64,000 bases of DNA from Candidatus Eiseniibacteriota bacterium. Its GTDB lineage: Bacteria > Orphanbacterota > Orphanbacteria > Orphanbacterales > Orphanbacteraceae. The position numbers and the translations under genes are program-made. Position 1 is the stretch's first letter, and every line of letters starts with the position of its first letter. The notes beneath the pieces were generated by a model. That model was not told the origin of the DNA. It worked only from the letters and a program-made list of their open reading frames with translations, and searched no databases. Shown here piece after piece: positions 1 to 64,000 of this stretch. The DNA is taken from positions 186,001 to 250,000 of the forward strand of contig JAJCZU010000003.1 in NCBI GenBank assembly GCA_029262235.1. The letters are read 5' to 3'.

Positions 1-1263
1 CCGCTTTTCGAGAAGCCAGCGTCGCTTGTCGAGGATCACGTCGACGTCCCTGTCGAGCGCCTCGAGCGCCTCGTCGATCGTCGCGGAACCACGAATGGCT
101 TCTTCCGCCCGGATCATGATCCGTGTCGCGATCTGCTCCCATTCGGGAATTTTCGGTGTCGCGACCACGCGCTTCAGTTGCTCGCCGAAAGCCGTAATGC
201 GCGGGTCGGACGCGATCGACTCGTGCTGCCACGACTCCGTTCGCGCGGGCAGGTCGCCCGTCAGTGCGAAAAATCGAAGCTGCTGTGCGGGCGCCGAAAG
301 GTACTCGATCAATTTCCATGCCGCCTCTTTCCGTTCCGAAGAGCGAAACAGAACGATGCTGGAACCGCCGGCGAGTGATACGCCCGTTTCGATGCCGCCC
401 GGGCCGGGAAGCGGCGCTGTCGCCCATTCATCGGCGAGCGCGGGCGGGAGGCGCCTCTCGAATTCACCGAGGTTCCACGGGCCCGTTACATACATCGAAA
501 AATAGCCGCGGGCGAACTCCTGGTACAGATTGGAGACTTCGGAGTTGCTGACCGGGGGCGCGAGGCCGTCTTCGAAGAGACCGATGTAGAACGCGAACGC
601 GTCGCGAAACGGCTTCTTCGAAAAGGCGCCCACTGTGCCGTTCTCGGCCACGAGCGGCGAGTTCATCTGCAGACCGAAAATCACGGGCTGCGAGAACTCG
701 TTCGTCGGCAGCAGGATCGCGTATCCGTCCTTGCCCGCGAGGCGTTTGACCGCGGTCATCGCCTGCCGCCATTCGGCCCACGTTTCCGGCATCGCGTCGT
801 AACCGGCCTGCGCAAGGACGTCTTTGCGATAGAAGAGAACGCGCGTGTCGACGTACCACGGGACTCCGTAGGGCGTGCCGTCGATTACGTTCGTGTCCCA
901 GATGCCGGGGAAGAAACCGCGCGGCGTGATCGTGGTCGATCGATCCACCCAGTCGCCGAGCGGTTCGAGCGCATGCAGCGCCACGAATTCGGCGATCCAC
1001 GTGTTGCCGAGCTGACAGAGGTCGGGAGACGAATCGCCCACGTGGGCCGTCAGCAGCTTTTCGTGCGCGGCGGTCCACGGAATCTGCTGCACTTCGACTC
1101 GAATGGTCGGATGCAGTTCCTCGAAATCGCGGACGAGTTCCTGCACCACTTCGCCCTCGCGTCCCATCGCCCAGAAACGAACGAGGCTTCTTTCGTCGCG
1201 CCCCTTTCCGCAACCCGCGACGAGCAGAGGGAGCAGCAACATGAGCCACGCGCGCCGGTTCAT
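1..1263 (-). CDS. ABC transporter sugar-binding lipoprotein (3' end beyond window)
   Basis: About 420 residues lie in the window and the frame is still open at base 1, so the C-terminus is missing. The start ATG (1263-1261) overlaps the TGA of the upstream glycoamylase-like gene, which implies translational coupling. The N-terminus is a lipoprotein signal (MNRRAWLMLLLPLLVAGCGK) with lipobox VAGC. The mature part shows features typical of extracellular solute-binding family 1 (UgpB/MalE type): 'LVRFWAMG', 'RDFEELHPTIRVEVQQIPW', 'PDLCQLGNTWIAEF', 'YGVPWYVDTRVLFYRKD' and 'PETWAEW'. It should hold a sugar outside the inner membrane and deliver it to permeases that probably lie beyond the left edge. 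The sugar cannot be read from sequence. Family confident, ligand unknown. Confidence 0.9.
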   Translation of the reverse strand, partial: MNRRAWLMLLLPLLVAGCGKGRDERSLVRFWAMGREGEVVQELVRDFEELHPTIRVEVQQIPWTAAHEKLLTAHVGDSSPDLCQLGNTWIAEFVALHALEPLGDWVDRSTTITPRGFFPGIWDTNVIDGTPYGVPWYVDTRVLFYRKDVLAQAGYDAMPETWAEWRQAMTAVKRLAGKDGYAILLPTNEFSQPVIFGLQMNSPLVAENGTVGAFSKKPFRDAFAFYIGLFEDGLAPPVSNSEVSNLYQEFARGYFSMYVTGPWNLGEFERRLPPALADEWATAPLPGPGGIETGVSLAGGSSIVLFRSSERKEAAWKLIEYLSAPAQQLRFFALTGDLPARTESWQHESIASDPRITAFGEQLKRVVATPKIPEWEQIATRIMIRAEEAIRGSATIDEALEALDRDVDVILDKRRWLLEKR

Positions 1264-2693
1264 TGCGGCGCTTCCGTCTGCATGTCGTCGATCCAGCCGC
1301 CGGCAAACCCGGCCGCTTTCAGTCCGCGCACGAGATGGGGGTTTCGTCGCATCGTGTTCCAGACGAGCCCCGTGCGGTAGTTCTCGATCATCGCCAGAAT
1401 CGGGCCCTGGTCGATGCCGAGATAGTCCGTGTCGAACCAGCCGAGCGTGGTGTCGACCCGCCCGTGCTGCACCGGGACATCGAGGCGGAACGTCGGGTTG
1501 AACGAGTCGAGAAAACCGTATTCGGAGTAGAGGTTGTCGCCGTAGGTGTCTTTCATGAAACGAAGCGCGGGAATCGTGATGGCCGGCGCGAACGGGACCG
1601 AACCTCCCGCGGCCGAAGGACACAGGGTGCCGTCGTCATTGGCGTAGGGGAACGAAGCCCCCCGCGCCCAGTACGTCTGAAACGTCCTCGTCTTTCCGTC
1701 GATCACGAATTCGCCCGATACGGGGCCGTCGCATGCCGTCAATCCCCAGCACGTCGCGCCGTAGCCCGCCCACTCGCCGGGATTCGCGATGGCGTAGGCC
1801 TGCTGAGACAGTGTCGCGCGCCGTGAGTTCTCGAAGTAATCCATGTCGCGCTCCCGCATCGCGTCGTCCTGAATCCCGCGGAAGTCCACCCAGACATGAC
1901 TGTACTGATGTCCGAAGAGCGGGGGAAATCCGAGCTGCTCGAACCCGTGGAACTCGCCCCATTTGTACGCGCTGGTCCATTCGTCCCAGCTGTCTTTCCC
2001 CACGGGATGCGTCGGCGATCCGAGCGCCAGGATCTGCAGCAGCATCGTTTCATTATAGCCGCGATAGTCGTACGGCAGGAATCCGCTCTCCGGCTTCCAG
2101 CCGAGCACGATCGACGGCGGCCGCACCTGCGCCCAGTTCCAGTCGACGCGATAGTAAAGAGAGTCGGCCAGCGCGCGAATCTCGTTTTCCGTCGCGTCGT
2201 CTTCCTCGAAGTAAGTCTGGCAGAAGAGCGCGCCCGCCAGAAGAAGGGCCGTGTCGATCGTCGAGAGCTCGACGGTTTCGAAGCGCCGGCCGTCGTCGTC
2301 CAGGAAATGATAGTAGAAGCCGCGGTATCCCGTGCTTCCCGCGACCGCCGTGTCCTGGCGCGCGTTCCAGAAGAAGCGCAGCGTCGTCAGAACGCGGGCT
2401 GCCGCGTCGGCACGCGTCACGAAGCCGCGTTCCGCGCCGATCGGATACGCCGTGAGCGCGAATCCCGAGGCAGCGACGCTGTGAAACGACTTCGCGGGCC
2501 AGCGATCCGGCGTGAGGCCCGTATTCGGGTCGGAAAGCTCCCAGAAGAATCGAAACGTGCGCTTTTGAAGGTCGTCGAGGAAAGCCGCCTCGTCCTGCAT
2601 GGACTGCGTGCCGGGTGTCTCTGTATGATCGGCAGGGCCGCAGGCGAACAGGATCAGCGATGCGAGGGCGAAACGTAGTGGGATGGATTTCAC
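1260..2693 (-). CDS. Glycoamylase-fold lipoprotein, possible beta-glucanase (COG5368/GH144-like)
   Basis: A 477-residue lipoprotein if translation starts at the GTG at 2693. That start gives a clean signal peptide (KSIPLRFALASLILFACG) with lipobox LFAC. A longer frame reaches 3086 but would run across the divergent ABC gene and has no signal. The body matches the (alpha/alpha)6 'glycoamylase' family PF10091: 'KRTFRFFWELSDPNTGL', 'GFALTAYPIGAERGFVTR', 'GFYYHFLD' and 'STIDTALLLAGAL'. Members with known activity include endo-beta-1,2-glucanases (GH144). The gene is coupled by ATGA overlap to a sugar-binding lipoprotein, so it probably trims an oligosaccharide at the cell surface or in the periplasm before import. 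Substrate is inference. Confidence 0.85.
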   Translation of the reverse strand: MKSIPLRFALASLILFACGPADHTETPGTQSMQDEAAFLDDLQKRTFRFFWELSDPNTGLTPDRWPAKSFHSVAASGFALTAYPIGAERGFVTRADAAARVLTTLRFFWNARQDTAVAGSTGYRGFYYHFLDDDGRRFETVELSTIDTALLLAGALFCQTYFEEDDATENEIRALADSLYYRVDWNWAQVRPPSIVLGWKPESGFLPYDYRGYNETMLLQILALGSPTHPVGKDSWDEWTSAYKWGEFHGFEQLGFPPLFGHQYSHVWVDFRGIQDDAMRERDMDYFENSRRATLSQQAYAIANPGEWAGYGATCWGLTACDGPVSGEFVIDGKTRTFQTYWARGASFPYANDDGTLCPSAAGGSVPFAPAITIPALRFMKDTYGDNLYSEYGFLDSFNPTFRLDVPVQHGRVDTTLGWFDTDYLGIDQGPILAMIENYRTGLVWNTMRRNPHLVRGLKAAGFAGGWIDDMQTEAPQ

Positions 2694-2813
2694 GTTGAAA
2701 GGCTGACACGCAAAGCACTCGAATGTCAACCGGGGCATCCGTGATACGCTGTCGATCGGGACAGCGCCGGCATCTTGCAGGCCACAATTCGAACGCGACA
2801 GAAGGGGATGGAC

Positions 2814-3911
2814 ATGTCTTCCATTCGACTCGAGAACATCGAGAAAAGTTACGACCGGGGGAAGACTCTGGCGCTTCGCGGCGTCTCTCTCGCCATCGAA
2901 GACGGGGAGCTGGTCGTTCTCGTCGGTCCTTCGGGATGCGGCAAGAGCACACTGCTCCGCGTGATCGCGGGGCTCGAAGTCGCCGACGCGGGCGCAATCC
3001 TGATCGATCAGACCGATGTCACGGATCTCCCCCCGCGCGATCGCAACATCGCCATGGTCTTTCAGAGCTACGCGCTCTACCCGCATAAAAGTGTGCGCGA
3101 CAATATGGCGTTCAGCCTGCAGATGCGAAAGATCGAGAAGGCCACGATTACGCGCCGCGTGAACGAAGTCGCCGACGCCCTCGAACTGACGGCGCTCCTC
3201 GATCGGAAGCCGGGCCAGCTATCCGGTGGCCAGCGCCAGCGCGTGGCTCTCGGAAGAGCGATTGTGCGCGAGCCGGCGGCGTTCCTGCTGGACGAGCCGC
3301 TCTCGAATCTCGACGCGAAGCTCCGGCGCACGACACGCGCCGAGATCTCCCGATTACATCGCAGTCTTGCCGCAACCATGGTCTACGTGACGCACGATCA
3401 GGAAGAGGCGATGACGCTCGGGGATCGCGTGGCCGTGATGATCGACGGGGAACTCGAGCAGTTCGCTCCCCCGATGGAAATCTATCGAAAGCCGCAGACC
3501 GTGAAAGTCGCGACGTTTATCGGCTCGCCGCCGATGAGTCTCGTGCCCGGCCGGCTCGCGAACGGTGACGGGTCCATGCGATTCGAGGGCCGGGGACTGC
3601 GCCTCTCGCTCCCCGCGTCTCTGGCCGTTGCTCCCTGCGACGTCACGCTCGGGGTTCGCCCCGAGGATGTCGAACTCGTGCCGGTCGAAAGCGCCGACGC
3701 CGTGGCGCGCGTCGATGTTCTCGAAACGCTGGGACACGAAATCGTGGTCGCGCTGGTTGTCGAGGCGGGCGGAGAGAAGCTGGAACTCGCCTGCAGAGCG
3801 CCCGCCCGGGCCGACCTGCAACCCGGCACCGAAGTCGGCGTTCGCTTTCCGGCGGAACGAATCCATCTGTTCGACGCGAACACGGGAAGAAGACTCCAGA
3901 CTACTGACTGA
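2814..3911 (+). CDS. ugpC: Carbohydrate ABC transporter ATPase, UgpC/MalK/MsmX type
   Basis: A 365-residue ATPase. I place the start at ATG 2814 because GAAGGGG (2801-2807) sits at the right distance; an in-frame ATG at 2808 is too close. It has Walker A GPSGCGKST, Q-loop 'MVFQSYALYPHKSV', signature LSGGQRQRVALGRA, Walker B AFLLDEPLSNLDAKLR and H-loop 'VYVTHDQEEAMTLGDR'. These are followed by the C-terminal OB/TOBE regulatory domain of the MalK subfamily (about residues 235-360). Length is normal. It faces the glycoamylase/sugar-binding pair across a 120-bp intergenic region, so it probably energises that importer. MsmX-like ATPases may also serve several sugar transporters. The gene ends in a strong intrinsic terminator. 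Confidence 0.95.
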   Translation: MSSIRLENIEKSYDRGKTLALRGVSLAIEDGELVVLVGPSGCGKSTLLRVIAGLEVADAGAILIDQTDVTDLPPRDRNIAMVFQSYALYPHKSVRDNMAFSLQMRKIEKATITRRVNEVADALELTALLDRKPGQLSGGQRQRVALGRAIVREPAAFLLDEPLSNLDAKLRRTTRAEISRLHRSLAATMVYVTHDQEEAMTLGDRVAVMIDGELEQFAPPMEIYRKPQTVKVATFIGSPPMSLVPGRLANGDGSMRFEGRGLRLSLPASLAVAPCDVTLGVRPEDVELVPVESADAVARVDVLETLGHEIVVALVVEAGGEKLELACRAPARADLQPGTEVGVRFPAERIHLFDANTGRRLQTTD

Positions 3912-3931
3912 TACGAATGGAATTCGTGTAC

Positions 3932-3956
3932 ATCGTGGCACCCCGCCACGATTTTT
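3932..3956 (+). terminator. Rho-independent terminator after the ABC ATPase
   Basis: A perfect 8-bp stem ATCGTGGC / GCCACGAT with a 5-base ACCCC loop runs straight into a T tract. It lies 20 bases past the ATPase stop codon and separates that gene from the metal-efflux operon. Confidence 0.9.
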
Positions 3957-3970
3957 CCGGTTGGCTCGAA

Positions 3971-3990
3971 TACTATACCCGGTTATAGTA
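3971..3990. promoter_or_regulatory. Candidate operator of the RcnR-like repressor
   Basis: A perfect inverted repeat, TACTATA-CCCGGT-TATAGTA, lies 30 bases before the repressor start codon. Sites of the RcnR/CsoR family have a C/G tract flanked by AT-rich inverted arms; RcnR sites in particular carry TACT...AGTA ends, as here. The site is well placed to shut off the regulator and the efflux genes behind it. Binding is inferred. Confidence 0.65.
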
Positions 3991-4019
3991 CCGGGATCAG
4001 TCAGCCGTAAGGAGAAACG

Positions 4020-4298
4020 ATGGCACATCTCGAACGCGACAAGAAGAAACTGCTGAATCGTGTGAGACGGATTCGCGGCCAGATCGACGGCATCGAACGC
4101 GCGCTCGAGGAGCACCGCGACTGCACGGCCACGCTGCAGATGATCGCCGCGTGCCGCGGGGCGATGAACGGCCTCATGAAACAGGTGCTCGAAGGGCACC
4201 TGCTCGAACACGTGCTCGATCCGAAGCAGAAACCGACGGCGGAACAGGCGCGGGCGACCGACGAACTCCTGAACGTCATGCGAACGTATTTGAAGTAG
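4020..4298 (+). CDS. CsoR/RcnR-family metal-sensing repressor
   Basis: A 92-residue all-helical DUF156 protein; start fixed by TAAGGAG at 4008-4014. The family forms tetramers that release DNA when the cognate metal binds. The RcnR nickel/cobalt ligand set is present: His3, Cys35, His60 and His64 ('GHLLEH'). FrmR and CsoR proteins lack His3 or have Cys at the later sites, so a Ni/Co-type sensor is the best reading. An extra Cys45 is present. The gene sits 11 bases before an outer-membrane factor and leads the RND efflux operon, with a palindromic operator upstream. Inference: it represses the operon until Ni or Co (or another divalent metal) accumulates. Confidence 0.88.
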   Translation: MAHLERDKKKLLNRVRRIRGQIDGIERALEEHRDCTATLQMIAACRGAMNGLMKQVLEGHLLEHVLDPKQKPTAEQARATDELLNVMRTYLK

Positions 4299-4308
4299 GG
4301 GCGACGGA

Positions 4309-5592
4309 GTGAGTCATTCGACATTCCATTGCGCCCTCATCGCGACTGTGCTGCTTCTGGCCGTGTTCCGGAACACCGACGCCGCCGAGCCGAGCGGCAT
4401 CGAAGGCGAACTCTCGGAAGAGCGTTTTCTTTCCGTCCTGGCGACCGGCTCCGCCCCGCTGCGGGCCCTTGACGAAGACTACGTGGCCGCCGAAGGCGCA
4501 CGCCGTTCTGCGGGCTCGTTCGAGAACCCGTCGCTCACTTTCGAACGGGAGACGTTCGAAGCTTCCACCGACCAGTCGACTGTCAGGCTCGAATGGAAAC
4601 CGCCGCTCGACGGGCGCCGCGGCGCTGCGGTACGCGCGGGCAACGCGCTTGTTCGCGCCGCCGATGCGGAACGTGCCTGGCAGCGGCTCCAGTTGCGGGC
4701 CGAGTATCGCTCGATTTACGCCGAGTGGGCGCTGGCGCATGCACGCGTGAACACCTTGCGTGAACACGCCACGGAAATGAAGGAACTGGTACGGCGTTTT
4801 CAGGCCCGTGCGTCGCGCGGCGAGGAATCTGGCCTTGACGCGAAGCGCCTCGAACTGGCGGCGTTCGCTCTGTCATCGGACGTAGCGAAAGGGGAAGCGG
4901 AGTATGCCCACGCGCATGCGCACGCGATCGGAGCGGCCACGTTCCCCGCATCCCCGCTGACAGCACACGCGCTGCGGTCGGCGGTGCCCTTGCTCCCCGT
5001 TCTTCCGCGGCCTCCGGTGGAATTGCACGAAGCCGGCGAAGGACATGCACACGCCCATCTCGACGTCGAAGCGCAGCGCCGCACACTGGAGGCCGCCGAG
5101 CTCGAAGCGCGCGCGGCCGGACGCATTCTGACATTTCCTTCGCTCGCCGGGGCCTGGACCCGGATCGACGAAGAGGGAAGTTCTCTCGAAGGATACTTCT
5201 GGGGGCTTACGCTCGAACTCCCGCTCTTCGACCGCAATCAGGGCGATCGTCATGCGGGTGCGAAACGAATGGAAATCGAACGGGCTCGCCTCGATCTGCT
5301 CGAATCCCATGCGCGGACGGAGCACGAAGCTGCGGAAAAATCGTACCGCGTGCTGTTCGAACGCGCGCAGTCGACGGACGCAATCGAAGAGACGGCGCAG
5401 GCGGTAGCGGCCGCGTCGCGTGCGTCCTTTCTGACCGGAGAAATGAGTTTGACCGACCTGTTCGATACTCTCGCGTCGGTGCTCGAAAGCCGGCTGGCCG
5501 CGCTCGACCTTTACGGCGATGCCCTGGCGGCTCATCGAGAACTCGAAATACTGAACGGCCCCTCGTCGCATGCGACAGGAGAAACGAAATGA
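4309..5592 (+). CDS. Outer-membrane efflux factor, TolC/CzcC family
   Basis: 427 residues, GTG start (4309) after GGGCGACGGAG. The N-terminal segment ALIATVLLLAVF followed by 'NTDAAEP' is a signal peptide. The rest is long, Ala/Glu/Arg-rich, helical coiled coil with the duplicated OEP pattern ('ENPSLTFERETFEAS', 'FWGLTLELPLFDRNQGDRHAGAKR') typical of CzcC-like outer-membrane channels. It would form the trimeric outer-membrane duct for the adaptor and pump encoded next. The stop overlaps the adaptor start by 4 bases. A His-rich stretch ('GEGHAHAHLD', about residue 245) is unusual for the family and fits metal traffic. Confidence 0.88.
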   Translation: MSHSTFHCALIATVLLLAVFRNTDAAEPSGIEGELSEERFLSVLATGSAPLRALDEDYVAAEGARRSAGSFENPSLTFERETFEASTDQSTVRLEWKPPLDGRRGAAVRAGNALVRAADAERAWQRLQLRAEYRSIYAEWALAHARVNTLREHATEMKELVRRFQARASRGEESGLDAKRLELAAFALSSDVAKGEAEYAHAHAHAIGAATFPASPLTAHALRSAVPLLPVLPRPPVELHEAGEGHAHAHLDVEAQRRTLEAAELEARAAGRILTFPSLAGAWTRIDEEGSSLEGYFWGLTLELPLFDRNQGDRHAGAKRMEIERARLDLLESHARTEHEAAEKSYRVLFERAQSTDAIEETAQAVAAASRASFLTGEMSLTDLFDTLASVLESRLAALDLYGDALAAHRELEILNGPSSHATGETK

Positions 5593-7193
5593 TGCGCGCC
5601 TGGACACTCGCTCTATTGATCCTGCTGCTGGCCCTCGCGAACGGCTGCTCGCGGAGCGCGCCCGGCGACGATCACGGGCACGATCACGCGGCCGGCGAGT
5701 CGGACGATCACGCCGATGCCGGCGCCGACGATCATGGCCACGCGCACGGCGAGGGCGAGAGCTGGGCCGTCACGTCGTGGGGCGCCCATTATGAAATCTT
5801 TGCGGAGGCCGACCCGCTGACCGTCGGCAAGACCGCGCGGTCGCACACGCATGTCACCGTGCTGGACGGTTTCCAGGCGCTGCTCGCAGGCAAAGTGAGT
5901 GCCGTGCTGCGCCGGCCGGGTCTCGAGGACCAGATCTTTACGCAGACGGAAGTGCTTCGTCCCGGAATTTTCGATATCGCGATCACGCCGGAGACGGAAG
6001 GACCCTTCGACATTCTCTTCGTCGTCGAGGCTGCGGGGGTCTCCGAAGAGATTCCGTGCGGGGAAGTGATGGTGGGCTCCGCCGGGCATCCCGGCGAACT
6101 CGTGAGCCGCGCGCCCGAGCCCGAAGGGGAGGTCACTTCGTTCCTCAAGGAACAGCAGTGGCGCATGGACTTTCGCACGGAGTGGGCGGCGCGCGGGACG
6201 ATCCGCGAGTCGATCCGCGGCACCGCGCAACTGAAACCGGCGGCCGGTGGCGAAATGCTGCTGACTGCCTCGATCGACGCGATCGTGCGAAGCGTTCCGT
6301 GGCCCCACATCGGGCTTGCGGTCTCGCCCGGCAGCACTGTCTTCTCGCTCGGGGCGCGCGGCGCGCAGGGAAAAACGCTCGGCGAACTCGAAGCGTTCGT
6401 GACCGAGAAGCGGGGCGAACTCGAGCTTGCGAAAAGCCGTGTAGCGCGGCTCGAAGGGTTGCTTGCGGTTGAAGCGGTCAGCGACGCCGAAGTCGCCCGC
6501 GCCCGCTCGGCGCTGCAGACGCTCGAGGCGCAGTACGAGTCGGCGCGCCGCCAGCTCCGGTCAGGAGAGGGCGAAGGGAAGTCGGGGGCGGGGCAGTCGA
6601 TCGACGTGAACGCGCCGTTCGCGGGTGAAGTGGCGTCTGTGCTCGTGACGCCCGGCGAGGCGGTTTCTGCCGGGCAGGTGCTCGGCCGCGTGGTGCGCGT
6701 CGATCCCGTCTGGGTCGACGTTCATGTGGCGCCGCAGGACGCCGACCGCCTGGCGAAGGGGATCGAAGGAATCTGGCTTCGCCCGATCGGGGCGGACGAT
6801 GCGGTGTTCTACGAATCCGCCAGACTCGTATCTCTCTCCCCCGAGGTGGACGCGAAGACGGGGCGTGTCGAGTGCCTGATCGAAATCAGGCAGGGCGATC
6901 GGCGGCTCCGGATCGGGAGCGCGGCGGAAGCCGAGATTCTCGTGCCGGCTACGCGCGAAGGAATCGTGCTCCCGTCAACGGCCGTACTCGACGATTACGG
7001 CACCTCGGTGGTCTACGCGCAGGCCGACGGCGAAAGCTTCGTGCGCCGCGACGTGGACGTCATCGCCCGCGAAGGGAACAAGCTGCTCGTCGAGGGGATC
7101 AAACCCGGCGAGCGTATCGTTACGGACGGAGGCGCTTCGATCCGCCGCGCGTCGCTGATCGGTGCCGGCGTCGGTCACGGACACGTTCACTAA
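5589..7193 (+). CDS. His-rich RND adaptor lipoprotein, CzcB-like
   Basis: 534 residues, a long adaptor. The signal peptide ends in lipobox LANGC, so the protein is anchored by lipid. The next 40 residues are packed with His/Asp ('DDHGHDHAAGESDDHADAGA', then 'DDHGHAHGEG'), a likely metal-binding tail. An extra N-terminal beta domain (about residues 60-170) precedes the usual adaptor order: barrel-sandwich halves around a coiled-coil hairpin (about 270-325), then the 'VNAPFAGEVASVLVTPGEAVSAGQVLGRVV' lipoyl half, beta-barrel and membrane-proximal domain. It bridges the RND pump to the channel. ATGA overlap with the previous gene; 12 bases to the pump gene. Confidence 0.9.
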   Translation: MMRAWTLALLILLLALANGCSRSAPGDDHGHDHAAGESDDHADAGADDHGHAHGEGESWAVTSWGAHYEIFAEADPLTVGKTARSHTHVTVLDGFQALLAGKVSAVLRRPGLEDQIFTQTEVLRPGIFDIAITPETEGPFDILFVVEAAGVSEEIPCGEVMVGSAGHPGELVSRAPEPEGEVTSFLKEQQWRMDFRTEWAARGTIRESIRGTAQLKPAAGGEMLLTASIDAIVRSVPWPHIGLAVSPGSTVFSLGARGAQGKTLGELEAFVTEKRGELELAKSRVARLEGLLAVEAVSDAEVARARSALQTLEAQYESARRQLRSGEGEGKSGAGQSIDVNAPFAGEVASVLVTPGEAVSAGQVLGRVVRVDPVWVDVHVAPQDADRLAKGIEGIWLRPIGADDAVFYESARLVSLSPEVDAKTGRVECLIEIRQGDRRLRIGSAAEAEILVPATREGIVLPSTAVLDDYGTSVVYAQADGESFVRRDVDVIAREGNKLLVEGIKPGERIVTDGGASIRRASLIGAGVGHGHVH

Positions 7194-7205
7194 AGGCGAC
7201 CCATA

Positions 7206-10200
7206 ATGCTCACGCGTCTCATCATTCTATCGCTTCATCATCGCCTGATCGTTCTCGCGGCGGCCGCAATTCTGCTCGTCATTGGCGCGCTTACGATCAT
7301 GCGTACCCCGGTCGACGTATTTCCCGACCTCTCCGCGCCCACGGTCACCATCATTGTAGAGGGCGTCGGGATGGCGCCCGAAGAGATGGAACTTCTGGTT
7401 TCGTTCCCGATCGAGTCGGCGCTGAACGGGGCTCCCGGTATTCGCCGCGTCCGCTCCGTTTCGGCATCGGGAATTTCCGTGATCTGGGCGGAGTTTGCGT
7501 GGGGCGAAGACATCTACAGAGCGCGCCAGATCGTGGCGGAGCGTATTCAGAAGGTCACGCTTCCCGATCATGTGCCTGCGCCCGAACTCGGTCCGATCAG
7601 TTCGGTCATGGGCGAGATTACGTTCCTGGCGCTCACGTCCGAGGGGTCCGCGACTTCGCTGATGGACCTCCGGCGCCTCGCCGAAACAGTCGTGCGCCGG
7701 AATCTGCTGTCGCTGCCCGGTGTATCGCAGGTCGTTCCGATCGGGGGAGACGTGCGCGAGTATCAGGTGGAAGTGGAAATCCCCGCGCTGCTCCAGCACA
7801 GCGTGGGAGTGGAAGAGATCGCCGAAGCGCTTTCGCGGGCGACGCGGAATCCGGCGGCCGGCTTCTATGTCGACCGCGGCCAGGAGTATCTCGTGCGCGG
7901 GCAGGCCCGGGCGCGCACTGTGGACGATCTCGCCGACGCGCTCATTCATGTCGATGACGGAGTGCCGCTCGTGGTGCGCGACGTCGCCAGCGTAGGCATC
8001 GGGGCGGCGCCGAAGCGCGGGATTGCGGCGTTCAATGCGAAGCCGGCCGTGATCTTGAGCGTTACCAAGCAGCCTGGGGCGAACACGCTGTCGATGATGA
8101 AGGACATCAACGCCATGCTCGACGAACTGGCTCATTCGCTGCCGGACGATGTCGTGATCGAACGCGAAAGTTTTCGTCAGTCGGACTTCATTCAAACGGC
8201 AATCGACAATGTTTCGCACGCGCTTCGCGACGGCGCCATTCTCGTTATTCTCGTACTGTTTCTGTTCCTCGGGAACTGGCGAACCACGCTCCTTTCGGCG
8301 ATCGCGATTCCGCTCTCGCTGCTCGCGGGCGTTCTCGTTCTCTCGGCGTTCGGTGGCACGATGAACACGATGACGATCGGCGGCTTTACGATCGCGATCG
8401 GGGCCCTCGTGGACGACGCAATCGTGGTGGTCGAAAGCGTGTACCGCCGCCTGAGGGAAACACCGAAGGGGAGCGACGTTCAGCGTCTGGCCGTGATTCA
8501 GGAAGCGGCCTCGAGCGTGGTCGGCGCCGTCTTCTTCGCAACGCTGATCATCGTTCTCGTGTTCATACCGCTCTTCTTCCTGCCGGGTATGGAAGGGCGC
8601 CTTCTGCAGCCGCTCGGTTTCTCGTATCTCGTGGCGCTCATCTCTTCGCTGATCGTGTCGGTGACCGTAACGCCGGCGATGGCGTATCTGCTGCTCGGGA
8701 ATACGTCGAGCGAGACCGCGCGCGAACCGTGGCTCATGCGCAAACTCGTTGCGCGCTACGAGCGCGATCTCGCCACTGCGCTCCGCTCCCCGCGCCGCGT
8801 CATTCTGTCGAGCATCGCACTGCTCCTGATCGCGCTCGCCATGCTTCCGTTCGTCGGCCGCAGTTTCCTGCCTCCCTTCAATGAAGGCTCGCTCACGATC
8901 TCGGTCGTATCGCCCCCCGGTATCACGCTGGAAGAAAGCGATGTGGTCGGACGCCAGGTGGAAGAGGCACTTCTCACGTTTCCCGAAGTCGTGTCGACCA
9001 CGCGCCGCACCGGCCGCGCGGAAAAGGACGAGCACGTGCAGGGCGTGAACGCGTCCGAACTCGAAGTGGTCCTTCGCAAGGACATCGACAAGGACCGTCT
9101 TGTTTCGGACATGCGGGCCGCCGTAGCCATGATCCCGGGCGCCAACATCAGCTTCGGGCAGCCCATCAGCCACCGGATCGATCACATGATCTCGGGGAGT
9201 AAATCGAATCTCGCCGTGAAAGTGTTCGGCCCCGACCTCGCGGTGCTCAGGAACCTTACGCGGCAGGTCGAAGAAGCCATCACGCCCGTTCCCGGAATCG
9301 TGGACGTCAGCAACCAGGAGCAGGCGAGTGTGCCGCAGCTGCTGATCGAGTTCGACCGGCCCGCGCTGGCACGCCTCGAGATGGACGCTGCCGAACTGTC
9401 GCGCGTCGTGGAAGCGGCGTTCCAGGGGACCGAGGTCGGTGAGATCATCGAAGACGGCATCGTTTCGCGCGTTGTTCTTCGCTTTCCCGAACGACTGCGC
9501 GCGCACCGCGACCAGCTCGAAGAGCTGCCCGTTATCACGAAGAGCGGCCGCCTGCTTCGCCTCGGCGATGTGGCCCGCGTGCGTTTCGATCTCGGCCCGA
9601 GCATGATTCGAAGGGAGAACGTGCAGCGCGTCGGTATGGTGACGGCGAACATAGAAGGTGTCGATCTGAACGGTACGGTGGAAGCCGCGCGCGCCGCTGT
9701 GGCTGCAGCCCTCAGCCTGCCTCAGGGATATCGCGTTACGTTCGGCGGGCAGTTCGAAGAAGGGGCGCGCAGCACACGGAACATTGCCGTGCTGGCCACG
9801 CTCTCGCTGATCGCGATGTACGGCGTGCTCTTCATCGCGTTCAAGAGCCATCGCCAGACCATGATCGTTCTCGTTAATCTTCCGCTGGCGCTCATCGGCG
9901 GCGTGTTCGCGATCATGCTCGGCGACCGCGTGCTCAGCATCGCGTCGTTCGTCGGTCTCATCACGCTGTTCGGCATCGCCACGCGTAACGGCGTGCTGCT
10001 CGTCACGCGCTACCAGGACCTCATGCGCGAAGGGATGTCCGTATTCGAAGCCGTGCGAAAAGGTTCGCTCGAACGCCTCGCGCCCGTCGTCATGACGGCG
10101 CTCACCGCCGGGCTTGCGCTCGTGCCGCTCGTGCTGGCAGGCGGGGAGCCCGGGAACGAGATTCAAAGTCCCATGGGACGCGTCATTCTGGGCGGGCTCA

Positions 10201-10346
10201 TCACGTCGACGCTGCTGAACCTGATTCTCGTACCCGTGCTGTTCATCAAGTGGGGCGGGGGAGTGACGGCGCGTGGTACTGCGAAGAGCAATGACGTGGC
10301 TAAACCGAAGCGTGAGTCAGCACCAGAGCAGAACGACAGATCGTGA
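7206..10346 (+). CDS. czcA: RND heavy-metal efflux pump, CzcA/CusA-like
   Basis: 1046 residues, full length for an RND pump. N-terminal TM1 ('LIILSLHHRLIVLAAAAILLVIGAL') leads into a periplasmic porter domain; the second TM bundle and second loop follow. The TM4 proton-relay region reads 'GGFTIAIGALVDDAIVVVES', keeping the essential Asp of HME-type pumps (CusA has GAMVDAAIV). The early 'MRTPVDVFPDLSAPTVTI' is characteristic of CzcA/CusA relatives. It should pump divalent or monovalent metal ions from periplasm or cytoplasm through the channel encoded by this operon, driven by protons. The RcnR-like regulator suggests Ni/Co, but the pump sequence itself does not settle the metal. Confidence 0.92.
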   Translation: MLTRLIILSLHHRLIVLAAAAILLVIGALTIMRTPVDVFPDLSAPTVTIIVEGVGMAPEEMELLVSFPIESALNGAPGIRRVRSVSASGISVIWAEFAWGEDIYRARQIVAERIQKVTLPDHVPAPELGPISSVMGEITFLALTSEGSATSLMDLRRLAETVVRRNLLSLPGVSQVVPIGGDVREYQVEVEIPALLQHSVGVEEIAEALSRATRNPAAGFYVDRGQEYLVRGQARARTVDDLADALIHVDDGVPLVVRDVASVGIGAAPKRGIAAFNAKPAVILSVTKQPGANTLSMMKDINAMLDELAHSLPDDVVIERESFRQSDFIQTAIDNVSHALRDGAILVILVLFLFLGNWRTTLLSAIAIPLSLLAGVLVLSAFGGTMNTMTIGGFTIAIGALVDDAIVVVESVYRRLRETPKGSDVQRLAVIQEAASSVVGAVFFATLIIVLVFIPLFFLPGMEGRLLQPLGFSYLVALISSLIVSVTVTPAMAYLLLGNTSSETAREPWLMRKLVARYERDLATALRSPRRVILSSIALLLIALAMLPFVGRSFLPPFNEGSLTISVVSPPGITLEESDVVGRQVEEALLTFPEVVSTTRRTGRAEKDEHVQGVNASELEVVLRKDIDKDRLVSDMRAAVAMIPGANISFGQPISHRIDHMISGSKSNLAVKVFGPDLAVLRNLTRQVEEAITPVPGIVDVSNQEQASVPQLLIEFDRPALARLEMDAAELSRVVEAAFQGTEVGEIIEDGIVSRVVLRFPERLRAHRDQLEELPVITKSGRLLRLGDVARVRFDLGPSMIRRENVQRVGMVTANIEGVDLNGTVEAARAAVAAALSLPQGYRVTFGGQFEEGARSTRNIAVLATLSLIAMYGVLFIAFKSHRQTMIVLVNLPLALIGGVFAIMLGDRVLSIASFVGLITLFGIATRNGVLLVTRYQDLMREGMSVFEAVRKGSLERLAPVVMTALTAGLALVPLVLAGGEPGNEIQSPMGRVILGGLITSTLLNLILVPVLFIKWGGGVTARGTAKSNDVAKPKRESAPEQNDRS

Positions 10347-10373
10347 AACATGGATTCCGGATCACGGAGCGGG

Positions 10374-11567
10374 TCAGCTTCGCGCTTTGACTTCCGGCCG
10401 GAGCGCGGTCACGAGATCGCCCTTGCGCCCCACGACCACATCCTGCAATCCCAGCCAGTGCGCCAGATCAACGAGATCGCTCGCGAGACGGGCCGCCACT
10501 TTCTTCGCGGGGCGTCCGCTTTCGAGAAACGCCGACTGCACGAGCAGCTTCGACGCCTTCCGGTCGGCCTTGAGATCCACGCGTCCCACGAGTTCCCCGT
10601 CCATGAGGTACGGCAGCACGTAGTAACCGTGCACGCGCTTCGGCTTCGGCACATAAATTTCAATGCGATAATGGAAGTCGAACAGACGCTCCGTGCGCGC
10701 GCGTTCCCAGACGAGGGAGTCGAATGGCGACAGCAGCGCCGACCCCGTAACTGCGCGCGGCCGCTTCGCTTCCGGGTGCAGGTACGCGTGCTCCTTCCAG
10801 CCTTCGACCGCAACGGTTTCGAGGGAGCCCTCGGCCGCGATGTCGTGAAGCAGCTTGCGCGACGCCGGCACGTTCAAGCGATAGTAGTCGGCGAGATCGC
10901 GCGCGGTGCCGAGGCCATGATGCCGTGCCGACTCGATCAGCAGCGCGCGCATCGCGTCTTCCTTCGCGGGCGGCGGCTCGTCGAAGTGCGCTTCGGGTAC
11001 GTAGCGCGCCGGGATCTCATACACGCGCTTGAAGTTCGGGCCCCGGAACGCCGTCAGATCGCCGCGGCCGAACAGCCACTCGAGCGCGATCTTCCCCTTC
11101 TGATACCCCCACCACGGGCCCGTTCGCCCGCCGGGATCTTCGAGGTCCGAAATGGAAAGCGGCCCGCGTTCGCGCACTTCATCGAGAATCGCGGCAACAT
11201 AGTGGCGCTCCTCTTTCGCCCAGGTTGCCAGGCGTTTCTCCCACCGGTTCGAGTCCATGCGAAAACGCATCAGAGGATAGTGCGTGGCCGGGATCAGGCT
11301 CGCCTCATGAGCCCAGTACTCGAAAACCTCGCGCGAGTGTGACGTGTACTTGTCGAGCGCCGCGCGATCGTAGTGGCCGAGCCGCGCGAACACGGGAAGG
11401 TAGTGCGAACGCTCGAGCACGTTCACCGAGTCGAGCTGCAGAAGGCCGATCGTCTGGAAGAGCTTGCGGAAATGGCGCGCGTCGATGCGGCCGGCGGGTC
11501 GTTTGGTCGCGAACCCCTGCGCGCCGAGCGCGATTCGTTTTGCCTGTGCGAGCGTGAGTTTCTTCAA
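10374..11567 (-). CDS. Winged-helix DNA glycosylase, YcaQ/AlkX family (HTH_42)
   Basis: 397 residues, TTG start at 11567, 16 bases after the molybdoenzyme stop and co-directional with it. It matches PF06224: 'FRKLFQTIGLLQLDSVNVLERSHYLPVFARLG', 'FEYWAHEASLIP', 'ALEWLFGRGDLTAFRG', 'DLADYYRL' and 'LLSPFDSLVWERARTERLFDFHYRIEIYVP'. Tandem winged-helix domains form the fold. Family enzymes unhook interstrand crosslinks and remove bulky alkylated bases; the catalytic Q-phi-Q/D motif is visible here as QLD in 'LLQLDSVN'. It is converging on the RND operon with 27 bases between the stops. There is no obvious functional tie to the upstream oxidoreductase. Confidence 0.85.
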   Translation of the reverse strand: MKKLTLAQAKRIALGAQGFATKRPAGRIDARHFRKLFQTIGLLQLDSVNVLERSHYLPVFARLGHYDRAALDKYTSHSREVFEYWAHEASLIPATHYPLMRFRMDSNRWEKRLATWAKEERHYVAAILDEVRERGPLSISDLEDPGGRTGPWWGYQKGKIALEWLFGRGDLTAFRGPNFKRVYEIPARYVPEAHFDEPPPAKEDAMRALLIESARHHGLGTARDLADYYRLNVPASRKLLHDIAAEGSLETVAVEGWKEHAYLHPEAKRPRAVTGSALLSPFDSLVWERARTERLFDFHYRIEIYVPKPKRVHGYYVLPYLMDGELVGRVDLKADRKASKLLVQSAFLESGRPAKKVAARLASDLVDLAHWLGLQDVVVGRKGDLVTALRPEVKARS

Positions 11568-11583
11568 GGCGGCTTCAGTCCGA

Positions 11584-14544
11584 TCAGCGCTTCTTCAACT
11601 TGTACGACGCCGTGGTCGGTTTCAGCGGACGTGCGAGCCAGAGGGGGCGCCGGTTGCCGTCCGGGCTCACGTCCCGGGCCGGGCGCGCGAGCTTCTTCCA
11701 TTCCTCGTAGACCTGCATCGATCGCTTCGTGTCGACGTACACGTCGCCCGGCTTCTCGTCGGCCGTCGCTTTGCGCACGTTCGGCGCCTTCTGGAGCCAG
11801 CAATGCGCGCCCGAGACGGGGTCGGGGTGCACCGCGTGCGTCATGTTTTGATGCACGCCGACGTCTTTCCACCAGATGCGTTCGGTATCGGGGTCGAACG
11901 TCTTGTGCGCTTCCGCCTGCCGTGTCACGCGCATCGTGCGGCCGCCGTCCGCGCTCTCTTCGAGCGTCACGACGTTCGACATGCCCGCGCTGACGCCTTC
12001 GCCGTCGCGCACGCGCCATCGTCCCAGGTGATGGCTTACGGCTACGATGCCGGGCTTGATCGCTTCTGCAAGCCAGACCGTGTTCACGAACCAGCCGATT
12101 TCCGTATCGATCCGCACCGCGTCGCCCGTTTCCACGCCGAGGCGTTCGCCGTCGCTCGGGTGCATCCAGATCGGATTCTTGTGCGAGATCTCGTAGAGCC
12201 ATTTCGCGTTCGCGCTGCGCGTGTGAATCAGCGTAGGCAGCCTGAAGTTCGGCAGCAGGAGCATTTCGCCCTCGGCGCGGTTGATCCTGCGCTTCGATAC
12301 ATGACTTTCGAGCGACCACGGAATCGTGTAGTCGCGTTCCGGCCAGCCCCACATGTGCAATGTTTCGCTGAAGAATTCGAGCTTGCGCGAAGGCGTTCCG
12401 AAACCGACGCGCGGCGTACCGTCGACCTCTACGCCCACGGCCTGGCCGTTCCGGCGCACGGTGCGATCGGGGCCGACCTTGTCGCCCGCTTCGGGCGCGA
12501 GCTCTTTCGCGTAGGGCGCCAGGTTCGAATGCGAGATCTCGAACGCCCCGTACTTCCGCATGTACGCGAGTGGCGTCAGATCCTCTTTCGCGGCGGCGGC
12601 GGGGAGTCCGGGCACGCTGTTCTCGAAGATCCAGCGATAGTACTCTTCCACCGTGATGGTCTCGCCCTTGCGATACGGCGAGTCGAACCACTGCTTGACG
12701 CCGAGCGACCCGTCCGGGTCCATGCGCATCGAAAGTTCGATCCACCATTCGTTCTCTTCCCACACTTCGCCCGGATTCGCTTCGTACGTAAACTGTACGG
12801 GGTGCCCCATCTTCTCCATCGCCACGCGACGAACAGGCTGCCGGAACGCGATCCACTGGCCGTCGTGCGTCTCCTGGCTCATGAGGTCGTGGCGCTCGCT
12901 CGCGAGGCCCATCGGCAGAATGTAATCCGCATAAAACGCCGTCTCGTTCCAGGTCGGCGTGAGCGCAACATGGCATTTCACTTTCGATTCGTCGCGCAGC
13001 GCGTCCATCCACGTGAAGCCGTCCGGGTTGATCCAGACCGGGTTGTAAACGCGCGTGAAGTAGACGTCGATTTCGCCGCGGTTCTCTTTCAGAAAGTGGG
13101 GGAGCAGAAAACTCATTTCGTAATGCGCCAGCGGCCACTCTTCGGGCATCTGCAGATCGTTCCACGCCTCGAAGGCGGCCGGCGAAACGAACGGCTTCGG
13201 CACGAACTTGTTCCATGAATTCGCGGACGTGCCGCCTTTCGTCCCGATGCTGCCGGTCAGCACGTTCAGGAAGAAGAGAGCGCGCGCGACCTGCCACCCG
13301 CCGAGGTTTCCAATGCTCGCGGCGCGCCATACATGCGTGGCGAGGCGGCTTTCGCAGTTCGCCACGAGGTCGGCCGTCTCTTCGATGCGCTCGATCGGGA
13401 CCTCGGACTCTTCCGCCGCCCGCTCGAACGTGTACTCGGCGTAAAGCGATTTGAGGAGCGCGTCGAACGTGGAGAATGCGTCGCCGGGCGCTTTGCCGCC
13501 CGCTGCAGCGCTGTCCGCATCACCTGCTCCGCCTGCCAGCAGGCCCCTGTCGAAACCGGGCCCGGGGTCGAGCTTGCCGTCGCGCACCGCCTGCAGCGTC
13601 TCGCGCCAGTTCACCCAGTCTTCGACGTACTTGCGATTGTAGTGGTCGTTCTGAATCAGGTAGTTCGCGATCGAAAGCAGAATCGACGTTTCGCTCCCCG
13701 GCCAGGTCGGGAGCCAGACGTCGCTCATGCTCGCCGTGTTGCTGAGCCGCGGATCGAACGTCACGATCTTCGCGCCCGCGGTCTTCGCTTCGATGATGCG
13801 CTGCGCGTGCGGGTTGAAATAGTGGCCCGTTTCCAGATGGCTCGATAATAGAAGAATGAGCCGCGCGTTCGCGTGATCGGGCGAAGGGCGGTCGAAGCCG
13901 CCCCAGAACGCGTAACCGGCGCGCGCCCCCGCGCTGCAGATGTTCGTGTGCGAGTTGTGCCCGTCGACGCCCCACGCGCTGATGCAGCGGTTCGTGAAGC
14001 CGTCTTCGCCCGGGCGTCCGACGTGATACATGATGCCGTCGCGACGCTTTTCGCGGCTCGCGCGCATCTTCGCCCCGACCTCGTCGAGCGCCTGCTCCCA
14101 CGAAATGCGCTCCCACTGCCCTTCGCCCCGGGCGCCCACACGCTTCAATGGATAGAGAATACGCTCGGGGTCATATACCTGATTGTGCGTCGCCGGCCCC
14201 TTCGCGCAGTTCCGGCCGCGCGATCCCGGGTGCGCCGGGTTTCCTTCGAACTTGCGCACTTCGAGTGTTTCTTTGTCGACGTAAGCGAGGAGCCCGCACG
14301 CGCTTTCGCAGTTGAAGCACACCGTCGGCACGAGCATGTAGTTGCGCGCGACCTTCTTCGGCCACTGCTTGCCGTCGTATTCAACCCAGTCGTCCCAGAG
14401 TTCTGCCGGCGGATATTGCGAGAGCCGCCCGTCGGGATGCGTCACGGGCGTCATCTTCACTTCGCCATACTTCGGCAGCGCGCGGCCGGCCGCGGTCTCG
14501 AATTTCCCGCTCGCGCCCACGGACTTTTTCTTGTCGTTGCTCAT
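11584..14544 (-). CDS. Molybdopterin oxidoreductase, catalytic subunit (DMSO reductase family)
   Basis: 986 residues. An N-terminal [4Fe-4S] motif (Cys76, Cys79, Cys83, Cys113) sits before the molybdopterin domains. Cys203 in 'NICSAGARAG' is at the position of the Mo ligand. The C-terminal dinucleotide-binding domain is present ('PSDGERLGVETGDAVRIDTE', 'GIVAVSHHLGRW'). There is no twin-arginine signal: the N-terminus is 'MSNDKKKSVGASGKFE'. A cytoplasmic-side enzyme is therefore likely, as in SoeABC-type sulfite-oxidising complexes rather than exported Psr/Phs/Ttr enzymes. The FeS/membrane partner is encoded 7 bases upstream. The electron donor or acceptor cannot be told from the sequence. A Gly/Ala-rich insertion lies near residues 335-350. 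Confidence 0.88.
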   Translation of the reverse strand: MSNDKKKSVGASGKFETAAGRALPKYGEVKMTPVTHPDGRLSQYPPAELWDDWVEYDGKQWPKKVARNYMLVPTVCFNCESACGLLAYVDKETLEVRKFEGNPAHPGSRGRNCAKGPATHNQVYDPERILYPLKRVGARGEGQWERISWEQALDEVGAKMRASREKRRDGIMYHVGRPGEDGFTNRCISAWGVDGHNSHTNICSAGARAGYAFWGGFDRPSPDHANARLILLLSSHLETGHYFNPHAQRIIEAKTAGAKIVTFDPRLSNTASMSDVWLPTWPGSETSILLSIANYLIQNDHYNRKYVEDWVNWRETLQAVRDGKLDPGPGFDRGLLAGGAGDADSAAAGGKAPGDAFSTFDALLKSLYAEYTFERAAEESEVPIERIEETADLVANCESRLATHVWRAASIGNLGGWQVARALFFLNVLTGSIGTKGGTSANSWNKFVPKPFVSPAAFEAWNDLQMPEEWPLAHYEMSFLLPHFLKENRGEIDVYFTRVYNPVWINPDGFTWMDALRDESKVKCHVALTPTWNETAFYADYILPMGLASERHDLMSQETHDGQWIAFRQPVRRVAMEKMGHPVQFTYEANPGEVWEENEWWIELSMRMDPDGSLGVKQWFDSPYRKGETITVEEYYRWIFENSVPGLPAAAAKEDLTPLAYMRKYGAFEISHSNLAPYAKELAPEAGDKVGPDRTVRRNGQAVGVEVDGTPRVGFGTPSRKLEFFSETLHMWGWPERDYTIPWSLESHVSKRRINRAEGEMLLLPNFRLPTLIHTRSANAKWLYEISHKNPIWMHPSDGERLGVETGDAVRIDTEIGWFVNTVWLAEAIKPGIVAVSHHLGRWRVRDGEGVSAGMSNVVTLEESADGGRTMRVTRQAEAHKTFDPDTERIWWKDVGVHQNMTHAVHPDPVSGAHCWLQKAPNVRKATADEKPGDVYVDTKRSMQVYEEWKKLARPARDVSPDGNRRPLWLARPLKPTTASYKLKKR

Positions 14545-14551
14545 GCGTCTC

Positions 14552-16543
14552 TCAACTGTTCGGGATGCGCTGCGGCGCCATCACGAACGCGTATTCATGA
14601 ATGAAGAAGCCGATGATCGCGAAAATCGATGCGCAGATCATCGCCGGGAAAGTGACGCCGACCGTGAACGTGTAGATCCCGATCGCGAGCGGCAAAATAA
14701 ACCCGAGGCCGAGTGCGCCCAGTCGGTACGCCCATTTGTAGCGGCCGTGATGAATGTCGCGTGCGGCCGCTTCGGCGACGTCCGTTGCGTGCCGCATGCC
14801 GAGTTCGGCGAGCAGATGAAACAGGAAGCCGAGCCCGAGCGCGAGCAGGAAGAACGCGAACGCCGTGAACGGGGCGCGTGCGTCGGCCGTAATCGGAACG
14901 GGGACGAGCCACAGAATGAGGGACGTGATCGCCCCGCCGGTCGCGACCGCATGGAGCAAGTGCTGAGCCGGCAGCAGCGGCGACTGCCAGAGGTCGCGGC
15001 CTTCCGCCTGGGCGAACAGAAACGCCGTGTACGTGGCCGCGAGCAGCGAAAAAACCGCGCCCGGAATCAGAATCGCCTCGCGCGGCAGCGCATCGAAAAG
15101 AAAGCCGAGCTCGTGCATAAGCCATACTGTCGTGATGATGGTCTGACCGATCAGAACGACCGCCCCGCGCGTCAGCCAGCTTCTCCACTGCGGACGCATC
15201 AGAATGTAGAAGAAGCGCGCCGGTTTCTCGAGGTCGAGCACCAGGAGTGCCGTCGTGATTCCCATGAACACGAGTGATGTCAGCGCCAGCGCGGCCGACG
15301 ACTGACCCGGTTCGAGCTGACCAAAAAGCGCAAGCAGCGTGGCCACGAGAAAAACGCCCGCGCCGATCGCTTTCGTCACGATGTATGCCGGCACCGGCCA
15401 GTGCCACGGGATTTCATGCTGCGCGTTGTAGGCAACCTGCACCATCTGGCCGGCCTGGCGAATGGGGCCCGGCTGGTTCGCGATCTTCCCCTCGGGCCGG
15501 GGCCTGTCGCTCCGGAGAGCCCGTTCCCCCGCAAGCTCGGTCTCGGGCGCCCACCCCGGAGCGCCACCCGGCCCGAAAGAGGCGTCGGAACCGCCGAGCC
15601 CCTTCAGGCCCGGTCGTCCCGACGATGCGGCCGCGTCGCGAGCGAGGGGGGAGGAAGGAGCGTCGCGGTCCAGCCCAGCGCTCCCTCTTCCTTCTTCGCT
15701 CCCCTCTTCATTCCTATCTTCATTCCCCTCTTCACTCCGCGACGAAGCAGGGTGAAGTTCCGATTCCCGACCCGTACCTTCTGCGGGTGGCGCGCCGGAC
15801 GGGGACCCCGGCCGAGCCCCGTCGAGGACGGGGTGTCCGGGCGCGACAGGACCCGCAGCAAACGACGAGCGGGGCTTCGGATCTTCCCCCTGCTCGCTGA
15901 CGCGGTCGGCAAACATGTACGTCTGCGGCTTCGCGATGGACGGGTCGGGCTGCATGGACGCGTCGGTCCCTTCTATATAGTAGAGCTTCGGCTTCGTGCC
16001 CTGTTCGGGCTTGCGAACCGTGACTTTTTCCCTGGCGAGGAGCTGCGCGATTTCGCTCGCCGGGTCGTTCTTGTCTCCGGCGATGATCGCGTGCTCCGGA
16101 CATACGACGACGCAGGCAGGTTCGAGCCCGACTTCGATCCGGTGCGCGCAGAAATTGCATTTGGCGGCGGTATGCGATTCGGGGTCGATGTAGATGGCGT
16201 CGTACGGACACGCCTGCAGGCACGCCTTGCACCCGATGCACGCGGCGGGATCGAATTCGACGATACCGTCCGGGCGCTGGAACATGGCCGCAGTCGGGCA
16301 GATCGTGACGCAGGGCGGGTTCGCGCAATGATTGCAGCGTGTGACCTGAAAGTGCCGGCGCGAATCGGGGTAGAGGCCGGTTTCGACGTATTTGACCCAG
16401 GTTCGATTCACGCTGAGTGGGACGTCATTCTCGGACTTGCAGGCTACGGAGCACGCATGACACCCGATGCATTTGCGATTGTCGATTACGAACGCGAAGT
16501 TGGCAGGCAGGCCGCCGTTCGTGGATTGCGGTGTCTGGGGCAT
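14552..16543 (-). CDS. Fused FeS electron-transfer / NrfD membrane subunit (PsrB-PsrC fusion)
   Basis: 663 residues combining two normally separate subunits. Residues 20-190 carry four [4Fe-4S] clusters of the PsrB/NrfC type: 'CIGCHACSVAC', 'CNHCANPPCVTIC', 'CIGCKACLQACPYDAIY' and 'CNFC...CVVVCPEHAI'. Residues about 365-655 are an NrfD/PsrC integral membrane domain with eight or so helices. Between them lies about 150 residues of low-complexity Gly/Pro/Ser/Glu/Arg linker that includes 'EEGNEDRNEEGSEEGRG'. The protein would move electrons between the quinone pool and the molybdoenzyme encoded next. It lacks a signal sequence, again pointing to a cytoplasm-facing catalytic side. The start is 'MPQTPQSTNGG'; no strong RBS is visible. 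Confidence 0.88.
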   Translation of the reverse strand: MPQTPQSTNGGLPANFAFVIDNRKCIGCHACSVACKSENDVPLSVNRTWVKYVETGLYPDSRRHFQVTRCNHCANPPCVTICPTAAMFQRPDGIVEFDPAACIGCKACLQACPYDAIYIDPESHTAAKCNFCAHRIEVGLEPACVVVCPEHAIIAGDKNDPASEIAQLLAREKVTVRKPEQGTKPKLYYIEGTDASMQPDPSIAKPQTYMFADRVSEQGEDPKPRSSFAAGPVAPGHPVLDGARPGSPSGAPPAEGTGRESELHPASSRSEEGNEDRNEEGSEEGRGSAGLDRDAPSSPLARDAAASSGRPGLKGLGGSDASFGPGGAPGWAPETELAGERALRSDRPRPEGKIANQPGPIRQAGQMVQVAYNAQHEIPWHWPVPAYIVTKAIGAGVFLVATLLALFGQLEPGQSSAALALTSLVFMGITTALLVLDLEKPARFFYILMRPQWRSWLTRGAVVLIGQTIITTVWLMHELGFLFDALPREAILIPGAVFSLLAATYTAFLFAQAEGRDLWQSPLLPAQHLLHAVATGGAITSLILWLVPVPITADARAPFTAFAFFLLALGLGFLFHLLAELGMRHATDVAEAAARDIHHGRYKWAYRLGALGLGFILPLAIGIYTFTVGVTFPAMICASIFAIIGFFIHEYAFVMAPQRIPNS

Positions 16544-16717
16544 GGGTCTCGTTTCGCGTGTTCGATTCGGCCTTCGGACGATCTCTCACCGGGACGTCTG
16601 CATTGTAGGGGGGGAGCGGGGAGGGATCAATAGGGGGGCGAAGGGCCCGTTCGAAGAAAGATGGTCCTTTCGGGCGGGAAACGGTGCGGTACTCGAATAG
16701 AAAGGAGTACAGCACTC

Positions 16718-18214
16718 ATGAAACTCAATCTACGGATCTCTATTTCCGCGGCCCTCGGGGCGGCCCTCGGGGCGGTCCTCTTTGCCATGGCGGGGCCCGC
16801 CTCGGCGCAGACCTTCACGAACGAACTCCTCGATCAGGGGGGCAACAACTGGACGCAGTATACGGACATCGATATCGACGCCGGCGGCCTGCCGCACGTC
16901 GCCTATACGACTGAGTCGGGCGGGGGGAACGCGACGCTCTGGTACGCGCGCCATGACGGCATCAACTGGAGTTTCGAAGCCAGGAACGTCGGGCCGACGA
17001 TCCAGTATTGCGCGATGCAGCTCGATTCGAACGGTGATCCGCATTTCGCGGTTCGCGGCAATGTCTATCCCGACTACCTTCTGATCTACTACAAGTACGA
17101 CAACAACTCGGATACCTGGACGACCACGATCCCGGACTTCCCCGACGTCGTCTCGGGAGACACGCTCGTGGGCGAATGGCCCGATATCGCTGTAGACACG
17201 CTCGACGAACCGCACATCAGCTACGGATGGAAGTCATCGCTGTTCGGTCCCGAAGCGGATCTTCGTTACGCGTTCAGGAGCGGCGGAGTCTGGGCGATCG
17301 AGACCGTAGATGGCGGCGGCGACGATGTCGGTTATTACACGTCGATCGTCATGAATCTGAACGATCGGCCGCGTGTCGCGTACTACGATCAGGGAAACGG
17401 GAATTTGAAGTATGCGAGACGGACGGCCGCGGGCAACTGGGTTCAGACGGTCGTCGACTCGCTCCCGAACGTCGGCACCTGGACGGACATCGCGGTTGAT
17501 GCGAACAACGACATTCACATTTCGTACGTGAACGAAAATACGCGCGCGGCGCGCTATGCGACGAACGCGAGCGGTTCGTGGGTGACCGAAGCGATTCCCG
17601 ATCCGAACGACGCGGTCGGCGAAGGGACCTCGCTCTGGATCGACTCCGAAGGCGATCCTCATATCGCCTACTACGACACACTGATCCAGAAACTGCGCCA
17701 CGTGAAGAAGAAGGCGGGCGTCTGGTCGAGCGAAGGCGTCGACGATACGGGCGACCGTGGATGGCGCCCCGCGCTCGCGCTCGACGCGAACGACGAACCG
17801 CATCTGAGCTACTTCGAGGACTCGACAAGCGATGTCTACTACGCGACCTACGCGGCTGATGTCGGTGTTGCGGGCGGCCTGCCTGTTTCCGGCGCGCTTT
17901 CTCTCGTGGCCTACCCGAATCCGGCGCCGGCCGGGACGCCCGTTCAGGTGTTCTACTCGCAGGGTGCGGAATGGTCGGGGGGAAGCGGTACGGGGATGCT
18001 CGAGGGCTTCGGCGATCTGGCCGTTTACGATATAGCCGGCCGGCGCGTCCGGTCGCTGGCGGGGCCTGCTGCGGTGGCCAAATCAGCTGCCGGCAGTATT
18101 GCGGTCTGGGACGGGCGCAACGAATTCGGCCGACGTGCATCACCCGGCGTCTATTTCATTCGACTCGATCGCGTCGGAGAAACGCAGGCCGCGCGTGTGC
18201 ATCTCGTGAGGTAG
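16718..18214 (+). CDS. Secreted seven-repeat beta-propeller protein with FlgD-like sorting tail
   Basis: 498 residues; start ATG 16718 is set by AAAGGAG at 16701-16707. A signal peptide ends near 'AGPASAQ'. The body has seven repeats of about 50 residues, each with a core like 'xDxxxxPHIxYxD': 'IDAGGLPHVAYT', 'LDSNGDPHFAVR', 'VDTLDEPHISYG', 'MNLNDRPRVAYYD', 'VDANNDIHISYV', 'IDSEGDPHIAYYD' and 'LDANDEPHLSYFE'. Seven such repeats suggest a closed seven-bladed propeller. The last 90 residues ('YPNPAPAG', 'VYDIAGRRVRSL', 'WDGRNEFGRRASPGVYFIRL') form a FlgD-like C-terminal domain of the type used as a secretion or surface-sorting tail in FCB-related bacteria. Molecular function unknown. Confidence 0.8.
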   Translation: MKLNLRISISAALGAALGAVLFAMAGPASAQTFTNELLDQGGNNWTQYTDIDIDAGGLPHVAYTTESGGGNATLWYARHDGINWSFEARNVGPTIQYCAMQLDSNGDPHFAVRGNVYPDYLLIYYKYDNNSDTWTTTIPDFPDVVSGDTLVGEWPDIAVDTLDEPHISYGWKSSLFGPEADLRYAFRSGGVWAIETVDGGGDDVGYYTSIVMNLNDRPRVAYYDQGNGNLKYARRTAAGNWVQTVVDSLPNVGTWTDIAVDANNDIHISYVNENTRAARYATNASGSWVTEAIPDPNDAVGEGTSLWIDSEGDPHIAYYDTLIQKLRHVKKKAGVWSSEGVDDTGDRGWRPALALDANDEPHLSYFEDSTSDVYYATYAADVGVAGGLPVSGALSLVAYPNPAPAGTPVQVFYSQGAEWSGGSGTGMLEGFGDLAVYDIAGRRVRSLAGPAAVAKSAAGSIAVWDGRNEFGRRASPGVYFIRLDRVGETQAARVHLVR

Positions 18215-18218
18215 ATCG

Positions 18219-18671
18219 TCAACTCATCTTGCTGCGCGCCGCGTCGATGGCTTTGTCGATGCGGCGCGCGCGCGTTTCCGGCTTCTTCGCCCCTTCGATG
18301 GCTTCGACGTTCTCCTTCTGCATCGTGAAGCTCAGCTTCTTCCAGCCGGCGAGCACGTCGGCCGCCTTGAGCGCTTTCGTAAGATCCGCCGGCGCTTTTG
18401 CGGTTCGTCTTGTCTCGTCGAGCGCGAGCCTCACGCGCACGCGTTCCCCGGCGCTCACGCCGGCGCCGACCTGGTGGCTCTTGCGGAGAGGTATGAACGT
18501 GACACCGCTCATGCGCGCAATCGTGCTCTTGTACGAGTAGCCCCGGATCGTAACGACGACCGGTGCGCGTACTCTGCCGAACGTCGCTTTCGGGTCAAAC
18601 GGGATTTCGATCGCGCAGGCCGAGTTGTTGTTGACGCCGATGAGCGTGGCGTTGAAAGCTTTGGAGGTCAT
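18219..18671 (-). CDS. YdeI/OmpD-associated family protein (DUF1905)
   Basis: 150 residues; the RBS GGAG lies just before ATG at 18671. The N-terminal half ('FNATLIG', 'AIEIPFDPKATFGRVRAPVVVTIRGYSYKSTI', 'FIPLRKSHQVGAGVSAGERVRVRLALDETRR') is a DUF1905 beta-barrel. The C-terminal half ('PADLTKALKAADVLAGWKKLSFTMQKENVEAIEGAKKPETRARRIDKAI') is the YdeI/OmpD-associated helical domain. Proteins with this architecture are widespread and linked only loosely to bacteriocin or cell-envelope stress. It converges on the propeller gene with 4 bases between the stops. Function unassigned. Confidence 0.85.
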   Translation of the reverse strand: MTSKAFNATLIGVNNNSACAIEIPFDPKATFGRVRAPVVVTIRGYSYKSTIARMSGVTFIPLRKSHQVGAGVSAGERVRVRLALDETRRTAKAPADLTKALKAADVLAGWKKLSFTMQKENVEAIEGAKKPETRARRIDKAIDAARSKMS

Positions 18672-18749
18672 GGGAGTTTCTCCTTCAGGTGAAAAGAATA
18701 CGGGGGTTATTGTAGCAGATCATGCGCGGGGGGCGCGAACCGAGCCCGG

Positions 18750-19352
18750 TCAGCCGTTCGTAACGGGAATCCCCTTGTCGCAAAGCGGACAGTCGAGCGG
18801 GTTGTAGATCGTGTTCGGAATCGTGGCGAGCGTTTCGAGCGCCACATTGCGGTCGTCGCAGAACGCGAGCGCGCGGTCGCCGAGCACGGCAAGCGACGCG
18901 ATAACGGCCACGTCCGCGCCAAGCGCCTGAAGATGGTCGAGCGTTCCGAGCACGGCCGATCCCGCGTTCACGACGTCGTTCACGATCGCCATACGTTTGC
19001 CCTTTGCCGCGGCGTGCAGTGCGGCCGGGACGCGATACTGGAACGTATAAAGTCCGTTCTCGTTCCGCCCCTCTTCGCGCTCGCTGTACAGGAACGGAAC
19101 GCCGAGCGCTTCCGCCGCGAAAAGGGCGACATACGCGCCTTCGACCAGCGGCCCGCAGACGGCCTGGATGTCGTGCGGTTCGAGCCGCTTCGCGAGTTCG
19201 ATCGCCAGTTCCCGCACGGGTGCTACGTCGTAACAGAGCTTTTCGAGGTCGAGCCAGAGCGCGCCATGGTGCCCCGACTCGAGTCGAAAGTGACCCCGGC
19301 GTGCCGGCAGCATCGCCTCGACGCGCGCCTCGATTGCAGAATGATCGCTCAC
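18750..19352 (-). CDS. pyrE: Orotate phosphoribosyltransferase-like protein
   Basis: 200 residues if it starts at GTG 19352, preceded by GGGGAGA; a longer frame to 19487 lacks support and would overlap the divergent gene's promoter. It shows a type I phosphoribosyltransferase fold: 'RRGHFRLESGHHGALWLDLEKL', the 'CGPLVEGAYVALFAAEALGVPFLYSERE' lobe, and the PRPP-loop strand 'MAIVNDVVNAGSA'. In classical PyrE that strand reads DDVxTTG, so Asn replaces the first Asp and NAGSA replaces TTGxS. The C-terminus has a Cys pair ('CPLCDKGIPV'). It could make OMP in pyrimidine synthesis or use a related base. The general fold is certain, the substrate less so. Confidence 0.75.
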   Translation of the reverse strand: MSDHSAIEARVEAMLPARRGHFRLESGHHGALWLDLEKLCYDVAPVRELAIELAKRLEPHDIQAVCGPLVEGAYVALFAAEALGVPFLYSEREEGRNENGLYTFQYRVPAALHAAAKGKRMAIVNDVVNAGSAVLGTLDHLQALGADVAVIASLAVLGDRALAFCDDRNVALETLATIPNTIYNPLDCPLCDKGIPVTNG

Positions 19353-19464
19353 AACGGTCTCCCCGAAGATGACTTCCCGCGAAGTGCGGCGATCATAGCG
19401 TATCGCGAGCCGGCGTGAAACATTCGTCGCGCTTCCCGGCGCTGCGTTATACTGCTGCCCACGT

Positions 19465-22140
19465 ATGAGACGACCTGTCATCAACATGAAGAACGTGCGC
19501 GAGGCCGACCGGCTGCGCGAAGCGGCGTCGCGCGAACACCACTGGCGACGATGGGGACCCTTCGTCTCCGACCGGCAGTGGGGAACCGTGCGCGAGGATT
19601 ACTCGGGCGACGGGGACGCGTGGCAGTTCGTCACGCACGAACGCGCCCGCTCGTACGCGTACCGCTGGGGCGAGGACGGCATCGCCGGCATCAGCGACAA
19701 CCATCAGCGCCTCTGTTTCGCCCCCGCATTCTGGAACGGCCGGGACCCCGCCCTCAAAGAACGCTTCTTCGGCCTTTCGAACCCGGAAGGTAATCACGGC
19801 GAGGACGTGAAGGAATGCTACTGGCACCTCGACGCGACGCCCACTCACTCATACCTCAAGTTTCTGTATCGCTATCCCGGGCGCGCGTTTCCGTATGAGC
19901 AGTTGCGCGAAGAGAGTGCGAAGCGTGGTCTGCGCGACCCGGAATTCGAACTGCCCGAAACGGGAATCTTCGACGCCGGGCCGTGGTACGACATTACGAT
20001 CGAGTATGCGAAGAACGGGGCGGAGGAGATCGCGGTCCGGATTCGCGCGGAGAATCGCGGGGATGAAGCGGGGCAGCTGACCGTTGTGCCGACCGTGTGG
20101 TTCCGGAATACGTGGCGGGAGCGAAACGGTGCGCCCCGCCCTGTCATCGAAGAGGGGTCCGACGGCTGCGTGCGCGCGCGCCACGAAACGCTCGGAGACC
20201 GGTGGATCGCGTTTGCGGAGGCGGGTGAAATCGTCTTTACCGAGAACGAAACGAACCCCGCACCGTGGGAGCCCGGCAACACCGAATCCGCGCCCGCCGA
20301 ACACGCGCGCTACAAAGACGGCTTTCACGCGTACATCGCGGGGGGCGACGCGGGCGCCGTGGCGCATGCGGGATCCGGCTCGGCCGCGGGGACCCGTGTG
20401 GCCGCGGTTCACCGCGTCGACCTCGCGCCCGGGGAGTCGGCCGCCGTCTACTGTCTGATCTCCGATCGCAAGGACGCGCGCTGTGTTCCTGCGGATGTCG
20501 ACGCGCTGATCGAAAAGCGCCGCGGCGAGGCGGACGAATTCTACGCGGTGCTCCAGAAGAGCGACGTCCTCAGTGACGAGCGGCGCGAGATCCAGCGCCG
20601 CGCCTGGGCGGGCATGATCTGGTGCAAGCAGTTCTACTATTTCTGGGTGGCTCGCTGGCTCGAGGGCGATCCCGATCAGCAGCCCATCCCCGAGAGTCGC
20701 GCCCGCGTTCGGAACGTTCACTGGAAGCACATGTACTGCGAGGACATTCTGTCGATGCCGGACTCGTGGGAGTATCCCTGGTTCGCGGTCTGGGACTCCG
20801 CGTTTCACGCGATGATCTTCGCCGACTTCGACCCCCTTTTCGCGAAACTGCAGATCCGGCGCTTTACACGTGAATGGTATATGCACCCGAACGGCCAGCT
20901 CCCGGCGTACGAATGGAATTTCTCGGACGTGAACCCGCCCGTTCACGCGCGCGCGGCGTGGAACGTTTATCGCACTGAATATATTCGCTACGGTACCGCG
21001 GATCTCGAGTTTCTGCAGAGCGTGTTTCACAAGTTGCTCATGAACTTCACCTGGTGGGTCAATCGCAAAGACCGCCAGGGACAGAACGTATTCGAGGGCG
21101 GGTTTCTCGGGCTCGACAATATCGGCGTGTTCGATCGGAGCAAGCCGGTCCCGGGCGAGGGGTATCTCGAGCAGATCGACACCACCGCGTGGATGGCCAT
21201 GTACTGTCTCGACATGCTCATGATCGCGTGGGAGCTCGCGGTCGACGATCCGGCGTACGAGGACATCGCGTCGAAGTTCTTCGAACACTATCTGTCGATC
21301 GCGGCAGCGATTTACGATATTGACGGCGCCGGTAGTTCGCTCTGGGACGAAGAGGACGGCTTTTTCTACGATCAGATCCATCGGCCCGACGGCAGTCGCG
21401 AACGAATCCGCCTGCGCACCATCGCCGGTCTGACGCCCATGTTCGCGGTCGAGCTTCTCGAGATTTCGTATCTCGAGAAACTGCCCGATTTCAAACGGCG
21501 CATGAACTGGTTCTTCAAGAACCGTCCCGACCTCGCGAACAACGCCACGTGCCTCGTAGGGGAGGGTGACAACGAGCGCGGTCTCATGTCGATCGTTTCG
21601 CCCGAGCGCCTGAAACGACTGCTCGCGCGCATGCTCGACGAAAACGAGTTTCTATCGCCCTATGGAATTCGATCGCTGTCGAAGGAGTACGAAGAGAACC
21701 CCTATCACTTTGCTTCCGACGGCTACGAGAACATTGTCGGCTACGAGCCCGGCGAGTCGAACAGCGCGATGTTCGGCGGCAATTCGAACTGGCGCGGCCC
21801 CGTCTGGCTGCCGCTGAACTATCTGATCATACAGTCGCTCCGCCGCTACAACCGTTATCTCGGGCCGACGTACACGGTCGAGTTTCCGACCGGGAGCGGT
21901 CATCAGGCGACGCTTGCCGAAGTTGCCGACGATCTCACACGGCGTCTGATCGCGCTGTTCGAGCGCGATGGCGAAAGCCGACCGTATCTCGCGGGAACGC
22001 CCCACGCCGCCGACCCCGCATGGCGCGACCATCTGCTGTTCTACGAATATTTTCACGGCGATACGGGCGCCGGCCTCGGCGCCGCGCATCAGACAGGCTG
22101 GACCGGGCTCGTCGCCGCCCTCATCTCGCATCTCAGCTGA
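19465..22140 (+). CDS. GH63/MGH1-type glucosidase
   Basis: 891 residues. Long aromatic-rich soluble protein with no signal peptide. Motifs such as 'WGTVREDYSGDGDAW', 'YRWGEDGIAGISD', 'FWNGRDPALKERFFGLSNPEGNHGEDVKE', 'YFWVARWLEGD', 'SWEYPWFAVWDSAFHAMIF', 'GQLPAYEWNFSDVNPPVHA', 'GFLGLDNIGVFDRS' and 'NSNWRGPVWLPLNYL' match the bacterial mannosyl-oligosaccharide-glucosidase-like family (PF03200/PF22422, (alpha/alpha)6 barrel with acidic Asp and Glu catalytic residues). It probably removes glucose or mannose from cytoplasmic oligosaccharides. No RBS precedes either the ATG at 19465 or the one at 19486. A TATACT box at 19448-19453 lies 11 bases before the first, suggesting a nearly leaderless transcript. 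Confidence 0.82.
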   Translation: MRRPVINMKNVREADRLREAASREHHWRRWGPFVSDRQWGTVREDYSGDGDAWQFVTHERARSYAYRWGEDGIAGISDNHQRLCFAPAFWNGRDPALKERFFGLSNPEGNHGEDVKECYWHLDATPTHSYLKFLYRYPGRAFPYEQLREESAKRGLRDPEFELPETGIFDAGPWYDITIEYAKNGAEEIAVRIRAENRGDEAGQLTVVPTVWFRNTWRERNGAPRPVIEEGSDGCVRARHETLGDRWIAFAEAGEIVFTENETNPAPWEPGNTESAPAEHARYKDGFHAYIAGGDAGAVAHAGSGSAAGTRVAAVHRVDLAPGESAAVYCLISDRKDARCVPADVDALIEKRRGEADEFYAVLQKSDVLSDERREIQRRAWAGMIWCKQFYYFWVARWLEGDPDQQPIPESRARVRNVHWKHMYCEDILSMPDSWEYPWFAVWDSAFHAMIFADFDPLFAKLQIRRFTREWYMHPNGQLPAYEWNFSDVNPPVHARAAWNVYRTEYIRYGTADLEFLQSVFHKLLMNFTWWVNRKDRQGQNVFEGGFLGLDNIGVFDRSKPVPGEGYLEQIDTTAWMAMYCLDMLMIAWELAVDDPAYEDIASKFFEHYLSIAAAIYDIDGAGSSLWDEEDGFFYDQIHRPDGSRERIRLRTIAGLTPMFAVELLEISYLEKLPDFKRRMNWFFKNRPDLANNATCLVGEGDNERGLMSIVSPERLKRLLARMLDENEFLSPYGIRSLSKEYEENPYHFASDGYENIVGYEPGESNSAMFGGNSNWRGPVWLPLNYLIIQSLRRYNRYLGPTYTVEFPTGSGHQATLAEVADDLTRRLIALFERDGESRPYLAGTPHAADPAWRDHLLFYEYFHGDTGAGLGAAHQTGWTGLVAALISHLS

Positions 22141-22304
22141 CGCAACGTCCGCGCTCCGGCTTCTCCCGCCTCGCTATCGGCTTCTCACGCCTTTTTCCAC
22201 TTCTTTACACGCATCGGAACACACTCTGCACGTCTTACACGTAAGAGTGCTGAGACGGGCATGCCTGCTTTCCCCGGCAGGCGGCCGCTGCAAAGGAGAG
22301 ACCG

Positions 22305-22970
22305 ATGACCGGACGACCGATCGGAATCACGATGATGATGCTCCTTTACCCCGCCACGCTGTTCGCCGATTCGATCACGCTTCGCGACGGCACGCACTAC
22401 GAAGGCGTGATCGCGAACAAGGAGGATCTTTACTTCCTCGCGCCGCCCGTTCCGTATGAGTATATGGATTACGAACTGAGCATTCTGGTGCGCGACGGCA
22501 CGATGTATCGCGTCGAGGTGCAGGACATTTCCCATGTGGTGATGAAAGACGCGTACGGCCGCCACGTGATCGATTTCCTCGCGAACAGCGACGATCTTTC
22601 GCCGCGCAAACAGGGGATCGCGTTTGCGACCATCGGCCTCATTGCGATGGGACTCGGTGTTTCGCAGAAGTTCGGCACGGCCCCGCCGCCCGCACAGAAC
22701 GGGCTCGACGCAGGCGCGCCGTTTCCCGGCGACAGTTTCGACTCGTTCGCGCCGCGGGAGGCCCGCTACAACGCGGTGAACGTCGCGCTCGTGATCGCGG
22801 GCGGGGTTTCGCTGGCGCTCGGCCTGAAGCGGCTCACGGAGCCGGCGACGGGTGCGCCTGACGCGAGGCCCGACCGCGGCGCCCCCATGCGCGAGGATGC
22901 GCACGAGTACACGCTCGGCATGATGCCGGACGCGCATGGACTCGGAGCGTCGTACAGCTATCACTTCTAG
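22305..22970 (+). CDS. Hypothetical exported/membrane protein
   Basis: 221 residues, RBS AAAGGAGA at 22292-22299. An N-terminal hydrophobic segment (about residues 6-21, ending 'LFADS') looks like a signal peptide. It is followed by a short beta-type domain 'ITLRDGTHYEGVIANKEDLYFL...DYELSILVRDGTMYRVEVQDISHV', which resembles the small SH3-like modules found in lipoproteins of delta-proteobacterial and FCB genomes. Two later hydrophobic stretches ('IAFATIGLIAMGLGV', 'VNVALVIAGGVSLALGL') may cross the membrane. I do not recognise a function. It overlaps the convergent RND gene by four bases. Confidence 0.6.
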   Translation: MTGRPIGITMMMLLYPATLFADSITLRDGTHYEGVIANKEDLYFLAPPVPYEYMDYELSILVRDGTMYRVEVQDISHVVMKDAYGRHVIDFLANSDDLSPRKQGIAFATIGLIAMGLGVSQKFGTAPPPAQNGLDAGAPFPGDSFDSFAPREARYNAVNVALVIAGGVSLALGLKRLTEPATGAPDARPDRGAPMREDAHEYTLGMMPDAHGLGASYSYHF

Positions 22971-25900
22971 GAGTTGGCGACCGCCGCTTCGCGTTCGCGG
23001 GACCTGCTCCGGGTCGCGGTGATGGCATCCTCCACGATCAGGTACAGCGTCGGTACGAGAACCAGTGAAATGGCTGTCGCGAACAGAATGCCGTAGCCGA
23101 GAGAAAGCGCCATCGGAATCATGAAGCGCGCCTGGCGCGAGGTTTCGAAGATCATGGGGGCGAGCCCGCCGAACGTCGTCAGCGTCGTCAGCAGAATGGG
23201 ACGGAAACGCCGTACGCCGGCGGCCATGATCGCGTCATGACGAGAGAGGCCCATCGCGAACTGCTTGTTCGCGTACTCCACGAGAACGAGCGAATCGTTT
23301 ACCACGACTCCGGCAAGCGCGATCATTCCCATGATGCTGATGATGCTCAGGTTGTACCCCATGATGAGATGACCGAGGACCGCGCCGACCACTCCGAACG
23401 GAATACTGATCATGACGATGAACGGCTGCGTGTAGCTGCGGAACGGGATCGCAAGCAGAAAGTACATCGCGAAGAACGCAAGTAGCAGCCCGCTGACGAG
23501 CGCGGATACACTCTCCGCCATATCGGCCTGACGCCCTTCGTACTGCAGAGAGAGGCCGGGATAATCACGCACCAGCTGAGGCAGCACGGAGTCGTTCAAC
23601 GTGGCCTTCACCTGATTCGTTTCACCGATCGGTTCGACGTTGGCCGTTACGGTAACGGTTCGTCTTCCGCCGCGCCGCACGATACTCGTATAGGAACGTC
23701 CGCGCGTCACTTCCGCCACCTGCATCAGAGGAACCTGACTTCCGGCGGGCGTTTGAATCAGAAGCTGTTCGATGTTGTACTCGCTGACACGCTCACTCTG
23801 CGGTCGACGAACCAGGACTTTCACCTCGTTACGCCCCCGCTGCTGCCGGAGCGCTTCGGATCCGTAGAAGGCGGAACGTACCTGGCGTGCGACGTCCATT
23901 GACGAGAGGCCGAGCGATCGCCCGGCGGACGTCATCTGAAAGTCGAGTTGCTGCTTTCCCGGAGTGTAGCCGTCGTCGATGTCCTTGGTGTTCGAGAACT
24001 CTTCGAGCTGAGCTGCCAGGGCCGTGCTGGCACGATCCAGCACATCGATGTCGCGATGGCTGAGTTCGATCGTGAGCGCGGCGCCGGAACCGGGCCCCCC
24101 GCGATCCGAGGCAAAGCGAAGTGACTGCAGCCCGGCGATCGCGCCGACCTGCTCGCGCCACAGTTCCGTGAGCTGGGTCGTGGTCAGGGGGCGTACGTCT
24201 GCATCCGTCAGGTAGATGCTGACTTCGACCTCGTTCTCTTCGATCGTCGAAAATATCCCCTCGGACAGAGTCTCGCCCCCGTTTTCCCGCGTAACGAGAT
24301 CGGCCGCCTCGACGAGTCGTTCCTGCACGCTGCGCGCCGCGGCGACGGGGCTGCCGAACGGAAGTACCGCCGTGACGACGGAGCGGTCGGATTCGACGCG
24401 CGGCATCAGAATGACTCCGATATGCCCCGAAGAGACGTAGGTAAACGTCACGATCAGGATCGAGAGCGCGATGGAGATCACGAGCACACGGTGATGCAGG
24501 CATCGATCGAGAAACGGGCGGTACTTCTCTTCGATGATGCGGGCGACAAATCGTGCAAAAGCCTCCTGCCGGGCACGGAGCGATTTCGCGATCGCGGAGC
24601 CGGGGCGACTCTTCGTGTGCGCGAGATGCGAAGGCAGGATCAGAAGGCTCTCGAGCCACGAGATCAGGAAGACCGTGATTACGACAACCGGAATCACTTT
24701 CCAGATCTTGCCGACGAAACCCGGCACGAAATAGAGGGGCAGAAACGCGACGATGTTCGTCAGGATACTGAAGGCGATCGGCGTCGAAACGTCGCGCGCG
24801 CCGAGAATGGCCGCGTCCCGAAAGTTCATGCCGCGCTGACGATACTCGTAAATGTTCTCGCCCGCGATGATCGCGTCGTCCACGACGATTCCGAGCGCGA
24901 TGATGAACGCGAACATCGAAATCATGTTGATGCTGACGCCCATCAGAGGGAGAAACAGCAACCCACCGAGAAACGAGATCGGGATCCCCATCGTGACCCA
25001 GAACGCAAGCTTGAATTCGAGAAACGCACCGAGCACGAGAAGTACGAGCAGGAGGCCGATCGACGCGTTCTTCATCAGCAGGCCGAGCCGCTGTCGATAG
25101 ATTTCCGAACGATCGTTGTTGATGGCGTAGTTCACGCCGGGAGGGAGGTCCGCCTCGATGTCGTGGAGCGCCGCACGCACCGCGTCGGAGACTCCGATGG
25201 GTGTTTCCGCCCCGATGCGGAACACGCCGAGGCTGACCGCCCGCTTTCCATTGAAGTAGGCTTCGTTGTCGGTGTCCTGGAAGCCTTCGGTCACGCTGCC
25301 CAGATCGCCGAGCCTCAGCACCGTGCCTCCGGCCGTGGTTACGATCGGCAGTTCGTCGAATTCACGTGCCCAGTCGCGACGATCTTTGAAGCGCACGAGG
25401 ATCTCACCGGCGTCGGTCTCGACGCTGCCGCCCGGAAACTCGATCGCCGCCGCACGGATTCGCTGTGCGATCTGCTCGAGAGTGAGGCTGTGGGCGCGCA
25501 GTTTCTGTTCGGGGATTTCGACGTGGATTTCGTAGGAGCGCGCCCCGATCAAGTCGACCTGCGTAATGCCGGAACTCTGAAGCAGGCGATCGCGCATTTC
25601 TTCCGCGAGATTGCGGAGGCCCCACTCGCTCACATCGCCATAGAGCTGCAGGCTCAGTACTTCACGCCGCCGCGCGTCGAGTGCAATCCGTGGTTCCTCG
25701 GCCTCTTCGGGGAACGTCGTAATGCGCGCTACTTCCTGCTGAATGTTCTGATAAACGGTCTGGCCGTCCACGTTCTCGAAAAGCTCGATCCTGATGGAGG
25801 CGCGGCCTTCCGACGCAGTCGCCGTGACTTCCTTGATCCCGTCGAGGGCGCGCACCACTTCTTCTACTGCGAGAATGATTCCCTGTTCGACTTCTTCCGG

Positions 25901-26104
25901 GCTCGCTCCCGGGTACGAGACGCTGACGCTCACGCTGTCGAGCTCGAACTCGGGGAACACTTCCTTCTTGATGCGGCTGGACATGAAAATGCCGCCGACG
26001 ATCAGGATGATCATCAGCAGGTTGGCGGTAATGCGGTTGTCGACCATCCACGCGATCGGGCCGCGCGCGGCTGCTTCACTCGACTCCGTGCGATGCTGAA
26101 TCAA
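22967..26104 (-). CDS. RND efflux pump, HAE-like permease
   Basis: 1045 residues. It has the RND layout with TM1 'ANLLMIILIVGGIFMSSRIKKEVFPEFELDSVSVSVSYPG' and two large periplasmic loops. The TM4 relay motif 'AFIIALGIVVDDAIIAGENIYEYRQRG' has the paired Asp of drug/hydrophobe exporters rather than the VDG/VDA of metal pumps. Phe- and Leu-rich second-half helices contain 'GMIALAGVVVNDSLVLVEYANK'. It belongs to the broad AcrB/MexF-like family whose pumps often carry lipids, dyes or organic stressors. Last gene of an OMF-adaptor-pump operon: its start overlaps the adaptor stop by 4 bases. Confidence 0.9.
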   Translation of the reverse strand: MIQHRTESSEAAARGPIAWMVDNRITANLLMIILIVGGIFMSSRIKKEVFPEFELDSVSVSVSYPGASPEEVEQGIILAVEEVVRALDGIKEVTATASEGRASIRIELFENVDGQTVYQNIQQEVARITTFPEEAEEPRIALDARRREVLSLQLYGDVSEWGLRNLAEEMRDRLLQSSGITQVDLIGARSYEIHVEIPEQKLRAHSLTLEQIAQRIRAAAIEFPGGSVETDAGEILVRFKDRRDWAREFDELPIVTTAGGTVLRLGDLGSVTEGFQDTDNEAYFNGKRAVSLGVFRIGAETPIGVSDAVRAALHDIEADLPPGVNYAINNDRSEIYRQRLGLLMKNASIGLLLVLLVLGAFLEFKLAFWVTMGIPISFLGGLLFLPLMGVSINMISMFAFIIALGIVVDDAIIAGENIYEYRQRGMNFRDAAILGARDVSTPIAFSILTNIVAFLPLYFVPGFVGKIWKVIPVVVITVFLISWLESLLILPSHLAHTKSRPGSAIAKSLRARQEAFARFVARIIEEKYRPFLDRCLHHRVLVISIALSILIVTFTYVSSGHIGVILMPRVESDRSVVTAVLPFGSPVAAARSVQERLVEAADLVTRENGGETLSEGIFSTIEENEVEVSIYLTDADVRPLTTTQLTELWREQVGAIAGLQSLRFASDRGGPGSGAALTIELSHRDIDVLDRASTALAAQLEEFSNTKDIDDGYTPGKQQLDFQMTSAGRSLGLSSMDVARQVRSAFYGSEALRQQRGRNEVKVLVRRPQSERVSEYNIEQLLIQTPAGSQVPLMQVAEVTRGRSYTSIVRRGGRRTVTVTANVEPIGETNQVKATLNDSVLPQLVRDYPGLSLQYEGRQADMAESVSALVSGLLLAFFAMYFLLAIPFRSYTQPFIVMISIPFGVVGAVLGHLIMGYNLSIISIMGMIALAGVVVNDSLVLVEYANKQFAMGLSRHDAIMAAGVRRFRPILLTTLTTFGGLAPMIFETSRQARFMIPMALSLGYGILFATAISLVLVPTLYLIVEDAITATRSRSREREAAVANS

Positions 26105-27384
26105 GGGCCTCCCTCCGCGGGAGACATGTCCTGCGTGCGGAGGGGCATGCCGTCGACCGGCGCCGAAAGATCGCTCGAAACGATCTTCGCCCCCTCGCGA
26201 ATGCCGTTGCGGACCAGGTAGCGGTCGCGTTCGGGAAACGCGATTTCGACCTCGTGGATCTCGAGTTCGTCGTTGTCATTCATGATCCAGACGAACCGGC
26301 CGTCGCGCAGCAGGCTTCGATCGATCGCCGTCACGTTCGCGATCTCCCGTCCTTCGATCTCGACCCGTACGTACTCTCGCAGCAACATCCGGGGCTGCCC
26401 CGCGTTCTCGGGCTTCAATGCGAGCGGATCCTCCACTTCGATCAGAACACGCGCCATGCGCCCTTCTTCTTCGAGTTCGGAAAGCACCCTGACGACACGA
26501 CCGGAGCGAAACGGGTCGGCTTCTGTCGCGCTTTCCCCGTAAATGCGCGCTCGTGATCCCTGCGCGCTGCCTGCACCATCGGCGCCGGCCGAGCCGCGCG
26601 CATTCGACGCGTCGTGCAGTTCGATCCAGGGGAGCTGGCTTACGGGGATCGAGGCTTCGATCCAGTAGCGATCGGTTCCGACGAGCGTCGCGAGGGGGGT
26701 TCCGGGCGTCACCTGCATACCGAGATTCGCATGGCGCTCGCGCACCACGGCGTTGAACGGTGTCAGCACCGCCGTGCGCGAAAGGTGCAGCCGGGCTTGA
26801 TCCGCCGCTGCTTCCGCCGAAGCCACCGTGGCGCGAACCTGTTCGAGCTGCGGTTCACGGAGTACGAGAGTCCGATCGTTTTCCGAAACCAGCTCCGGCA
26901 GCAGTTCGAACTCCCGCTGGGCCACTTCCTGACGGCCCTGCTCGAGCGCGAGGTCACCCTTCGCCCGCGCCACGTCGCTCTGCATCTGCCTGACAGCGAG
27001 CTCGAAATCCACAGGGTCGAGTTTGACGATCGTCGTCCCTTCTTTAAAAAGGCCGCCGGGAACGAAATCGTCGTGAACCGCGATGATCTGACCGCTGACG
27101 CGCGGGACGAGGTCCACTTCGCGTGCGGGGACGACGGTACCCATCGCGTGCAGCGTGACGCGTTCGTTCGTGATCGAAGCGGACACGACTTCCACCAGGC
27201 GTGCCTGACGGACCGCAGGCTTGCGCTTTGCCTGGGGCGCGGAGCGCACAAACGCGAGCCCGATGAGCAGACCGATCGCCAGAACCAGTACGGGCAGACC
27301 GGCGCGTTTCCAGAGGGGAGTCATCGGGCGTTCGACCTCGCCAGCAGTGGCGTCGGCATCTTTCCCGGAGTTGGCATCTATCAT
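26101..27384 (-). CDS. RND adaptor (membrane fusion protein)
   Basis: 427 residues. A single N-terminal transmembrane anchor (about residues 28-48, 'AGLPVLVLAIGLLIGLAFV') rather than a lipobox. Classic adaptor order follows: 'VTLHAMGTVVPAREVDLVPRVSGQIIAVHDDFVPGGLFKEGTTIVKLD' half-lipoyl, a helical hairpin (about 120-190), 'LSRTAVLTPFNAVVRERHANLGMQVTPGTPLATLV', beta-barrel and membrane-proximal domain. An Ala/Gly/Ser-rich insertion ('ASNARGSAGADGAGSAQGS') lies in the barrel domain. It links the pump to the NodT-type channel. It overlaps both neighbours by 4 bases, so the three proteins are surely co-translated. Confidence 0.9.
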   Translation of the reverse strand: MIDANSGKDADATAGEVERPMTPLWKRAGLPVLVLAIGLLIGLAFVRSAPQAKRKPAVRQARLVEVVSASITNERVTLHAMGTVVPAREVDLVPRVSGQIIAVHDDFVPGGLFKEGTTIVKLDPVDFELAVRQMQSDVARAKGDLALEQGRQEVAQREFELLPELVSENDRTLVLREPQLEQVRATVASAEAAADQARLHLSRTAVLTPFNAVVRERHANLGMQVTPGTPLATLVGTDRYWIEASIPVSQLPWIELHDASNARGSAGADGAGSAQGSRARIYGESATEADPFRSGRVVRVLSELEEEGRMARVLIEVEDPLALKPENAGQPRMLLREYVRVEIEGREIANVTAIDRSLLRDGRFVWIMNDNDELEIHEVEIAFPERDRYLVRNGIREGAKIVSSDLSAPVDGMPLRTQDMSPAEGGP

Positions 27385-28853
27385 TGCAGGCGGTCTCCCG
27401 GTGAGGGTCTGAATTCGAATTCGTCAACCCAGTCACCGCCCAGTGCTCGATGCAGCTGCACGCGGAAAGCGAGCCGTTCGTACTTAGCCGTAACGAGCGA
27501 GCGCTCGGTTTCCTGCGCTTTTTCCTGCGCGTCGAGCACAGGCAGGAAGTCGATGATCCCCTTGCGATAGCGGCTGAGCGATTCGGCATACGTCAGATTG
27601 GCGTTCTCGAGCTGCCGTTCGACCTCGCGAATGCGTTCCGACTGGCTCTGCTCCTGGATCAGGGCGCCTTCCACTTCCTGTACGGCCTGGAGAACGAGCC
27701 CGTGATAGGCGGCCAGCTGCTCCTCGACGGCCCCGCGCGTCCGGGCAACTTCGGCTTTGCGCGCACCGCCCTCGAACAGGGGGGCCACGAGATTCCCGCT
27801 GAGCTGCGTGATCGTGCCTTCGAGCAGGTCGGCGATTGTCCCGGCCCGCAGGCCGCCCGAAGCGGAGAGACGGATCGACGGCAGTCGATCGGCGCGGGCC
27901 GCACTCACGTTCCAGTCGGCCGACTGCAGCCGGTAAGCGGCCGACTGCAGATCCGGGCGACGCGTGAGCAGCTCGATCGGAAGTCCCGCGTCCGGGACCG
28001 GCGGTGGTTCCGGAAGCGAGCGGGAAGTAATGCCGAGTTCGGTACGCGGCGGCTTTCCGAGAAGTACGGCGATTTCGTGAAGGAGCGTTGCCTCGCGTGC
28101 GGTTTCCGTCGGGAGCTGCGCCCGGACGGCGCTCACGGCATCCCGCTGACGCAGCACGTCAAGCGCCGTGGCCTGCGACTTCGCAAAGCGCAGTTCCGTC
28201 AGCTCGAGCAAACGCTCGTTCGCGTCCAGTTGCTGATGCAGCAGGTCGAGTCGCTGGCGCTGCGCGAGGAGCGCGAGCCAGCGCAGCGTGACTTCGGCGG
28301 AAATCGTAATCGCCGTAGCCTGAAGATCTTCTCGTGCCGCGGAGCGCTCGGCGCGGCCGGACTCGTGCAGCGCGCGCGTACGCCCCCAGAGATCGAGTTC
28401 GAAACTGCTGGCGAGCCCCGCGCCGTAGCTTTTCGTTTCGACCGTCGCGAACGATCCGTCCGTGCCCGGGCGCCGCTGCTCGGTGCGTGAACCGTCCGCT
28501 TCCAGGCTCAGGTCCGGCCACCGCGCGGCGCCCGACTGCACCGCACGCGCGCGGGCCTGCGTCAGGCGGGCGTAGGCCTCCGCGATGCTCAGATTGTCGG
28601 AGAGCGACGTCGAAACGAGCCTGTTCAACTCGGGTGACGCGAAGCGTTCCCACCAGGGGCCGTATGCGGGTGTGCTCTCGACGCTGTCACGACGCGAGTC
28701 GACAGCCGTCATCGAGAACTCGTCCGGTACATAGGGAGATTCGGAGAAGTCCCTGTCCGGAGCCCTGAACACGGCGCAGCCAGGGAGCAGAAGTGTTGCA
28801 ATCAGCAGGCTGGCGTTGCGACGAGAAAAGCCCCGGGAGTGAGATGCGATCAC
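27381..28853 (-). CDS. NodT-family outer-membrane efflux lipoprotein
   Basis: 490 residues, GTG start. The signal ends in lipobox LLPGC, and the mature protein is an outer-membrane factor of the NodT/OprM type: 'YGPWWERFASPELNRLVSTSLSDNLSIAEAYARLTQARA', 'LAVAR'-like coiled coils and the second-repeat motif 'PDLQSAAYRLQSADWNVSAARADRLPSIRLSASGGL'. It forms the trimeric exit duct and is the first gene of the operon that continues with adaptor and pump. An imperfect TTGTC-ATGCA-GACAA dyad lies upstream at 28885-28899. Confidence 0.9.
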   Translation of the reverse strand: MIASHSRGFSRRNASLLIATLLLPGCAVFRAPDRDFSESPYVPDEFSMTAVDSRRDSVESTPAYGPWWERFASPELNRLVSTSLSDNLSIAEAYARLTQARARAVQSGAARWPDLSLEADGSRTEQRRPGTDGSFATVETKSYGAGLASSFELDLWGRTRALHESGRAERSAAREDLQATAITISAEVTLRWLALLAQRQRLDLLHQQLDANERLLELTELRFAKSQATALDVLRQRDAVSAVRAQLPTETAREATLLHEIAVLLGKPPRTELGITSRSLPEPPPVPDAGLPIELLTRRPDLQSAAYRLQSADWNVSAARADRLPSIRLSASGGLRAGTIADLLEGTITQLSGNLVAPLFEGGARKAEVARTRGAVEEQLAAYHGLVLQAVQEVEGALIQEQSQSERIREVERQLENANLTYAESLSRYRKGIIDFLPVLDAQEKAQETERSLVTAKYERLAFRVQLHRALGGDWVDEFEFRPSPGDRLQ

Positions 28854-28884
28854 AAAGGCCCTGATTCTGAGAAGCGTTGTTTCG

Positions 28885-28899
28885 TTGTCATGCAGACAA
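28885..28899. promoter_or_regulatory. Dyad upstream of the NodT-adaptor-RND operon
   Basis: Inverted repeat TTGTC-ATGCA-GACAA, 32 bases before the GTG start of the outer-membrane factor gene, inside the only gap between this operon and queA. The size and place suit a TetR- or MarR-type operator. No cognate regulator is encoded next door. Short arms make chance possible. Confidence 0.3.
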
Positions 28900-28970
28900 G
28901 CTTATGTCCGCCCTTCCCCGGCGGTCAACGGGGGAGGGCAACTTTTGCCTCGTCTTTACATACCGCCGGC

Positions 28971-30023
28971 TTACATGCCTGCCGCCCTGTCGCTCCGTTC
29001 GATCAGCAGCGAGTCACCGAATTCGTGCCCCCGGTAGCCTCGCCGGCTTGCGACCTCGTGAATGCAATGAAGCACCGGATCGTCGGCGAACGCGCGCAGC
29101 AGTTCGAAATGACTCTCGCCCGGCTCGTGCATGCCGGTCAGTACGACGTCCACGACGCGAATGGGGGTTTCCGGCCCGATGCGCATGCGCGCCACGCCGC
29201 GCCCGGCGACCACTGTGCCGTTCTCCTGCGATGCCGATTCGAGCGCGCGCAGTACGGTCGTTCCCATCGCAACCACGCGCCGCTTATTCGTGTGCGCGCG
29301 CGCGATCGCGTCTGCTGTAGCCTGCGGAATCACGTACGGTTCGTCGAAAGGGAGCTCCGCGTCGAGCGCCGGATCGCCCGTCGACGAGATGCCCGCGGCG
29401 TGCGTTACGGAGACGATCTCGACGCCGCGCGATTTCCACGCGCTCATCGTGCGCCAGTCGATCGCGAACCCGGCCGACGGCGCTTCAAACGCGATCGGCA
29501 TGGCCGCCACGCTCGTCCAGACGTCCCAGAGCGCAAGGTCGTCAGGCATGTGCGCGTACTGAATCGGACGGCCATGTCGCGCAAGACCCGCATAGAGTGC
29601 GCCGAGGCTCGTGCGAAATCGGATCGGCAGAAGACGGGCGTGATCGAGCCTGCGTTCGACGACCGCTTCGAGCGAACCGAACACGAGATGGTCGCCCGGC
29701 AGGATCGGAGGCGGGGCCGCCCGCTCTTCGGTCACCGTGCGGTGGTCGCCCGCGCCGAAAGCAACTGCGAGGAATCGCGGCTCGCCCCCGGCATCGAGCA
29801 TGTCCGACAGCCAGCCCGCGAGACGGACTTCGATCATCGCGCCGCTCTCTGCATGAATGCCCGCGAGGCTGGCGGGCAGCGTTCCGGCGTCGTTCACGAC
29901 AACGACATCGCCCGGCGCAAACAGGCGTGCGAGCGAGCGCCGCCGGAAATGGCGCAGCGATCCCCCGGCATCGACTTTCATGAGCTTGCCCCAGCGCCGC
30001 TCGGGGCTGTTCGCCGCGATCAT
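28971..30023 (-). CDS. queA: S-adenosylmethionine:tRNA ribosyltransferase-isomerase (QueA)
   Basis: 350 residues. Family motifs: 'PGDVVVVNDAGTLPASLAG', 'GRPIQYAHMPDDLALWDVWTSVA', 'PSAGFAID' (cf. canonical PTAGLHF), 'GVEIVSVTHAAGISSTGD', 'FDEPYVIPQATADAI', 'AHTNKRRVVAMGTTVLRALES' and 'TGMHEPGESHFELLRAFA'. QueA transfers the ribosyl moiety of SAM to preQ1-modified tRNA to make epoxyqueuosine. Several motifs are altered (PSAGFAID for PTAGLHF), so this is a divergent member and the substrate may differ. The start overlaps the SDR stop by 4 bases; both lie behind a SoxR-type promoter. Confidence 0.85.
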   Translation of the reverse strand: MIAANSPERRWGKLMKVDAGGSLRHFRRRSLARLFAPGDVVVVNDAGTLPASLAGIHAESGAMIEVRLAGWLSDMLDAGGEPRFLAVAFGAGDHRTVTEERAAPPPILPGDHLVFGSLEAVVERRLDHARLLPIRFRTSLGALYAGLARHGRPIQYAHMPDDLALWDVWTSVAAMPIAFEAPSAGFAIDWRTMSAWKSRGVEIVSVTHAAGISSTGDPALDAELPFDEPYVIPQATADAIARAHTNKRRVVAMGTTVLRALESASQENGTVVAGRGVARMRIGPETPIRVVDVVLTGMHEPGESHFELLRAFADDPVLHCIHEVASRRGYRGHEFGDSLLIERSDRAAGM

Positions 30024-30784
30024 GACCGCACATCGCCGGCGGCGGTTGTGCTGCCGGGCGCGCCCGCGTCCGTTTCCGGATTCGCCGCCAGTTTCGTCAG
30101 CGTTCCTTCGATCAGTTGCGTCGCCGAGTCTTCCGGGCGCTTCAGTTCGTTCGGATCGGCGTCCGGAATCGCGGCGAAGTGCATCGGCGTATTCATGTCG
30201 CCCGGGTCGAACGACACGAACTGCACGCCGGCGTCACGCGCTTCTTCGTTCCAGATCGCGGTCATGTGCCCCAGCGCCGCTTTGCTCGCGCCGTACGCGC
30301 CCCACGTGGGGTAGGCGCTGACCGCCGCGTCGCTCGCGATGTTCACGACGAGCGAGCCGCCTCGATTGCGTGCGGACGAGGCCAGCGCCCCGAACAGCGC
30401 CTTCGTTAGGCGGAACGGCCCGACCAGATTCACGGCCAGCGCGTGCTGCAGATCTTCGCAGTCCGTGTCGGCGAGAGGGCGGAGCGGGCGCGGCCCGAGC
30501 GTCGACGCATTATTAATGAGAGCGTCGAGCCCGCCGAGCTGCCCCGTGATCTGCATGGCGATTCCGTAGATCTCGTCCTTGCCCCCGACATCGCCCGTGA
30601 TGCCGTGTGCGCCTGTCTCTGACGCGACGCGCGTAACCGCGTCCGCTGACCGGGCCACGAATGCCACCCGGGCTCCCCGCGCCGTCAGCTGTCGCACGAG
30701 CGCCAGTCCGAGTCCCGAAGTTCCCCCTGTGATCGCGACGCGAAGGCCCGCGAGATCTCTGTTCTGTTTCGCTCTGCTCTGCAT
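30020..30784 (-). CDS. Short-chain dehydrogenase/reductase
   Basis: 254 residues with RBS AAAGGAG before ATG 30784. Rossmann signature TGGTSGLG (residues 19-26), 'DALINNAS', catalytic Ser in 'NIASDAAVS' and YGASK. A classical SDR using NAD(P)H; the substrate is unknown. The promoter upstream has the geometry of SoxR-controlled genes, and soxR is divergently encoded. An oxidative or redox-cycling-compound response (for example reduction of a carbonyl or quinone) is therefore a reasonable inference. It is coupled to queA. Confidence 0.88.
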   Translation of the reverse strand: MQSRAKQNRDLAGLRVAITGGTSGLGLALVRQLTARGARVAFVARSADAVTRVASETGAHGITGDVGGKDEIYGIAMQITGQLGGLDALINNASTLGPRPLRPLADTDCEDLQHALAVNLVGPFRLTKALFGALASSARNRGGSLVVNIASDAAVSAYPTWGAYGASKAALGHMTAIWNEEARDAGVQFVSFDPGDMNTPMHFAAIPDADPNELKRPEDSATQLIEGTLTKLAANPETDAGAPGSTTAAGDVRS

Positions 30785-30817
30785 GTCGAATTCTCCTTTC
30801 GTCTGGTGTCTGTAGTA

Positions 30818-30848
30818 AGCCTACAAGTTCAAGTGAACTTGAAGTCAA
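30818..30848 (-). promoter_or_regulatory. SoxR-type promoter and SoxR box
   Basis: On the minus strand, -35 TTGACT (30848-30843) and -10 TAGGCT (30823-30818) are separated by 19 bases. That is the over-long spacer typical of MerR/SoxR-activated promoters. The spacer holds an 18-bp dyad, CAAGTTCA-AG-TGAACTTG (30824-30841), close to the E. coli SoxR box (CAAGTTAACTTG core). It drives the SDR-queA pair; soxR starts 34 bases beyond on the other strand. Confidence 0.85.
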
Positions 30849-30874
30849 CAGCCGAAAGTGATACTTTTTGAGAC

Positions 30875-31306
30875 ATGGAATTCATACTGACGATCAGCGA
30901 GGTTTCGAAGCGGGCGGGGGTGGCCTCATCGGCCCTTCGGTTCTACGAGGAAAAGGGCCTGATTGTGTCCGAACGGGCCGGATCCGGGCACAGGCGGTAC
31001 CATCGGTCGGTTCTGCGACGGATCGCGTTCATCGTGTTCGCACAGAAAATCGGTCTGTCGCTGGAAGAAATCGCGGGCGAGCTCGCGAAGCTGCCCGAGA
31101 ATCGCACTCCGACGAAGAAAGACTGGTCACGACTCTCGAGCCGGTGGGTCCGGCGGGTCGAGGAGCGCATCGCCGAACTGGAGCGCCTGAAGGACAGCCT
31201 GACAGGGTGCATCGGCTGCGGCTGTCTTTCCCTGCAGCGATGCACCCTGGCGAACCCCGGCGATCGTTCCGGGCGCAAGGGGCCGGGGCCGCGCTTCTGG
31301 CTTTAA
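30875..31306 (+). CDS. soxR: SoxR redox-sensing MerR-family activator
   Basis: 143 residues. N-terminal MerR winged helix 'LTISEVSKRAGVASSALRFYEEKGLI' and 'HRRYHRSVLRRIAFI', dimerisation helix (about 80-110), then the [2Fe-2S] motif C-x2-C-x-C-x5-C (Cys112, 115, 117, 123) that defines SoxR. It activates target genes when the cluster is oxidised by redox-cycling compounds or superoxide. A SoxR box sits in the divergent promoter region. There is no RBS; a TACTTT box ends 7 bases before the ATG, so the mRNA is likely leaderless. The 3' end overlaps a truncated SRPBCC gene on the other strand by 4 bases. No soxS is present, as is normal outside enterics. Confidence 0.92.
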   Translation: MEFILTISEVSKRAGVASSALRFYEEKGLIVSERAGSGHRRYHRSVLRRIAFIVFAQKIGLSLEEIAGELAKLPENRTPTKKDWSRLSSRWVRRVEERIAELERLKDSLTGCIGCGCLSLQRCTLANPGDRSGRKGPGPRFWL

Positions 31307-31443
31307 ACCCCGACCGTGCCGATCTCGGGTTTTGCTTCGACCAGTTCCGTCCACCAGTGCGCGAGGCCATCCTGTTCGGCGATCGCTCGGAACACTTTGT
31401 CAGGCGTTGCGCGAATCTCGACGCGATGTTTGATTGCTGTCAT
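31303..31443 (-). pseudogene. Truncated SRPBCC/AHSA1-type protein
   Basis: 46 residues, 'MTAIKHRVEIRATPDKVFRA...GLAHWWTEL', with good RBS AAGGAG just upstream. This is the first third of a START/SRPBCC (AHSA1) domain, normally 140-160 residues; it stops after 'PEIGTVGV' where a full protein continues with a long beta sheet. The missing part would lie under the 3' end of soxR, so the gene looks truncated by the join to soxR. Whether the short peptide is made is unknown. Its control region is elaborate: an upstream palindrome and a stem next to the RBS. Confidence 0.65.
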
Positions 31444-31459
31444 GGCTGGGATCTCCTTG

Positions 31460-31492
31460 CCGAGGGGCGCGCAATTTCCGCCCGCCCCTCGG
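31460..31492 (-). promoter_or_regulatory. Stem-loop in the 5' leader of the truncated SRPBCC gene
   Basis: Perfect 10-bp inverted repeat CCGAGGGGCG / CGCCCCTCGG around a 13-base loop. Its edge is immediately upstream of the RBS (31453-31458). In the transcript it could control ribosome access or terminate transcription. Confidence 0.5.
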
Positions 31493-31525
31493 TGTTCGTG
31501 TGTGTTGTTTCGCAAGAATTCTCGT

Positions 31526-31549
31526 TAGTAAGTAAATGTTTACTTACTA
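31526..31549. promoter_or_regulatory. 24-bp palindrome, probable repressor operator
   Basis: Perfect dyad with 11-base arms TAGTAAGTAAA and TTTACTTACTA around TG, AT-rich in a GC-rich region. Such sites are typical of TetR-family operators. It lies upstream of the truncated SRPBCC gene (minus strand); no tetR gene is next to it. Confidence 0.6.
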
Positions 31550-31626
31550 TATCTATTTTTTTGAAGACGATGGTGCCGACCAGCCGGTCGCCGACCCGCC
31601 AGTCGCCCCCCGCCGCCGCCGAACCT

Positions 31627-32061
31627 TCACTTCTGTTTCGCGCCGGCCCAGTCGCGAAGGGCTTCGACGATGCCCGTCCAGCCCTTCTCATGATTTTCGC
31701 GCTCTTTCTCGCTCGGAAGCCCGGTGTGCGCGAGTGTCAGCTCCGTCTTGTTCGCGCCGGCTTCTTTGAACGTGAGCGTCACCACGCTGCTCTTGCCCGC
31801 GTACTCCGAGACCCACGTGAACGCGAGCACATCGTACTTGTCGATCGTCCTGTACTCGCCGCGATGCTCGATGAGTTGCTCGCCGTACTGCATGACGATC
31901 AGGAATCTGCCGCCGACCCGCGCGTCGACTTCCGCTTTCGGGATCGTGATCGTCGGCCCCGGCCGCACGAACTCCTTCAGCGCGTCGGGGGAGAGCCATG
32001 CTTCGAAAAGCTCCTCGCGGGGAGCGGAAATCGTCCGGGTGATCGTGAGGTCGGTCGTCAT
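31627..32061 (-). CDS. SRPBCC/AHSA1 domain protein
   Basis: 144 residues, full-length START-like domain: 'LTITRTISAPREELFEAWLSPDALKEFVRPGP', 'VGGRFLIVMQYGEQLIEHRGEYRTIDKYDVLAFTWVSEY', 'VVTLTFKEAGANKTELTLAHTGLPSEKERENHEKGWTGIVEALRDW'. Members bind hydrophobic ligands, and many of those paired with ArsR regulators have no known activity. The start overlaps the ArsR stop by 4 bases, so the two are co-translated. Function unassigned. Confidence 0.85.
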   Translation of the reverse strand: MTTDLTITRTISAPREELFEAWLSPDALKEFVRPGPTITIPKAEVDARVGGRFLIVMQYGEQLIEHRGEYRTIDKYDVLAFTWVSEYAGKSSVVTLTFKEAGANKTELTLAHTGLPSEKERENHEKGWTGIVEALRDWAGAKQK

Positions 32062-32483
32062 TTCTTCTTTCCTTTCTTTCGTGCTGTGGTTCTGGCTGCT
32101 GTTTCTGGCTGCTGCTTACGTGTTCCCTGCCTGCCGGGAAGGCGGGTTGCGTTCTTCTTCATGTGTGATTCGAGCGCGTCGAGACGCGTCATCCAGAACG
32201 TGTGATGCGATTCGAGAAAGTGAAGCGGCCCGGCGAGCGCGCCTCCGTTCACGCGAAGCCAGTGTTCGCGCCCCTCGATCCTGCGATCGACCAGCCCCGC
32301 CGCCTCGAGAACTTTCACGTGCTTCGAAACCCCGTTCAGGCTCATCTCGAAGACGGCGGCGATGTCGCCGATCTTGAGTTCGCCCGCCTCGCGCAGAATC
32401 GCCAGGATGTGGCGGCGCGACGGGTCCGCAAGTGCGTGAAAGGCCGCTGTCAGGGCGTCTTCGCTGGTTCGATAGTCAACCAT
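32058..32483 (-). CDS. ArsR-family repressor paired with SRPBCC
   Basis: 141 residues from ATG 32483; a longer frame to 32639 would cross the promoter. Winged helix 'FHALADPSRRHILAILREAGELKIGDIAAVFEMSLNGVSKHVKVLEAAGLVDRRIEGREHWLRVN' is SdpR/ArsR-like, with no metal-binding Cys pair, so it is probably not a metalloregulator. A basic C-terminal tail ('TARKKGKKK') is present. A perfect promoter and a palindrome coincide with its start codon, so it very likely represses itself and the SRPBCC gene. The mRNA should be leaderless. Confidence 0.85.
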   Translation of the reverse strand: MVDYRTSEDALTAAFHALADPSRRHILAILREAGELKIGDIAAVFEMSLNGVSKHVKVLEAAGLVDRRIEGREHWLRVNGGALAGPLHFLESHHTFWMTRLDALESHMKKNATRLPGRQGTRKQQPETAARTTARKKGKKK

Positions 32484-32519
32484 ATGGTTGAATATAATCG
32501 ATTGACGGGCGGACGTCAA
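32477..32519 (-). promoter_or_regulatory. ArsR promoter with operator overlapping the start codon
   Basis: Minus strand -35 TTGACG (32519-32514), 17-base spacer, -10 TATATT (32496-32491), then the palindrome CAACCAT-ATGGTTG (32490-32477) that contains the ATG. The -10 is 7 bases from the ATG, putting +1 at the start codon itself: a leaderless, self-repressed gene. Confidence 0.7.
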
Positions 32520-32530
32520 CCCCGAAAGGG

Positions 32531-32562
32531 GGTGGGCCCGCCCGGTCGAGGACGAGCCCACC
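32531..32562 (-). terminator. Hairpin between the RND operon end and the ArsR promoter
   Basis: Stem GGTGGGC / GCCCACC within a GC-rich stretch just past the CzcA stop (minus strand). No T tract follows, so if it acts as a terminator it would need Rho. Confidence 0.4.
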
Positions 32563-32607
32563 GGGGAATCAACCGTTGCAGAAGCGTTTGCGTGCGAGCT
32601 TGACGAA

Positions 32608-35600
32608 TCAGTCGAGCGCCACTGGTTTTCTTGGTGCAAACCACGCGTAGATGGCCGGAATGACGAGCAGCGTCAGCACGGTGGAAGTCACGAGCCCGCC
32701 GACAACGACCGTAGCCAGCGGTTTCTGGACCTCGCTTCCCATTCCCGTCGCGAGCAGCAGCGGGATGAGCCCGAGCGCGGTTGTAAGCGCGGTCATCAGT
32801 ACGGGGCGGAGGCGCAGGCACGCGCCGCGAACGGACGCCTGGTCGATCGGAACCCCCTCTTTCACCAGCTGGTTCAAGTACGTCACGAGCACCATCCCGT
32901 TCTCGAGCGCGATCCCGAAGAGTGCGATGAAACCGACGGACGCGGGCACAGACAGGTTCTGGCCCGAGAGCCAGAGCGCGGCGACGCCGCCTACGAGAGC
33001 GAGCGGAATGTTCAGCAGGATCAGCACGGCGTTCTTGAGCGATTGAAAACTGCTGAAGAGCAGCAGAAACACGGCAAGCAGCGTGAAGGGCACGACAACG
33101 CGCAGCCGCTTGTTCGCCTCCTGCTGCAGACGAAACTGCCCGCCCCAGGTCACGAGATAGCCCGGTGGCAGATCGACCTGCTCGTCGATCACTCTCTGCG
33201 CCTCTTCGACGAACGTTCCGATATCGCGCCCGATCACATTGCACTGCACGGTAATGAAGCGCTGATTGTCTTCGCGCTTGATCTGGCGCGGGCCGATGAT
33301 CTCCTCGATCTCGGCGAGTTCGTCGAGCGGGACCTTGAGGCCATCGGGCCCGTTGATCAGGATGTGACCGATTGCTTCGGCCGTTTCACGCGCTCTCGGT
33401 TCGTAACGCACGAGAATGTCGAAACGGCGCACGCCTTCGAAGATCTGGCCCGCTACTTCGCCCCCGATTGCCGCGTGTACGACTGCCTGCACGTCGGCCA
33501 CGTTAATCCCGTATCGGGCGATGGCTTTGCGGTCGATTTTGACGAGAAGCTGCGGAGCGCCGCCGACCTGGTCGACCTGAATGTCGGCCGCGCCGCGGAC
33601 GTCGCGTACTGCCGCCGCAATTCGTTCCGCCTGCGTCCGCAGAATGTCCAGGTCTTCGCCGAACAGCTTGATCGCGAGTTCGGCGCGAATTCCTTCGAGC
33701 AGTTCGTCGACAGTCATCTCGATCGGCTGCGTCAGATTCGCGAGCACGCCGGGGATGTTCCCGAGTTCTTCGCGAATGATGTTCTCGATGTCTTCCTGCG
33801 ATTCCGCAGTCCTCCATTCAGCCGGAGGGTGGAGCAGCACGTAGATCTCGGCGCTGTTGATCGGGTCCGCATGCGCGCCCACCTCACCGCGACCGATTCG
33901 TGTCACGACCTCACGCACTTCCGGAATCGCAAGGAGCCTGCGCTCGACGATCAGCGTGCTGCGTGTGCTCTCCGTCAGCGAGATGGAAGGGGCCATCGTG
34001 AGGCGCACGACAATCGTCCCTTCTTTCAGCTTCGGAGTGAACTCGGATCCCAGTCGTGGAAAGAGCACGGCGCCCACTGCGAGCAGGCCGAGCGAAACCG
34101 CGACGGCGATCCAGCGATGCGCGATAAAGAATCGAAGTAAGGGGCGGTAGGGCCGAAGAAGCATGCGCACGATGGCAGACTCGCCCGCGTCGGCACGCGA
34201 TTTGATGCCGGGAACGGACTTTCGCTTCGGTGCGCGCATGAAGACGCTTCCGAGCATCGGCGCGAGCGCCAGCGCAAAGATAAGCGAACCGAGCATCGCA
34301 AACGAAACGGTGTAAGCGAGTGGACGAAACGTTTTTCCTTCCACGCCCTGCAGCGTGAACAACGGCAGGAACACGATGATGATGATCGAGATGGCGAACA
34401 GGATCGGGCGGCCGACTTCCCGGCACGCCCGCGCGATGACCTGCATGCGCGGTTCGTCCGGCTTCGCCGTACGCAGCATGCGGTCGATGTTCTCGACCAT
34501 GACGATCGTGCCGTCTACCATCATGCCGATCGCGATCGCGAGACCTCCGAATGACATGAGGTTCGCCGAGATCCCCGCGCGCCCCATCAGTAGAAACGCG
34601 AACAGGACCGAGAAGGGAATCGAGATCGCGACGACGAAGCTTGGCCGGAGGCCCCCCATGAATACGAGCAGCACGAGTGAAACGAGCACGATCCCCTGCA
34701 CAAGCGCACTCGTAACCGTTCTGACAGCGCCCTGCACAAGGCTTTTCTGTTCGTAGTAGGGAACGATCTCGACACCGTCCGGCAGGATGTCGTTGATCTT
34801 CCGCAGGCGCTCTTCGACGCTGGCGATGACCGTGGACGAGTTGGTGCCGAACAGTTTGATTACCATGCCGGACACGACTTCGCCCGCGCCGTTTCGCGTC
34901 TGCACGCCGCGTCGAATCGCCCCGCCGATCTCGACATCCGCGAGGTCGCTCAGGAACACCGAGCGGCCGTCCTCCGTCTTGACGACGACCGAGCGCAGGT
35001 CGTCCCGGTTCGTCGCGAGTCCGACGGAACGAACGACGAATTCTTCTGCGTTCTTCTCGATGAACTGCGCGCCCACGTTCAGGTTGTTCGCACGGATGCG
35101 CTCGATGACTTCGCCGAGCGTCACGTCGAACCGCAGGAGCTCTTCCGGGTGGACCACTACGTGAAACTGCTTTTCGTAGCCGCCGATGCCGAGTACTTCC
35201 GTCACGCCGGGCACGGTTTGCAGGTGAAATTTGACGAGCCAGTCTTGAATCGTGCGCAGCTCTTCGAGCGAATGTTCGCCCTTCGTGTCGTTCAAATAGT
35301 AGAAGAGAACGAGACCCATCCCGGTCGAGATCGGCCCGAGTTCCGGCTCCCCGAAGCCCTCGGGAATCTGTTCGCGCGCTTCCTGCAGTCGCTCGCCGAC
35401 CAGTTGACGTGCGAAGTACACGTCCATGTTGTCCTCGAAGTACACGTTCACTACCGAGAGGCCGAAGTTCGAAACACTGCGCACTTTTTCGACGCCGGGA
35501 AGTCCCGTCATGGCGACTTCGACCGGATACGTGACGAACTTTTCGATTTCCTCGGGCGCGAGCCCTTCGGTGACCGTGAAAACCTGCACGAGGTTCGGGG

Positions 35601-35727
35601 AAACGTCCGGGAATGCGTCGACCGGTAGCTTTGTGTAGGTGTAGTACCCTGCGGCCATGACGAGCAGAGCAAACACCGTTACAAGGAGGCGATTGCGCAA
35701 GCTGAACTGAATGATACGTTCAATCAT
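32608..35727 (-). CDS. RND heavy-metal efflux pump, CzcA/CusA family (second operon)
   Basis: 1039 residues. N-terminal TM1 and 'YYTYTKLPVDAFPDVSPNLVQVFTVTEGLAPEEIEKFVTYPVE' are diagnostic of heavy-metal pumps. TM4 reads 'GGLAIAIGMMVDGTIVMVENIDR', the HME relay motif with VDG. It is the last gene of an operon with an outer-membrane factor, a His-rich adaptor and a Cys-rich small secreted protein. It exports metal from the periplasm or cytosol; candidate ions are Cu(I)/Ag(I) or Zn/Co/Cd, and the sequence alone does not decide. Confidence 0.92.
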   Translation of the reverse strand: MIERIIQFSLRNRLLVTVFALLVMAAGYYTYTKLPVDAFPDVSPNLVQVFTVTEGLAPEEIEKFVTYPVEVAMTGLPGVEKVRSVSNFGLSVVNVYFEDNMDVYFARQLVGERLQEAREQIPEGFGEPELGPISTGMGLVLFYYLNDTKGEHSLEELRTIQDWLVKFHLQTVPGVTEVLGIGGYEKQFHVVVHPEELLRFDVTLGEVIERIRANNLNVGAQFIEKNAEEFVVRSVGLATNRDDLRSVVVKTEDGRSVFLSDLADVEIGGAIRRGVQTRNGAGEVVSGMVIKLFGTNSSTVIASVEERLRKINDILPDGVEIVPYYEQKSLVQGAVRTVTSALVQGIVLVSLVLLVFMGGLRPSFVVAISIPFSVLFAFLLMGRAGISANLMSFGGLAIAIGMMVDGTIVMVENIDRMLRTAKPDEPRMQVIARACREVGRPILFAISIIIIVFLPLFTLQGVEGKTFRPLAYTVSFAMLGSLIFALALAPMLGSVFMRAPKRKSVPGIKSRADAGESAIVRMLLRPYRPLLRFFIAHRWIAVAVSLGLLAVGAVLFPRLGSEFTPKLKEGTIVVRLTMAPSISLTESTRSTLIVERRLLAIPEVREVVTRIGRGEVGAHADPINSAEIYVLLHPPAEWRTAESQEDIENIIREELGNIPGVLANLTQPIEMTVDELLEGIRAELAIKLFGEDLDILRTQAERIAAAVRDVRGAADIQVDQVGGAPQLLVKIDRKAIARYGINVADVQAVVHAAIGGEVAGQIFEGVRRFDILVRYEPRARETAEAIGHILINGPDGLKVPLDELAEIEEIIGPRQIKREDNQRFITVQCNVIGRDIGTFVEEAQRVIDEQVDLPPGYLVTWGGQFRLQQEANKRLRVVVPFTLLAVFLLLFSSFQSLKNAVLILLNIPLALVGGVAALWLSGQNLSVPASVGFIALFGIALENGMVLVTYLNQLVKEGVPIDQASVRGACLRLRPVLMTALTTALGLIPLLLATGMGSEVQKPLATVVVGGLVTSTVLTLLVIPAIYAWFAPRKPVALD

Positions 35728-35735
35728 GATGCCTC

Positions 35736-36800
35736 CTAGTGCGCGTGGCCGTCGCCGAACGCTTCTTTTTCGAGTTCGGCCTTGAGCGTGAAGCCGCCCT
35801 TGCTCACATAGCGAATGCCCGGCGGGAGGCCGCTCAGCACTTCGTACGTCGTTTCATTGTGACGACCCAGCGTGACTGGCTGCGGAATGAGCCCTTCGTC
35901 CGTTTCGACAAAGACGACCGTCCTGCCTTCGAACATCTGCAGCGCCGTACCCGGAACGGCGACCGGAACTTCCGCTTCCCCTACCGTCACGCGGGCGGTG
36001 ACGAACATGCCGGGCCGCCAGAGACTCTCCTTGTTCGTGAGGACGAGGCGCGCCGTTGCCGTGCGCGTGTGTTCGTCGACGATCGGCGTGATGTACGAGA
36101 TCCTGCTCGTGCCATGCGCGACATCGTGGCCGATCAGGACCTGCGCGGACTGCCCGACTTTCACGATATTCAGGTCGCGCTGGTACACAGTGACGTCGAC
36201 CCAGACCGACGAGAGGTCCGCGATTACGAATGCGTCCCGATCGCGCGATGCCGCTTCGCCCAGCGTGATGTGCTTCGCGATGATCGTTCCCGATATCAGT
36301 GTGCGCACTTCGAACGGCGCGAGGCTTTCGTCACTTTCGATCACCGCCAGTACCTGTCCCTTCTTCACGTAGTCACCGATCCGCGCCCGGACCTCCTTCG
36401 CGATTCCGGGAAAGCGCGGCACGATATGTGCCAGTCGATCCGCATTCGGAACGACCTCGCCGGGGAGTTCGAGCGTGTTTAGAATCACGCCCGGGCCGGC
36501 CGTCGCGATCTTCACGCCGAACTCGTCCATCTCGGCCTGCGTCAGTCGCACGGCGCCATGGTCGTCGGTGGCGCCATGGTCGTCGGGGGCGCCATGGTCG
36601 TCGGGGGCGCTGTGTTCGGCGTGTTCGCCATTGTCGTTTTCGTGTTCATGATCGTCGTGACCCGGCCCGTCTGACTGTGCCTGCTGCGCGGCGGCAATGC
36701 GGGGCGAGCCGAGGACGCAGAGCACTCCGGACGCGCCGAACAGGTTGATGGACGCGGTGAGAATCAGGCTCAACGCGAATTGTTTGTATCGATCAGTCAT
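35736..36800 (-). CDS. His-rich RND adaptor, CzcB/CusB-like (second operon)
   Basis: 354 residues. The start ATG 36800 is preferred (AGGAGA 9 bases upstream). It has an N-terminal hydrophobic segment 'LILTASINLFGASGVLCVLG', then a signal-type cleavage near 'IAAAQQ' and a stretch of His/Asp repeats including DDHGAP-DDHGAT-DDHGAV encoded by an 18-bp tandem DNA repeat. The adaptor core follows: 'NTLELPGEVVPNADRLAHIVPRFPGIAKEVRARIGDYVKKGQVLAVIES', lacking a long helical hairpin, as in CusB-type short adaptors. The C-terminus ends 'FGDGHAH', also His-rich. The metal-binding tail would deliver ions to the pump. It overlaps the outer-membrane factor by 8 bases. Confidence 0.9.
   Translation of the reverse strand: MTDRYKQFALSLILTASINLFGASGVLCVLGSPRIAAAQQAQSDGPGHDDHEHENDNGEHAEHSAPDDHGAPDDHGATDDHGAVRLTQAEMDEFGVKIATAGPGVILNTLELPGEVVPNADRLAHIVPRFPGIAKEVRARIGDYVKKGQVLAVIESDESLAPFEVRTLISGTIIAKHITLGEAASRDRDAFVIADLSSVWVDVTVYQRDLNIVKVGQSAQVLIGHDVAHGTSRISYITPIVDEHTRTATARLVLTNKESLWRPGMFVTARVTVGEAEVPVAVPGTALQMFEGRTVVFVETDEGLIPQPVTLGRHNETTYEVLSGLPPGIRYVSKGGFTLKAELEKEAFGDGHAH
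36552..36605. repeat. 18-bp tandem repeat encoding DDHGAx
   Basis: Three near-identical units beginning GGCGCCATGGTCGTCGG, with a degenerate fourth. On the minus strand they encode the repeated hexapeptide DDHGAP/T/V of the adaptor's His-rich region. Repeat number may vary between strains. Confidence 0.85.
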
Positions 36801-38151
36801 TGTCAGGTTCTCCTGCATGGTCCCGGGCGGCCGCGAGGGGCGCTCCCGTCAGTCGTTCGAGTTCGGAAACGGCGTGGTGGTAACGAACGAGTGCGTCAAA
36901 GTAACGTCCCTTGAGTTCGAAGAGCATGCGCTCTGTGTCGAGCACGTCCGTGAAGCGAAGCGATCCGCGCAGGTAAGTGCTCTGCGCCGCTTCGAACGCC
37001 TTCGTCGCCTCCGGAATCGCGCGGTCGCGAAGCGCCGTCACTTCGTCTTCGGCGGCGAGCAGCATTTCATGTGTGCGGGAAAGCCGCTTGAGAATGCGTA
37101 CCGTTGCCGCGCGCCTCTCTTCACCCGCCTGGCGCACGCGCAGTTCAGCGGCCTGCGTAGCGCCCTGATTGCGATCGAAGAAGCGAAGCGGAAATCCGAA
37201 CTCGATCAGAAAGGCCGCGTCGTCCCTGTCATTGAAGTAGCGAACACCCGCACCGACCGAAACGTCCATCGAGCCTTCTGCCCGTGTGAGGTCGAGCTGC
37301 GCCCGCCGGCGATCAAGCTCGGCCGCCCAGCGCGTGAGAGACGGACTCGTCTCGACCGCGGAATGCAGCGCCTCGCGTGAGGGTATCGGCGGAATCTGTT
37401 CCAGATCGCCCACGGCGGATTCAAACTGCGGCGACGCCGTCCCCCAGTTCGCGGCAAGATCGACCCGCGCCGCGTTCACTTCACGAACCGCGCCGGCCTG
37501 CTCGATTCGGCTCATCTCCCGTTCCACTCGCGCCCGGCTCTCTTCAACGGGCGAGGTGGCACCCGCGATCACGCGCCGCGCAACCGACTCGAGTACCTCT
37601 TCCGCCACCTTCGTGAGCTCCTCTGCGAGCGCGCGATTTTTCTGCGCGGCCAGAAGCGCCACGAAATCGTTTGTGGTCCGGGTCAGCGCGTTCATGCGCG
37701 CGATTTCGTAATCCCACGCCGCGAGGTTCCGGCTCTGCATCGCGGCGGCGCGGCGCTTCGCGCGCTTACCGCCAAGCTCGATGAGCTGGGAGAGTGCGAT
37801 TGTCGCCTCGGCGCCGCCTGCGCCACCGAATTCGCCTGTACCTCCGAAGTTCTCGATCTCGGCGCCGAATTCCACGTTCGCGCGCAGCCCCGCCTGCAGT
37901 GCCGCGGCCTCCGCCGCCTTGATCTCGATCGACCAGGGCGCGAGTGCCGGACTGTTGACAAGCGTCAGCGCCAGCGCATCACCCAGCGTCAGTTTCCCGG
38001 TGGGTTCTGCGAACGCGGCCGGACTGGATGGTGGTGCCGGCCCCGGTGCGCTCCCCGCGGCATGAGCTGCCGGCGCCAAAACAGTTGCCGCCCAGCAGGC
38101 CAGCACTGCTGCGATCAGGGGCGCGCAGGAGCCCCTCAATGATTGGAACAT
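36793..38151 (-). CDS. Outer-membrane efflux factor, CzcC-like (second operon)
   Basis: 452 residues from ATG 38151; a longer frame exists but the internal Met gives a proper signal peptide 'SCAPLIAAVLACWAATVLAPAAHAAG'. Coiled-coil OEP repeats with 'IALSQLIELGGKRAKRRAAAM' and 'FGFPLRFFDRNQGATQAAELRVRQA' match CzcC. It provides the outer-membrane channel for the adaptor and pump downstream. Length is normal. Confidence 0.88.
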   Translation of the reverse strand: MFQSLRGSCAPLIAAVLACWAATVLAPAAHAAGSAPGPAPPSSPAAFAEPTGKLTLGDALALTLVNSPALAPWSIEIKAAEAAALQAGLRANVEFGAEIENFGGTGEFGGAGGAEATIALSQLIELGGKRAKRRAAAMQSRNLAAWDYEIARMNALTRTTNDFVALLAAQKNRALAEELTKVAEEVLESVARRVIAGATSPVEESRARVEREMSRIEQAGAVREVNAARVDLAANWGTASPQFESAVGDLEQIPPIPSREALHSAVETSPSLTRWAAELDRRRAQLDLTRAEGSMDVSVGAGVRYFNDRDDAAFLIEFGFPLRFFDRNQGATQAAELRVRQAGEERRAATVRILKRLSRTHEMLLAAEDEVTALRDRAIPEATKAFEAAQSTYLRGSLRFTDVLDTERMLFELKGRYFDALVRYHHAVSELERLTGAPLAAARDHAGEPDND

Positions 38152-38260
38152 GATATGACTTCCCGTTCGTCGTTCTGTCTGCCCGCAGGCAAACGACACA
38201 ATGATTCCCGGCGGCGCACGCGCGCACGACGAGGTTAATCGTGACGATCAGAAACGGAAA

Positions 38261-38599
38261 TCAACGGAGAAGGGGAAGGTCGCTTTCGTGGAGTGGCAAG
38301 GGCCTGCCATGGGGGAGCGGCACGATCGAAATGAGCGTGGCGTCGTTCGATACGAGGTCGATCCGAATCGACGTACTCTGTCTCGCGGCGGCCATGGTCG
38401 CATTGCCGCTGCCACGCTCGTTTTCCGGCCGGACCAGCGCGTCGAGGCACGGATCTTCCGAGCACGCCTCTTCATGCCCGCACGCCACCTCGTCCTCCGG
38501 GGCATCCGCGCAAATGTGCTCGATCAACCCGGCAAGACAGAGCCCGGGGCTCGCCAGGAGCGCCCAGAGGGTCAGAATGACGAAGAACGTTCGAATCAT
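38261..38599 (-). CDS. Small secreted Cys/His-rich protein heading the metal operon
   Basis: 112 residues from ATG 38599. The signal peptide 'IRTFFVILTLWALLASPGLC' is followed by a short Cys-rich segment 'HICADAPEDEVACGHEEACSEDPC' with four Cys and two His, then a tail without known domains. Small secreted Cys proteins at this position occur in other metal-RND operons (for example the DUF6660-like proteins of Bacteroidetes). The similarity is of place and style only. It might bind or chaperone metal ions in the periplasm. Gap to the channel gene is 109 bases. Confidence 0.6.
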   Translation of the reverse strand: MIRTFFVILTLWALLASPGLCLAGLIEHICADAPEDEVACGHEEACSEDPCLDALVRPENERGSGNATMAAARQSTSIRIDLVSNDATLISIVPLPHGRPLPLHESDLPLLR

Positions 38600-38660
38600 G
38601 ATGAAACCACAGTATCTCTTTTTCAGTGTGCCGACAAGATCGGCGCGTGAAAGGAATTCA

Positions 38661-38675
38661 CTCCAGACCCTGGAG
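38661..38675. promoter_or_regulatory. CTCCAG-CTGGAG dyad before the metal operon
   Basis: Inverted repeat CTCCAG-ACC-CTGGAG, 61 bases before the first gene of the second metal operon. The half-site is reminiscent of ZntR/MerR-family operators (CTGGAG...CTCCAG). No MerR gene is adjacent. Confidence 0.35.
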
Positions 38676-38849
38676 CGGGGTTCCTTGCGGTCTATATCGG
38701 CGCGCCGGAAGCGGCCCTTGAGTGCAAGATACGAGTGCGCTGGCCGCGCGCCTTCGCAGCGTGAACTGACGCATCGCATCAGAGCGACCACCGCAGGAAG
38801 CTCATTCGTGTTACGATGGCGTTTCTGAACGAACCCTCCTGGAGCGCCG

Positions 38850-38969
38850 ATGCATTCTTTGACACTTTACCGTACGATTGCCCTCGCACTGTTACTTGCT
38901 GCGCTGCTGGTCGCGCCCTCATTGGGTGCGGCGCGGCACACTCCCGCTGACGCTCCCGCACACATCTGA
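38850..38969 (+). CDS. Possible 39-residue peptide with hydrophobic leader
   Basis: ATG 38850 with TGGAG seven bases upstream. The product 'MHSLTLYRTIALALLLAALL' plus 19 residues rich in Ala/Pro/His looks like a signal peptide with almost no mature part. It lies in the divergent gap between the metal operon and the hydrolase. It may be a remnant, a secreted micropeptide or chance. Confidence 0.3.
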   Translation: MHSLTLYRTIALALLLAALLVAPSLGAARHTPADAPAHI

Positions 38970-39011
38970 TTTTCTTTTGCTTGAGAGTTCGGTATTGATG
39001 TGAGCGCCGGA

Positions 39012-40097
39012 TTAATGTGAGGCGTCGGCGGCCAGGTGCGTTTTCTCTTTCATCCACGCCAGCATGGGGCCGCGCCAGTGCTGCGTCGCGTTCCGCCAGA
39101 TTCCGGCCGGGCCGCCGTTCACGTACTCGAGATTGTGGTCCGTGCCCGCGTAGCTCGCGATCGTGTAGTCTTTCGCGCGCCCGGCTGTCAGGCGATCGAG
39201 ACGCTCGATCGTCAGAGCGACCGGCGCGTAGCGGTCGTGCGCCGGATCGCCGAGCGCCCAGTAGATCGGAACGTCGAGTCGCTCGAGGTCGGGAAGCGGG
39301 TCGTGGTCGAGAATGGTGCGATACCAGATGCGATACTCGTCATCGGCCGCGACCGGTTCCTCGGACAGATAGACGCGCCGGAACCACCCCTTCTCTTCGT
39401 TCTCGTCCCAGAGGGCGGCGAAACGATCGAACGTCGCAGGGTCGCGCGTTGTCGCCTGATCGACGAGCTGCATCGCGCGCACTTCCCGCCGGTCGTTCTC
39501 GTCGAACCCTTCGCGCGCGAGACGCGCGCCTCGCTCGAAGAGGCGATCTTCCGCAATCGTCGCGACCGCGCCTGAAACGATCGCGAGGAAGCGCAGGTCG
39601 CTGTCCGAGCGCGCGACCATCGGAGCGACCCATCCGCCCTGGCTGAACGCGAGCAGCCCGCAGCGCGCGGCATCGACCGCGTCCTGCGCGCGAAGGCCGG
39701 CGAGCGCGGCTTTCGCGTCGCCCGCGAGATCGGCAAAGTCGAAGTACCGCGTCTCGTCCGGGGCGCCGCCCGACTCGCCCGTTCCCCGCTTGTCATACGC
39801 CATGGCGCTGAATCCGTTTCGCGCGAGCCATTTCGCGTGCCCCGCGACATGCGACCGGTCCGTTGCGCCCGAGCCGTGAATCAGGACGACGCCCGGATGC
39901 GGCCCGCCGAAACGGGGGGAGAAAATCGTGCCGGCGAGCTCGACCGGGCCGTTTGCGAAACGTACGTTTGTGCGGGAAATCAGGCCGTAGTCGCGGACGA
40001 GCCAGATCGCCACGAGGGCGAGGGCAACGAACGCGGCTCCGCGGACGAGGCGGCGCAGGATGACGAGGATGCTGGTGATGTAGGGGATGCCGGGCAT
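39012..40097 (-). CDS. Membrane-anchored alpha/beta hydrolase
   Basis: 361 residues. One N-terminal membrane anchor (about residues 17-35). Hydrolase core: 'GTIFSPRFGGPHPGVVLIHGSGATDRSHVAG', 'GFSAMAYDKRGTGESGG', nucleophile Ser152 in 'AFSQGG', catalytic-His candidate in 'YAGTDHNLEY'. It resembles esterase/acyl-peptide-hydrolase-type enzymes of the periplasm. Substrate unknown; no operon partner. Confidence 0.82.
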   Translation of the reverse strand: MPGIPYITSILVILRRLVRGAAFVALALVAIWLVRDYGLISRTNVRFANGPVELAGTIFSPRFGGPHPGVVLIHGSGATDRSHVAGHAKWLARNGFSAMAYDKRGTGESGGAPDETRYFDFADLAGDAKAALAGLRAQDAVDAARCGLLAFSQGGWVAPMVARSDSDLRFLAIVSGAVATIAEDRLFERGARLAREGFDENDRREVRAMQLVDQATTRDPATFDRFAALWDENEEKGWFRRVYLSEEPVAADDEYRIWYRTILDHDPLPDLERLDVPIYWALGDPAHDRYAPVALTIERLDRLTAGRAKDYTIASYAGTDHNLEYVNGGPAGIWRNATQHWRGPMLAWMKEKTHLAADASH

Positions 40098-40264
40098 GTT
40101 ATAAAGGAGACGGGCGGCCCGGACGATTTGACGAAGAAATCTCGCATGTGACCGGCGCCCCCTGAGCCGACTACGTGGAACTACCTATCCGCGAAGCCGT
40201 GCCCGACCTTTATGTTGAGGGTAAGTCCCCGACGTGTGCGCACTTTACCTTCCGGGCGGATCCC

Positions 40265-42004
40265 ATGCCGTTTGAGACCCTGAATCTGCGAGAGGTGATC
40301 GTATTTCTGGTCGCCGCCGGCGTTGTCGTGCCGCTGGGCCATCGCCTGCACATCAGTCCCGTGCTCGGCTTTCTCGGCGTCGGCCTTGTCATCGGCCCTC
40401 ACGGGCTCGGGCGCTTTCTCGATTCCGCACCCTGGCTCCACTACATCGTGATCGACGATCCGGAGGGCGTCTCCGCACTCGCCGACCTCGGCGTCGTCTT
40501 TCTGCTGTTCATGATCGGCCTCGAACTCTCGCTCGAAAGACTCTGGGCGATGCGTCGCAACGTTTTCGGGCTCGGCGCCGCCCAGGTCGTTCTGACCGGA
40601 ATCGTGATCGCGCTGATCGCTTCCGCTTTCGACAATCCGCTGCCCGTCGCCCTGGTCGTCGGCGCGGCATTCTCGCTCTCTTCGACGGCCATCGTCATGC
40701 AACTGCTCGCAGAGAGCGGCCGCATGGGGAGCACCACCGGCCGCACCGCGTTCTCCATTCTGCTGTTTCAGGACCTGGCGGTGCTGCCGATTCTGTTTCT
40801 GATCGGAGTTCTTGCGCGCGAGGGGGACGGACCCGCCGGGATCGCGTTCGCGCAGGCAATCGGCCAGGCGGCGGTTGCCGTGGCCGCCGTACTCATTCTC
40901 GGCCGGCTCGTCCTGCGTCCGCTCTTTCGCCTCGTCGGCAGCGCCGCGAGCCGCGAAATGTTTCTCGCGTTCGTACTGCTCGTGATCATCGGAACGGCGC
41001 TCGCGATGGAGCAGGTGGGCCTGTCCATGGCGCTCGGCGCGTTCCTTGCCGGGCTTCTGTTCGCCGAAACCGAATACCGCCATGAGATCGCCATCGATAT
41101 TCAACCCTTCAAGGGACTCCTGCTCGGACTCTTCTTCATCTCCGTCGGCATGGCGATCGATATCACACAGGTAGCCGGCCGGCCGCTCTGGTTCGTGGCT
41201 TCCGTCTTCGGCCTGTTTCTATTGAAGGGCCCGATTATCTATGTGCTGGCGCGGCTCTTCGGCGAAAGCCGTTCCGTGTCATTCGAAGCCGCGCTTCTGC
41301 TCGGGCAGGCCGGCGAATTCACGCTCCTGATCATCGGGCTCGGGTTCACGCTCGGCATTATTCCCGCAAGCGCCTCGCAGTTCTTTCTCATCGTCACCGG
41401 TTTTACGATGATGGTGACGCCGCTCGTGTCGCACATCGCGCGCCTGATCGCACACCGGATCGAAGAAGCCGAGAGCAGGCGCGGCCAGAGCGAGGCCGAC
41501 ATGCCGCCCGATATCAGAGGCCATGTCATCATTGCGGGGTACGGGCGGGTCGGCCAGATGCTCGCGTCACTGCTCGACGCGCAGGACGTGTTTCATGTCG
41601 GGCTCGATCTCGACGGACGGCTGGTCTCCCGCTTTCGTTCCCTGGGAACGAACATCTTCTACGGAGACGCGAACCGCGCCGACCTGCTCGCGAAACTCGG
41701 CGCCGGGCGCGCCGCCGCGCTCGTGGTTACCATGGACAGTCCCGACGCCGCCGAACAGGTGGTCGTGCATGCCCGGCTTCTCTGGCCCGAGCTCGCGATC
41801 TTTGCGCGCGCACGCGATGTCGAGCATGCCCGGCGCCTCGTTCGCCATGGCGCCAGTCACGTCATTCCCGAGATTTCCGAAGCCAGTCTGCAGCTTGGCG
41901 AGATGGTGCTCCTCTCCGCCGGCGTTCCCGGCGAAGCCGCGCGCCTCACGATCGAGGAGCTGCGTGAGGACGAGCGGGCCGCGATTGACGAGAGCCGGGG
42001 GTAG
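40265..42004 (+). CDS. CPA2 cation:proton antiporter, KefB/KefC family
   Basis: 579 residues from ATG 40265, which precedes a normal first helix 'VIVFLVAAGVVVPLGHRLHISPVLGFLGVGLVIGPHG'. Twelve or so helices with 'DLGVVFLLFMIGLELSLERLW', 'FSLSSTAIVMQLLAE', 'LLFQDLAVLPILFLIGVLA' and 'LLLGQAGEFTLLIIGLGF' match Kef. The cytosolic RCK/TrkA-N domain (about residues 420-560) begins with the Rossmann glycine motif 'IIAGYGRVGQ'. It exchanges K+ (or Na+) for H+ and in Kef is gated by glutathione adducts; no KefF/KefG partner is encoded next to it. Confidence 0.9.
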   Translation: MPFETLNLREVIVFLVAAGVVVPLGHRLHISPVLGFLGVGLVIGPHGLGRFLDSAPWLHYIVIDDPEGVSALADLGVVFLLFMIGLELSLERLWAMRRNVFGLGAAQVVLTGIVIALIASAFDNPLPVALVVGAAFSLSSTAIVMQLLAESGRMGSTTGRTAFSILLFQDLAVLPILFLIGVLAREGDGPAGIAFAQAIGQAAVAVAAVLILGRLVLRPLFRLVGSAASREMFLAFVLLVIIGTALAMEQVGLSMALGAFLAGLLFAETEYRHEIAIDIQPFKGLLLGLFFISVGMAIDITQVAGRPLWFVASVFGLFLLKGPIIYVLARLFGESRSVSFEAALLLGQAGEFTLLIIGLGFTLGIIPASASQFFLIVTGFTMMVTPLVSHIARLIAHRIEEAESRRGQSEADMPPDIRGHVIIAGYGRVGQMLASLLDAQDVFHVGLDLDGRLVSRFRSLGTNIFYGDANRADLLAKLGAGRAAALVVTMDSPDAAEQVVVHARLLWPELAIFARARDVEHARRLVRHGASHVIPEISEASLQLGEMVLLSAGVPGEAARLTIEELREDERAAIDESRG

Positions 42005-42108
42005 GGGAGGGAGGAAAGGGTTGAGCAGCCCCTCTCGTGATGTTCCAACTGATAGCGAGGGCAGACGGAAGATGATGCGGAGTTACAGCTCCCGCTCGGG
42101 ACGAGGCT

Positions 42109-42840
42109 TTACTCCGGATGCTCCGTCGACGTTTCTTCGGCGAGCAGTTTCTCCACTTTGCTTATCACGTCTTTGACTTCCACGCGGCCTTTCCACTCGG
42201 CAACGATACGTCCTTCGCGATCGATCAGGTACATCGCCGGAATCGCCGCAACGCCGAACGCCGCCCAGGCGGGTTCTTCTTTCGCGTCGATCGCAACCGG
42301 GTAGGGGAGCGGCTTCTTCTCCAGGAAATCGGCGACCTTTTTCGGATCGTCGTCGATCGAGATGCCGAGGATCGTGAGCCCGTCGTCCGCGTAGTCGCGA
42401 TGAAGCTTCGTGAGTTTCGGCATCGCCTTGATGCACGGCTTGCACCAAGTCGCCCAGAAGTCGACGAGCAGAAGATCGTCGCGCGCTTCGCCCAGCCTGA
42501 TCTCCGTTTCGCCCAGCGTTTGCAGCGCGACCGCGGGAGCGGGTCTGGGAAGCGGGAGTCTCACGTACCCTGCCGGGAACGCGTCGAACGCCTCGGCGCA
42601 CGGCCCGGAGCAGAAATGATACGCCTCTCCTTCGTGCATGCGCGAGGCAACTACATTCTCCTCGCCATGTCCGGAGCCGCGCATCTCGCAGGTTCGACAG
42701 ACGGCCATTTCGGGAGTGCCTGCCTTCTCGTTTTCGGCGAAGGCAATGCCCGGGGCGGCGATGGCCGTGATGCCGGAGAGCGCAGCGAGGCAAACCGTAG
42801 CCCCGAGAACAAGAGTCGCCATTCGTATCGTATTCATCAT
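42109..42840 (-). CDS. YHS-like metal-binding domain fused to TlpA-type thioredoxin
   Basis: About 243 residues from ATG 42840 (or 42837); AGGAGAGG precedes it. Signal peptide ending 'IAFAENE'. A short TRASH/YHS-like domain follows, with Cys48, Cys51 and Cys77, Cys81 ('CRTCEMRG' ... 'YHFCSGPCAEAF'). Next comes a TlpA/ResA thioredoxin domain with WCKPC (Cys133, Cys136) and 'VAAIPAMYLIDREGRIV' cis-Pro loop. It probably reduces or matures a periplasmic metalloprotein (cytochrome, Cu site) and binds the metal itself. It lies next to a broken barrel gene. The pairing of the two domains in one small protein is uncommon. Confidence 0.85.
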   Translation of the reverse strand: MMNTIRMATLVLGATVCLAALSGITAIAAPGIAFAENEKAGTPEMAVCRTCEMRGSGHGEENVVASRMHEGEAYHFCSGPCAEAFDAFPAGYVRLPLPRPAPAVALQTLGETEIRLGEARDDLLLVDFWATWCKPCIKAMPKLTKLHRDYADDGLTILGISIDDDPKKVADFLEKKPLPYPVAIDAKEEPAWAAFGVAAIPAMYLIDREGRIVAEWKGRVEVKDVISKVEKLLAEETSTEHPE

Positions 42841-42870
42841 CAGACCTCTCCTGATTCCTGTAATCAAATT

Positions 42871-43650
42871 CTAGAAACCGAACGAAACCGAGATGCCAGG
42901 CTCTTCGAGCCAGACCCAGAGAAACGAAATCGTCGCTCTCGGCATGTCGTAGTTCAGCAGCATGTGCGTTTCCGCGCCGTCGTACATCGGGCGCACCGAG
43001 AAGCCGCGTCCGAGTGCAAGCGTTGCGCCGAACGGAAAGTTGATCTCGTCGTCCCACTCGGAGTAATTGACCGTCGCGTAGGTCGCAAGCCCGAGTTCCG
43101 GGATGCTCTTCGCCAGCGTCATGTAGTACGACTGCTCGCCCGGGGGCGAACCGATGCGGTCCGAGCTCGTCCCCAGAAACACTCCGGGCACGCGCGGCCC
43201 TTCGGTTGTCAGAAAGAGCGTCACGAGCGGCCCGACCTCTTCCGCCACCGCGTTGAATTCGACGCCGAGCTGGAGCCTGGGATGCACGCGCACATTGGCC
43301 GTGCTTCGCCAGCGTGCGCGCTCGACGCTCGTATCGACGTAGCGCTGCGAAAACGTGTAGCGCGTGCTCAATCCTTCACCCCCCACGGGAGCGCCTTCAC
43401 CGGGTCAGCCGGATCAGGTAGGCGCGTGTGCGAACGGGCGGGGAGAGGGGGGCGCGGGCTTGGCCGACTCCGGCGGTGTCGTTTGCGCAGGCGCCACAGA
43501 TGGCGCGGAAGCCGTCGAGTCCTCGAGATTCTGCATGGAGGCAGTGGCGATAGCCGGCCCCCCCAGCAGGAACACGAGGACCAGCGCCAGGGCCAGGCTC
43601 GGCATGATCCGCCAGGTGGCCGCGCTTGCAGTTGTCCAGAGTGATGTCAT
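42871..43650 (-). pseudogene. Outer-membrane beta-barrel gene split by two in-frame TGA codons
   Basis: From ATG 43650 the frame encodes a signal peptide ('MPSLALALVLVFLLGGPAIATAS') and a Pro/Ala-rich linker ending 'FAHAPT', then hits TGA at 43416-43414 and, two codons on, TGA at 43407-43405. The same frame then continues open to 42871 with a 171-residue protein of alternating amphipathic strands, 'RLQLGVEFNAVAEEVGPLVTLFL' through to 'GISVSFGF'. It ends in Phe like outer-membrane barrels. Each part alone is incomplete: a leader with no body and a barrel with no leader. Other genes here end in TGA, so recoding is unlikely, and nonsense mutation, sequencing error or two separate proteins remain possible. 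It sits behind the YHS-thioredoxin gene. Confidence 0.6.
43391..43435 (-). other. Stem-loop containing both TGA codons
   Basis: Outer arms GCGCCT / AGGCGC and inner arms CCGG / CCGG with a GTCAG loop enclose both in-frame TGA codons of the broken barrel gene. It may be accidental structure in GC-rich DNA or part of a regulated junction. Confidence 0.35.
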
Positions 43651-43795
43651 TCGGGCACCATACTAATAGAGAACAGGATACGTCACGGGAAGTTCCCCTG
43701 TGGGTAAGATCGGCACCGTCGGCCTCCGTCTTAATCGACTCTCCCCGTGCCCCCGCGTGCGTAATCGATAGTCGGTGCTTTGATATACTTCGGTC

Positions 43796-44287
43796 ATGGC
43801 CAGGAAGAACTATCTGATCGAAGGTGTCTCCGGTACGGGGAAAAGTGCTGTCTGTCATGAACTGCGAAGACGTGGCTATGAAGCGATCGACGGAGACAAC
43901 GAGCTTGCGTATCAAGGTGATCCCGAGTCGGGCAGGAAGTCCGAAGAGGCCAGGCACGAACATCATATCTGGGATGTAGGCAAGGTTCGTGAAATCGCGG
44001 CAAGCAGGGAGAGTGCCGTTGCGTTCTTCTGCGGTGGTTCACGAAACTTTCGCAAGTTCATTCACCTGTTCGATGGCGTTTTTGTTCTCGATGTCGATGT
44101 GGATACACTCAATCGGCGGCTCGACGCCCGCCCGGGCGATGACTGGGGAAAACGGCAGGCGGAGCGTGAGTTGATCTTACGTTTACATGCGAGTAAAGAG
44201 GACCTGCCGCGCGATGCTACGGTCGTAGACGCGACGCGGTCGCTGGAAGAAGTGGTCGACGAGATGATTCGGCGCGCTGAAGCTTAG
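43796..44287 (+). CDS. P-loop kinase-like ATPase
   Basis: 163 residues. Walker A 'GVSGTGKS' (residues 10-17), nucleoside/shikimate-kinase-like layout with 'AIDGDNELAYQ', Walker-B-like 'FVLDVDVDTLNRRLDARP', and a Arg/Glu-rich lid. Similar proteins annotated as AAA or nucleotide kinases have unknown substrates. The start is ATG 43796; a TATACT box ends 6 bases upstream, and there is no RBS, which again suggests a leaderless mRNA. Function not assigned. Confidence 0.7.
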   Translation: MARKNYLIEGVSGTGKSAVCHELRRRGYEAIDGDNELAYQGDPESGRKSEEARHEHHIWDVGKVREIAASRESAVAFFCGGSRNFRKFIHLFDGVFVLDVDVDTLNRRLDARPGDDWGKRQAERELILRLHASKEDLPRDATVVDATRSLEEVVDEMIRRAEA

Positions 44288-44312
44288 CTCGGAACCGGCA
44301 CTCGAGAGCCTG

Positions 44313-44330
44313 GCTCGGTACCCCCCGAGC
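44313..44330. terminator. Hairpin between convergent genes
   Basis: Stem GCTCGG / CCGAGC with a 6-base loop in the gap between the kinase-like gene and the convergent secreted protein gene. No T tract on either side; possible bidirectional, Rho-aided terminator. Confidence 0.45.
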
Positions 44331-44386
44331 ACCGCGGAAGCGTTCGGGTTCTCGCGGAAGCATGCGATGGAGACGCTCCCTCTTGT

Positions 44387-45424
44387 CTATCGTACGAGCA
44401 GGATCGGCGTCGTTTCGTTCACACCGTTCGCGCGCGCATTCACGAAGTAACGTCCCGAAGGCACCGCATTCCCCTGCTCGTCACGTCCCCGCCACGCAAT
44501 CTCGACGGCGCCCGCGTTTACGAAGCCGCGATGCAGCGTGCGCACACGACGACCGGCCGTGTCGTAGATCGCGATCGTGACGAACGCTTCGCGCGGTGAC
44601 CTGTAGTGAATCACAGTCGCCGGGTTGAACGGATTCGGGCGCGCTTCGATGCCGTGCAGACGTGCCGGGACCGGAGTCTCGCCTTCGACAACGCCTTCGG
44701 CAACGCTCGTGGCAACGCCGGTTTCGATCGTGGCAGTCCAGTTGTCGATGCGCGGCACGGCGGTGTACGAGACGTTGCCCGAATTCCACAGGAACCAGCC
44801 GAAACGGATCGGTGCGCCCCCCGGCGAGAAGTCCGGGAACGTGTCGACCGCAATGATGTTGCCCGGACACTCCTGCGTGTCGACGCGCCGGAAGTTCGTG
44901 GCGACCAGGGAGTCGCCGCTTCGGGCCGTCCACGCCGTCCCCACGCCGATCGCGGCCGCCGGGCCGAAGTAGAGGCGCCCGTCCTGGCTCAGCAGCAGGC
45001 CGGTTGCCGCACCTGAGCCGAAGCATCCGTCCTGCGCGTGGCACGAAAAGTCCGCGCTCCAGCTCACGTGCGCGATGCCGCCCGTCGCCGCGGGGTCGAC
45101 GAGCGACGCCAGATGCACCGCCGCCGTGGCCGCGTTCGAGTAGCTGCCCGAAGGCACGTTCACCTCGTTGCTTACCCTGCGGGAGGCCGGCGGATTGCCC
45201 TCCGTGCTGTCGTGGAACGATGTGGACGACGACGTCCCGCAGACGAGGGCAGTCAGACTCCAGTTCGCGTCAGCAAGATCGCCGTCCGAGAAGACGATCG
45301 CCGCGCGGGCCGGGGGCGCGGGCCAGCACAATAGAAGCGCAAGTACCGGCACGAGAAAGAAGGCGCGATGCGCGAGAACGCCGATTGTGGCCCGCCCGGG
45401 GCCGGGTGCGAAGTCGTGATGCAT
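44387..45424 (-). CDS. Secreted protein with FlgD-like sorting tail
   Basis: 345 residues from ATG 45424, RBS AAGGTGG. A signal peptide 'AFFLVPVLALLLCWPAPPARA' is followed by 220 residues of beta-rich, Ser/Thr/Gly-rich sequence with two to three Cys pairs and no family I recognise. The C-terminus carries 'EARPNPFNPATVIHYRS', 'IAIYDTAGRRVRTLHRG' and 'GNAVPSGRYFVNARANG', a T9SS/FlgD-like sorting domain. It is the second such protein here. Probably extracellular or cell-surface; function unknown. Confidence 0.75.
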   Translation of the reverse strand: MHHDFAPGPGRATIGVLAHRAFFLVPVLALLLCWPAPPARAAIVFSDGDLADANWSLTALVCGTSSSTSFHDSTEGNPPASRRVSNEVNVPSGSYSNAATAAVHLASLVDPAATGGIAHVSWSADFSCHAQDGCFGSGAATGLLLSQDGRLYFGPAAAIGVGTAWTARSGDSLVATNFRRVDTQECPGNIIAVDTFPDFSPGGAPIRFGWFLWNSGNVSYTAVPRIDNWTATIETGVATSVAEGVVEGETPVPARLHGIEARPNPFNPATVIHYRSPREAFVTIAIYDTAGRRVRTLHRGFVNAGAVEIAWRGRDEQGNAVPSGRYFVNARANGVNETTPILLVR

Positions 45425-45643
45425 GAGACCCACCTTTTCCGGATATCGATTCAGCAGCAGAGGTACGGCAGTCGAGCGGCGTGGCAGCCCGGCGCGTTCG
45501 CCGGCGCGTTCGACCATTATCAGGTGCTGTTTGGGGTGGGCGGAAATTCTCCCGCGGGATGGGGGGGAACGCTATCTAAAACACACCGTCGAGCATGTGA
45601 ATGTGTTGAGGGTTTTACCGATCATGAGTTGCCTTTGCGCCTG

Positions 45644-48373
45644 TCACTCGCCCAGTACCAGGTCCCAGTTCGTCACGAGATTCCAGTGCTTGCCGCCGCG
45701 GTCGGCGGCCGCGGGGCGCTCGATGACGACGAAGAGTTCGCCGTCGTCCCGCACGGCGTACTGATGCGTCCGGATCCCCACAGGGTTACCCATGTTCGTA
45801 TCGAACAGCTTGCGGACTTCGCCGATCGCGAGCCCGCCGTCGCTGGCGGGAGTGACGGCGACGGCCATGATCTCGCTGTCGAGACTCATGAAGTAGATCT
45901 CCCGTCCGTCGCCCCGCCATCGCGGCATGCCGCCGCCGTTCGTCGAGATCTGCCATTTCTCCTCGAGATCGGGAAAGCTCTGCACGTAGACCTCGAGCCG
46001 GCCGGACGCGTTCGATGTATAGGCCATCCACTTGACGTCGGGGGAAAGCGCGGCCTGCACTTCCCGATACGGCGTGGCGAGAAGGGTCACGGGCTTTCCG
46101 ATCCAGCGCTCCAGGGAGTCCGGTTCCGGCGCTTCCCCCTCGAGGTCGATCGCCGCGAGATTCTCGTACTCGTCGAGCGTGACGCGGGAATAGACGATCC
46201 AGCGCCCGTCGCGCGACCAGTCGTGCGGAACCTTGTCCAGCGCATTCTTTCCGACGAGTTCCCGTTCGCCCGCACCGCTCGCGAGACGCCGATAGATCTC
46301 GGAACCGTCCGCGTAGACGACACGTCGTCCGTCGGGCGACCAGACCGGATCGTCGGCGGTTCCCGTAAGCGAAAGGCGTGAGTAGGTCTCTCGGCCGAGA
46401 TCGTAAATCCAGACGTCGATGTCCCGACCCTCCGCGTCCGCCCGCATGAACGCGACGCGGTTCCCGTCGGGCGACAGCGCGAGGTCGTCCATGCCGAAGT
46501 CGTTTTCGACCGAAGCGACGGTGCTGCCATCCCGGTCGTAGGAGGTAAGCCGGGACCCCGTCTGGCTGACTTCGCTCGAATATACGAGAATGCCGTTCTG
46601 CGAAACGTCGAAGTCGGCGCGCCCCCAGCCGGTCGATGAGGCCATCGGTTCGAGGATCGTGATCGCGTCTCCCGTGAACTTGCGCGACTTCGGATCGAAC
46701 GGCGCCGCGATCAGCGTGCTCCCGCGCGCGTAGAGGAGATGCCCGTTCGCGTAGCGCGCGCTCGATTCTAGGTCCGCCAGCTTCTCGTTCACCGATCCGT
46801 CGAGCGACGCGACCCGCAGCTCGGCGACGTCATTGTTTGGTGAGCTCAGATAGACGAAGTGCTCGCCGTCCGGGAGGAAGCACGGAAATCGATGAGAATC
46901 GACATCGGCGCCCGTACTCACGTCCGTTACGGGAACGGGATCGCCCCCCGAAGCCGGTAACGTGAAGATGCCGCCGCCCCGTTCGGGCGCGAACACGATA
47001 CGATCCGAAACGCCCCACGCGCCGCCGCGCGCGTTCGGCGCGGGACAGAGCGTGACCGAAGGCCCTCCGCTCGCGGGAATCTTGCGCAGGCTGCCGTTCG
47101 CGAAGTACGCAACGTGGCGGCTGTCGGGCGACCAGAACGGATAGGCCGCGCCTTCGGTGCCTGGCATCGAACGGGGCGCCGGGTTTTCGATCGAACGAAT
47201 CCAGAGGTTGAAACTCCCCTCTTCGGAGACCGCAGCGTACGCGACTTGACGCCCGTCCGGAGAGATCGACAGATGGCCGCCGCCACCCAGAATGGCGGGC
47301 GAGTCGTCCGGAAGCCGGATCGAGGTCGCCATGCGCATGCGCTCGGGGTGATCGCGGGTGAGAAGTACGAACGCGAGCACGGCCGCCAGAACCCCCAACG
47401 CGCCCGCCACGATCCACGGCAGGCGCGCGGCCCGGCGCCGATGCGCCGCCACCGGCGCCGGAATGCCCGCCATCGAGCCACCCTCGATGATCCATCGCAA
47501 TTGTAAGAGCATGTCGTGCGCCGTTTGCACGCGGTCTTCGGGGTCCTTTGCGAGGCACGCTTTCACGAGGTTCTCGAGCGCCGGCGGCGTGAGCGGCGCC
47601 ACCTGCGAAATCGGCGCCGGGTCGCGCTCCAGAATCGCCGCGATCAGCGACGCCTGGCTCTGGCCTTCGAAAGCCTTCTTCCCCGTCGCCATCTCGTAGA
47701 GAATCGCGCCGAACGAAAAGAGGTCGCTCCGCGCGTCCGCCTCGCGCCCCTCGAGCTGCTCCGGCGCCATGTACTGGAACGTCCCGAGAATCGTGCCCGC
47801 CTGCGTGATCGGCTGCGGCGTGCCCGCGTGCGTCGCCATCTGCGTGAGCGTGCTGACGGGATCAGCCGCGCCCGTCTCCATGATCTTCGCCAGGCCGAAG
47901 TCGAGCAGCTTCACGCCCGCGCGCGTCAGCATGATGTTGCCCGGTTTCAGGTCGCGATGCACGATGCCCGCGCGATGCGCCGCGTCCAGCGCCTCGGCGA
48001 TCTCAGCCCCGATGCGCAGCATCTCGTCCGTGCGCAGGCCCCCCGTGTCCGTGCGGTCCCGGCCGTTCGCCAGACGGTCCGCCAGCGTCTCGCCGTCGAT
48101 GAATTCCATCACCAGGAAGTCGACGTCCCCCTCGCGGCCGATGTCGAACAGCGAGCAGACGTGCGGGTGGTTCAAGCTCGAGATCGTGCGCGCCTCCCGC
48201 TCGAAGCGGCCCCGCAGCTCCTCGTTCTCGCTCATGTGCGCGGGAAGCACCTTGATCGCGACCGAACGGTCGAGGCGCGTGTCGTGGGCGCGATACACCT
48301 CGCCCATACCGCCCGCGCCGATCGCTTCGATGATTTCGTAAGGACCTAGATTGCTGCCGGGTTGGAGTGCCAT
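45644..48373 (-). CDS. Ser/Thr protein kinase with C-terminal TolB-like propeller
   Basis: 909 residues. Kinase domain: Gly loop 'GAGGMGEVYRAHD', Lys41, HRD (139-141) 'HRDLKPGNIML', DFG (158-160), 'GTFQYMAPEQLEG'. A single transmembrane helix (about 319-338) leads to a periplasmic WD40/PD40-type repeat region: 'HLSISPDGRQVAYAA', 'YPFWSPDSRHVAYFANG', 'DDLALSPDGNRVAFMR', 'DPVWSPDGRRVVYADG'. This pattern is common in Acidobacteria and related phyla. Signals sensed by the propeller and kinase targets are unknown. A TAAACT box ends 6 bases before ATG, without RBS. A degenerate copy of the first 45 codons is found at 49456-49580. Confidence 0.9.
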   Translation of the reverse strand: MALQPGSNLGPYEIIEAIGAGGMGEVYRAHDTRLDRSVAIKVLPAHMSENEELRGRFEREARTISSLNHPHVCSLFDIGREGDVDFLVMEFIDGETLADRLANGRDRTDTGGLRTDEMLRIGAEIAEALDAAHRAGIVHRDLKPGNIMLTRAGVKLLDFGLAKIMETGAADPVSTLTQMATHAGTPQPITQAGTILGTFQYMAPEQLEGREADARSDLFSFGAILYEMATGKKAFEGQSQASLIAAILERDPAPISQVAPLTPPALENLVKACLAKDPEDRVQTAHDMLLQLRWIIEGGSMAGIPAPVAAHRRRAARLPWIVAGALGVLAAVLAFVLLTRDHPERMRMATSIRLPDDSPAILGGGGHLSISPDGRQVAYAAVSEEGSFNLWIRSIENPAPRSMPGTEGAAYPFWSPDSRHVAYFANGSLRKIPASGGPSVTLCPAPNARGGAWGVSDRIVFAPERGGGIFTLPASGGDPVPVTDVSTGADVDSHRFPCFLPDGEHFVYLSSPNNDVAELRVASLDGSVNEKLADLESSARYANGHLLYARGSTLIAAPFDPKSRKFTGDAITILEPMASSTGWGRADFDVSQNGILVYSSEVSQTGSRLTSYDRDGSTVASVENDFGMDDLALSPDGNRVAFMRADAEGRDIDVWIYDLGRETYSRLSLTGTADDPVWSPDGRRVVYADGSEIYRRLASGAGERELVGKNALDKVPHDWSRDGRWIVYSRVTLDEYENLAAIDLEGEAPEPDSLERWIGKPVTLLATPYREVQAALSPDVKWMAYTSNASGRLEVYVQSFPDLEEKWQISTNGGGMPRWRGDGREIYFMSLDSEIMAVAVTPASDGGLAIGEVRKLFDTNMGNPVGIRTHQYAVRDDGELFVVIERPAAADRGGKHWNLVTNWDLVLGE

Positions 48374-48563
48374 TCGGGGAGTTTAGGGGAGGGGGTGCGG
48401 GGGAGCAAGGAGAGAGGGGGGGAGGGGCGAGGGTGACAGGTGTTGCTAGAATCAATTTGACAAGGATCTCCCTGTCACGCCGTGCCGTTTGGGATGATAC
48501 GCTGCGCCTCATGATTGGCGCGGATGAGTGCGGTTGGACGCAGATCTTATTTCACGTCTGTGC

Positions 48564-48569
48564 TACAAT
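48564..48569 (+). promoter_or_regulatory. -10 box before the ScoMcrA-head gene
   Basis: TACAAT, preceded by TGTGC, 84 bases before the next start codon. The -35 is not clear. It marks the first plus-strand transcript of the acquired region. Confidence 0.4.
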
Positions 48570-48652
48570 CCTTTGTTCCAAAAGTAATGTTATGAAGCTT
48601 AGTGCGAACGCCAATAACGGGCGAACCCTCTTCTAGCGCATCGGAGGTAATC

Positions 48653-48946
48653 ATGTCACTTTCTGATCTGACAGATCGAAACGCCGTTATATTGGCCATT
48701 CACGAGTGCAATGAGATGGGACGTCGACAGTTCCTGAAGAAGTACGGATTTGGCTATGCACGTTCGTATTTCCTCCATTACAAACGTGAGGAGTATGACT
48801 CGAAGGCTATTGTCGGTGTTGCGTACGGGAACCAGTTTCCTGAGCAGGGACCTCTGTTAAGCAAGCAATTCAGTGGTGGAGAAGATACAGTGGCCAGGAA
48901 ACTGCGTTCGCTAGGATTTCAAGTTGCGGCTGTCTCCAGGAAGTAA
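48653..48946 (+). CDS. ScoMcrA-like N-terminal head domain protein (orphan)
   Basis: 97 residues, start set by GGAGGTAATC before ATG 48653. It matches the N-terminal head found on ScoMcrA-type restriction enzymes and related proteins: 'AIHECNEMGRRQFLKKYGFG', 'SYFLHYKREEYDSKAIVGVAYG' and 'FSGGEDTVARKLRSLGFQV'. In full-length ScoMcrA it precedes SRA, sulfur-binding and HNH domains that read phosphorothioated or methylated DNA. None of these follow here; after the stop there is degenerate DNA. It is either a remnant or an orphan stand-alone domain. Its position at the edge of a phosphorothioation island is suggestive. Confidence 0.7.
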   Translation: MSLSDLTDRNAVILAIHECNEMGRRQFLKKYGFGYARSYFLHYKREEYDSKAIVGVAYGNQFPEQGPLLSKQFSGGEDTVARKLRSLGFQVAAVSRK

Positions 48947-49304
48947 TCATCCGAATGAACCTGAGGAGCGAACCTCGGAACTTGACCCATCGGATCCGGC
49001 TGCTTTAAGCCGATCTCGGTACTCGGCCTCACGATCTTGGGCTCTCGGGGAGGAGATTCCCCTTAGGGATCGGATACCGAATCCCGAAGGCAGCAGGTCA
49101 ACCAACTCGCGAATGGTGACTGCGTCACAATAGCAATGCTTTCAGCAGCTAATGCAAGGCGAGGCCGAGTACCAATCCGGTAGAATGTCAAAAATCAAGG
49201 ATCCAACGCTAGCCCCTTTCTTAAACCGAGTACGTTCACGTCGGGTTATTCCCCGATCCCACGGACACATTCGAAAGGCGTTATAATGCCTTTGGAGGTG
49301 TCAC
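48947..49304. other. Degenerate intergenic DNA at the left edge of the island
   Basis: No convincing gene. On the minus strand a coding-like stretch ('IRELVDLLPSGFGIRSLRG') without start or defined end suggests a decayed gene. A TATAAT box (49282-49287) and GGAGGT belong to the IS fragment that follows. Confidence 0.4.
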
Positions 49305-49436
49305 ATGCCACGACGCAAGTACTCGAACGAATTCAAGCGTGAAGCCGTCGCTCTGACGCAGGAGCCTGGAGTTACACAGACTCAAGTGGCTCGCGAGCTC
49401 GGTCTGCCCTTTGGCTTGCTAGAGCCATCGGAGTAG
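49305..49436 (+). pseudogene. Truncated IS3-family transposase OrfA
   Basis: 43 codons from ATG 49305, with TATAAT (49282-49287) and GGAGGT upstream. 'MPRRKYSNEFKREAVALTQ' and 'VTQTQVARELGL' are the N-terminal helix-turn-helix of IS3-type OrfA (HTH_Tnp_1). The frame then runs into unrelated sequence ('PFGLLEPSE') and stops. No OrfB follows, so the element is a stub at the left border of the acquired region. Confidence 0.8.
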
Positions 49437-49455
49437 CAACGTCTTTCTTCGCTAA

Positions 49456-49580
49456 CTCGAAGCGGCCCTACAACTCCTAGTTCTCGCTCATGTGAGCGAA
49501 CAGAACTCTGATCTCCACCGAACGCGCGGCTACGTGTCGTGAGCGCGACACACCTCGCCCAAACCGCCCACGTCGAGATC
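49456..49580 (-). pseudogene. Degenerate Ser/Thr kinase 5' fragment
   Basis: On the minus strand this closely resembles bases 48190-48330, the start of the kinase gene. Reading 'GGLGEVCRAHDT' then stop corresponds to 'GGMGEVYRAHDT', and the DNA that encodes 'MSENEEL' is also recognisable. Stops and indels abound. It could be a decayed duplication of the neighbouring kinase or a remnant of a paralogue. Confidence 0.65.
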
Positions 49581-49619
49581 ATGCTGTTGACCCCTTGTGC
49601 GGATAGCGTCTAGCTCTGA

Positions 49620-49657
49620 TTTCGTACTACGAAAGCCACGAAACCGAGATAGTTTCG
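49620..49657. promoter_or_regulatory. Cluster of CGAAA half-sites, candidate island operator
   Basis: Two dyads in tandem: TTTCGT-ACT-ACGAAA (49620-49634) and CGAAAC-7 bases-GTTTCG (49639-49657). A fifth half-site CGAAAC lies at 49725-49730. They sit just upstream of a promoter and of the helix-turn-helix gene that starts the operon, the usual layout for autoregulation. Confidence 0.55.
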
Positions 49658-49666
49658 CATGCTCGC

Positions 49667-49695
49667 TTGACGGCCATGTTACGCCGTGTTACACC
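49667..49695 (+). promoter_or_regulatory. Candidate promoter of the phosphorothioation operon
   Basis: -35 TTGACG (49667-49672), 17-base spacer, -10 TACACC (49690-49695). The -10 is weak. It lies between the CGAAA dyads and the regulator start. Confidence 0.45.
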
Positions 49696-49753
49696 GGTCA
49701 GAGAGAGTGGGCACTGAAGGGAAACGAAACCGTGGGGGCGGAGTTTGTCTATC

Positions 49754-49981
49754 GTGATTGACGGAAAGGTCTACTATTCTACCGCAGACGTTATCGAGCA
49801 GACTGGCGTTTCTCGGCAGTCCATTTGGCGTTGGCGCAAAGAGGGCAAGATCCCTTCCGGGCATCGTTACCGAGACCAACAACTAGTCTTCTCCGAGGCC
49901 GACCTTAGGTTGATTCGGGCGCATGCGCACCGGATACGGCCACTTGGATACAATGCGTCACCCGCGGAGAACCGTCGTTGA
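49754..49981 (+). CDS. MerR-like helix-turn-helix regulator of the island
   Basis: 75 residues if GTG 49754 is used (GGAG 11 bases before); a TTG at 49745 is too close to that site. 'YYSTADVIEQTGVSRQSIWRWRKEGKIPSGHRYRDQQLVFSEADLRLIR' is a winged helix of MerR/excisionase type, with no effector domain. Its stop overlaps the TTG start of the cysteine desulfurase by 4 bases. Probable autoregulator of the operon, binding the CGAAA repeats upstream. Confidence 0.72.
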   Translation: MIDGKVYYSTADVIEQTGVSRQSIWRWRKEGKIPSGHRYRDQQLVFSEADLRLIRAHAHRIRPLGYNASPAENRR

Positions 49982-51171
49982 ACGAAATCTATTTCGACCA
50001 CAATGCCACAACTGCCCCGCTGCCTGAGGTTGTCGAAGAAATGAGGCATGCGATGGGCGAGAGTTTCGGCAATCCCTCGTCCGCGCATTCCGGCGGAGAG
50101 CGCGCTAGGAAAATTCTCCGGGAGGCACGCGCGTCCGTTGCCGAGCTTGTAGGGGCATTGTCGGAACAGATCGTTTTCACATCTAGCGGAACGGAGTCGA
50201 ACAACCTCGCTCTCTTCTCAATCGCACGAGCTGGGCTTGCTCAGGGTAGGACCGAGATTCTCTGCAGCAACATCGAACACTCCTCCGTCCTCGCGATGGA
50301 AAAGCCTCTCTCTGCAATCGGAGTAGAGTTACTTCAGATTGCGTGCGAGCCGTCTGGGTCGATAGATCCTCATAGGCTGGCCGAGCGAATGTCCCCGAGA
50401 ACAGCCGGCGTTTCTATCCAGTGGATCAACAACGAAACTGGAGTCATTCATCCTCTCGACCATATTCAGGAAGTGTGTCATCGCCATCAGGTGCTGCTCC
50501 ATACCGACGCTGCTCAGGCCGTTGGGAAGATTGAGATCGATTTAGACAGTAGTAAAATTCACTACGTTTCGGCGACAGGCCACAAGTTTCATGGTCCGCA
50601 GGGTGTCGGCTTTCTCTACGCAAAGCGGCCTTCCGAGATCGCTCCCTCATTGTATGGGGGGCCGCAAGAGGACGGTCATCGGGCTAGTACAGAGAACGTT
50701 CCTGGTATCGCCGGCTTAGGGGTCGCAGCGGCTTTGCGAAGACAGAATCTCACTGCCATTCGGAACCGGGTCAGAGCGTTCCGTGATCGGTTTGAAGCCC
50801 AGATATTGGAGCGGATTCCCGAAGTCATCGTCAACGGTGCGAAGGAAGAGCGCATCTGGAACACGTCCAACCTCGTTTTTCGAGGCCTAGATGGTCAGGC
50901 ACTCGTTGCTCGTCTCGATCAGATGGGAGTCCAATGTTCTCAAAGTTCGGCCTGCACCAGCGGAAAGCCCGAGCCATCGTACGTTCTTCGTGCAATGGGC
51001 CTGAGTGAAGAAGACGCCTACGCAAGTCTTCGTTTCGGTTTCGGAGAACTGAACTCGCAGGACGATGTCGAACGGGCGGTAGACATTTTGGAAGAGTTGT
51101 GTGGTCAACTTCGAGGATTTCAGAGCGGTGTGGGCAAAGGCCTCGCTGCTGAGGAGAATGTTTCCAAATGA
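49978..51171 (+). CDS. sspA: Cysteine desulfurase of phosphorothioation (SspA/DndA/IscS-like)
   Basis: 397 residues, TTG start. PLP enzyme of the NifS/IscS class: 'YFDHNATTAPLPEVVEEM', 'FTSSGTESNNLALF', 'SNIEHSSVL', PLP Lys203 in 'SATGHKFHGPQGVGF', and the persulfide Cys326 in 'SSACTSGKPEPSYVLRAMG'. It would supply sulfur as a persulfide to the SspD/DndC-like protein. It is preceded by the regulator (overlap 4) and followed by the DUF4007 gene (overlap 4). Housekeeping IscS cannot be excluded by sequence alone; operon placement supports the DNA-sulfur role. Confidence 0.9.
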   Translation: MNEIYFDHNATTAPLPEVVEEMRHAMGESFGNPSSAHSGGERARKILREARASVAELVGALSEQIVFTSSGTESNNLALFSIARAGLAQGRTEILCSNIEHSSVLAMEKPLSAIGVELLQIACEPSGSIDPHRLAERMSPRTAGVSIQWINNETGVIHPLDHIQEVCHRHQVLLHTDAAQAVGKIEIDLDSSKIHYVSATGHKFHGPQGVGFLYAKRPSEIAPSLYGGPQEDGHRASTENVPGIAGLGVAAALRRQNLTAIRNRVRAFRDRFEAQILERIPEVIVNGAKEERIWNTSNLVFRGLDGQALVARLDQMGVQCSQSSACTSGKPEPSYVLRAMGLSEEDAYASLRFGFGELNSQDDVERAVDILEELCGQLRGFQSGVGKGLAAEENVSK

Positions 51172-52079
51172 GGTTTGGTGGTCACGAGACGTTTGCGATC
51201 CGAGAAGGATGGCTTCACAAGGGTCTCAAGATGCTTATCGAAGAACCGGATCGTCTCACGGACGAGTACGTAGCTGATTGGCTCGGCGTGGGTCGGAATA
51301 TGGCCAAGTCAATCAAGTTCTGGCTGCTTACGTGCGGTCTCGCTGTCACGCGAAAGACTCCAGAAGGAAAGGCAGATTATCAAGCGACTGATCTTGGTAA
51401 ACTCATCAGGAAGCAGGATCCCTACTTCTTGCTCGATGGTACGTGGTGGGCCGTGCATGCGAACATCCTTTCAATCCCGAATCGTGCGCTCACCTTCAAG
51501 TGGTTCTTCAACCAATTCCCCCATGGAAGATTTGATCGAGCCGTCGCCCTCGAAGCTCTTCGAAGGCACCTAACCGCCGAGAAGATCCGGATGCCTAGCA
51601 ATCGAACTCTCGAGCGCGATCTCGCTTGCGTGTACGCCTGCTACAGTACCCCGATTCCCTCTGAAGTCGAAGATCCCGAGGAGGGCAAGGCCAGCCCACT
51701 GCGCGAGCTTGGACTCATTCGATTCTATCGGGACTCTGGGTATTTTCAGTCCGATTCGGGGCCCAAGAAGGTCCCGCATGAGCTCCTGGGTTATGTCTTG
51801 AGCCTAGGCTTCCCGGAACTCAGAGGCTCGGGCCGGACCTTCGATGTTCCAATACGAAAGGCACACCAGTACCCCTCCGGACCGGGAAGGGTGTTCGTGC
51901 TCTCGAGTGAGGCTCTCTTCGACATGCTGCATGAGGCCGAATCCGCAAGCAGCTCAACAGAGATAGAGATCATTGGGCTTGCCGGACAACGCGTGATTCG
52001 TGTGAAAAACATCACCGATGTCGATTGGATGAAGCAGTACTACGAACGAGCAAAGGCGGTGACAACACATGCCGCGTAA
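51168..52079 (+). CDS. sspB: DUF4007 protein, SspB-like
   Basis: 303 residues. Begins 'MRFGGHETFAIREGWLHKGLKML', the hallmark of DUF4007, with 'WLGVGRNMAKSIKFWLLTCGL' winged-helix-like region and 'YFLLDGTWWAVHANIL'. In single-strand phosphorothioation systems the DUF4007 member SspB nicks DNA at the modification site and acts with SspC and SspD. It overlaps the desulfurase by 4 bases and the ATPase gene by 11. Assignment rests on family and operon; nickase activity is from the family. Confidence 0.85.
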   Translation: MRFGGHETFAIREGWLHKGLKMLIEEPDRLTDEYVADWLGVGRNMAKSIKFWLLTCGLAVTRKTPEGKADYQATDLGKLIRKQDPYFLLDGTWWAVHANILSIPNRALTFKWFFNQFPHGRFDRAVALEALRRHLTAEKIRMPSNRTLERDLACVYACYSTPIPSEVEDPEEGKASPLRELGLIRFYRDSGYFQSDSGPKKVPHELLGYVLSLGFPELRGSGRTFDVPIRKAHQYPSGPGRVFVLSSEALFDMLHEAESASSSTEIEIIGLAGQRVIRVKNITDVDWMKQYYERAKAVTTHAA

Positions 52080-55000
52080 TCGACAAAGCCAGCATAGTGC
52101 GATCTCGGAGGATACGTTTCTCCGTTCGATTAACATTCAATACGATGCCGCAGAGCCGGATCGGATCGCACACTTCCGCCCTACTTCGAAGAGCCTTGTC
52201 CTCCTTAAGGCTTTGGCAGGTGCTGCCGAGAGTCGTGCCTCTTTGGTCGTGGCCCCGTACGGTACTGGAAAGTCACTGACTGCAACCTTTGCGCTGCAGC
52301 TGATTGAGAATCGCAAGGACACCAAAGACCTATTGCTTTCGATTGGGCAGAGGGCATCCGATGTGCACCCCGAATCAGGCAAGTCCATACTCAGCCGCCG
52401 CCGAAGCAAGAAGAAGGGTCTGGTTGTTGCTCTTCATGGTCACTGCCCCGACCTCCCAAACGCGATTCGCGTCGCAATTCTGGACTCCATGCGGCGTCTC
52501 AAGCTGACCCGAAGCGCGAAGAGCTTCGCGACCGCGAACTTCGAGAGCATGGAAGAGGCAGTGGCGCTAATGGCGAGGCTTCGCGAGAAGAAGAAGAGTC
52601 TTGGTGTCGATCGGATCTCGATCATTTGGGATGAATTCGGGCGCCACCTTGAATCTCTCGCTCGAGAAGGATACGGGGACTCTCTCTCCGAAGTGCAACT
52701 TCTCGCGGAGTTTAGTGCACGTACAAAGACATTCCCGGTTACGCTAAACTTGCTCCTTCACCAGGGGTTGATTCACTATGCAGGTAACCTGCCTCAGGCG
52801 ATCCAGAATGAGTGGCGCAAGATCGAGGGCCGATTCGAAACTATTGAATATCTCGATGACAGCAATGAGGCCTATCGTCTTCTCGCTGAGGTGATCTCGA
52901 GTCGTACTTCGGATCTTAGCAGAACTAAGAAGGTTTGCTCTAATACTGCAGAACAAAGTCTCGCGCTGGGTTTCTTCTCGGGTTTTGGCAAGGGAGAACT
53001 CACGGACCTGCTCCACCGTAGTAGCTCCGTCGATCCGATCGCACTTTATCTACTCCCTCGCGTTTCCGCTCGTGTGGCACAAAACGAACGCACGCTGTTT
53101 GGGTTTCTCTTTAGCAGTGAGCTTGATGAACAAGTCAGAGTCTCGCATGTCTACGACTACTTTAGTTCTTCCATGCGCGCCGATACTTCCCTTGGCGGAA
53201 CCTACAGGCAATGGCTGGAAACAGAGAGCGCCCTCTCAAAGGTGGAGTCGGAAGAGGAAAGGAACATACTAAAAGCCACCTGTCTCATGAGTCTGGGCGC
53301 GAGCGGTGCCCGGTCACGGATCAACCGGGCAATGCTTGAGTTCGCAGTAGCCGGATTCGGAGATATTAAGGAGGTTCGTAAGACCGTACAGAGCCTAATT
53401 AAGCGAAAGCTCCTTCTCTACAGAAAGAACACAGACGAAGTTTCGACTTGGCATGGCACGGACCTCGATCTTCGGGGCAGGCTCGAGCAATCAATTGCTC
53501 AGCGAGCTTCGAGCTTCAGCCTGGTCCAGTTTCTGAGTCAGGAGTGTCCACCTCCCGTTTGGAAGCCGGTTCAATACAATGACAAGTGGTCTATTCGCCG
53601 ATTTGCCAGTGGTCAATACCAAACGGTTTCTCAGCTTGAGACGTTTCTGAATTACGACATTATCTTCGACAGTCTGGAGGCAGGCGAGGACGCCAAAATC
53701 TTGTATCTCGTCGCAGAGAGCCCGGAGCAGATCGAACAGGCTACCGAGATTGCCCAGCGCGACCTTAAGCACGATCGTCTCCTAGTCGTGATTCCTGAAT
53801 CGCCGTTGGCAATTCGTGAAGCAGCGCTAGAGGTAGCGTGTCTCGAAGAGATGCAGCGCGATCAGAGTCTAGTCCACGAGGATCCGATGGCTCTCCCCGA
53901 GATCCATCAGATGAGCGACGATGCGCGCGACCATCTGACTCGAATTGTGACACGTCTCATTCAGCCCCTGCCCGAAGCGCCCTCCCGCTGGTTTCACATG
54001 GGCGAATCGCTACCGATTCAGAGTACGCAGGACCTCCGTGCGTTTCTCTCGCAGCTGATGGAACACAACTTCCCGAAGGCTCCCGTCATTCGAAGCGAAT
54101 CGCTTATCCGGCATCGCCCGACGCCCGTAATCGTAAACGCTCGCAAGAAGCTCCTGATGGGCATCTTGGAACGGCATGGGCAGGAAGCACTTGGTATCCA
54201 GGGCAACTTCCCGGACATGTCGATGTTCCGTACTATTCTGCTCAATACAGGCCTCTACCAGAGTACGCAGTCTGGAGTTTGGAAATACGCTCGCCCCTCA
54301 GCCCTGGCTGATCAGGGGCTCCGTGCTGTGTGGAAGAAACTCGAGGTCTTCCTTACAAGACCCACGAAAGTGCCGAAATCGCCGGCTACTTTACTCAAGG
54401 AGTTAAAGGAACCTCCATACGGAGTGCGCGAGGGTCTCCTGCCAGTTCTTCTCGCTTCCGGATTGAAGGCCTTCCCGAGCGCGATCTCAATCACTCGAAG
54501 AGGCGAGTATCTTGATGATCTCCTCCCCTCCGATATCGAGCAGATCTGCAAGACACCCCAGGATTACTGGATCACCGTGCTTGATCTGAACATGAAGAAG
54601 CGCCAATACCTGACCAAACTGATTACCCGGTTTGATCCGGTAAGGGAGCACTCCTTCGATACCTCAGATATGATTCGGATCGCGTTCGACGCGATCGAGT
54701 CCTGGAAATCGAATCTTGCGCCGGCCGCCCTCACAACGAAAAGCATTTCTCGCCCCGCTATTCGACTTCGGGCTGCTCTTCACCGGTCGAAGGACCCCGT
54801 CCGCTTGCTCTTTGACGAATTGCCTGCCTTCGCGGGAGGCCCAATTGATGAGAAGACGGTGCTTGCTATCTCGACATTGCTCGAGGAGATGGAGCAGATT
54901 GCCAACCGGTACGCAGACCTTGCATCCGATGTGATGCTCCGCTGTCTGAATCCTAGCCGGGAGGCGGGTACATTGCGCGAGATGTCCGCGCGATGGACGC

Positions 55001-55428
55001 AGTACTTCTCCGAGAATTTCATCTCGGCTCTCCAAGACGGGATCGCTAAAGGCTTCTTACTGCGCCTCAAGAAACCATACGCGACCGATTATCAACTCAT
55101 CGATTCGATTGCCAATTTGCTGGTGGAACGGGGGCTGGCACGCTGGGAGGACGCCACAGCAATCGCCTTTGAGCGGGAGTTCGAGAGCATTGTCCGACGA
55201 CTTGAGGACCGACTCCTCTCCGCGCATGGCGAATTCGCTGTCGACGTAGAAGCAGCCCAGATTTCGAGTCTTGTTGGCCGCAGAATCTCAGACCTCTACA
55301 AAAGCTTAGCTGCTATAGTAGGTGATGAAGAGGCGAAGCATGTTTTGGCCTCGGTCCCAGACTCTCAGAAAGGTGACAAACGTGGCAAGCCTAAAGGAAG
55401 CACTTCAAAGCCATCACGACGGAAGTGA
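52069..55428 (+). CDS. sspC: Large P-loop ATPase, SspC-like
   Basis: 1119 residues. Walker A 'APYGTGKS' (62-69) and Walker B 'ISIIWDEFG' (183-191, Asp188 Glu189) in the N-terminal 250 residues; the rest is helical with no other clear domain, with a Lys/Arg/Ser-rich tail ('KRGKPKGSTSKPSRRK'). In Ssp systems SspC is the ATPase needed for single-strand sulfur insertion. Overlap by 11 bases with SspB and by 47 with the PP-loop gene confirms an operon. The C-terminal 850 residues deserve a structural search. Confidence 0.85.
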   Translation: MPRNRQSQHSAISEDTFLRSINIQYDAAEPDRIAHFRPTSKSLVLLKALAGAAESRASLVVAPYGTGKSLTATFALQLIENRKDTKDLLLSIGQRASDVHPESGKSILSRRRSKKKGLVVALHGHCPDLPNAIRVAILDSMRRLKLTRSAKSFATANFESMEEAVALMARLREKKKSLGVDRISIIWDEFGRHLESLAREGYGDSLSEVQLLAEFSARTKTFPVTLNLLLHQGLIHYAGNLPQAIQNEWRKIEGRFETIEYLDDSNEAYRLLAEVISSRTSDLSRTKKVCSNTAEQSLALGFFSGFGKGELTDLLHRSSSVDPIALYLLPRVSARVAQNERTLFGFLFSSELDEQVRVSHVYDYFSSSMRADTSLGGTYRQWLETESALSKVESEEERNILKATCLMSLGASGARSRINRAMLEFAVAGFGDIKEVRKTVQSLIKRKLLLYRKNTDEVSTWHGTDLDLRGRLEQSIAQRASSFSLVQFLSQECPPPVWKPVQYNDKWSIRRFASGQYQTVSQLETFLNYDIIFDSLEAGEDAKILYLVAESPEQIEQATEIAQRDLKHDRLLVVIPESPLAIREAALEVACLEEMQRDQSLVHEDPMALPEIHQMSDDARDHLTRIVTRLIQPLPEAPSRWFHMGESLPIQSTQDLRAFLSQLMEHNFPKAPVIRSESLIRHRPTPVIVNARKKLLMGILERHGQEALGIQGNFPDMSMFRTILLNTGLYQSTQSGVWKYARPSALADQGLRAVWKKLEVFLTRPTKVPKSPATLLKELKEPPYGVREGLLPVLLASGLKAFPSAISITRRGEYLDDLLPSDIEQICKTPQDYWITVLDLNMKKRQYLTKLITRFDPVREHSFDTSDMIRIAFDAIESWKSNLAPAALTTKSISRPAIRLRAALHRSKDPVRLLFDELPAFAGGPIDEKTVLAISTLLEEMEQIANRYADLASDVMLRCLNPSREAGTLREMSARWTQYFSENFISALQDGIAKGFLLRLKKPYATDYQLIDSIANLLVERGLARWEDATAIAFEREFESIVRRLEDRLLSAHGEFAVDVEAAQISSLVGRRISDLYKSLAAIVGDEEAKHVLASVPDSQKGDKRGKPKGSTSKPSRRK

Positions 55429-56197
55429 TATACGGCACATCGTAAGTATCTCCGGGGGAAAAGACTCCACCGCGCTCGCGATTTACCTACAACAGAAGTA
55501 CCCGGAGCTCCCCGCTGAGTACGTGTTTTGCGATACTGGCTGCGAGCTCCCTGAGACCTACGAGTACCTGGAACGACTCGAGGCGCTCCTCGGCCAATCA
55601 ATCCACCGCTTGAATGCCATTGATCTCCTTAATATCGAGAAAAAGCCTGGTCGGAACCCCTTCGACATTTGGTTAAACGAGGTCTATGGTGGTTTCCTGC
55701 CCAATCCGAGGAGCCGTTGGTGCACCAGAGTCCTGAAGATTCAGCCATTTGAAGCCTACGTAGGGGACACGCAGGCCTACAGCTATATCGGGATTCGCGG
55801 CGACGAAGATCGGGACGGTTATGTCTCAAAGAAGCCACCTTCCATTTCTGACAAGCCCAACATTATCCCGGTCTACCCCTTCAAAGATGATGATCTTGGA
55901 ATCGGTGACGTCCGGGCTATCCTTGATGACAGCGGTCTTGGCTTCCCTGACTACTATCGGTGGCGGTCTCGCTCAGGCTGCTATTTCTGCTTCTATCAGC
56001 AGATAGGGGAATGGCAACGCCTGAAGGAAGAACACCCGCAGCTTTTTGAGGACGCAAAGAAGTACGAGAAAATCGCAGGCAGCAAGAAGTTCACATGGAC
56101 CGAAGGACGGACACTAGACGACATAGCCGAGCTCCCAGACAAGTACCCTTTGCCAGCCGCCGATGATGAGCAGGGATGCGCTATTTGTCATTTGTAA
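55382..56197 (+). CDS. sspD: PP-loop ATP pyrophosphatase / sulfurtransferase, SspD/DndC-like
   Basis: 271 residues from GTG 55382 (AAAGGTGA upstream); overlaps SspC by 47 bases. PP-loop 'SGGKDS' (24-29), with Cys50 and Cys54 in 'FCDTGCE', Cys114 in 'RWCTRVLK', Cys200 and Cys203 in 'SGCYFCFYQQ', and Cys266, Cys269 in 'CAICHL'. DndC/SspD proteins adenylate the DNA backbone oxygen and swap in sulfur, with an Fe-S cluster. The Cys pairs at 200/203 and 266/269 plus 114 are candidate ligands. This is the final gene of the modification core. Confidence 0.9.
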   Translation: MASLKEALQSHHDGSDIRHIVSISGGKDSTALAIYLQQKYPELPAEYVFCDTGCELPETYEYLERLEALLGQSIHRLNAIDLLNIEKKPGRNPFDIWLNEVYGGFLPNPRSRWCTRVLKIQPFEAYVGDTQAYSYIGIRGDEDRDGYVSKKPPSISDKPNIIPVYPFKDDDLGIGDVRAILDDSGLGFPDYYRWRSRSGCYFCFYQQIGEWQRLKEEHPQLFEDAKKYEKIAGSKKFTWTEGRTLDDIAELPDKYPLPAADDEQGCAICHL

Positions 56198-56340
56198 TGT
56201 GAGAGACAGTTGGACAACAAAGCAGAAGATATCACATAGAGACCAGTACCTATGTTCACTTGCTCGACGGCTGATGTTTCAGAGTCTGTACAAGTGGGTT
56301 TGTGCCCGCGGATGGGATCGTTGGATCTGTGACACTGCTA

Positions 56341-56772
56341 GTGAAAATTCCTGTGAAGCTCGATCGAGATATGGAGACGGCCGTGGCATGTTCGTATGAA
56401 GCGGCTTTTCGAAGTTTCGATGAGCAAGACTTCAAGTATGTTGAGGTCAAGATTGCTCGCACACTAGAAAGACTGTCAAGGCAGGAGGGATGGTTGATGG
56501 ACATGGGGAAGACCGCGAGGGCAATTTGGAATTATCTTGAAGCGGATGAGAACCCTTTCTCGGAGACAAGGCTTGTCCAAAGAGAGATAAAGAAGCGTCT
56601 GGCGACAGCCCTGTTCTATCTGTGCAACCCCTTCGACATTGTTCCAGACCACATTGCCGGAATCGGCTATGTTGATGATGCGCTCGTAATTAATTCCGCT
56701 CTCAATTCGGTCAAGCGAAACTATCCGAAAACGTATCGCAAGATCGAGCGGCATGCGACGGGCTCCGAGTAG
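56341..56772 (+). CDS. YkvA-like DUF1232 protein
   Basis: 143 residues from GTG 56341; the exact start is uncertain and GTG 56302 is an alternative. The C-terminal part 'ATALFYLCNPFDIVPDHIAGIGYVDDALVINSALNSV' is the DUF1232/YkvA motif, usually a small membrane-associated hairpin. The N-terminal half, with 'SFDEQDFKYVEVK', is unassigned. It sits 143 bases after sspD, at the start of the downstream module. Role unknown; a membrane-linked accessory in defence is a guess. Confidence 0.68.
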   Translation: MKIPVKLDRDMETAVACSYEAAFRSFDEQDFKYVEVKIARTLERLSRQEGWLMDMGKTARAIWNYLEADENPFSETRLVQREIKKRLATALFYLCNPFDIVPDHIAGIGYVDDALVINSALNSVKRNYPKTYRKIERHATGSE

Positions 56773-56780
56773 CTGATAAA

Positions 56781-58595
56781 ATGTCGGAACACGCAACATC
56801 AGCATCAAAGACCTACGATCAAACCGTTCGGGGAGTTTACGGTACATTTGGGACTGGAATGGATCTGTCGGTTCGCTTTCTTCAAGCAGCGATCAGACCG
56901 AGTGCTTTGCACAGCATCAAGCTTGTGCAGGAAATACCTGGTTCAGATAGATGGCCCGTGCGCGACCTTTTTCAGCGGGAAGTTGACACAGACAGAGTGT
57001 CAAAATACATCCTGCCTTGGTTGGAAAACGCAGAGAAGGTGAAGTTCTTTAGCCCCCTCACTCTTACGCTTATTCCGCTAGATCAGGGGCGTGGTTCCGC
57101 GAGATCCATAGTGTCTTCTTTTGTGCGGCAGGACGTTACTGATTCCGAGGGACGGGCTTGGAGAATCTTGAAAAACGAACCGTATTTTCGTTTCCGCTTT
57201 CCAATTGATGGTGGCCAAGAGTGTCCTGAAGGCGGAATACTGGAGTGGGATTCTAGTCACACGAGCCTCGTTGCGATTGACGGACAGCACCGTCTGTCTG
57301 CCTTAAAGCGGTACATGAGTGACCCTAGCAGGCCCGGTCACGCTGAGTTTCAAAAGTGGCATATTCCGGTTGTGATCTGTGGCATCGATCAGCTTCAAAC
57401 GCGAGAGAAAGCAAGTGTCTCTAACCTAGATGTCGTGCGGAGCATGTTTGTGTATATCAATACACAGGCGCGAGTACCCTCACTTGCGAGGCAGATACTA
57501 CTAAACGATGAGAGCCCCAACTATGTTTGCTGCCAGGAGCTTCTACAGCATTCCCATGAGAATGATGTCGTAGACGATCCCGCAGCTCGTGACTCCGAAA
57601 GGCTACCTCTTCTGTTCTATGACTGGCGTGATTTGGACGCGGGAGGCAGAGTTGGAGCTTCTCCGGCAGCGATCAAATCAATCACTGAAATCGCGAGTTG
57701 GTTGGAGCACTATGTTCTCGGAGCGGATTACTCCGAAGATCAATATGAATCACTGGATGTGGAATCTGGAAGCGATGCCCTGCAAGATGCATTCAAAAGG
57801 AAACGGATGCTCCCCGAATCCGCCGTGGACTTGAGGGCTCATTTTCGCAAAACTGTTCTGCCGGGAATCAGCACTCTCTTCCAGAACTTCAGACCCTATG
57901 CCGAATACAGAGAGTCAATCGCACGACTGGAGCGAGACTGGTTAGCTAAGGGGGAACCCTATCAACATGCTCTTTCGCAGCTAAGGTTTGGTTCGCACAA
58001 AGGAAAGGTGTCCGAGGCGAAGGCGATCCATTCTGCATATGAGGAGATCGTCGAGGACCTTATAGACCTAAAGTCAGCGATACCGCATCTCTTGGCGCTC
58101 GATATTGGTATGCGAGGAATCCTGTCTTCCTTCGGAGACTTGTATTGGACAGAGGATTTTAAAGGTAATTGGTTGACGTACAGCCAGTGGTTCACAAAGT
58201 ATCTTAATCAAGTTTACGACCAGGATTGGTTTGGATCAAGAGGTAGCCGCCTCCGTTTGCACATTACTCACAATGCTGCGGGGTTGATTGTGAATCACAA
58301 GATCGGGGATGCGACCAAGGCCCTAGGGCCGCTAGTGTCAATATTGGTGTGTGGAGAGGCGACTAAATCCCGCGATCGTGCAACTAAGGAGAGTATGCAA
58401 GAAGTCTGGGACGAATGTACTGAACGTCTGATGGTGGCACTCCGAGCTGGATATCGAACTCAACATCGAGCAGAATTGCGCACTCGACACCCCGAGTTAG
58501 TCGGGAGAGACTTGACTGAGAGAGTGCGAACGGTTGCTAATAAGTCGACGCACGCTCATATTGCCCGTTTGAGGAAAGCGCTAGAGGTTTTTTAG
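56781..58595 (+). CDS. Large DGQHR-domain protein (DndB-like)
   Basis: 604 residues. The motif 'LVAIDGQHRLSALKRYM' (DGQHR at 167-171) is the DGQHR/ParB-like signature of DndB and relatives. The rest has 'VVRSMFVYINTQARVPSLARQILLND', as in DndB proteins, and an extra C-terminal helical region of about 250 residues. DndB in Dnd systems controls phosphorothioation frequency and binds its own promoter. This large variant is likely a distinct family in which DGQHR serves as nucleotide or DNA sensor. The gap to the preceding gene is 8 bases. Confidence 0.8.
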   Translation: MSEHATSASKTYDQTVRGVYGTFGTGMDLSVRFLQAAIRPSALHSIKLVQEIPGSDRWPVRDLFQREVDTDRVSKYILPWLENAEKVKFFSPLTLTLIPLDQGRGSARSIVSSFVRQDVTDSEGRAWRILKNEPYFRFRFPIDGGQECPEGGILEWDSSHTSLVAIDGQHRLSALKRYMSDPSRPGHAEFQKWHIPVVICGIDQLQTREKASVSNLDVVRSMFVYINTQARVPSLARQILLNDESPNYVCCQELLQHSHENDVVDDPAARDSERLPLLFYDWRDLDAGGRVGASPAAIKSITEIASWLEHYVLGADYSEDQYESLDVESGSDALQDAFKRKRMLPESAVDLRAHFRKTVLPGISTLFQNFRPYAEYRESIARLERDWLAKGEPYQHALSQLRFGSHKGKVSEAKAIHSAYEEIVEDLIDLKSAIPHLLALDIGMRGILSSFGDLYWTEDFKGNWLTYSQWFTKYLNQVYDQDWFGSRGSRLRLHITHNAAGLIVNHKIGDATKALGPLVSILVCGEATKSRDRATKESMQEVWDECTERLMVALRAGYRTQHRAELRTRHPELVGRDLTERVRTVANKSTHAHIARLRKALEVF

Positions 58596-58655
58596 GAAGT
58601 GCAACTACATGACGCGCTTTGAAACGGGAGCCTTTTTAGAGAAGCAAGGATCGAG

Positions 58656-59117
58656 ATGGAGTATGGGTGGCGGCTTAGTCGCGGATACTGGCAAGAACTA
58701 GATGAACACATTCGGGGACTGACCTGGTTCTTTCTTCCATTCGACAATGTTCATGTTAGGTCTGTGCCGGAAAAGCCGGGTGTGTATCTCATTTGTGCAC
58801 GCCCTCCGATCATCGCCCACGACCCGCACAAGAGGTTCTTCAATGTTCTCTATGCTGGCCGATCAGAGTCAAGTCTGCGAGACCGCTTTAAGAAGCACTG
58901 CGAGAATCCGGATAAGGGGATTGCCAAGGTGATCGCTTGCTACGGATTTCATAGAGACGAACTGCACTACTATTACGCCACAGCGAAGAGAGAAGATGTG
59001 GTCGCTATTGAGGATAGCCTCATTGACTGTTATGGACCATCTGCCAATCTGCGAAGCGGCGACAAGTTCAAGATCAAGGCGCACATCCGTGCTGACAAAG
59101 CACGGCCCGCAGGGTAG
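58656..59117 (+). CDS. GIY-YIG-type nuclease
   Basis: 153 residues; RBS AAGGA before ATG 58656. Motif 'GVYLI' (42-46), 'NVLYAGRSESSLRDRFKKHCENP' (Y66-A67-G68, Arg69, Arg75) and 'VVAIEDSLIDCYGPSANLRS' (Glu119, Asn131) follow the GIY-YIG nuclease order, with YIG changed to YAG. Glu119 is the metal-binding residue. It would cut or nick DNA; a short single-domain protein that may work with the flanking DGQHR and SNF2 proteins. Confidence 0.82.
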   Translation: MEYGWRLSRGYWQELDEHIRGLTWFFLPFDNVHVRSVPEKPGVYLICARPPIIAHDPHKRFFNVLYAGRSESSLRDRFKKHCENPDKGIAKVIACYGFHRDELHYYYATAKREDVVAIEDSLIDCYGPSANLRSGDKFKIKAHIRADKARPAG

Positions 59118-59138
59118 CGCTCTCAGAAAGGAACAACG

Positions 59139-60560
59139 ATGCAACTCTTTCCGGCTATTGAGGGAACTCTTGGGACGTGGCGCTATTACTCCACAAAAAT
59201 GGCGGCAGGAGATCTTGCCAACCAAGTGAAGTTTGCCAGTGAGGTTTGGGACTCAACGGCACTTGACTATTGGATACAGCGAAGCCTGAATGAGTCACGC
59301 GCCAAACGCGATATCGCCGCGTACTTGGCAAGGCACGAGGATCGTTTCTTTAACTCAATTGTTGTTGCGGCAATTGAGGGCGAGCCAAAGTTCTTTCCAG
59401 TGCAGATAGCAGACGATCCGCAATTCGCAATCCTAGCAGACGACAGAATGAATGAATCCTTTGGTGTACTTCGGTTCGATGGAACGCAAAAATACTATGC
59501 TCTCGATGGGCAGCATCGCTTGCGTGCAATCAAGGCTTTAATTGAGAACGAAACGGAATTCAAGAAGCCGGATAACTTCGAGGATGATGAGTTCTCAGTG
59601 ATCATTGTTGTTCAAGAGCAAGGTGAGTCGCGAGAAGAATTCATGAAGAAGTATCGCCGTCTATTCAGTCATCTGAATCGCTATGCCAAAGCGATGGATC
59701 CTGCAACGACAATTATCATGGAAGAAGATGATGCATTCGCCATTAATACAAGACGTCTAATTCAGGAGCACGATTATTTCTCTTGGATCGAAGGTGAGTC
59801 AACTCGTGTCCGTTGCCAGGGTGGGGCAAACATAAGAAAGGGTGAAAGCTATTTCACCACAATAATCAGTCTCTACAAGATGAATAAGCAGTTACTGTTC
59901 AGCAAGCTCAGAAAGGCTGGCACAGAGTGGGGAGAGGGATCTGAGAAGGAGAAACTCGATTCTCTAACGAAGAACTTGCCGGATGACGACGCACTTGATC
60001 GCTTGTATACAGAACTCTCTCAGTATTGGGACGGTATTCTGGAGGAGTTCCCTGAACTAAGGGAAGATGGAGCCAGAATGCGCTCAGACGCGGGTTTGGA
60101 ATCGGACGAAGAAGTGGATGGAGCAATCGTAACGAATCATATGCTCTTCCGCCCTATCGTCCAGGAGGGTGTCTTTGCAAAGCTAGTGCGAGCTCGACTT
60201 GACAAACAAGAAGGAAGAACGAGTGAGGGCTCCATGCTAACACCGAGAGACATAAAGGACGCATTGTCTGGGCTGAATAAGGCGCCCTGGAGGGGATTCG
60301 AGCTCCCATGGCGCGGCCTGGTCTACGTCTACGATCCCGGCAAAGATAGTTGGAGAATGCGAAGCGAGGATCGTACTGATGCCATTACCTTAGCACTAAG
60401 CATGATGCGGTATATTGTTGGAATTGACGAATTCCCTTCCCAGGACTCTCTCAATGAGGGATTACGAAAGCGCTGGGAAAGTCTTCTTATCGAAGTACCG
60501 GAAGATCAACGTGACTCCCTGTGGGACGAGATCGTTGATCTGGCATCCACCTTCCGGTGA
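59139..60560 (+). CDS. DGQHR-domain protein, DndB family
   Basis: 473 residues, RBS AAAGGA. 'YYALDGQHRLRAIKALIE' (DGQHR at 123-127), 'FMKKYRRLFSHLNRYAKAMDPATTIIMEEDDAFAINTRRLI' and 'NHMLFRPIVQEGVFAKLV' match the DndB/DGQHR family. Known DndB acts as regulator of DNA sulfur modification. This is a second, different DGQHR protein in the same operon, so one may have gained a restriction role. It overlaps the SNF2 gene by 4 bases. Confidence 0.85.
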   Translation: MQLFPAIEGTLGTWRYYSTKMAAGDLANQVKFASEVWDSTALDYWIQRSLNESRAKRDIAAYLARHEDRFFNSIVVAAIEGEPKFFPVQIADDPQFAILADDRMNESFGVLRFDGTQKYYALDGQHRLRAIKALIENETEFKKPDNFEDDEFSVIIVVQEQGESREEFMKKYRRLFSHLNRYAKAMDPATTIIMEEDDAFAINTRRLIQEHDYFSWIEGESTRVRCQGGANIRKGESYFTTIISLYKMNKQLLFSKLRKAGTEWGEGSEKEKLDSLTKNLPDDDALDRLYTELSQYWDGILEEFPELREDGARMRSDAGLESDEEVDGAIVTNHMLFRPIVQEGVFAKLVRARLDKQEGRTSEGSMLTPRDIKDALSGLNKAPWRGFELPWRGLVYVYDPGKDSWRMRSEDRTDAITLALSMMRYIVGIDEFPSQDSLNEGLRKRWESLLIEVPEDQRDSLWDEIVDLASTFR

Positions 60561-62257
60561 ACATTCCGCTTGAACTTGATGGCCAATGGTATTCCGTTCA
60601 TGTGAGCTCGAACAGTGACCGGAGCCCCGGCATTCAACTTATAGTGGGGCGCGGACTTCCCAGGAGCCCAGGACTCCCCATAGCATTACCTACATATTCC
60701 GCTCCACTCTCTTCCGAGCATGTTGTCGATCGCCTACCGGGTGCGCTTCGTCGTGCACTGGAAAGAGATTTTCTGGTCCGACGCAAGTTGGAGCGTGGGG
60801 GCGAAGTAGAGATATTTATCCCCGTAGACCAGCGCCAACATTTTCCAAAGTACCCGATCACAAGCCTTGAAGATGCCCTGTCATACAAGCCCGAGTCCGG
60901 AGACCTTTGTCGCCCGATGTTTCTAGAGAAGCCAGATCTTTCGTCTCTGTATGGATATCAAGTGGAGGGAGTGAATTGGCTGCTTAAGGGGCGAGGTAGG
61001 CTGCTTGCAGACGAAATGGGATTAGGAAAGACTGTCCAGTGTATTGCCGCAGCAAGATTGTTGTTTTGGGAGGGAGTATTGGAACGATGTCTTATAGTTT
61101 GTCCGAAGTCTCTGGTCTTGAACTGGCAGGTTGAATTTAGGCGATGGGCTCCAGAATTGCTGGTGCGGTCCGTACGCCCATATCGTAAGAACTCCAATAA
61201 AGTTTGGGCGTACACTCGACACAATCTACATGTAACAATCACCAACTACGAGCAGTTGCGCAGTCCTGTAGAGGAGTTGCGAAAGGGCAAATGGGGGCTA
61301 GTGATCGCAGATGAAGCTCACCGCTTACGAAACGAAGAAGCGCAGATCTCTAGTGGAGTACGGCAGATTGAGCGAGATAGAGTATGGGCATTAACAGGTA
61401 CGCCTATTGAGCGAGACCCTGAAGACCTTGCGAATGTATTGTCAATCATTGAACCTAGGCGATTTGCACCCTCCGATGCGCGGGTCTCTGGTGCAGCTCT
61501 AAGCGTAAAGGCACAACCCTTTATGCTTCGCCGGCTGAAACAAACGGTTTTGCCCGAGCTACCTCGACTTGTCGAGAATGCTGAATATCTAGAACTTTCT
61601 GAAGCTCAACGTCGATCCTACAAGAAGGCTCAGCATGGGATTGACTCGTGCGGTAGGCGACTCGATGGCGCATTGGCCGAAATCAACGAGATGAGGAAGA
61701 TATGTGACTACGATCCAAAAACAAGAAGTGGTGCAAAGCTGGATCGAATAGTCGAACTCCTCGCGGAGATCAAGTTCAATAATGAGAAAGCAATAGTCTT
61801 CTCTTACTTACTAGAACCGTTGCGGATTCTTCGTGGAATGCTCAATACACACAATATTGTGGCGCTTGCATTCGATGGTGGAATGGGTGATGAGGCGAGA
61901 GCCCAGACCCTCATGCACTTCAAAGAGGATGAATCTGTCACTGCACTGTTGGCATCCAGCAGAGTTGCGAGTGAGGGCTTAACTCTGGTTGAAGCCAACC
62001 ACGCTATCTTCGTAAATCAATGGTGGAACCCTTCAGCCAATGCTCAGGCTCGCGATAGAATTAATCGAATCGGCCAGCAGAGGGTTGTGTACAGCCACAC
62101 ATTTATCTGCGTTGATACCGTTGAGGAGTACCTTCAGGAAATCCTCCGAGAGAAGGGACAAACTGTGGCGGAGTATATTGACAGAATCGCTTCCGTTGGG
62201 GGTACATTTGATAGCGAGGAAATGAGGTTCATTTACACATTAAGAGGTCATGCGTAG
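60557..62257 (+). CDS. SNF2-family helicase/translocase
   Basis: 566 residues. N-terminal about 125 residues are of unknown type ('FIPVDQRQHFPKYPITSLEDALSY'). Helicase core: 'LYGYQVEGVNWLL', 'DEMGLGKT' (152-159), 'VCPKSLVLNWQVEFRRW', 'DEAH' (252-255), 'ALTGTPIERDPEDL', and motif V/VI 'NQWWNPSANAQARDRINRIGQ' (487-507). No nuclease domain is attached. It would translocate on DNA and supply motor activity to the nuclease of the same operon. It begins inside the previous gene's stop. Confidence 0.92.
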   Translation: MNIPLELDGQWYSVHVSSNSDRSPGIQLIVGRGLPRSPGLPIALPTYSAPLSSEHVVDRLPGALRRALERDFLVRRKLERGGEVEIFIPVDQRQHFPKYPITSLEDALSYKPESGDLCRPMFLEKPDLSSLYGYQVEGVNWLLKGRGRLLADEMGLGKTVQCIAAARLLFWEGVLERCLIVCPKSLVLNWQVEFRRWAPELLVRSVRPYRKNSNKVWAYTRHNLHVTITNYEQLRSPVEELRKGKWGLVIADEAHRLRNEEAQISSGVRQIERDRVWALTGTPIERDPEDLANVLSIIEPRRFAPSDARVSGAALSVKAQPFMLRRLKQTVLPELPRLVENAEYLELSEAQRRSYKKAQHGIDSCGRRLDGALAEINEMRKICDYDPKTRSGAKLDRIVELLAEIKFNNEKAIVFSYLLEPLRILRGMLNTHNIVALAFDGGMGDEARAQTLMHFKEDESVTALLASSRVASEGLTLVEANHAIFVNQWWNPSANAQARDRINRIGQQRVVYSHTFICVDTVEEYLQEILREKGQTVAEYIDRIASVGGTFDSEEMRFIYTLRGHA

Positions 62258-62289
62258 GCAGATCGCAGGCCAAATCTGAGGCATGAGCT

Positions 62290-63234
62290 ATGGGAAAATT
62301 CAGTGTCAGAGTTGCCTTGAGACGGGTCGTATCGGAAGGCGATTCGCGATTGGCGTGGGGTAATCTGGAGTTTGCGATAGAGCGTCCAGTTGCCTTTCTT
62401 CGTGTTAGAAAGCAGGTCTCCAGAAAAGCTCTGAAGGGCTTGTTGCTAAGCATTGAGAGAAGTAAGACTGTGAGGCAATTGGAGTGGGGTGCCCTGGGCC
62501 GTCCAGCTCAGAGCATGCTCCAGGCTGTCCATCGCGACCTGGTCATGGGCCTGAGAGACGTATTGTACCAGGTGCGAGCAGGTGCGGATCTCCTGTACGC
62601 TGGCGTGCGGGGGGATCTAGTCGACCAAAGACACGTTGTGTTGGAATTTGAGGACAACGAGCGGGCTATTCTTCAAGAGAGTGCGCCCACAAAGGAAATG
62701 AGTAAGTATCTTTCAAACGTTCTCCGGTCCGGTCAGATTAGGCTACCACTACCCCCCGCAAACTACGTCTCACGAATAGGGTTCTTGACCGTAGCAAAAC
62801 TCTCCGAAATCGAGAAATCTCTGAATGACGGTGTGGAGGAATCGCCGGCATTTTTGGACTTATTCGAAACTGCTCAATCGAACTATGACATGGCGGCTCA
62901 TGGAGCTGCTGTTGTCTGTTTGACAATAGCGGCTGAGACAGCAACAAAGGCTATGCTAAGCGTTGACGGGCCGATTGCAGAGTACATATTGACAAGGATC
63001 AATTCACCGCCCATCGCCCAATTGATAAAGTGCGCTAGAACCGAGTTGAATCTACCGCTCAGCACAAGTGAGCAGGAGTCTCTAGCACGGATGGCTAGGA
63101 AGAGAAATGAAATCGTTCATAGTCCGAGAAAGATATCCATTGACGAACAAGAGCTGGCTGATTGGTTCGAAATTGTTGCTAGGGTTATCCGATACGCCTG
63201 CGTCATGATTGGTAGTGAAAGAGCGGACACTTGA
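62290..63234 (+). CDS. Unknown protein with a C-terminal HEPN motif
   Basis: 314 residues. Residues 1-170 are basic and unassigned. Residues about 185-310 are helical and include 'FLDLFETAQSNYDMAAHGAAVVCLTIAAETATKAML' and 'ARMARKRNEIVHSPRKI', with Rx4H (Arg272, Asn273, His277), the catalytic motif of HEPN RNases. HEPN toxins cut RNA and act in abortive infection. It is the last plus-strand gene of the operon, 32 bases past the SNF2 gene. A toxin or effector role is inference; an inactive HEPN is possible. Confidence 0.6.
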   Translation: MGKFSVRVALRRVVSEGDSRLAWGNLEFAIERPVAFLRVRKQVSRKALKGLLLSIERSKTVRQLEWGALGRPAQSMLQAVHRDLVMGLRDVLYQVRAGADLLYAGVRGDLVDQRHVVLEFEDNERAILQESAPTKEMSKYLSNVLRSGQIRLPLPPANYVSRIGFLTVAKLSEIEKSLNDGVEESPAFLDLFETAQSNYDMAAHGAAVVCLTIAAETATKAMLSVDGPIAEYILTRINSPPIAQLIKCARTELNLPLSTSEQESLARMARKRNEIVHSPRKISIDEQELADWFEIVARVIRYACVMIGSERADT

Positions 63235-63236
63235 GT

Positions 63237-63259
63237 CGCCATAGAATGATGCGATGGCG
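63237..63259 (+). terminator. Weak hairpin after the last island gene
   Basis: Stem CGCCAT / ATGGCG with an 11-base loop, three bases past the HEPN gene's stop codon. No T tract, so termination is uncertain. Confidence 0.35.
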
Positions 63260-63342
63260 TTGTTGCCGAGGACGAGGGCGTATTCGTCATTTCTGGCAAG
63301 GGTTCTACACCGTCCCTGATCTTCCCCCATCTTCTGTACCAC

Positions 63343-64000
63343 TCATTCCTGGACAATTCCCTGGCTACGTAACTGTTCGAACTTCTCCTCGGGCGTAGCC
63401 CCACCGAGGGATGAATGCGGGCGAAACGAGTTGTATCTCGTCCGCCACTTCTCGATCTTGTCCCGCGCATCTGTCAGGTCCGTGAACCAGTGCTCGTTCA
63501 GGCATTCGTTCCGAAGCGTGCCGTTGAGGCTTTCCACGTGACCGTTCTCCGTCGGTCTCCCGGGTGTTATGAAGCGAAGAAGAACATCGTTTTCATGGCA
63601 CCACTTCACCAAGGCGCGACTCCGGAACTCGGGACCGTTGTCGAGTTGAAGCTCTCTGGGTTTTCTCCCGAGGTCCGCCAGCTCGGTGAGCACATCAACG
63701 ACATGCCCGCTGCCGACCGAAACGCCCACTTCGACTCGAAGACATTCACGCGTGCAGTGATCGATGACCGTCAGCATGCGAAATCGCCGACCGTCGACGA
63801 ACGCGTCGTGGACGAAATCCGCACTCCAGCGATCGTCGGACGAGACGACCGGATGCTTCACACGAACCGTCGCGACGTATCTCTTGCGGCCACGTCGACG
63901 GCGTTTTACCTGTAATCCTTCTTCCCGATACACGCGCCAGATCCTCTTCTTGTTGTCCGTGAATCCTTCTCGTCTCAACACGTCGGTCAGGAGCGGTGCT
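63343..64000 (-). mobile_element. IS3-family transposase OrfB (5' end beyond window)
   Basis: At least 212 residues; the frame is open to the right edge ('APLLTDVLRREGFTDNKKRIW' continues). Integrase core with catalytic DDE: Asp in 'RWSADFVHDAFVDGRRFRML', Asp in 'LQLDNGPEFRS', Glu in 'TENGHVESLNGTLRNE', and the C-terminal 'RYNSFRPHSSLGGATPEE'. IS3 elements translate OrfA-OrfB by frameshift; OrfA should lie further right. It borders the acquired island on the right, while a truncated OrfA lies at the left border in the opposite orientation. The terminal repeats are not identified in this window. Confidence 0.92.

What the first reader, a model, noticed from the sequence alone, without database searches (positions are those of the whole stretch)
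42871..43650. Barrel gene split by two in-frame TGA codons within 12 bases
Signal peptide and beta-barrel are in the same frame, separated only by TGA-TCC-GGC-TGA, inside a stem-loop. TGA is a normal stop elsewhere here, so this is either a double nonsense pseudogene, a sequencing error cluster, or a genuine read-through junction. Read as Gly the junction would be Gly-Ser-Gly-Gly, a natural linker, which is curious.
Basis: seen in the sequence. Interest (0 to 1): 0.5.

Follow-up and report, generated by a model that had tools for sequence, protein, structure and literature searches.

The report
Double-selenocysteine outer-membrane barrel protein
The two apparent stop codons in this gene are most likely instructions to insert two selenium-containing amino acids close together, making this a previously unlisted family of bacterial outer-membrane selenoprotein rather than a broken gene.

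Summary
In detail: the gene lies on the minus strand (43650 to 42871), with a signal peptide, TGA-TCC-GGC-TGA (43416-43405) and a beta-barrel in one frame. It is neither a pseudogene nor a sequencing error. Sixteen non-redundant genes, this one included, from Poribacteria and other lineages carry both TGAs at the same two positions, while third positions of neighbouring codons vary. Eleven stop-free homologues have Cys-x-x-Cys there. All 16 have a hairpin fitting the published bacterial SECIS model, placed so that one hairpin can serve both UGAs, and it covaries. The genome encodes tRNA-Sec, SelA, SelB and a SelD with its own in-frame TGA. I conclude: a selenoprotein with a U-x-x-U-P-G-E-G motif before a probable 12-stranded outer-membrane barrel. 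No Pfam model and no NCBIfam model above cut-off matches it; it is not among 119 families of a 2026 review. Function is inferred: a periplasmic redox or soft-metal site, because some homologues are fused to or beside TlpA thioredoxins or YHS-like segments, and Cys forms follow CusA-type metal pumps in 5 of 9 Cys-only genomes.

The parts
42871..43650 (-). Complete gene: predicted outer-membrane selenoprotein, 259 residues with 2 selenocysteines, stop TAG
   Evidence: two in-frame TGA conserved in 16 of 16
43540..43650 (-). Signal peptide (MTSLWTT...GGPAIATA), boundary judged by eye
   Evidence: sequence; homologues carry a hydrophobic N-terminus or an extra N-terminal domain
43405..43416 (-). 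TGA-TCC-GGC-TGA, read as U-S-G-U (UxxU motif)
   Evidence: aligned with CxxC of stop-free homologues
43377..43393 (-). Putative bacterial SECIS hairpin CGCUCCC-GUG-GGGGGUG, loop 18 nt after TGA2 and 27 nt after TGA1
   Evidence: -8.7 kcal/mol, meets the published model; covariation of the helix in relatives; weakest of the set against synonymous recodings
42874..43359 (-). Transmembrane beta-barrel, residues 98-259, about 12 strands
   Evidence: AlphaFold2, mean pLDDT 61; most barrel blocks 67-79, lower at both ends; FapF, KdgM, NanC-like; Z about 13-16
42109..42867 (-). Adjacent downstream gene: TlpA/ResA-like thioredoxin with an N-terminal YHS-like segment (below Pfam's cut-off), probable partner
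   Evidence: relatives in the same place in G236 and G556; TlpA fused in G015 and G189

Best explanation
The gene encodes one exported protein. SelB, guided by one SECIS hairpin just 3' of the second UGA, delivers Sec-tRNA(Sec) at both UGAs, so that ribosomes insert two selenocysteines three residues apart (T-U-S-G-U-P-G-E-G). After export the C-terminal part forms a probable 12-stranded barrel in the outer membrane. The UxxU motif lies just before the first strand, which in barrels with an even number of strands faces the periplasm (established topology). Inferred function: UxxU is either a diselenol/diselenide redox centre served by the neighbouring TlpA-like thioredoxin, or a soft-metal (Cu(I), Ag(I), Hg(II), Zn(II)) ligand pair handling metal at the outer membrane together with the YHS-like segment. 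Shown by computation: conserved TGA pair, Cys counterparts, SECIS fit and covariation, machinery genes. Inferred: actual Sec insertion, one SECIS serving both UGAs, membrane topology and function. I put Sec insertion at about 0.95 and a metal or thiol role in the periplasm at about 0.5.
For: Conservation: 16 of 16 non-redundant genes of this type have TGA-x-x-TGA. In the 16-row junction alignment the TGAs are the only codons invariant at all three positions; the following PGEG codons are fixed at positions 1-2 and vary at position 3. Cys counterparts: 11 stop-free homologues with CxxC, one of which, APTCAGCAGEA in G373, nests inside the Sec clade (97/91, both branches long). With U masked as X, CxxC still falls opposite XxxX in 5 of 5 Cys rows in three MAFFT modes and in 4 of 5 in the fourth. 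SECIS: 16 of 16 meet the published model (model from PMC13188914), against 1 of 11 Cys homologues and 15 of 790 background codon positions; the Sec-type SelD of this genome passes. Helix covariation score 0.548 against 0.216 shuffled and at most 0.177 slid; 7 of 8 pairs changed on both sides. Machinery in this genome: tRNA-Sec, SelB (21), SelA (61), SelD with TGA at CGUAAKL (62, 66). SelB is over cut-off in all 16 carrier genomes. Function: TlpA adjacent or fused in 5 of 16 Sec carriers; a YHS-like segment fused in G376. Cys forms directly follow a CusA/CzcA-type RND gene in 5 of 9 Cys-only genomes.
Against: No protein or selenium data. The window's own hairpin is the weakest-supported: its loop is 4 nt closer than in the other 15, and 13% of synonymous recodings do as well. 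SelB is also present in every non-carrier tested in the same phyla (17 of 17), so its presence discriminates little. The terminal TGAs of L006 and L007 (2 of 3 tested) also have a hairpin meeting the model. For function: tblastn found no TlpA relative in the fetched flanks of the Poribacteria, G546, G376 or G373-C22 Sec genes (G376 has a redoxin gene about 1.1 kb downstream), and no CusA near any Sec gene except in the window; all three YHS segments scanned are below Pfam's cut-off; the barrel model is only moderately confident.
Confidence: 0.9

Rival explanations
1. Double-nonsense pseudogene or a cluster of sequencing errors.
For: Two stops 12 bases apart in a GC-rich, G-run-rich stretch would look like this in a single genome.
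Against: The same two TGAs occur in 15 further non-redundant genes from other assemblies; flanking codons are under protein-level constraint; no TAA or TAG at these positions in any of the 16.
Confidence: 0.01
2. Two separate proteins: termination at UGA, then reinitiation or coupled translation of a downstream barrel ORF.
For: A GTG at 43386 opens a 171-residue ORF; in G015 the upstream TlpA ORF alone looks like a complete protein.
Against: The barrel alone would lack a signal peptide; PGEG directly after TGA2 is constrained in the same frame; stop codons would not need to be TGA twice, three codons apart, nor to align with Cys-x-x-Cys in one-piece homologues.
Confidence: 0.03
3. UGA is read through as a standard amino acid (Gly, or Trp) by a reassigned code or suppressor.
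For: The frame is open through both TGAs.
Against: TGA ends an ordinary ORF here and ends three homologues; the aligned residue in the 11 stop-free motif-bearing homologues is Cys; Sec machinery and a Sec-type SelD are present.
Confidence: 0.01
4. Only one of the two UGAs is decoded efficiently as Sec (the one at optimal SECIS distance); most product stops at the other, so the full-length barrel is made rarely or under high selenium.
For: The best model-conforming hairpin is the same one for both UGAs in each gene, at 22 nt (18 in the window) and 31 nt (27).
Against: Both distances are inside the published 16-37 nt range, and both TGAs are equally conserved.
Confidence: 0.2

Closest known systems
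UxxU selenoproteins: Prx-like thiol:disulfide oxidoreductase (PF00578) and the metal-binding protein NF041115 (former 'putative mercuric reductase'), as listed in PMC13188914 Table 1
   Same: Two selenocysteines in a UxxU motif; thiol or metal chemistry suggested by their names
   Different: Listed under thioredoxin-fold or metal-binding models; here UxxU precedes an outer-membrane barrel, and no Pfam model and no NCBIfam model above cut-off matches
Outer-membrane barrel selenoproteins: GSU2204/MtrB-PioB-type NF041027 and TonB-dependent receptor FCYXU NF049945 (PMC13188914 Table 1)
   Same: Selenocysteine in an outer-membrane barrel protein
   Different: One Sec each and other families; neither model appears among the NCBIfam matches at E up to 1
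FapF / KdgM / NanC-type 12-stranded barrels (PDB 5o65, 4pr7, 2wjq)
   Same: Among the best structural neighbours of the model, Z about 13-16 over 152-168 residues
   Different: 8-15% sequence identity in those rows; a shared barrel architecture says nothing about function
CusCBA/CzcCBA heavy-metal efflux operons (TIGR00914)
   Same: Cys-type homologues of this protein directly follow the RND gene in 5 of 9 Cys-only genomes
   Different: The barrel is an additional gene; the TolC-like channel is separate (PF02321 in L080)

Membership tests
Bacterial selenoproteins (UGA-decoded) | In-frame UGA conserved in homologues | tested here: met
   16 of 16 non-redundant genes with both TGAs
Bacterial selenoproteins (UGA-decoded) | Cys at the UGA position in stop-free homologues | tested here: met
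   11 Cys-x-x-Cys homologues; masked alignment of 5 of them
Bacterial selenoproteins (UGA-decoded) | bSECIS hairpin: loop 3-9 nt with G in first two positions, stem 4-16 bp, 16-37 nt from UGA, at most -7.5 kcal/mol | tested here: met
   16 of 16 for both UGAs; controls; model text from PMC13188914
Bacterial selenoproteins (UGA-decoded) | tRNA-Sec, SelA, SelB, SelD in the genome | tested here: met
   (this genome)
Bacterial selenoproteins (UGA-decoded) | Selenium physically present in the protein | not testable with these tools
   needs 75Se labelling or mass spectrometry
Any selenoprotein family with an NCBIfam or Pfam model | Match to a curated model above its cut-off | tested here: not met
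   (E up to 1): L004 and L006 none; window only TIGR03931 at 16.8 bits (cut-off 47.6) outside the motif; L003 only through its fused TlpA domain. Three Cys barrels: none at E up to 0.001 in NCBIfam
Thioredoxin-fold redox proteins | Thioredoxin fold carrying the UxxU | tested here: not met
   Model is a beta-barrel with the motif in a low-confidence stretch before it; no Pfam thioredoxin match for the window protein; in L003 the UxxU lies outside the fused thioredoxin domain
Copper-resistance barrel CopB/PcoB (recalled as functional analogue) | Match to a Pfam CopB model | tested here: not met
   No Pfam family at E up to 1 for the window, L004, L006 proteins
FapF/KdgM/NanC-like 12-stranded barrels | Same strand number and closure | tested here: inconclusive
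   Z about 13-16 but model mean pLDDT 61

The most novel reading that the evidence does not exclude
A single SECIS hairpin directs selenocysteine at two UGAs nine nucleotides apart, making an outer-membrane barrel with a periplasmic diselenol/diselenide (UxxU) that traps or passes soft metal ions or electrons, with TlpA and YHS-like domains as its partner reductase and metal carrier; the Cys version is an extra component of CusCBA-type metal pumps.
Probability: 0.35. Interest if true: 0.82.

Novelty: new variant of a known kind. Interest (0 to 1): 0.66.

Why it matters
It adds a selenoprotein family that ordinary gene calling splits into two ORFs or would call a pseudogene, and it places two selenocysteines at the outer membrane of uncultivated bacteria. 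It offers a compact natural test of how SelB and one SECIS handle two UGAs nine nucleotides apart, and through the gene context of its Cys relatives it links selenium use to what looks like metal or thiol handling in the periplasm.

Tried and rejected
Riboswitch or other known RNA at the junction: Rfam gave no match at gathering threshold in the window. Compensating frameshifts: before homologues were seen I suspected two indels, because another frame reads proteinlike across the junction (frame 1); the homologues reject this, since the TGA frame itself is constrained. Stem-loop as a whole: z 0.19. Co-occurrence with SelB as strong evidence: rejected, because 6 of 6 non-carriers of the own phylum and 11 of 11 further genomes of the Poribacteria phylum without a full-length gene also have SelB over cut-off; one Cys-only genome, G073, has none over cut-off. 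A second hairpin around TGA2, seen in several of the folds, is not shared by all and was not pursued.

Rows dropped before counts: repeats of the same gene or genome (L003 = L033; L024-L027 = L004-L007; L043, L045 = window; L044 = L030 by identical coordinates; L048 = L033; L059 = L042; L061 = L060); L032 (G119, a 31-residue remnant); L040, L041/L056, L057 and L058, weak hits without the motif, of which L058 looks by eye like ribosomal protein S2. L049 was left out of the tree because my trimming was faulty for it. Long flanks were fetched for 14 of the 15 other Sec carriers; G099 (L005) had only 2 kb and was not in the neighbour search. Structural neighbours: a family absent from the list is not excluded.

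Literature searches: 'selenoprotein + UxxU', 'selenocysteine + Poribacteria' (27), 'selenoprotein + outer membrane beta-barrel' (54), 'bacterial SECIS + apical loop + selenoprotein' (55), 'Poribacteria + selenoprotein' (84, none), 'diselenide, UxxU, selenoprotein, any two' (85, 10 of 416 listed), 'selenoprotein + YHS domain' (89), 'selenocysteine + heavy metal efflux + outer membrane' (90). From the listings and passages seen I found no report of this family; the library lacks most subscription papers and preprints. Of PMC13188914 I saw passages and parts 1-2 of 3 of section 7; of PMC9312934, PMC2398784 and PMC1088965 passages only; other papers only in listings.

Full report
Observation. The gene is on the minus strand, 43650 to 42871. 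Its frame reads a signal peptide, then TGA-TCC-GGC-TGA at 43416-43405, then PGEGAPVGGEG and a strand-rich C-terminal part ending in TAG. Folding the junction as a whole shows nothing beyond composition (z 0.19).

Homologues. A first protein search of 98 genomes found only the own gene and one in G015. A scan of genome contigs found four relatives, all titled Candidatus Poribacteria, at 53-54% identity. All four carry two TGAs at exactly the same places. Profile searches then gave: in 84 genomes of the Poribacteria phylum (that of G098), 8 full-length TGA-bearing genes plus one fragment; in 132 genomes of G015's phylum, 3 TGA-bearing and 4 stop-free motif-bearing genomes, 2 genomes with weak hits without the motif, and a stop-free paralogue in G015; in the 7 genomes of the own phylum, only the window's gene; in a broad sample of 386, 15 matching genomes: 7 with TGA pairs (G535 appears to be the same genome as G115, by identical coordinates), 5 with Cys only, 3 weak hits without the motif. 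After removing repeats there are 16 TGA-bearing genes in 16 genomes. Every one has exactly these two internal TGAs; none has TAA or TAG there.

Frame and selection. In the 16-row alignment of the first 60 nucleotides from TGA1, the only codons invariant at all three positions are the two TGAs. The next four codons (PGEG) are fixed at positions 1 and 2 and variable at position 3. The protein is therefore read in this frame through both TGAs. Three homologues (L006, L007, L035) end in TGA, and TGA ends an ordinary ORF of the window, so TGA is not simply reassigned.

Cysteine counterparts. Eleven stop-free homologues have CxxC at the site, ten of them as (E/Q)-C-G-x-x-C-P-x-C-(S/T)-G. The eleventh (G373, L060), APTCAGCAGEA, lies within the TGA-bearing clade beside the TGA-bearing gene of the same genome (support 97/91; both branches are long, and the tool warns of such joins). 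To avoid forcing the alignment, I masked both Sec positions as X and realigned 12 Sec and 5 Cys proteins: CxxC fell opposite XxxX in 5 of 5 with three MAFFT modes and in 4 of 5 with the fourth. G015 and G373 hold one of each kind; nine genomes hold only the Cys kind.

SECIS. The published bacterial model (PMC13188914, passages) asks for a 3-9 nt loop with G in its first two positions, a 4-16 bp stem, 16-37 nt spacing and at most -7.5 kcal/mol. All 16 genes have one hairpin that meets it for both UGAs: 22 and 31 nt in 15 genes, 18 and 27 nt in the window (energies are for the hairpin alone). Controls: 1 of 11 Cys homologues (measured from the second Cys) and 15 of 790 other codon positions pass; the Sec-type SelD of this genome passes; 2 of 3 terminal TGAs also pass. 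Against 1000 synonymous recodings each, the summed z is -9.5 over related, non-independent sequences, but single genes are modest: 0.2-13% of recodings do as well, the window being the weakest at 13%. The helix covaries: 91.4% of cells paired, 7 of 8 pairs changed on both sides, score 0.548 against 0.216 (sd 0.033) shuffled and at most 0.177 for slid partners (the window row is included although its hairpin is shifted by 4 nt).

Machinery. The window's genome (4.47 Mb, 11 contigs) has tRNA-Sec with anticodon tca (70.7 bits), SelB (370.1 bits), SelA (538.5 bits) and SelD (348.7 bits) with one in-frame TGA, at CGUAAKL. SelB is over cut-off in all 16 carriers, but also in 17 of 17 genomes of the same two phyla without a full-length gene, so this shows competence rather than specific co-occurrence. 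Of the nine Cys-only genomes, eight have SelB over cut-off and G073 does not.

Structure. AlphaFold2 on the window protein with four relatives gives mean pLDDT 61 and pTM 0.54, with 12-13 strands between residues 98 and 258 (most blocks 67-79, lower at both ends) and the motif in a low-confidence stretch before the first long strand. Among the nearest solved folds are FapF, KdgM and NanC barrels (Z about 13-16; Foldseek best E 1.9e-4, FapF). An even number of strands would put the N-terminal side in the periplasm (established topology of such barrels).

Context. A TlpA/ResA-like thioredoxin with a YHS-like N-terminus (19.6 bits, Pfam cut-off 30.3) lies directly downstream in the window; relatives lie downstream in G236 (YHS 30.0 bits, just below cut-off) and G556. 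A TlpA domain is fused upstream in frame in G015 and G189. So 5 of 16 TGA-bearing genes have TlpA adjacent or fused; in the Poribacteria loci searched, G546, G376 and G373-C22 tblastn found none, though G376 has a redoxin gene about 1.1 kb downstream. A YHS-like segment is fused upstream in G376 (23.6 bits, below cut-off), whose flank also holds Cox11 and cytochrome oxidase genes. The Cys form in G373 is preceded by YHS-like segments (by eye) and followed by a thioredoxin gene. In 5 of 9 Cys-only genomes the barrel gene directly follows a CusA-type RND gene (G251, G192, G064, G073, G196; not G245, G460, G012, G513); 3 of 3 RND proteins scanned exceed the NCBIfam cut-off for heavy-metal efflux. 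No such gene was found in the fetched flanks of the TGA-bearing genes except, about 7 kb away and not in one operon, in the window itself.

Interpretation. A double selenoprotein is the only reading I found that explains the fixed TGAs, the Cys counterparts, the SECIS and the machinery together. The function is an inference from motif and context: a periplasmic UxxU at the mouth of an outer-membrane barrel, acting in thiol-disulfide exchange with TlpA or in soft-metal handling.

Novelty. No Pfam model and no NCBIfam (June 2026) model above cut-off matches the barrel part. Table 1 of PMC13188914 (119 families or subfamilies, read in parts 1-2 of section 7) lists UxxU proteins and two outer-membrane barrels, but none combining them. 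I therefore call it a new selenoprotein family: a new variant of a known kind.

Noticed in passing
window 32629-36656 (-), 7233-10295 (+), 23042-26047 (-): A CusA-type RND pump (49% identical to the G251 CusA) with its adaptor, and two further RND matches (35% and 23%), in the same window as the selenoprotein gene.
   Followed up: partly
L032 (G119, Poribacteria phylum), match 1501-1593 (-): A 31-residue remnant of the same barrel (SEWDDGLNFPFGASIDFGKGFSVRGMF), apparently a decayed copy.
   Followed up: no
L072 (G015:C70), 4167-4898 (-) and about 6.8-8.0 kb (+): A Cys-x-x-Cys paralogue lies about 2 kb from the TlpA-UxxU-barrel fusion gene in the same genome.
   Followed up: partly
L064 (G000:C3:267519-268475, -): A second SelD-like match (275.6 bits, over cut-off, no stop) inside a 1018-residue open frame; possibly a fusion protein.
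   Followed up: no
L077 (G376) 3951-4379 (+) and L079 (G373) 6036-6434 (+): Small cysteine-containing, exported-looking proteins without Pfam or NCBIfam match near the barrel genes with fused YHS-like segments.
   Followed up: partly
L081 (G245) 8411-9796 (-): Gene near a Cys-type barrel that looks by eye like a cation diffusion facilitator, another metal exporter type; not scanned.
   Followed up: no
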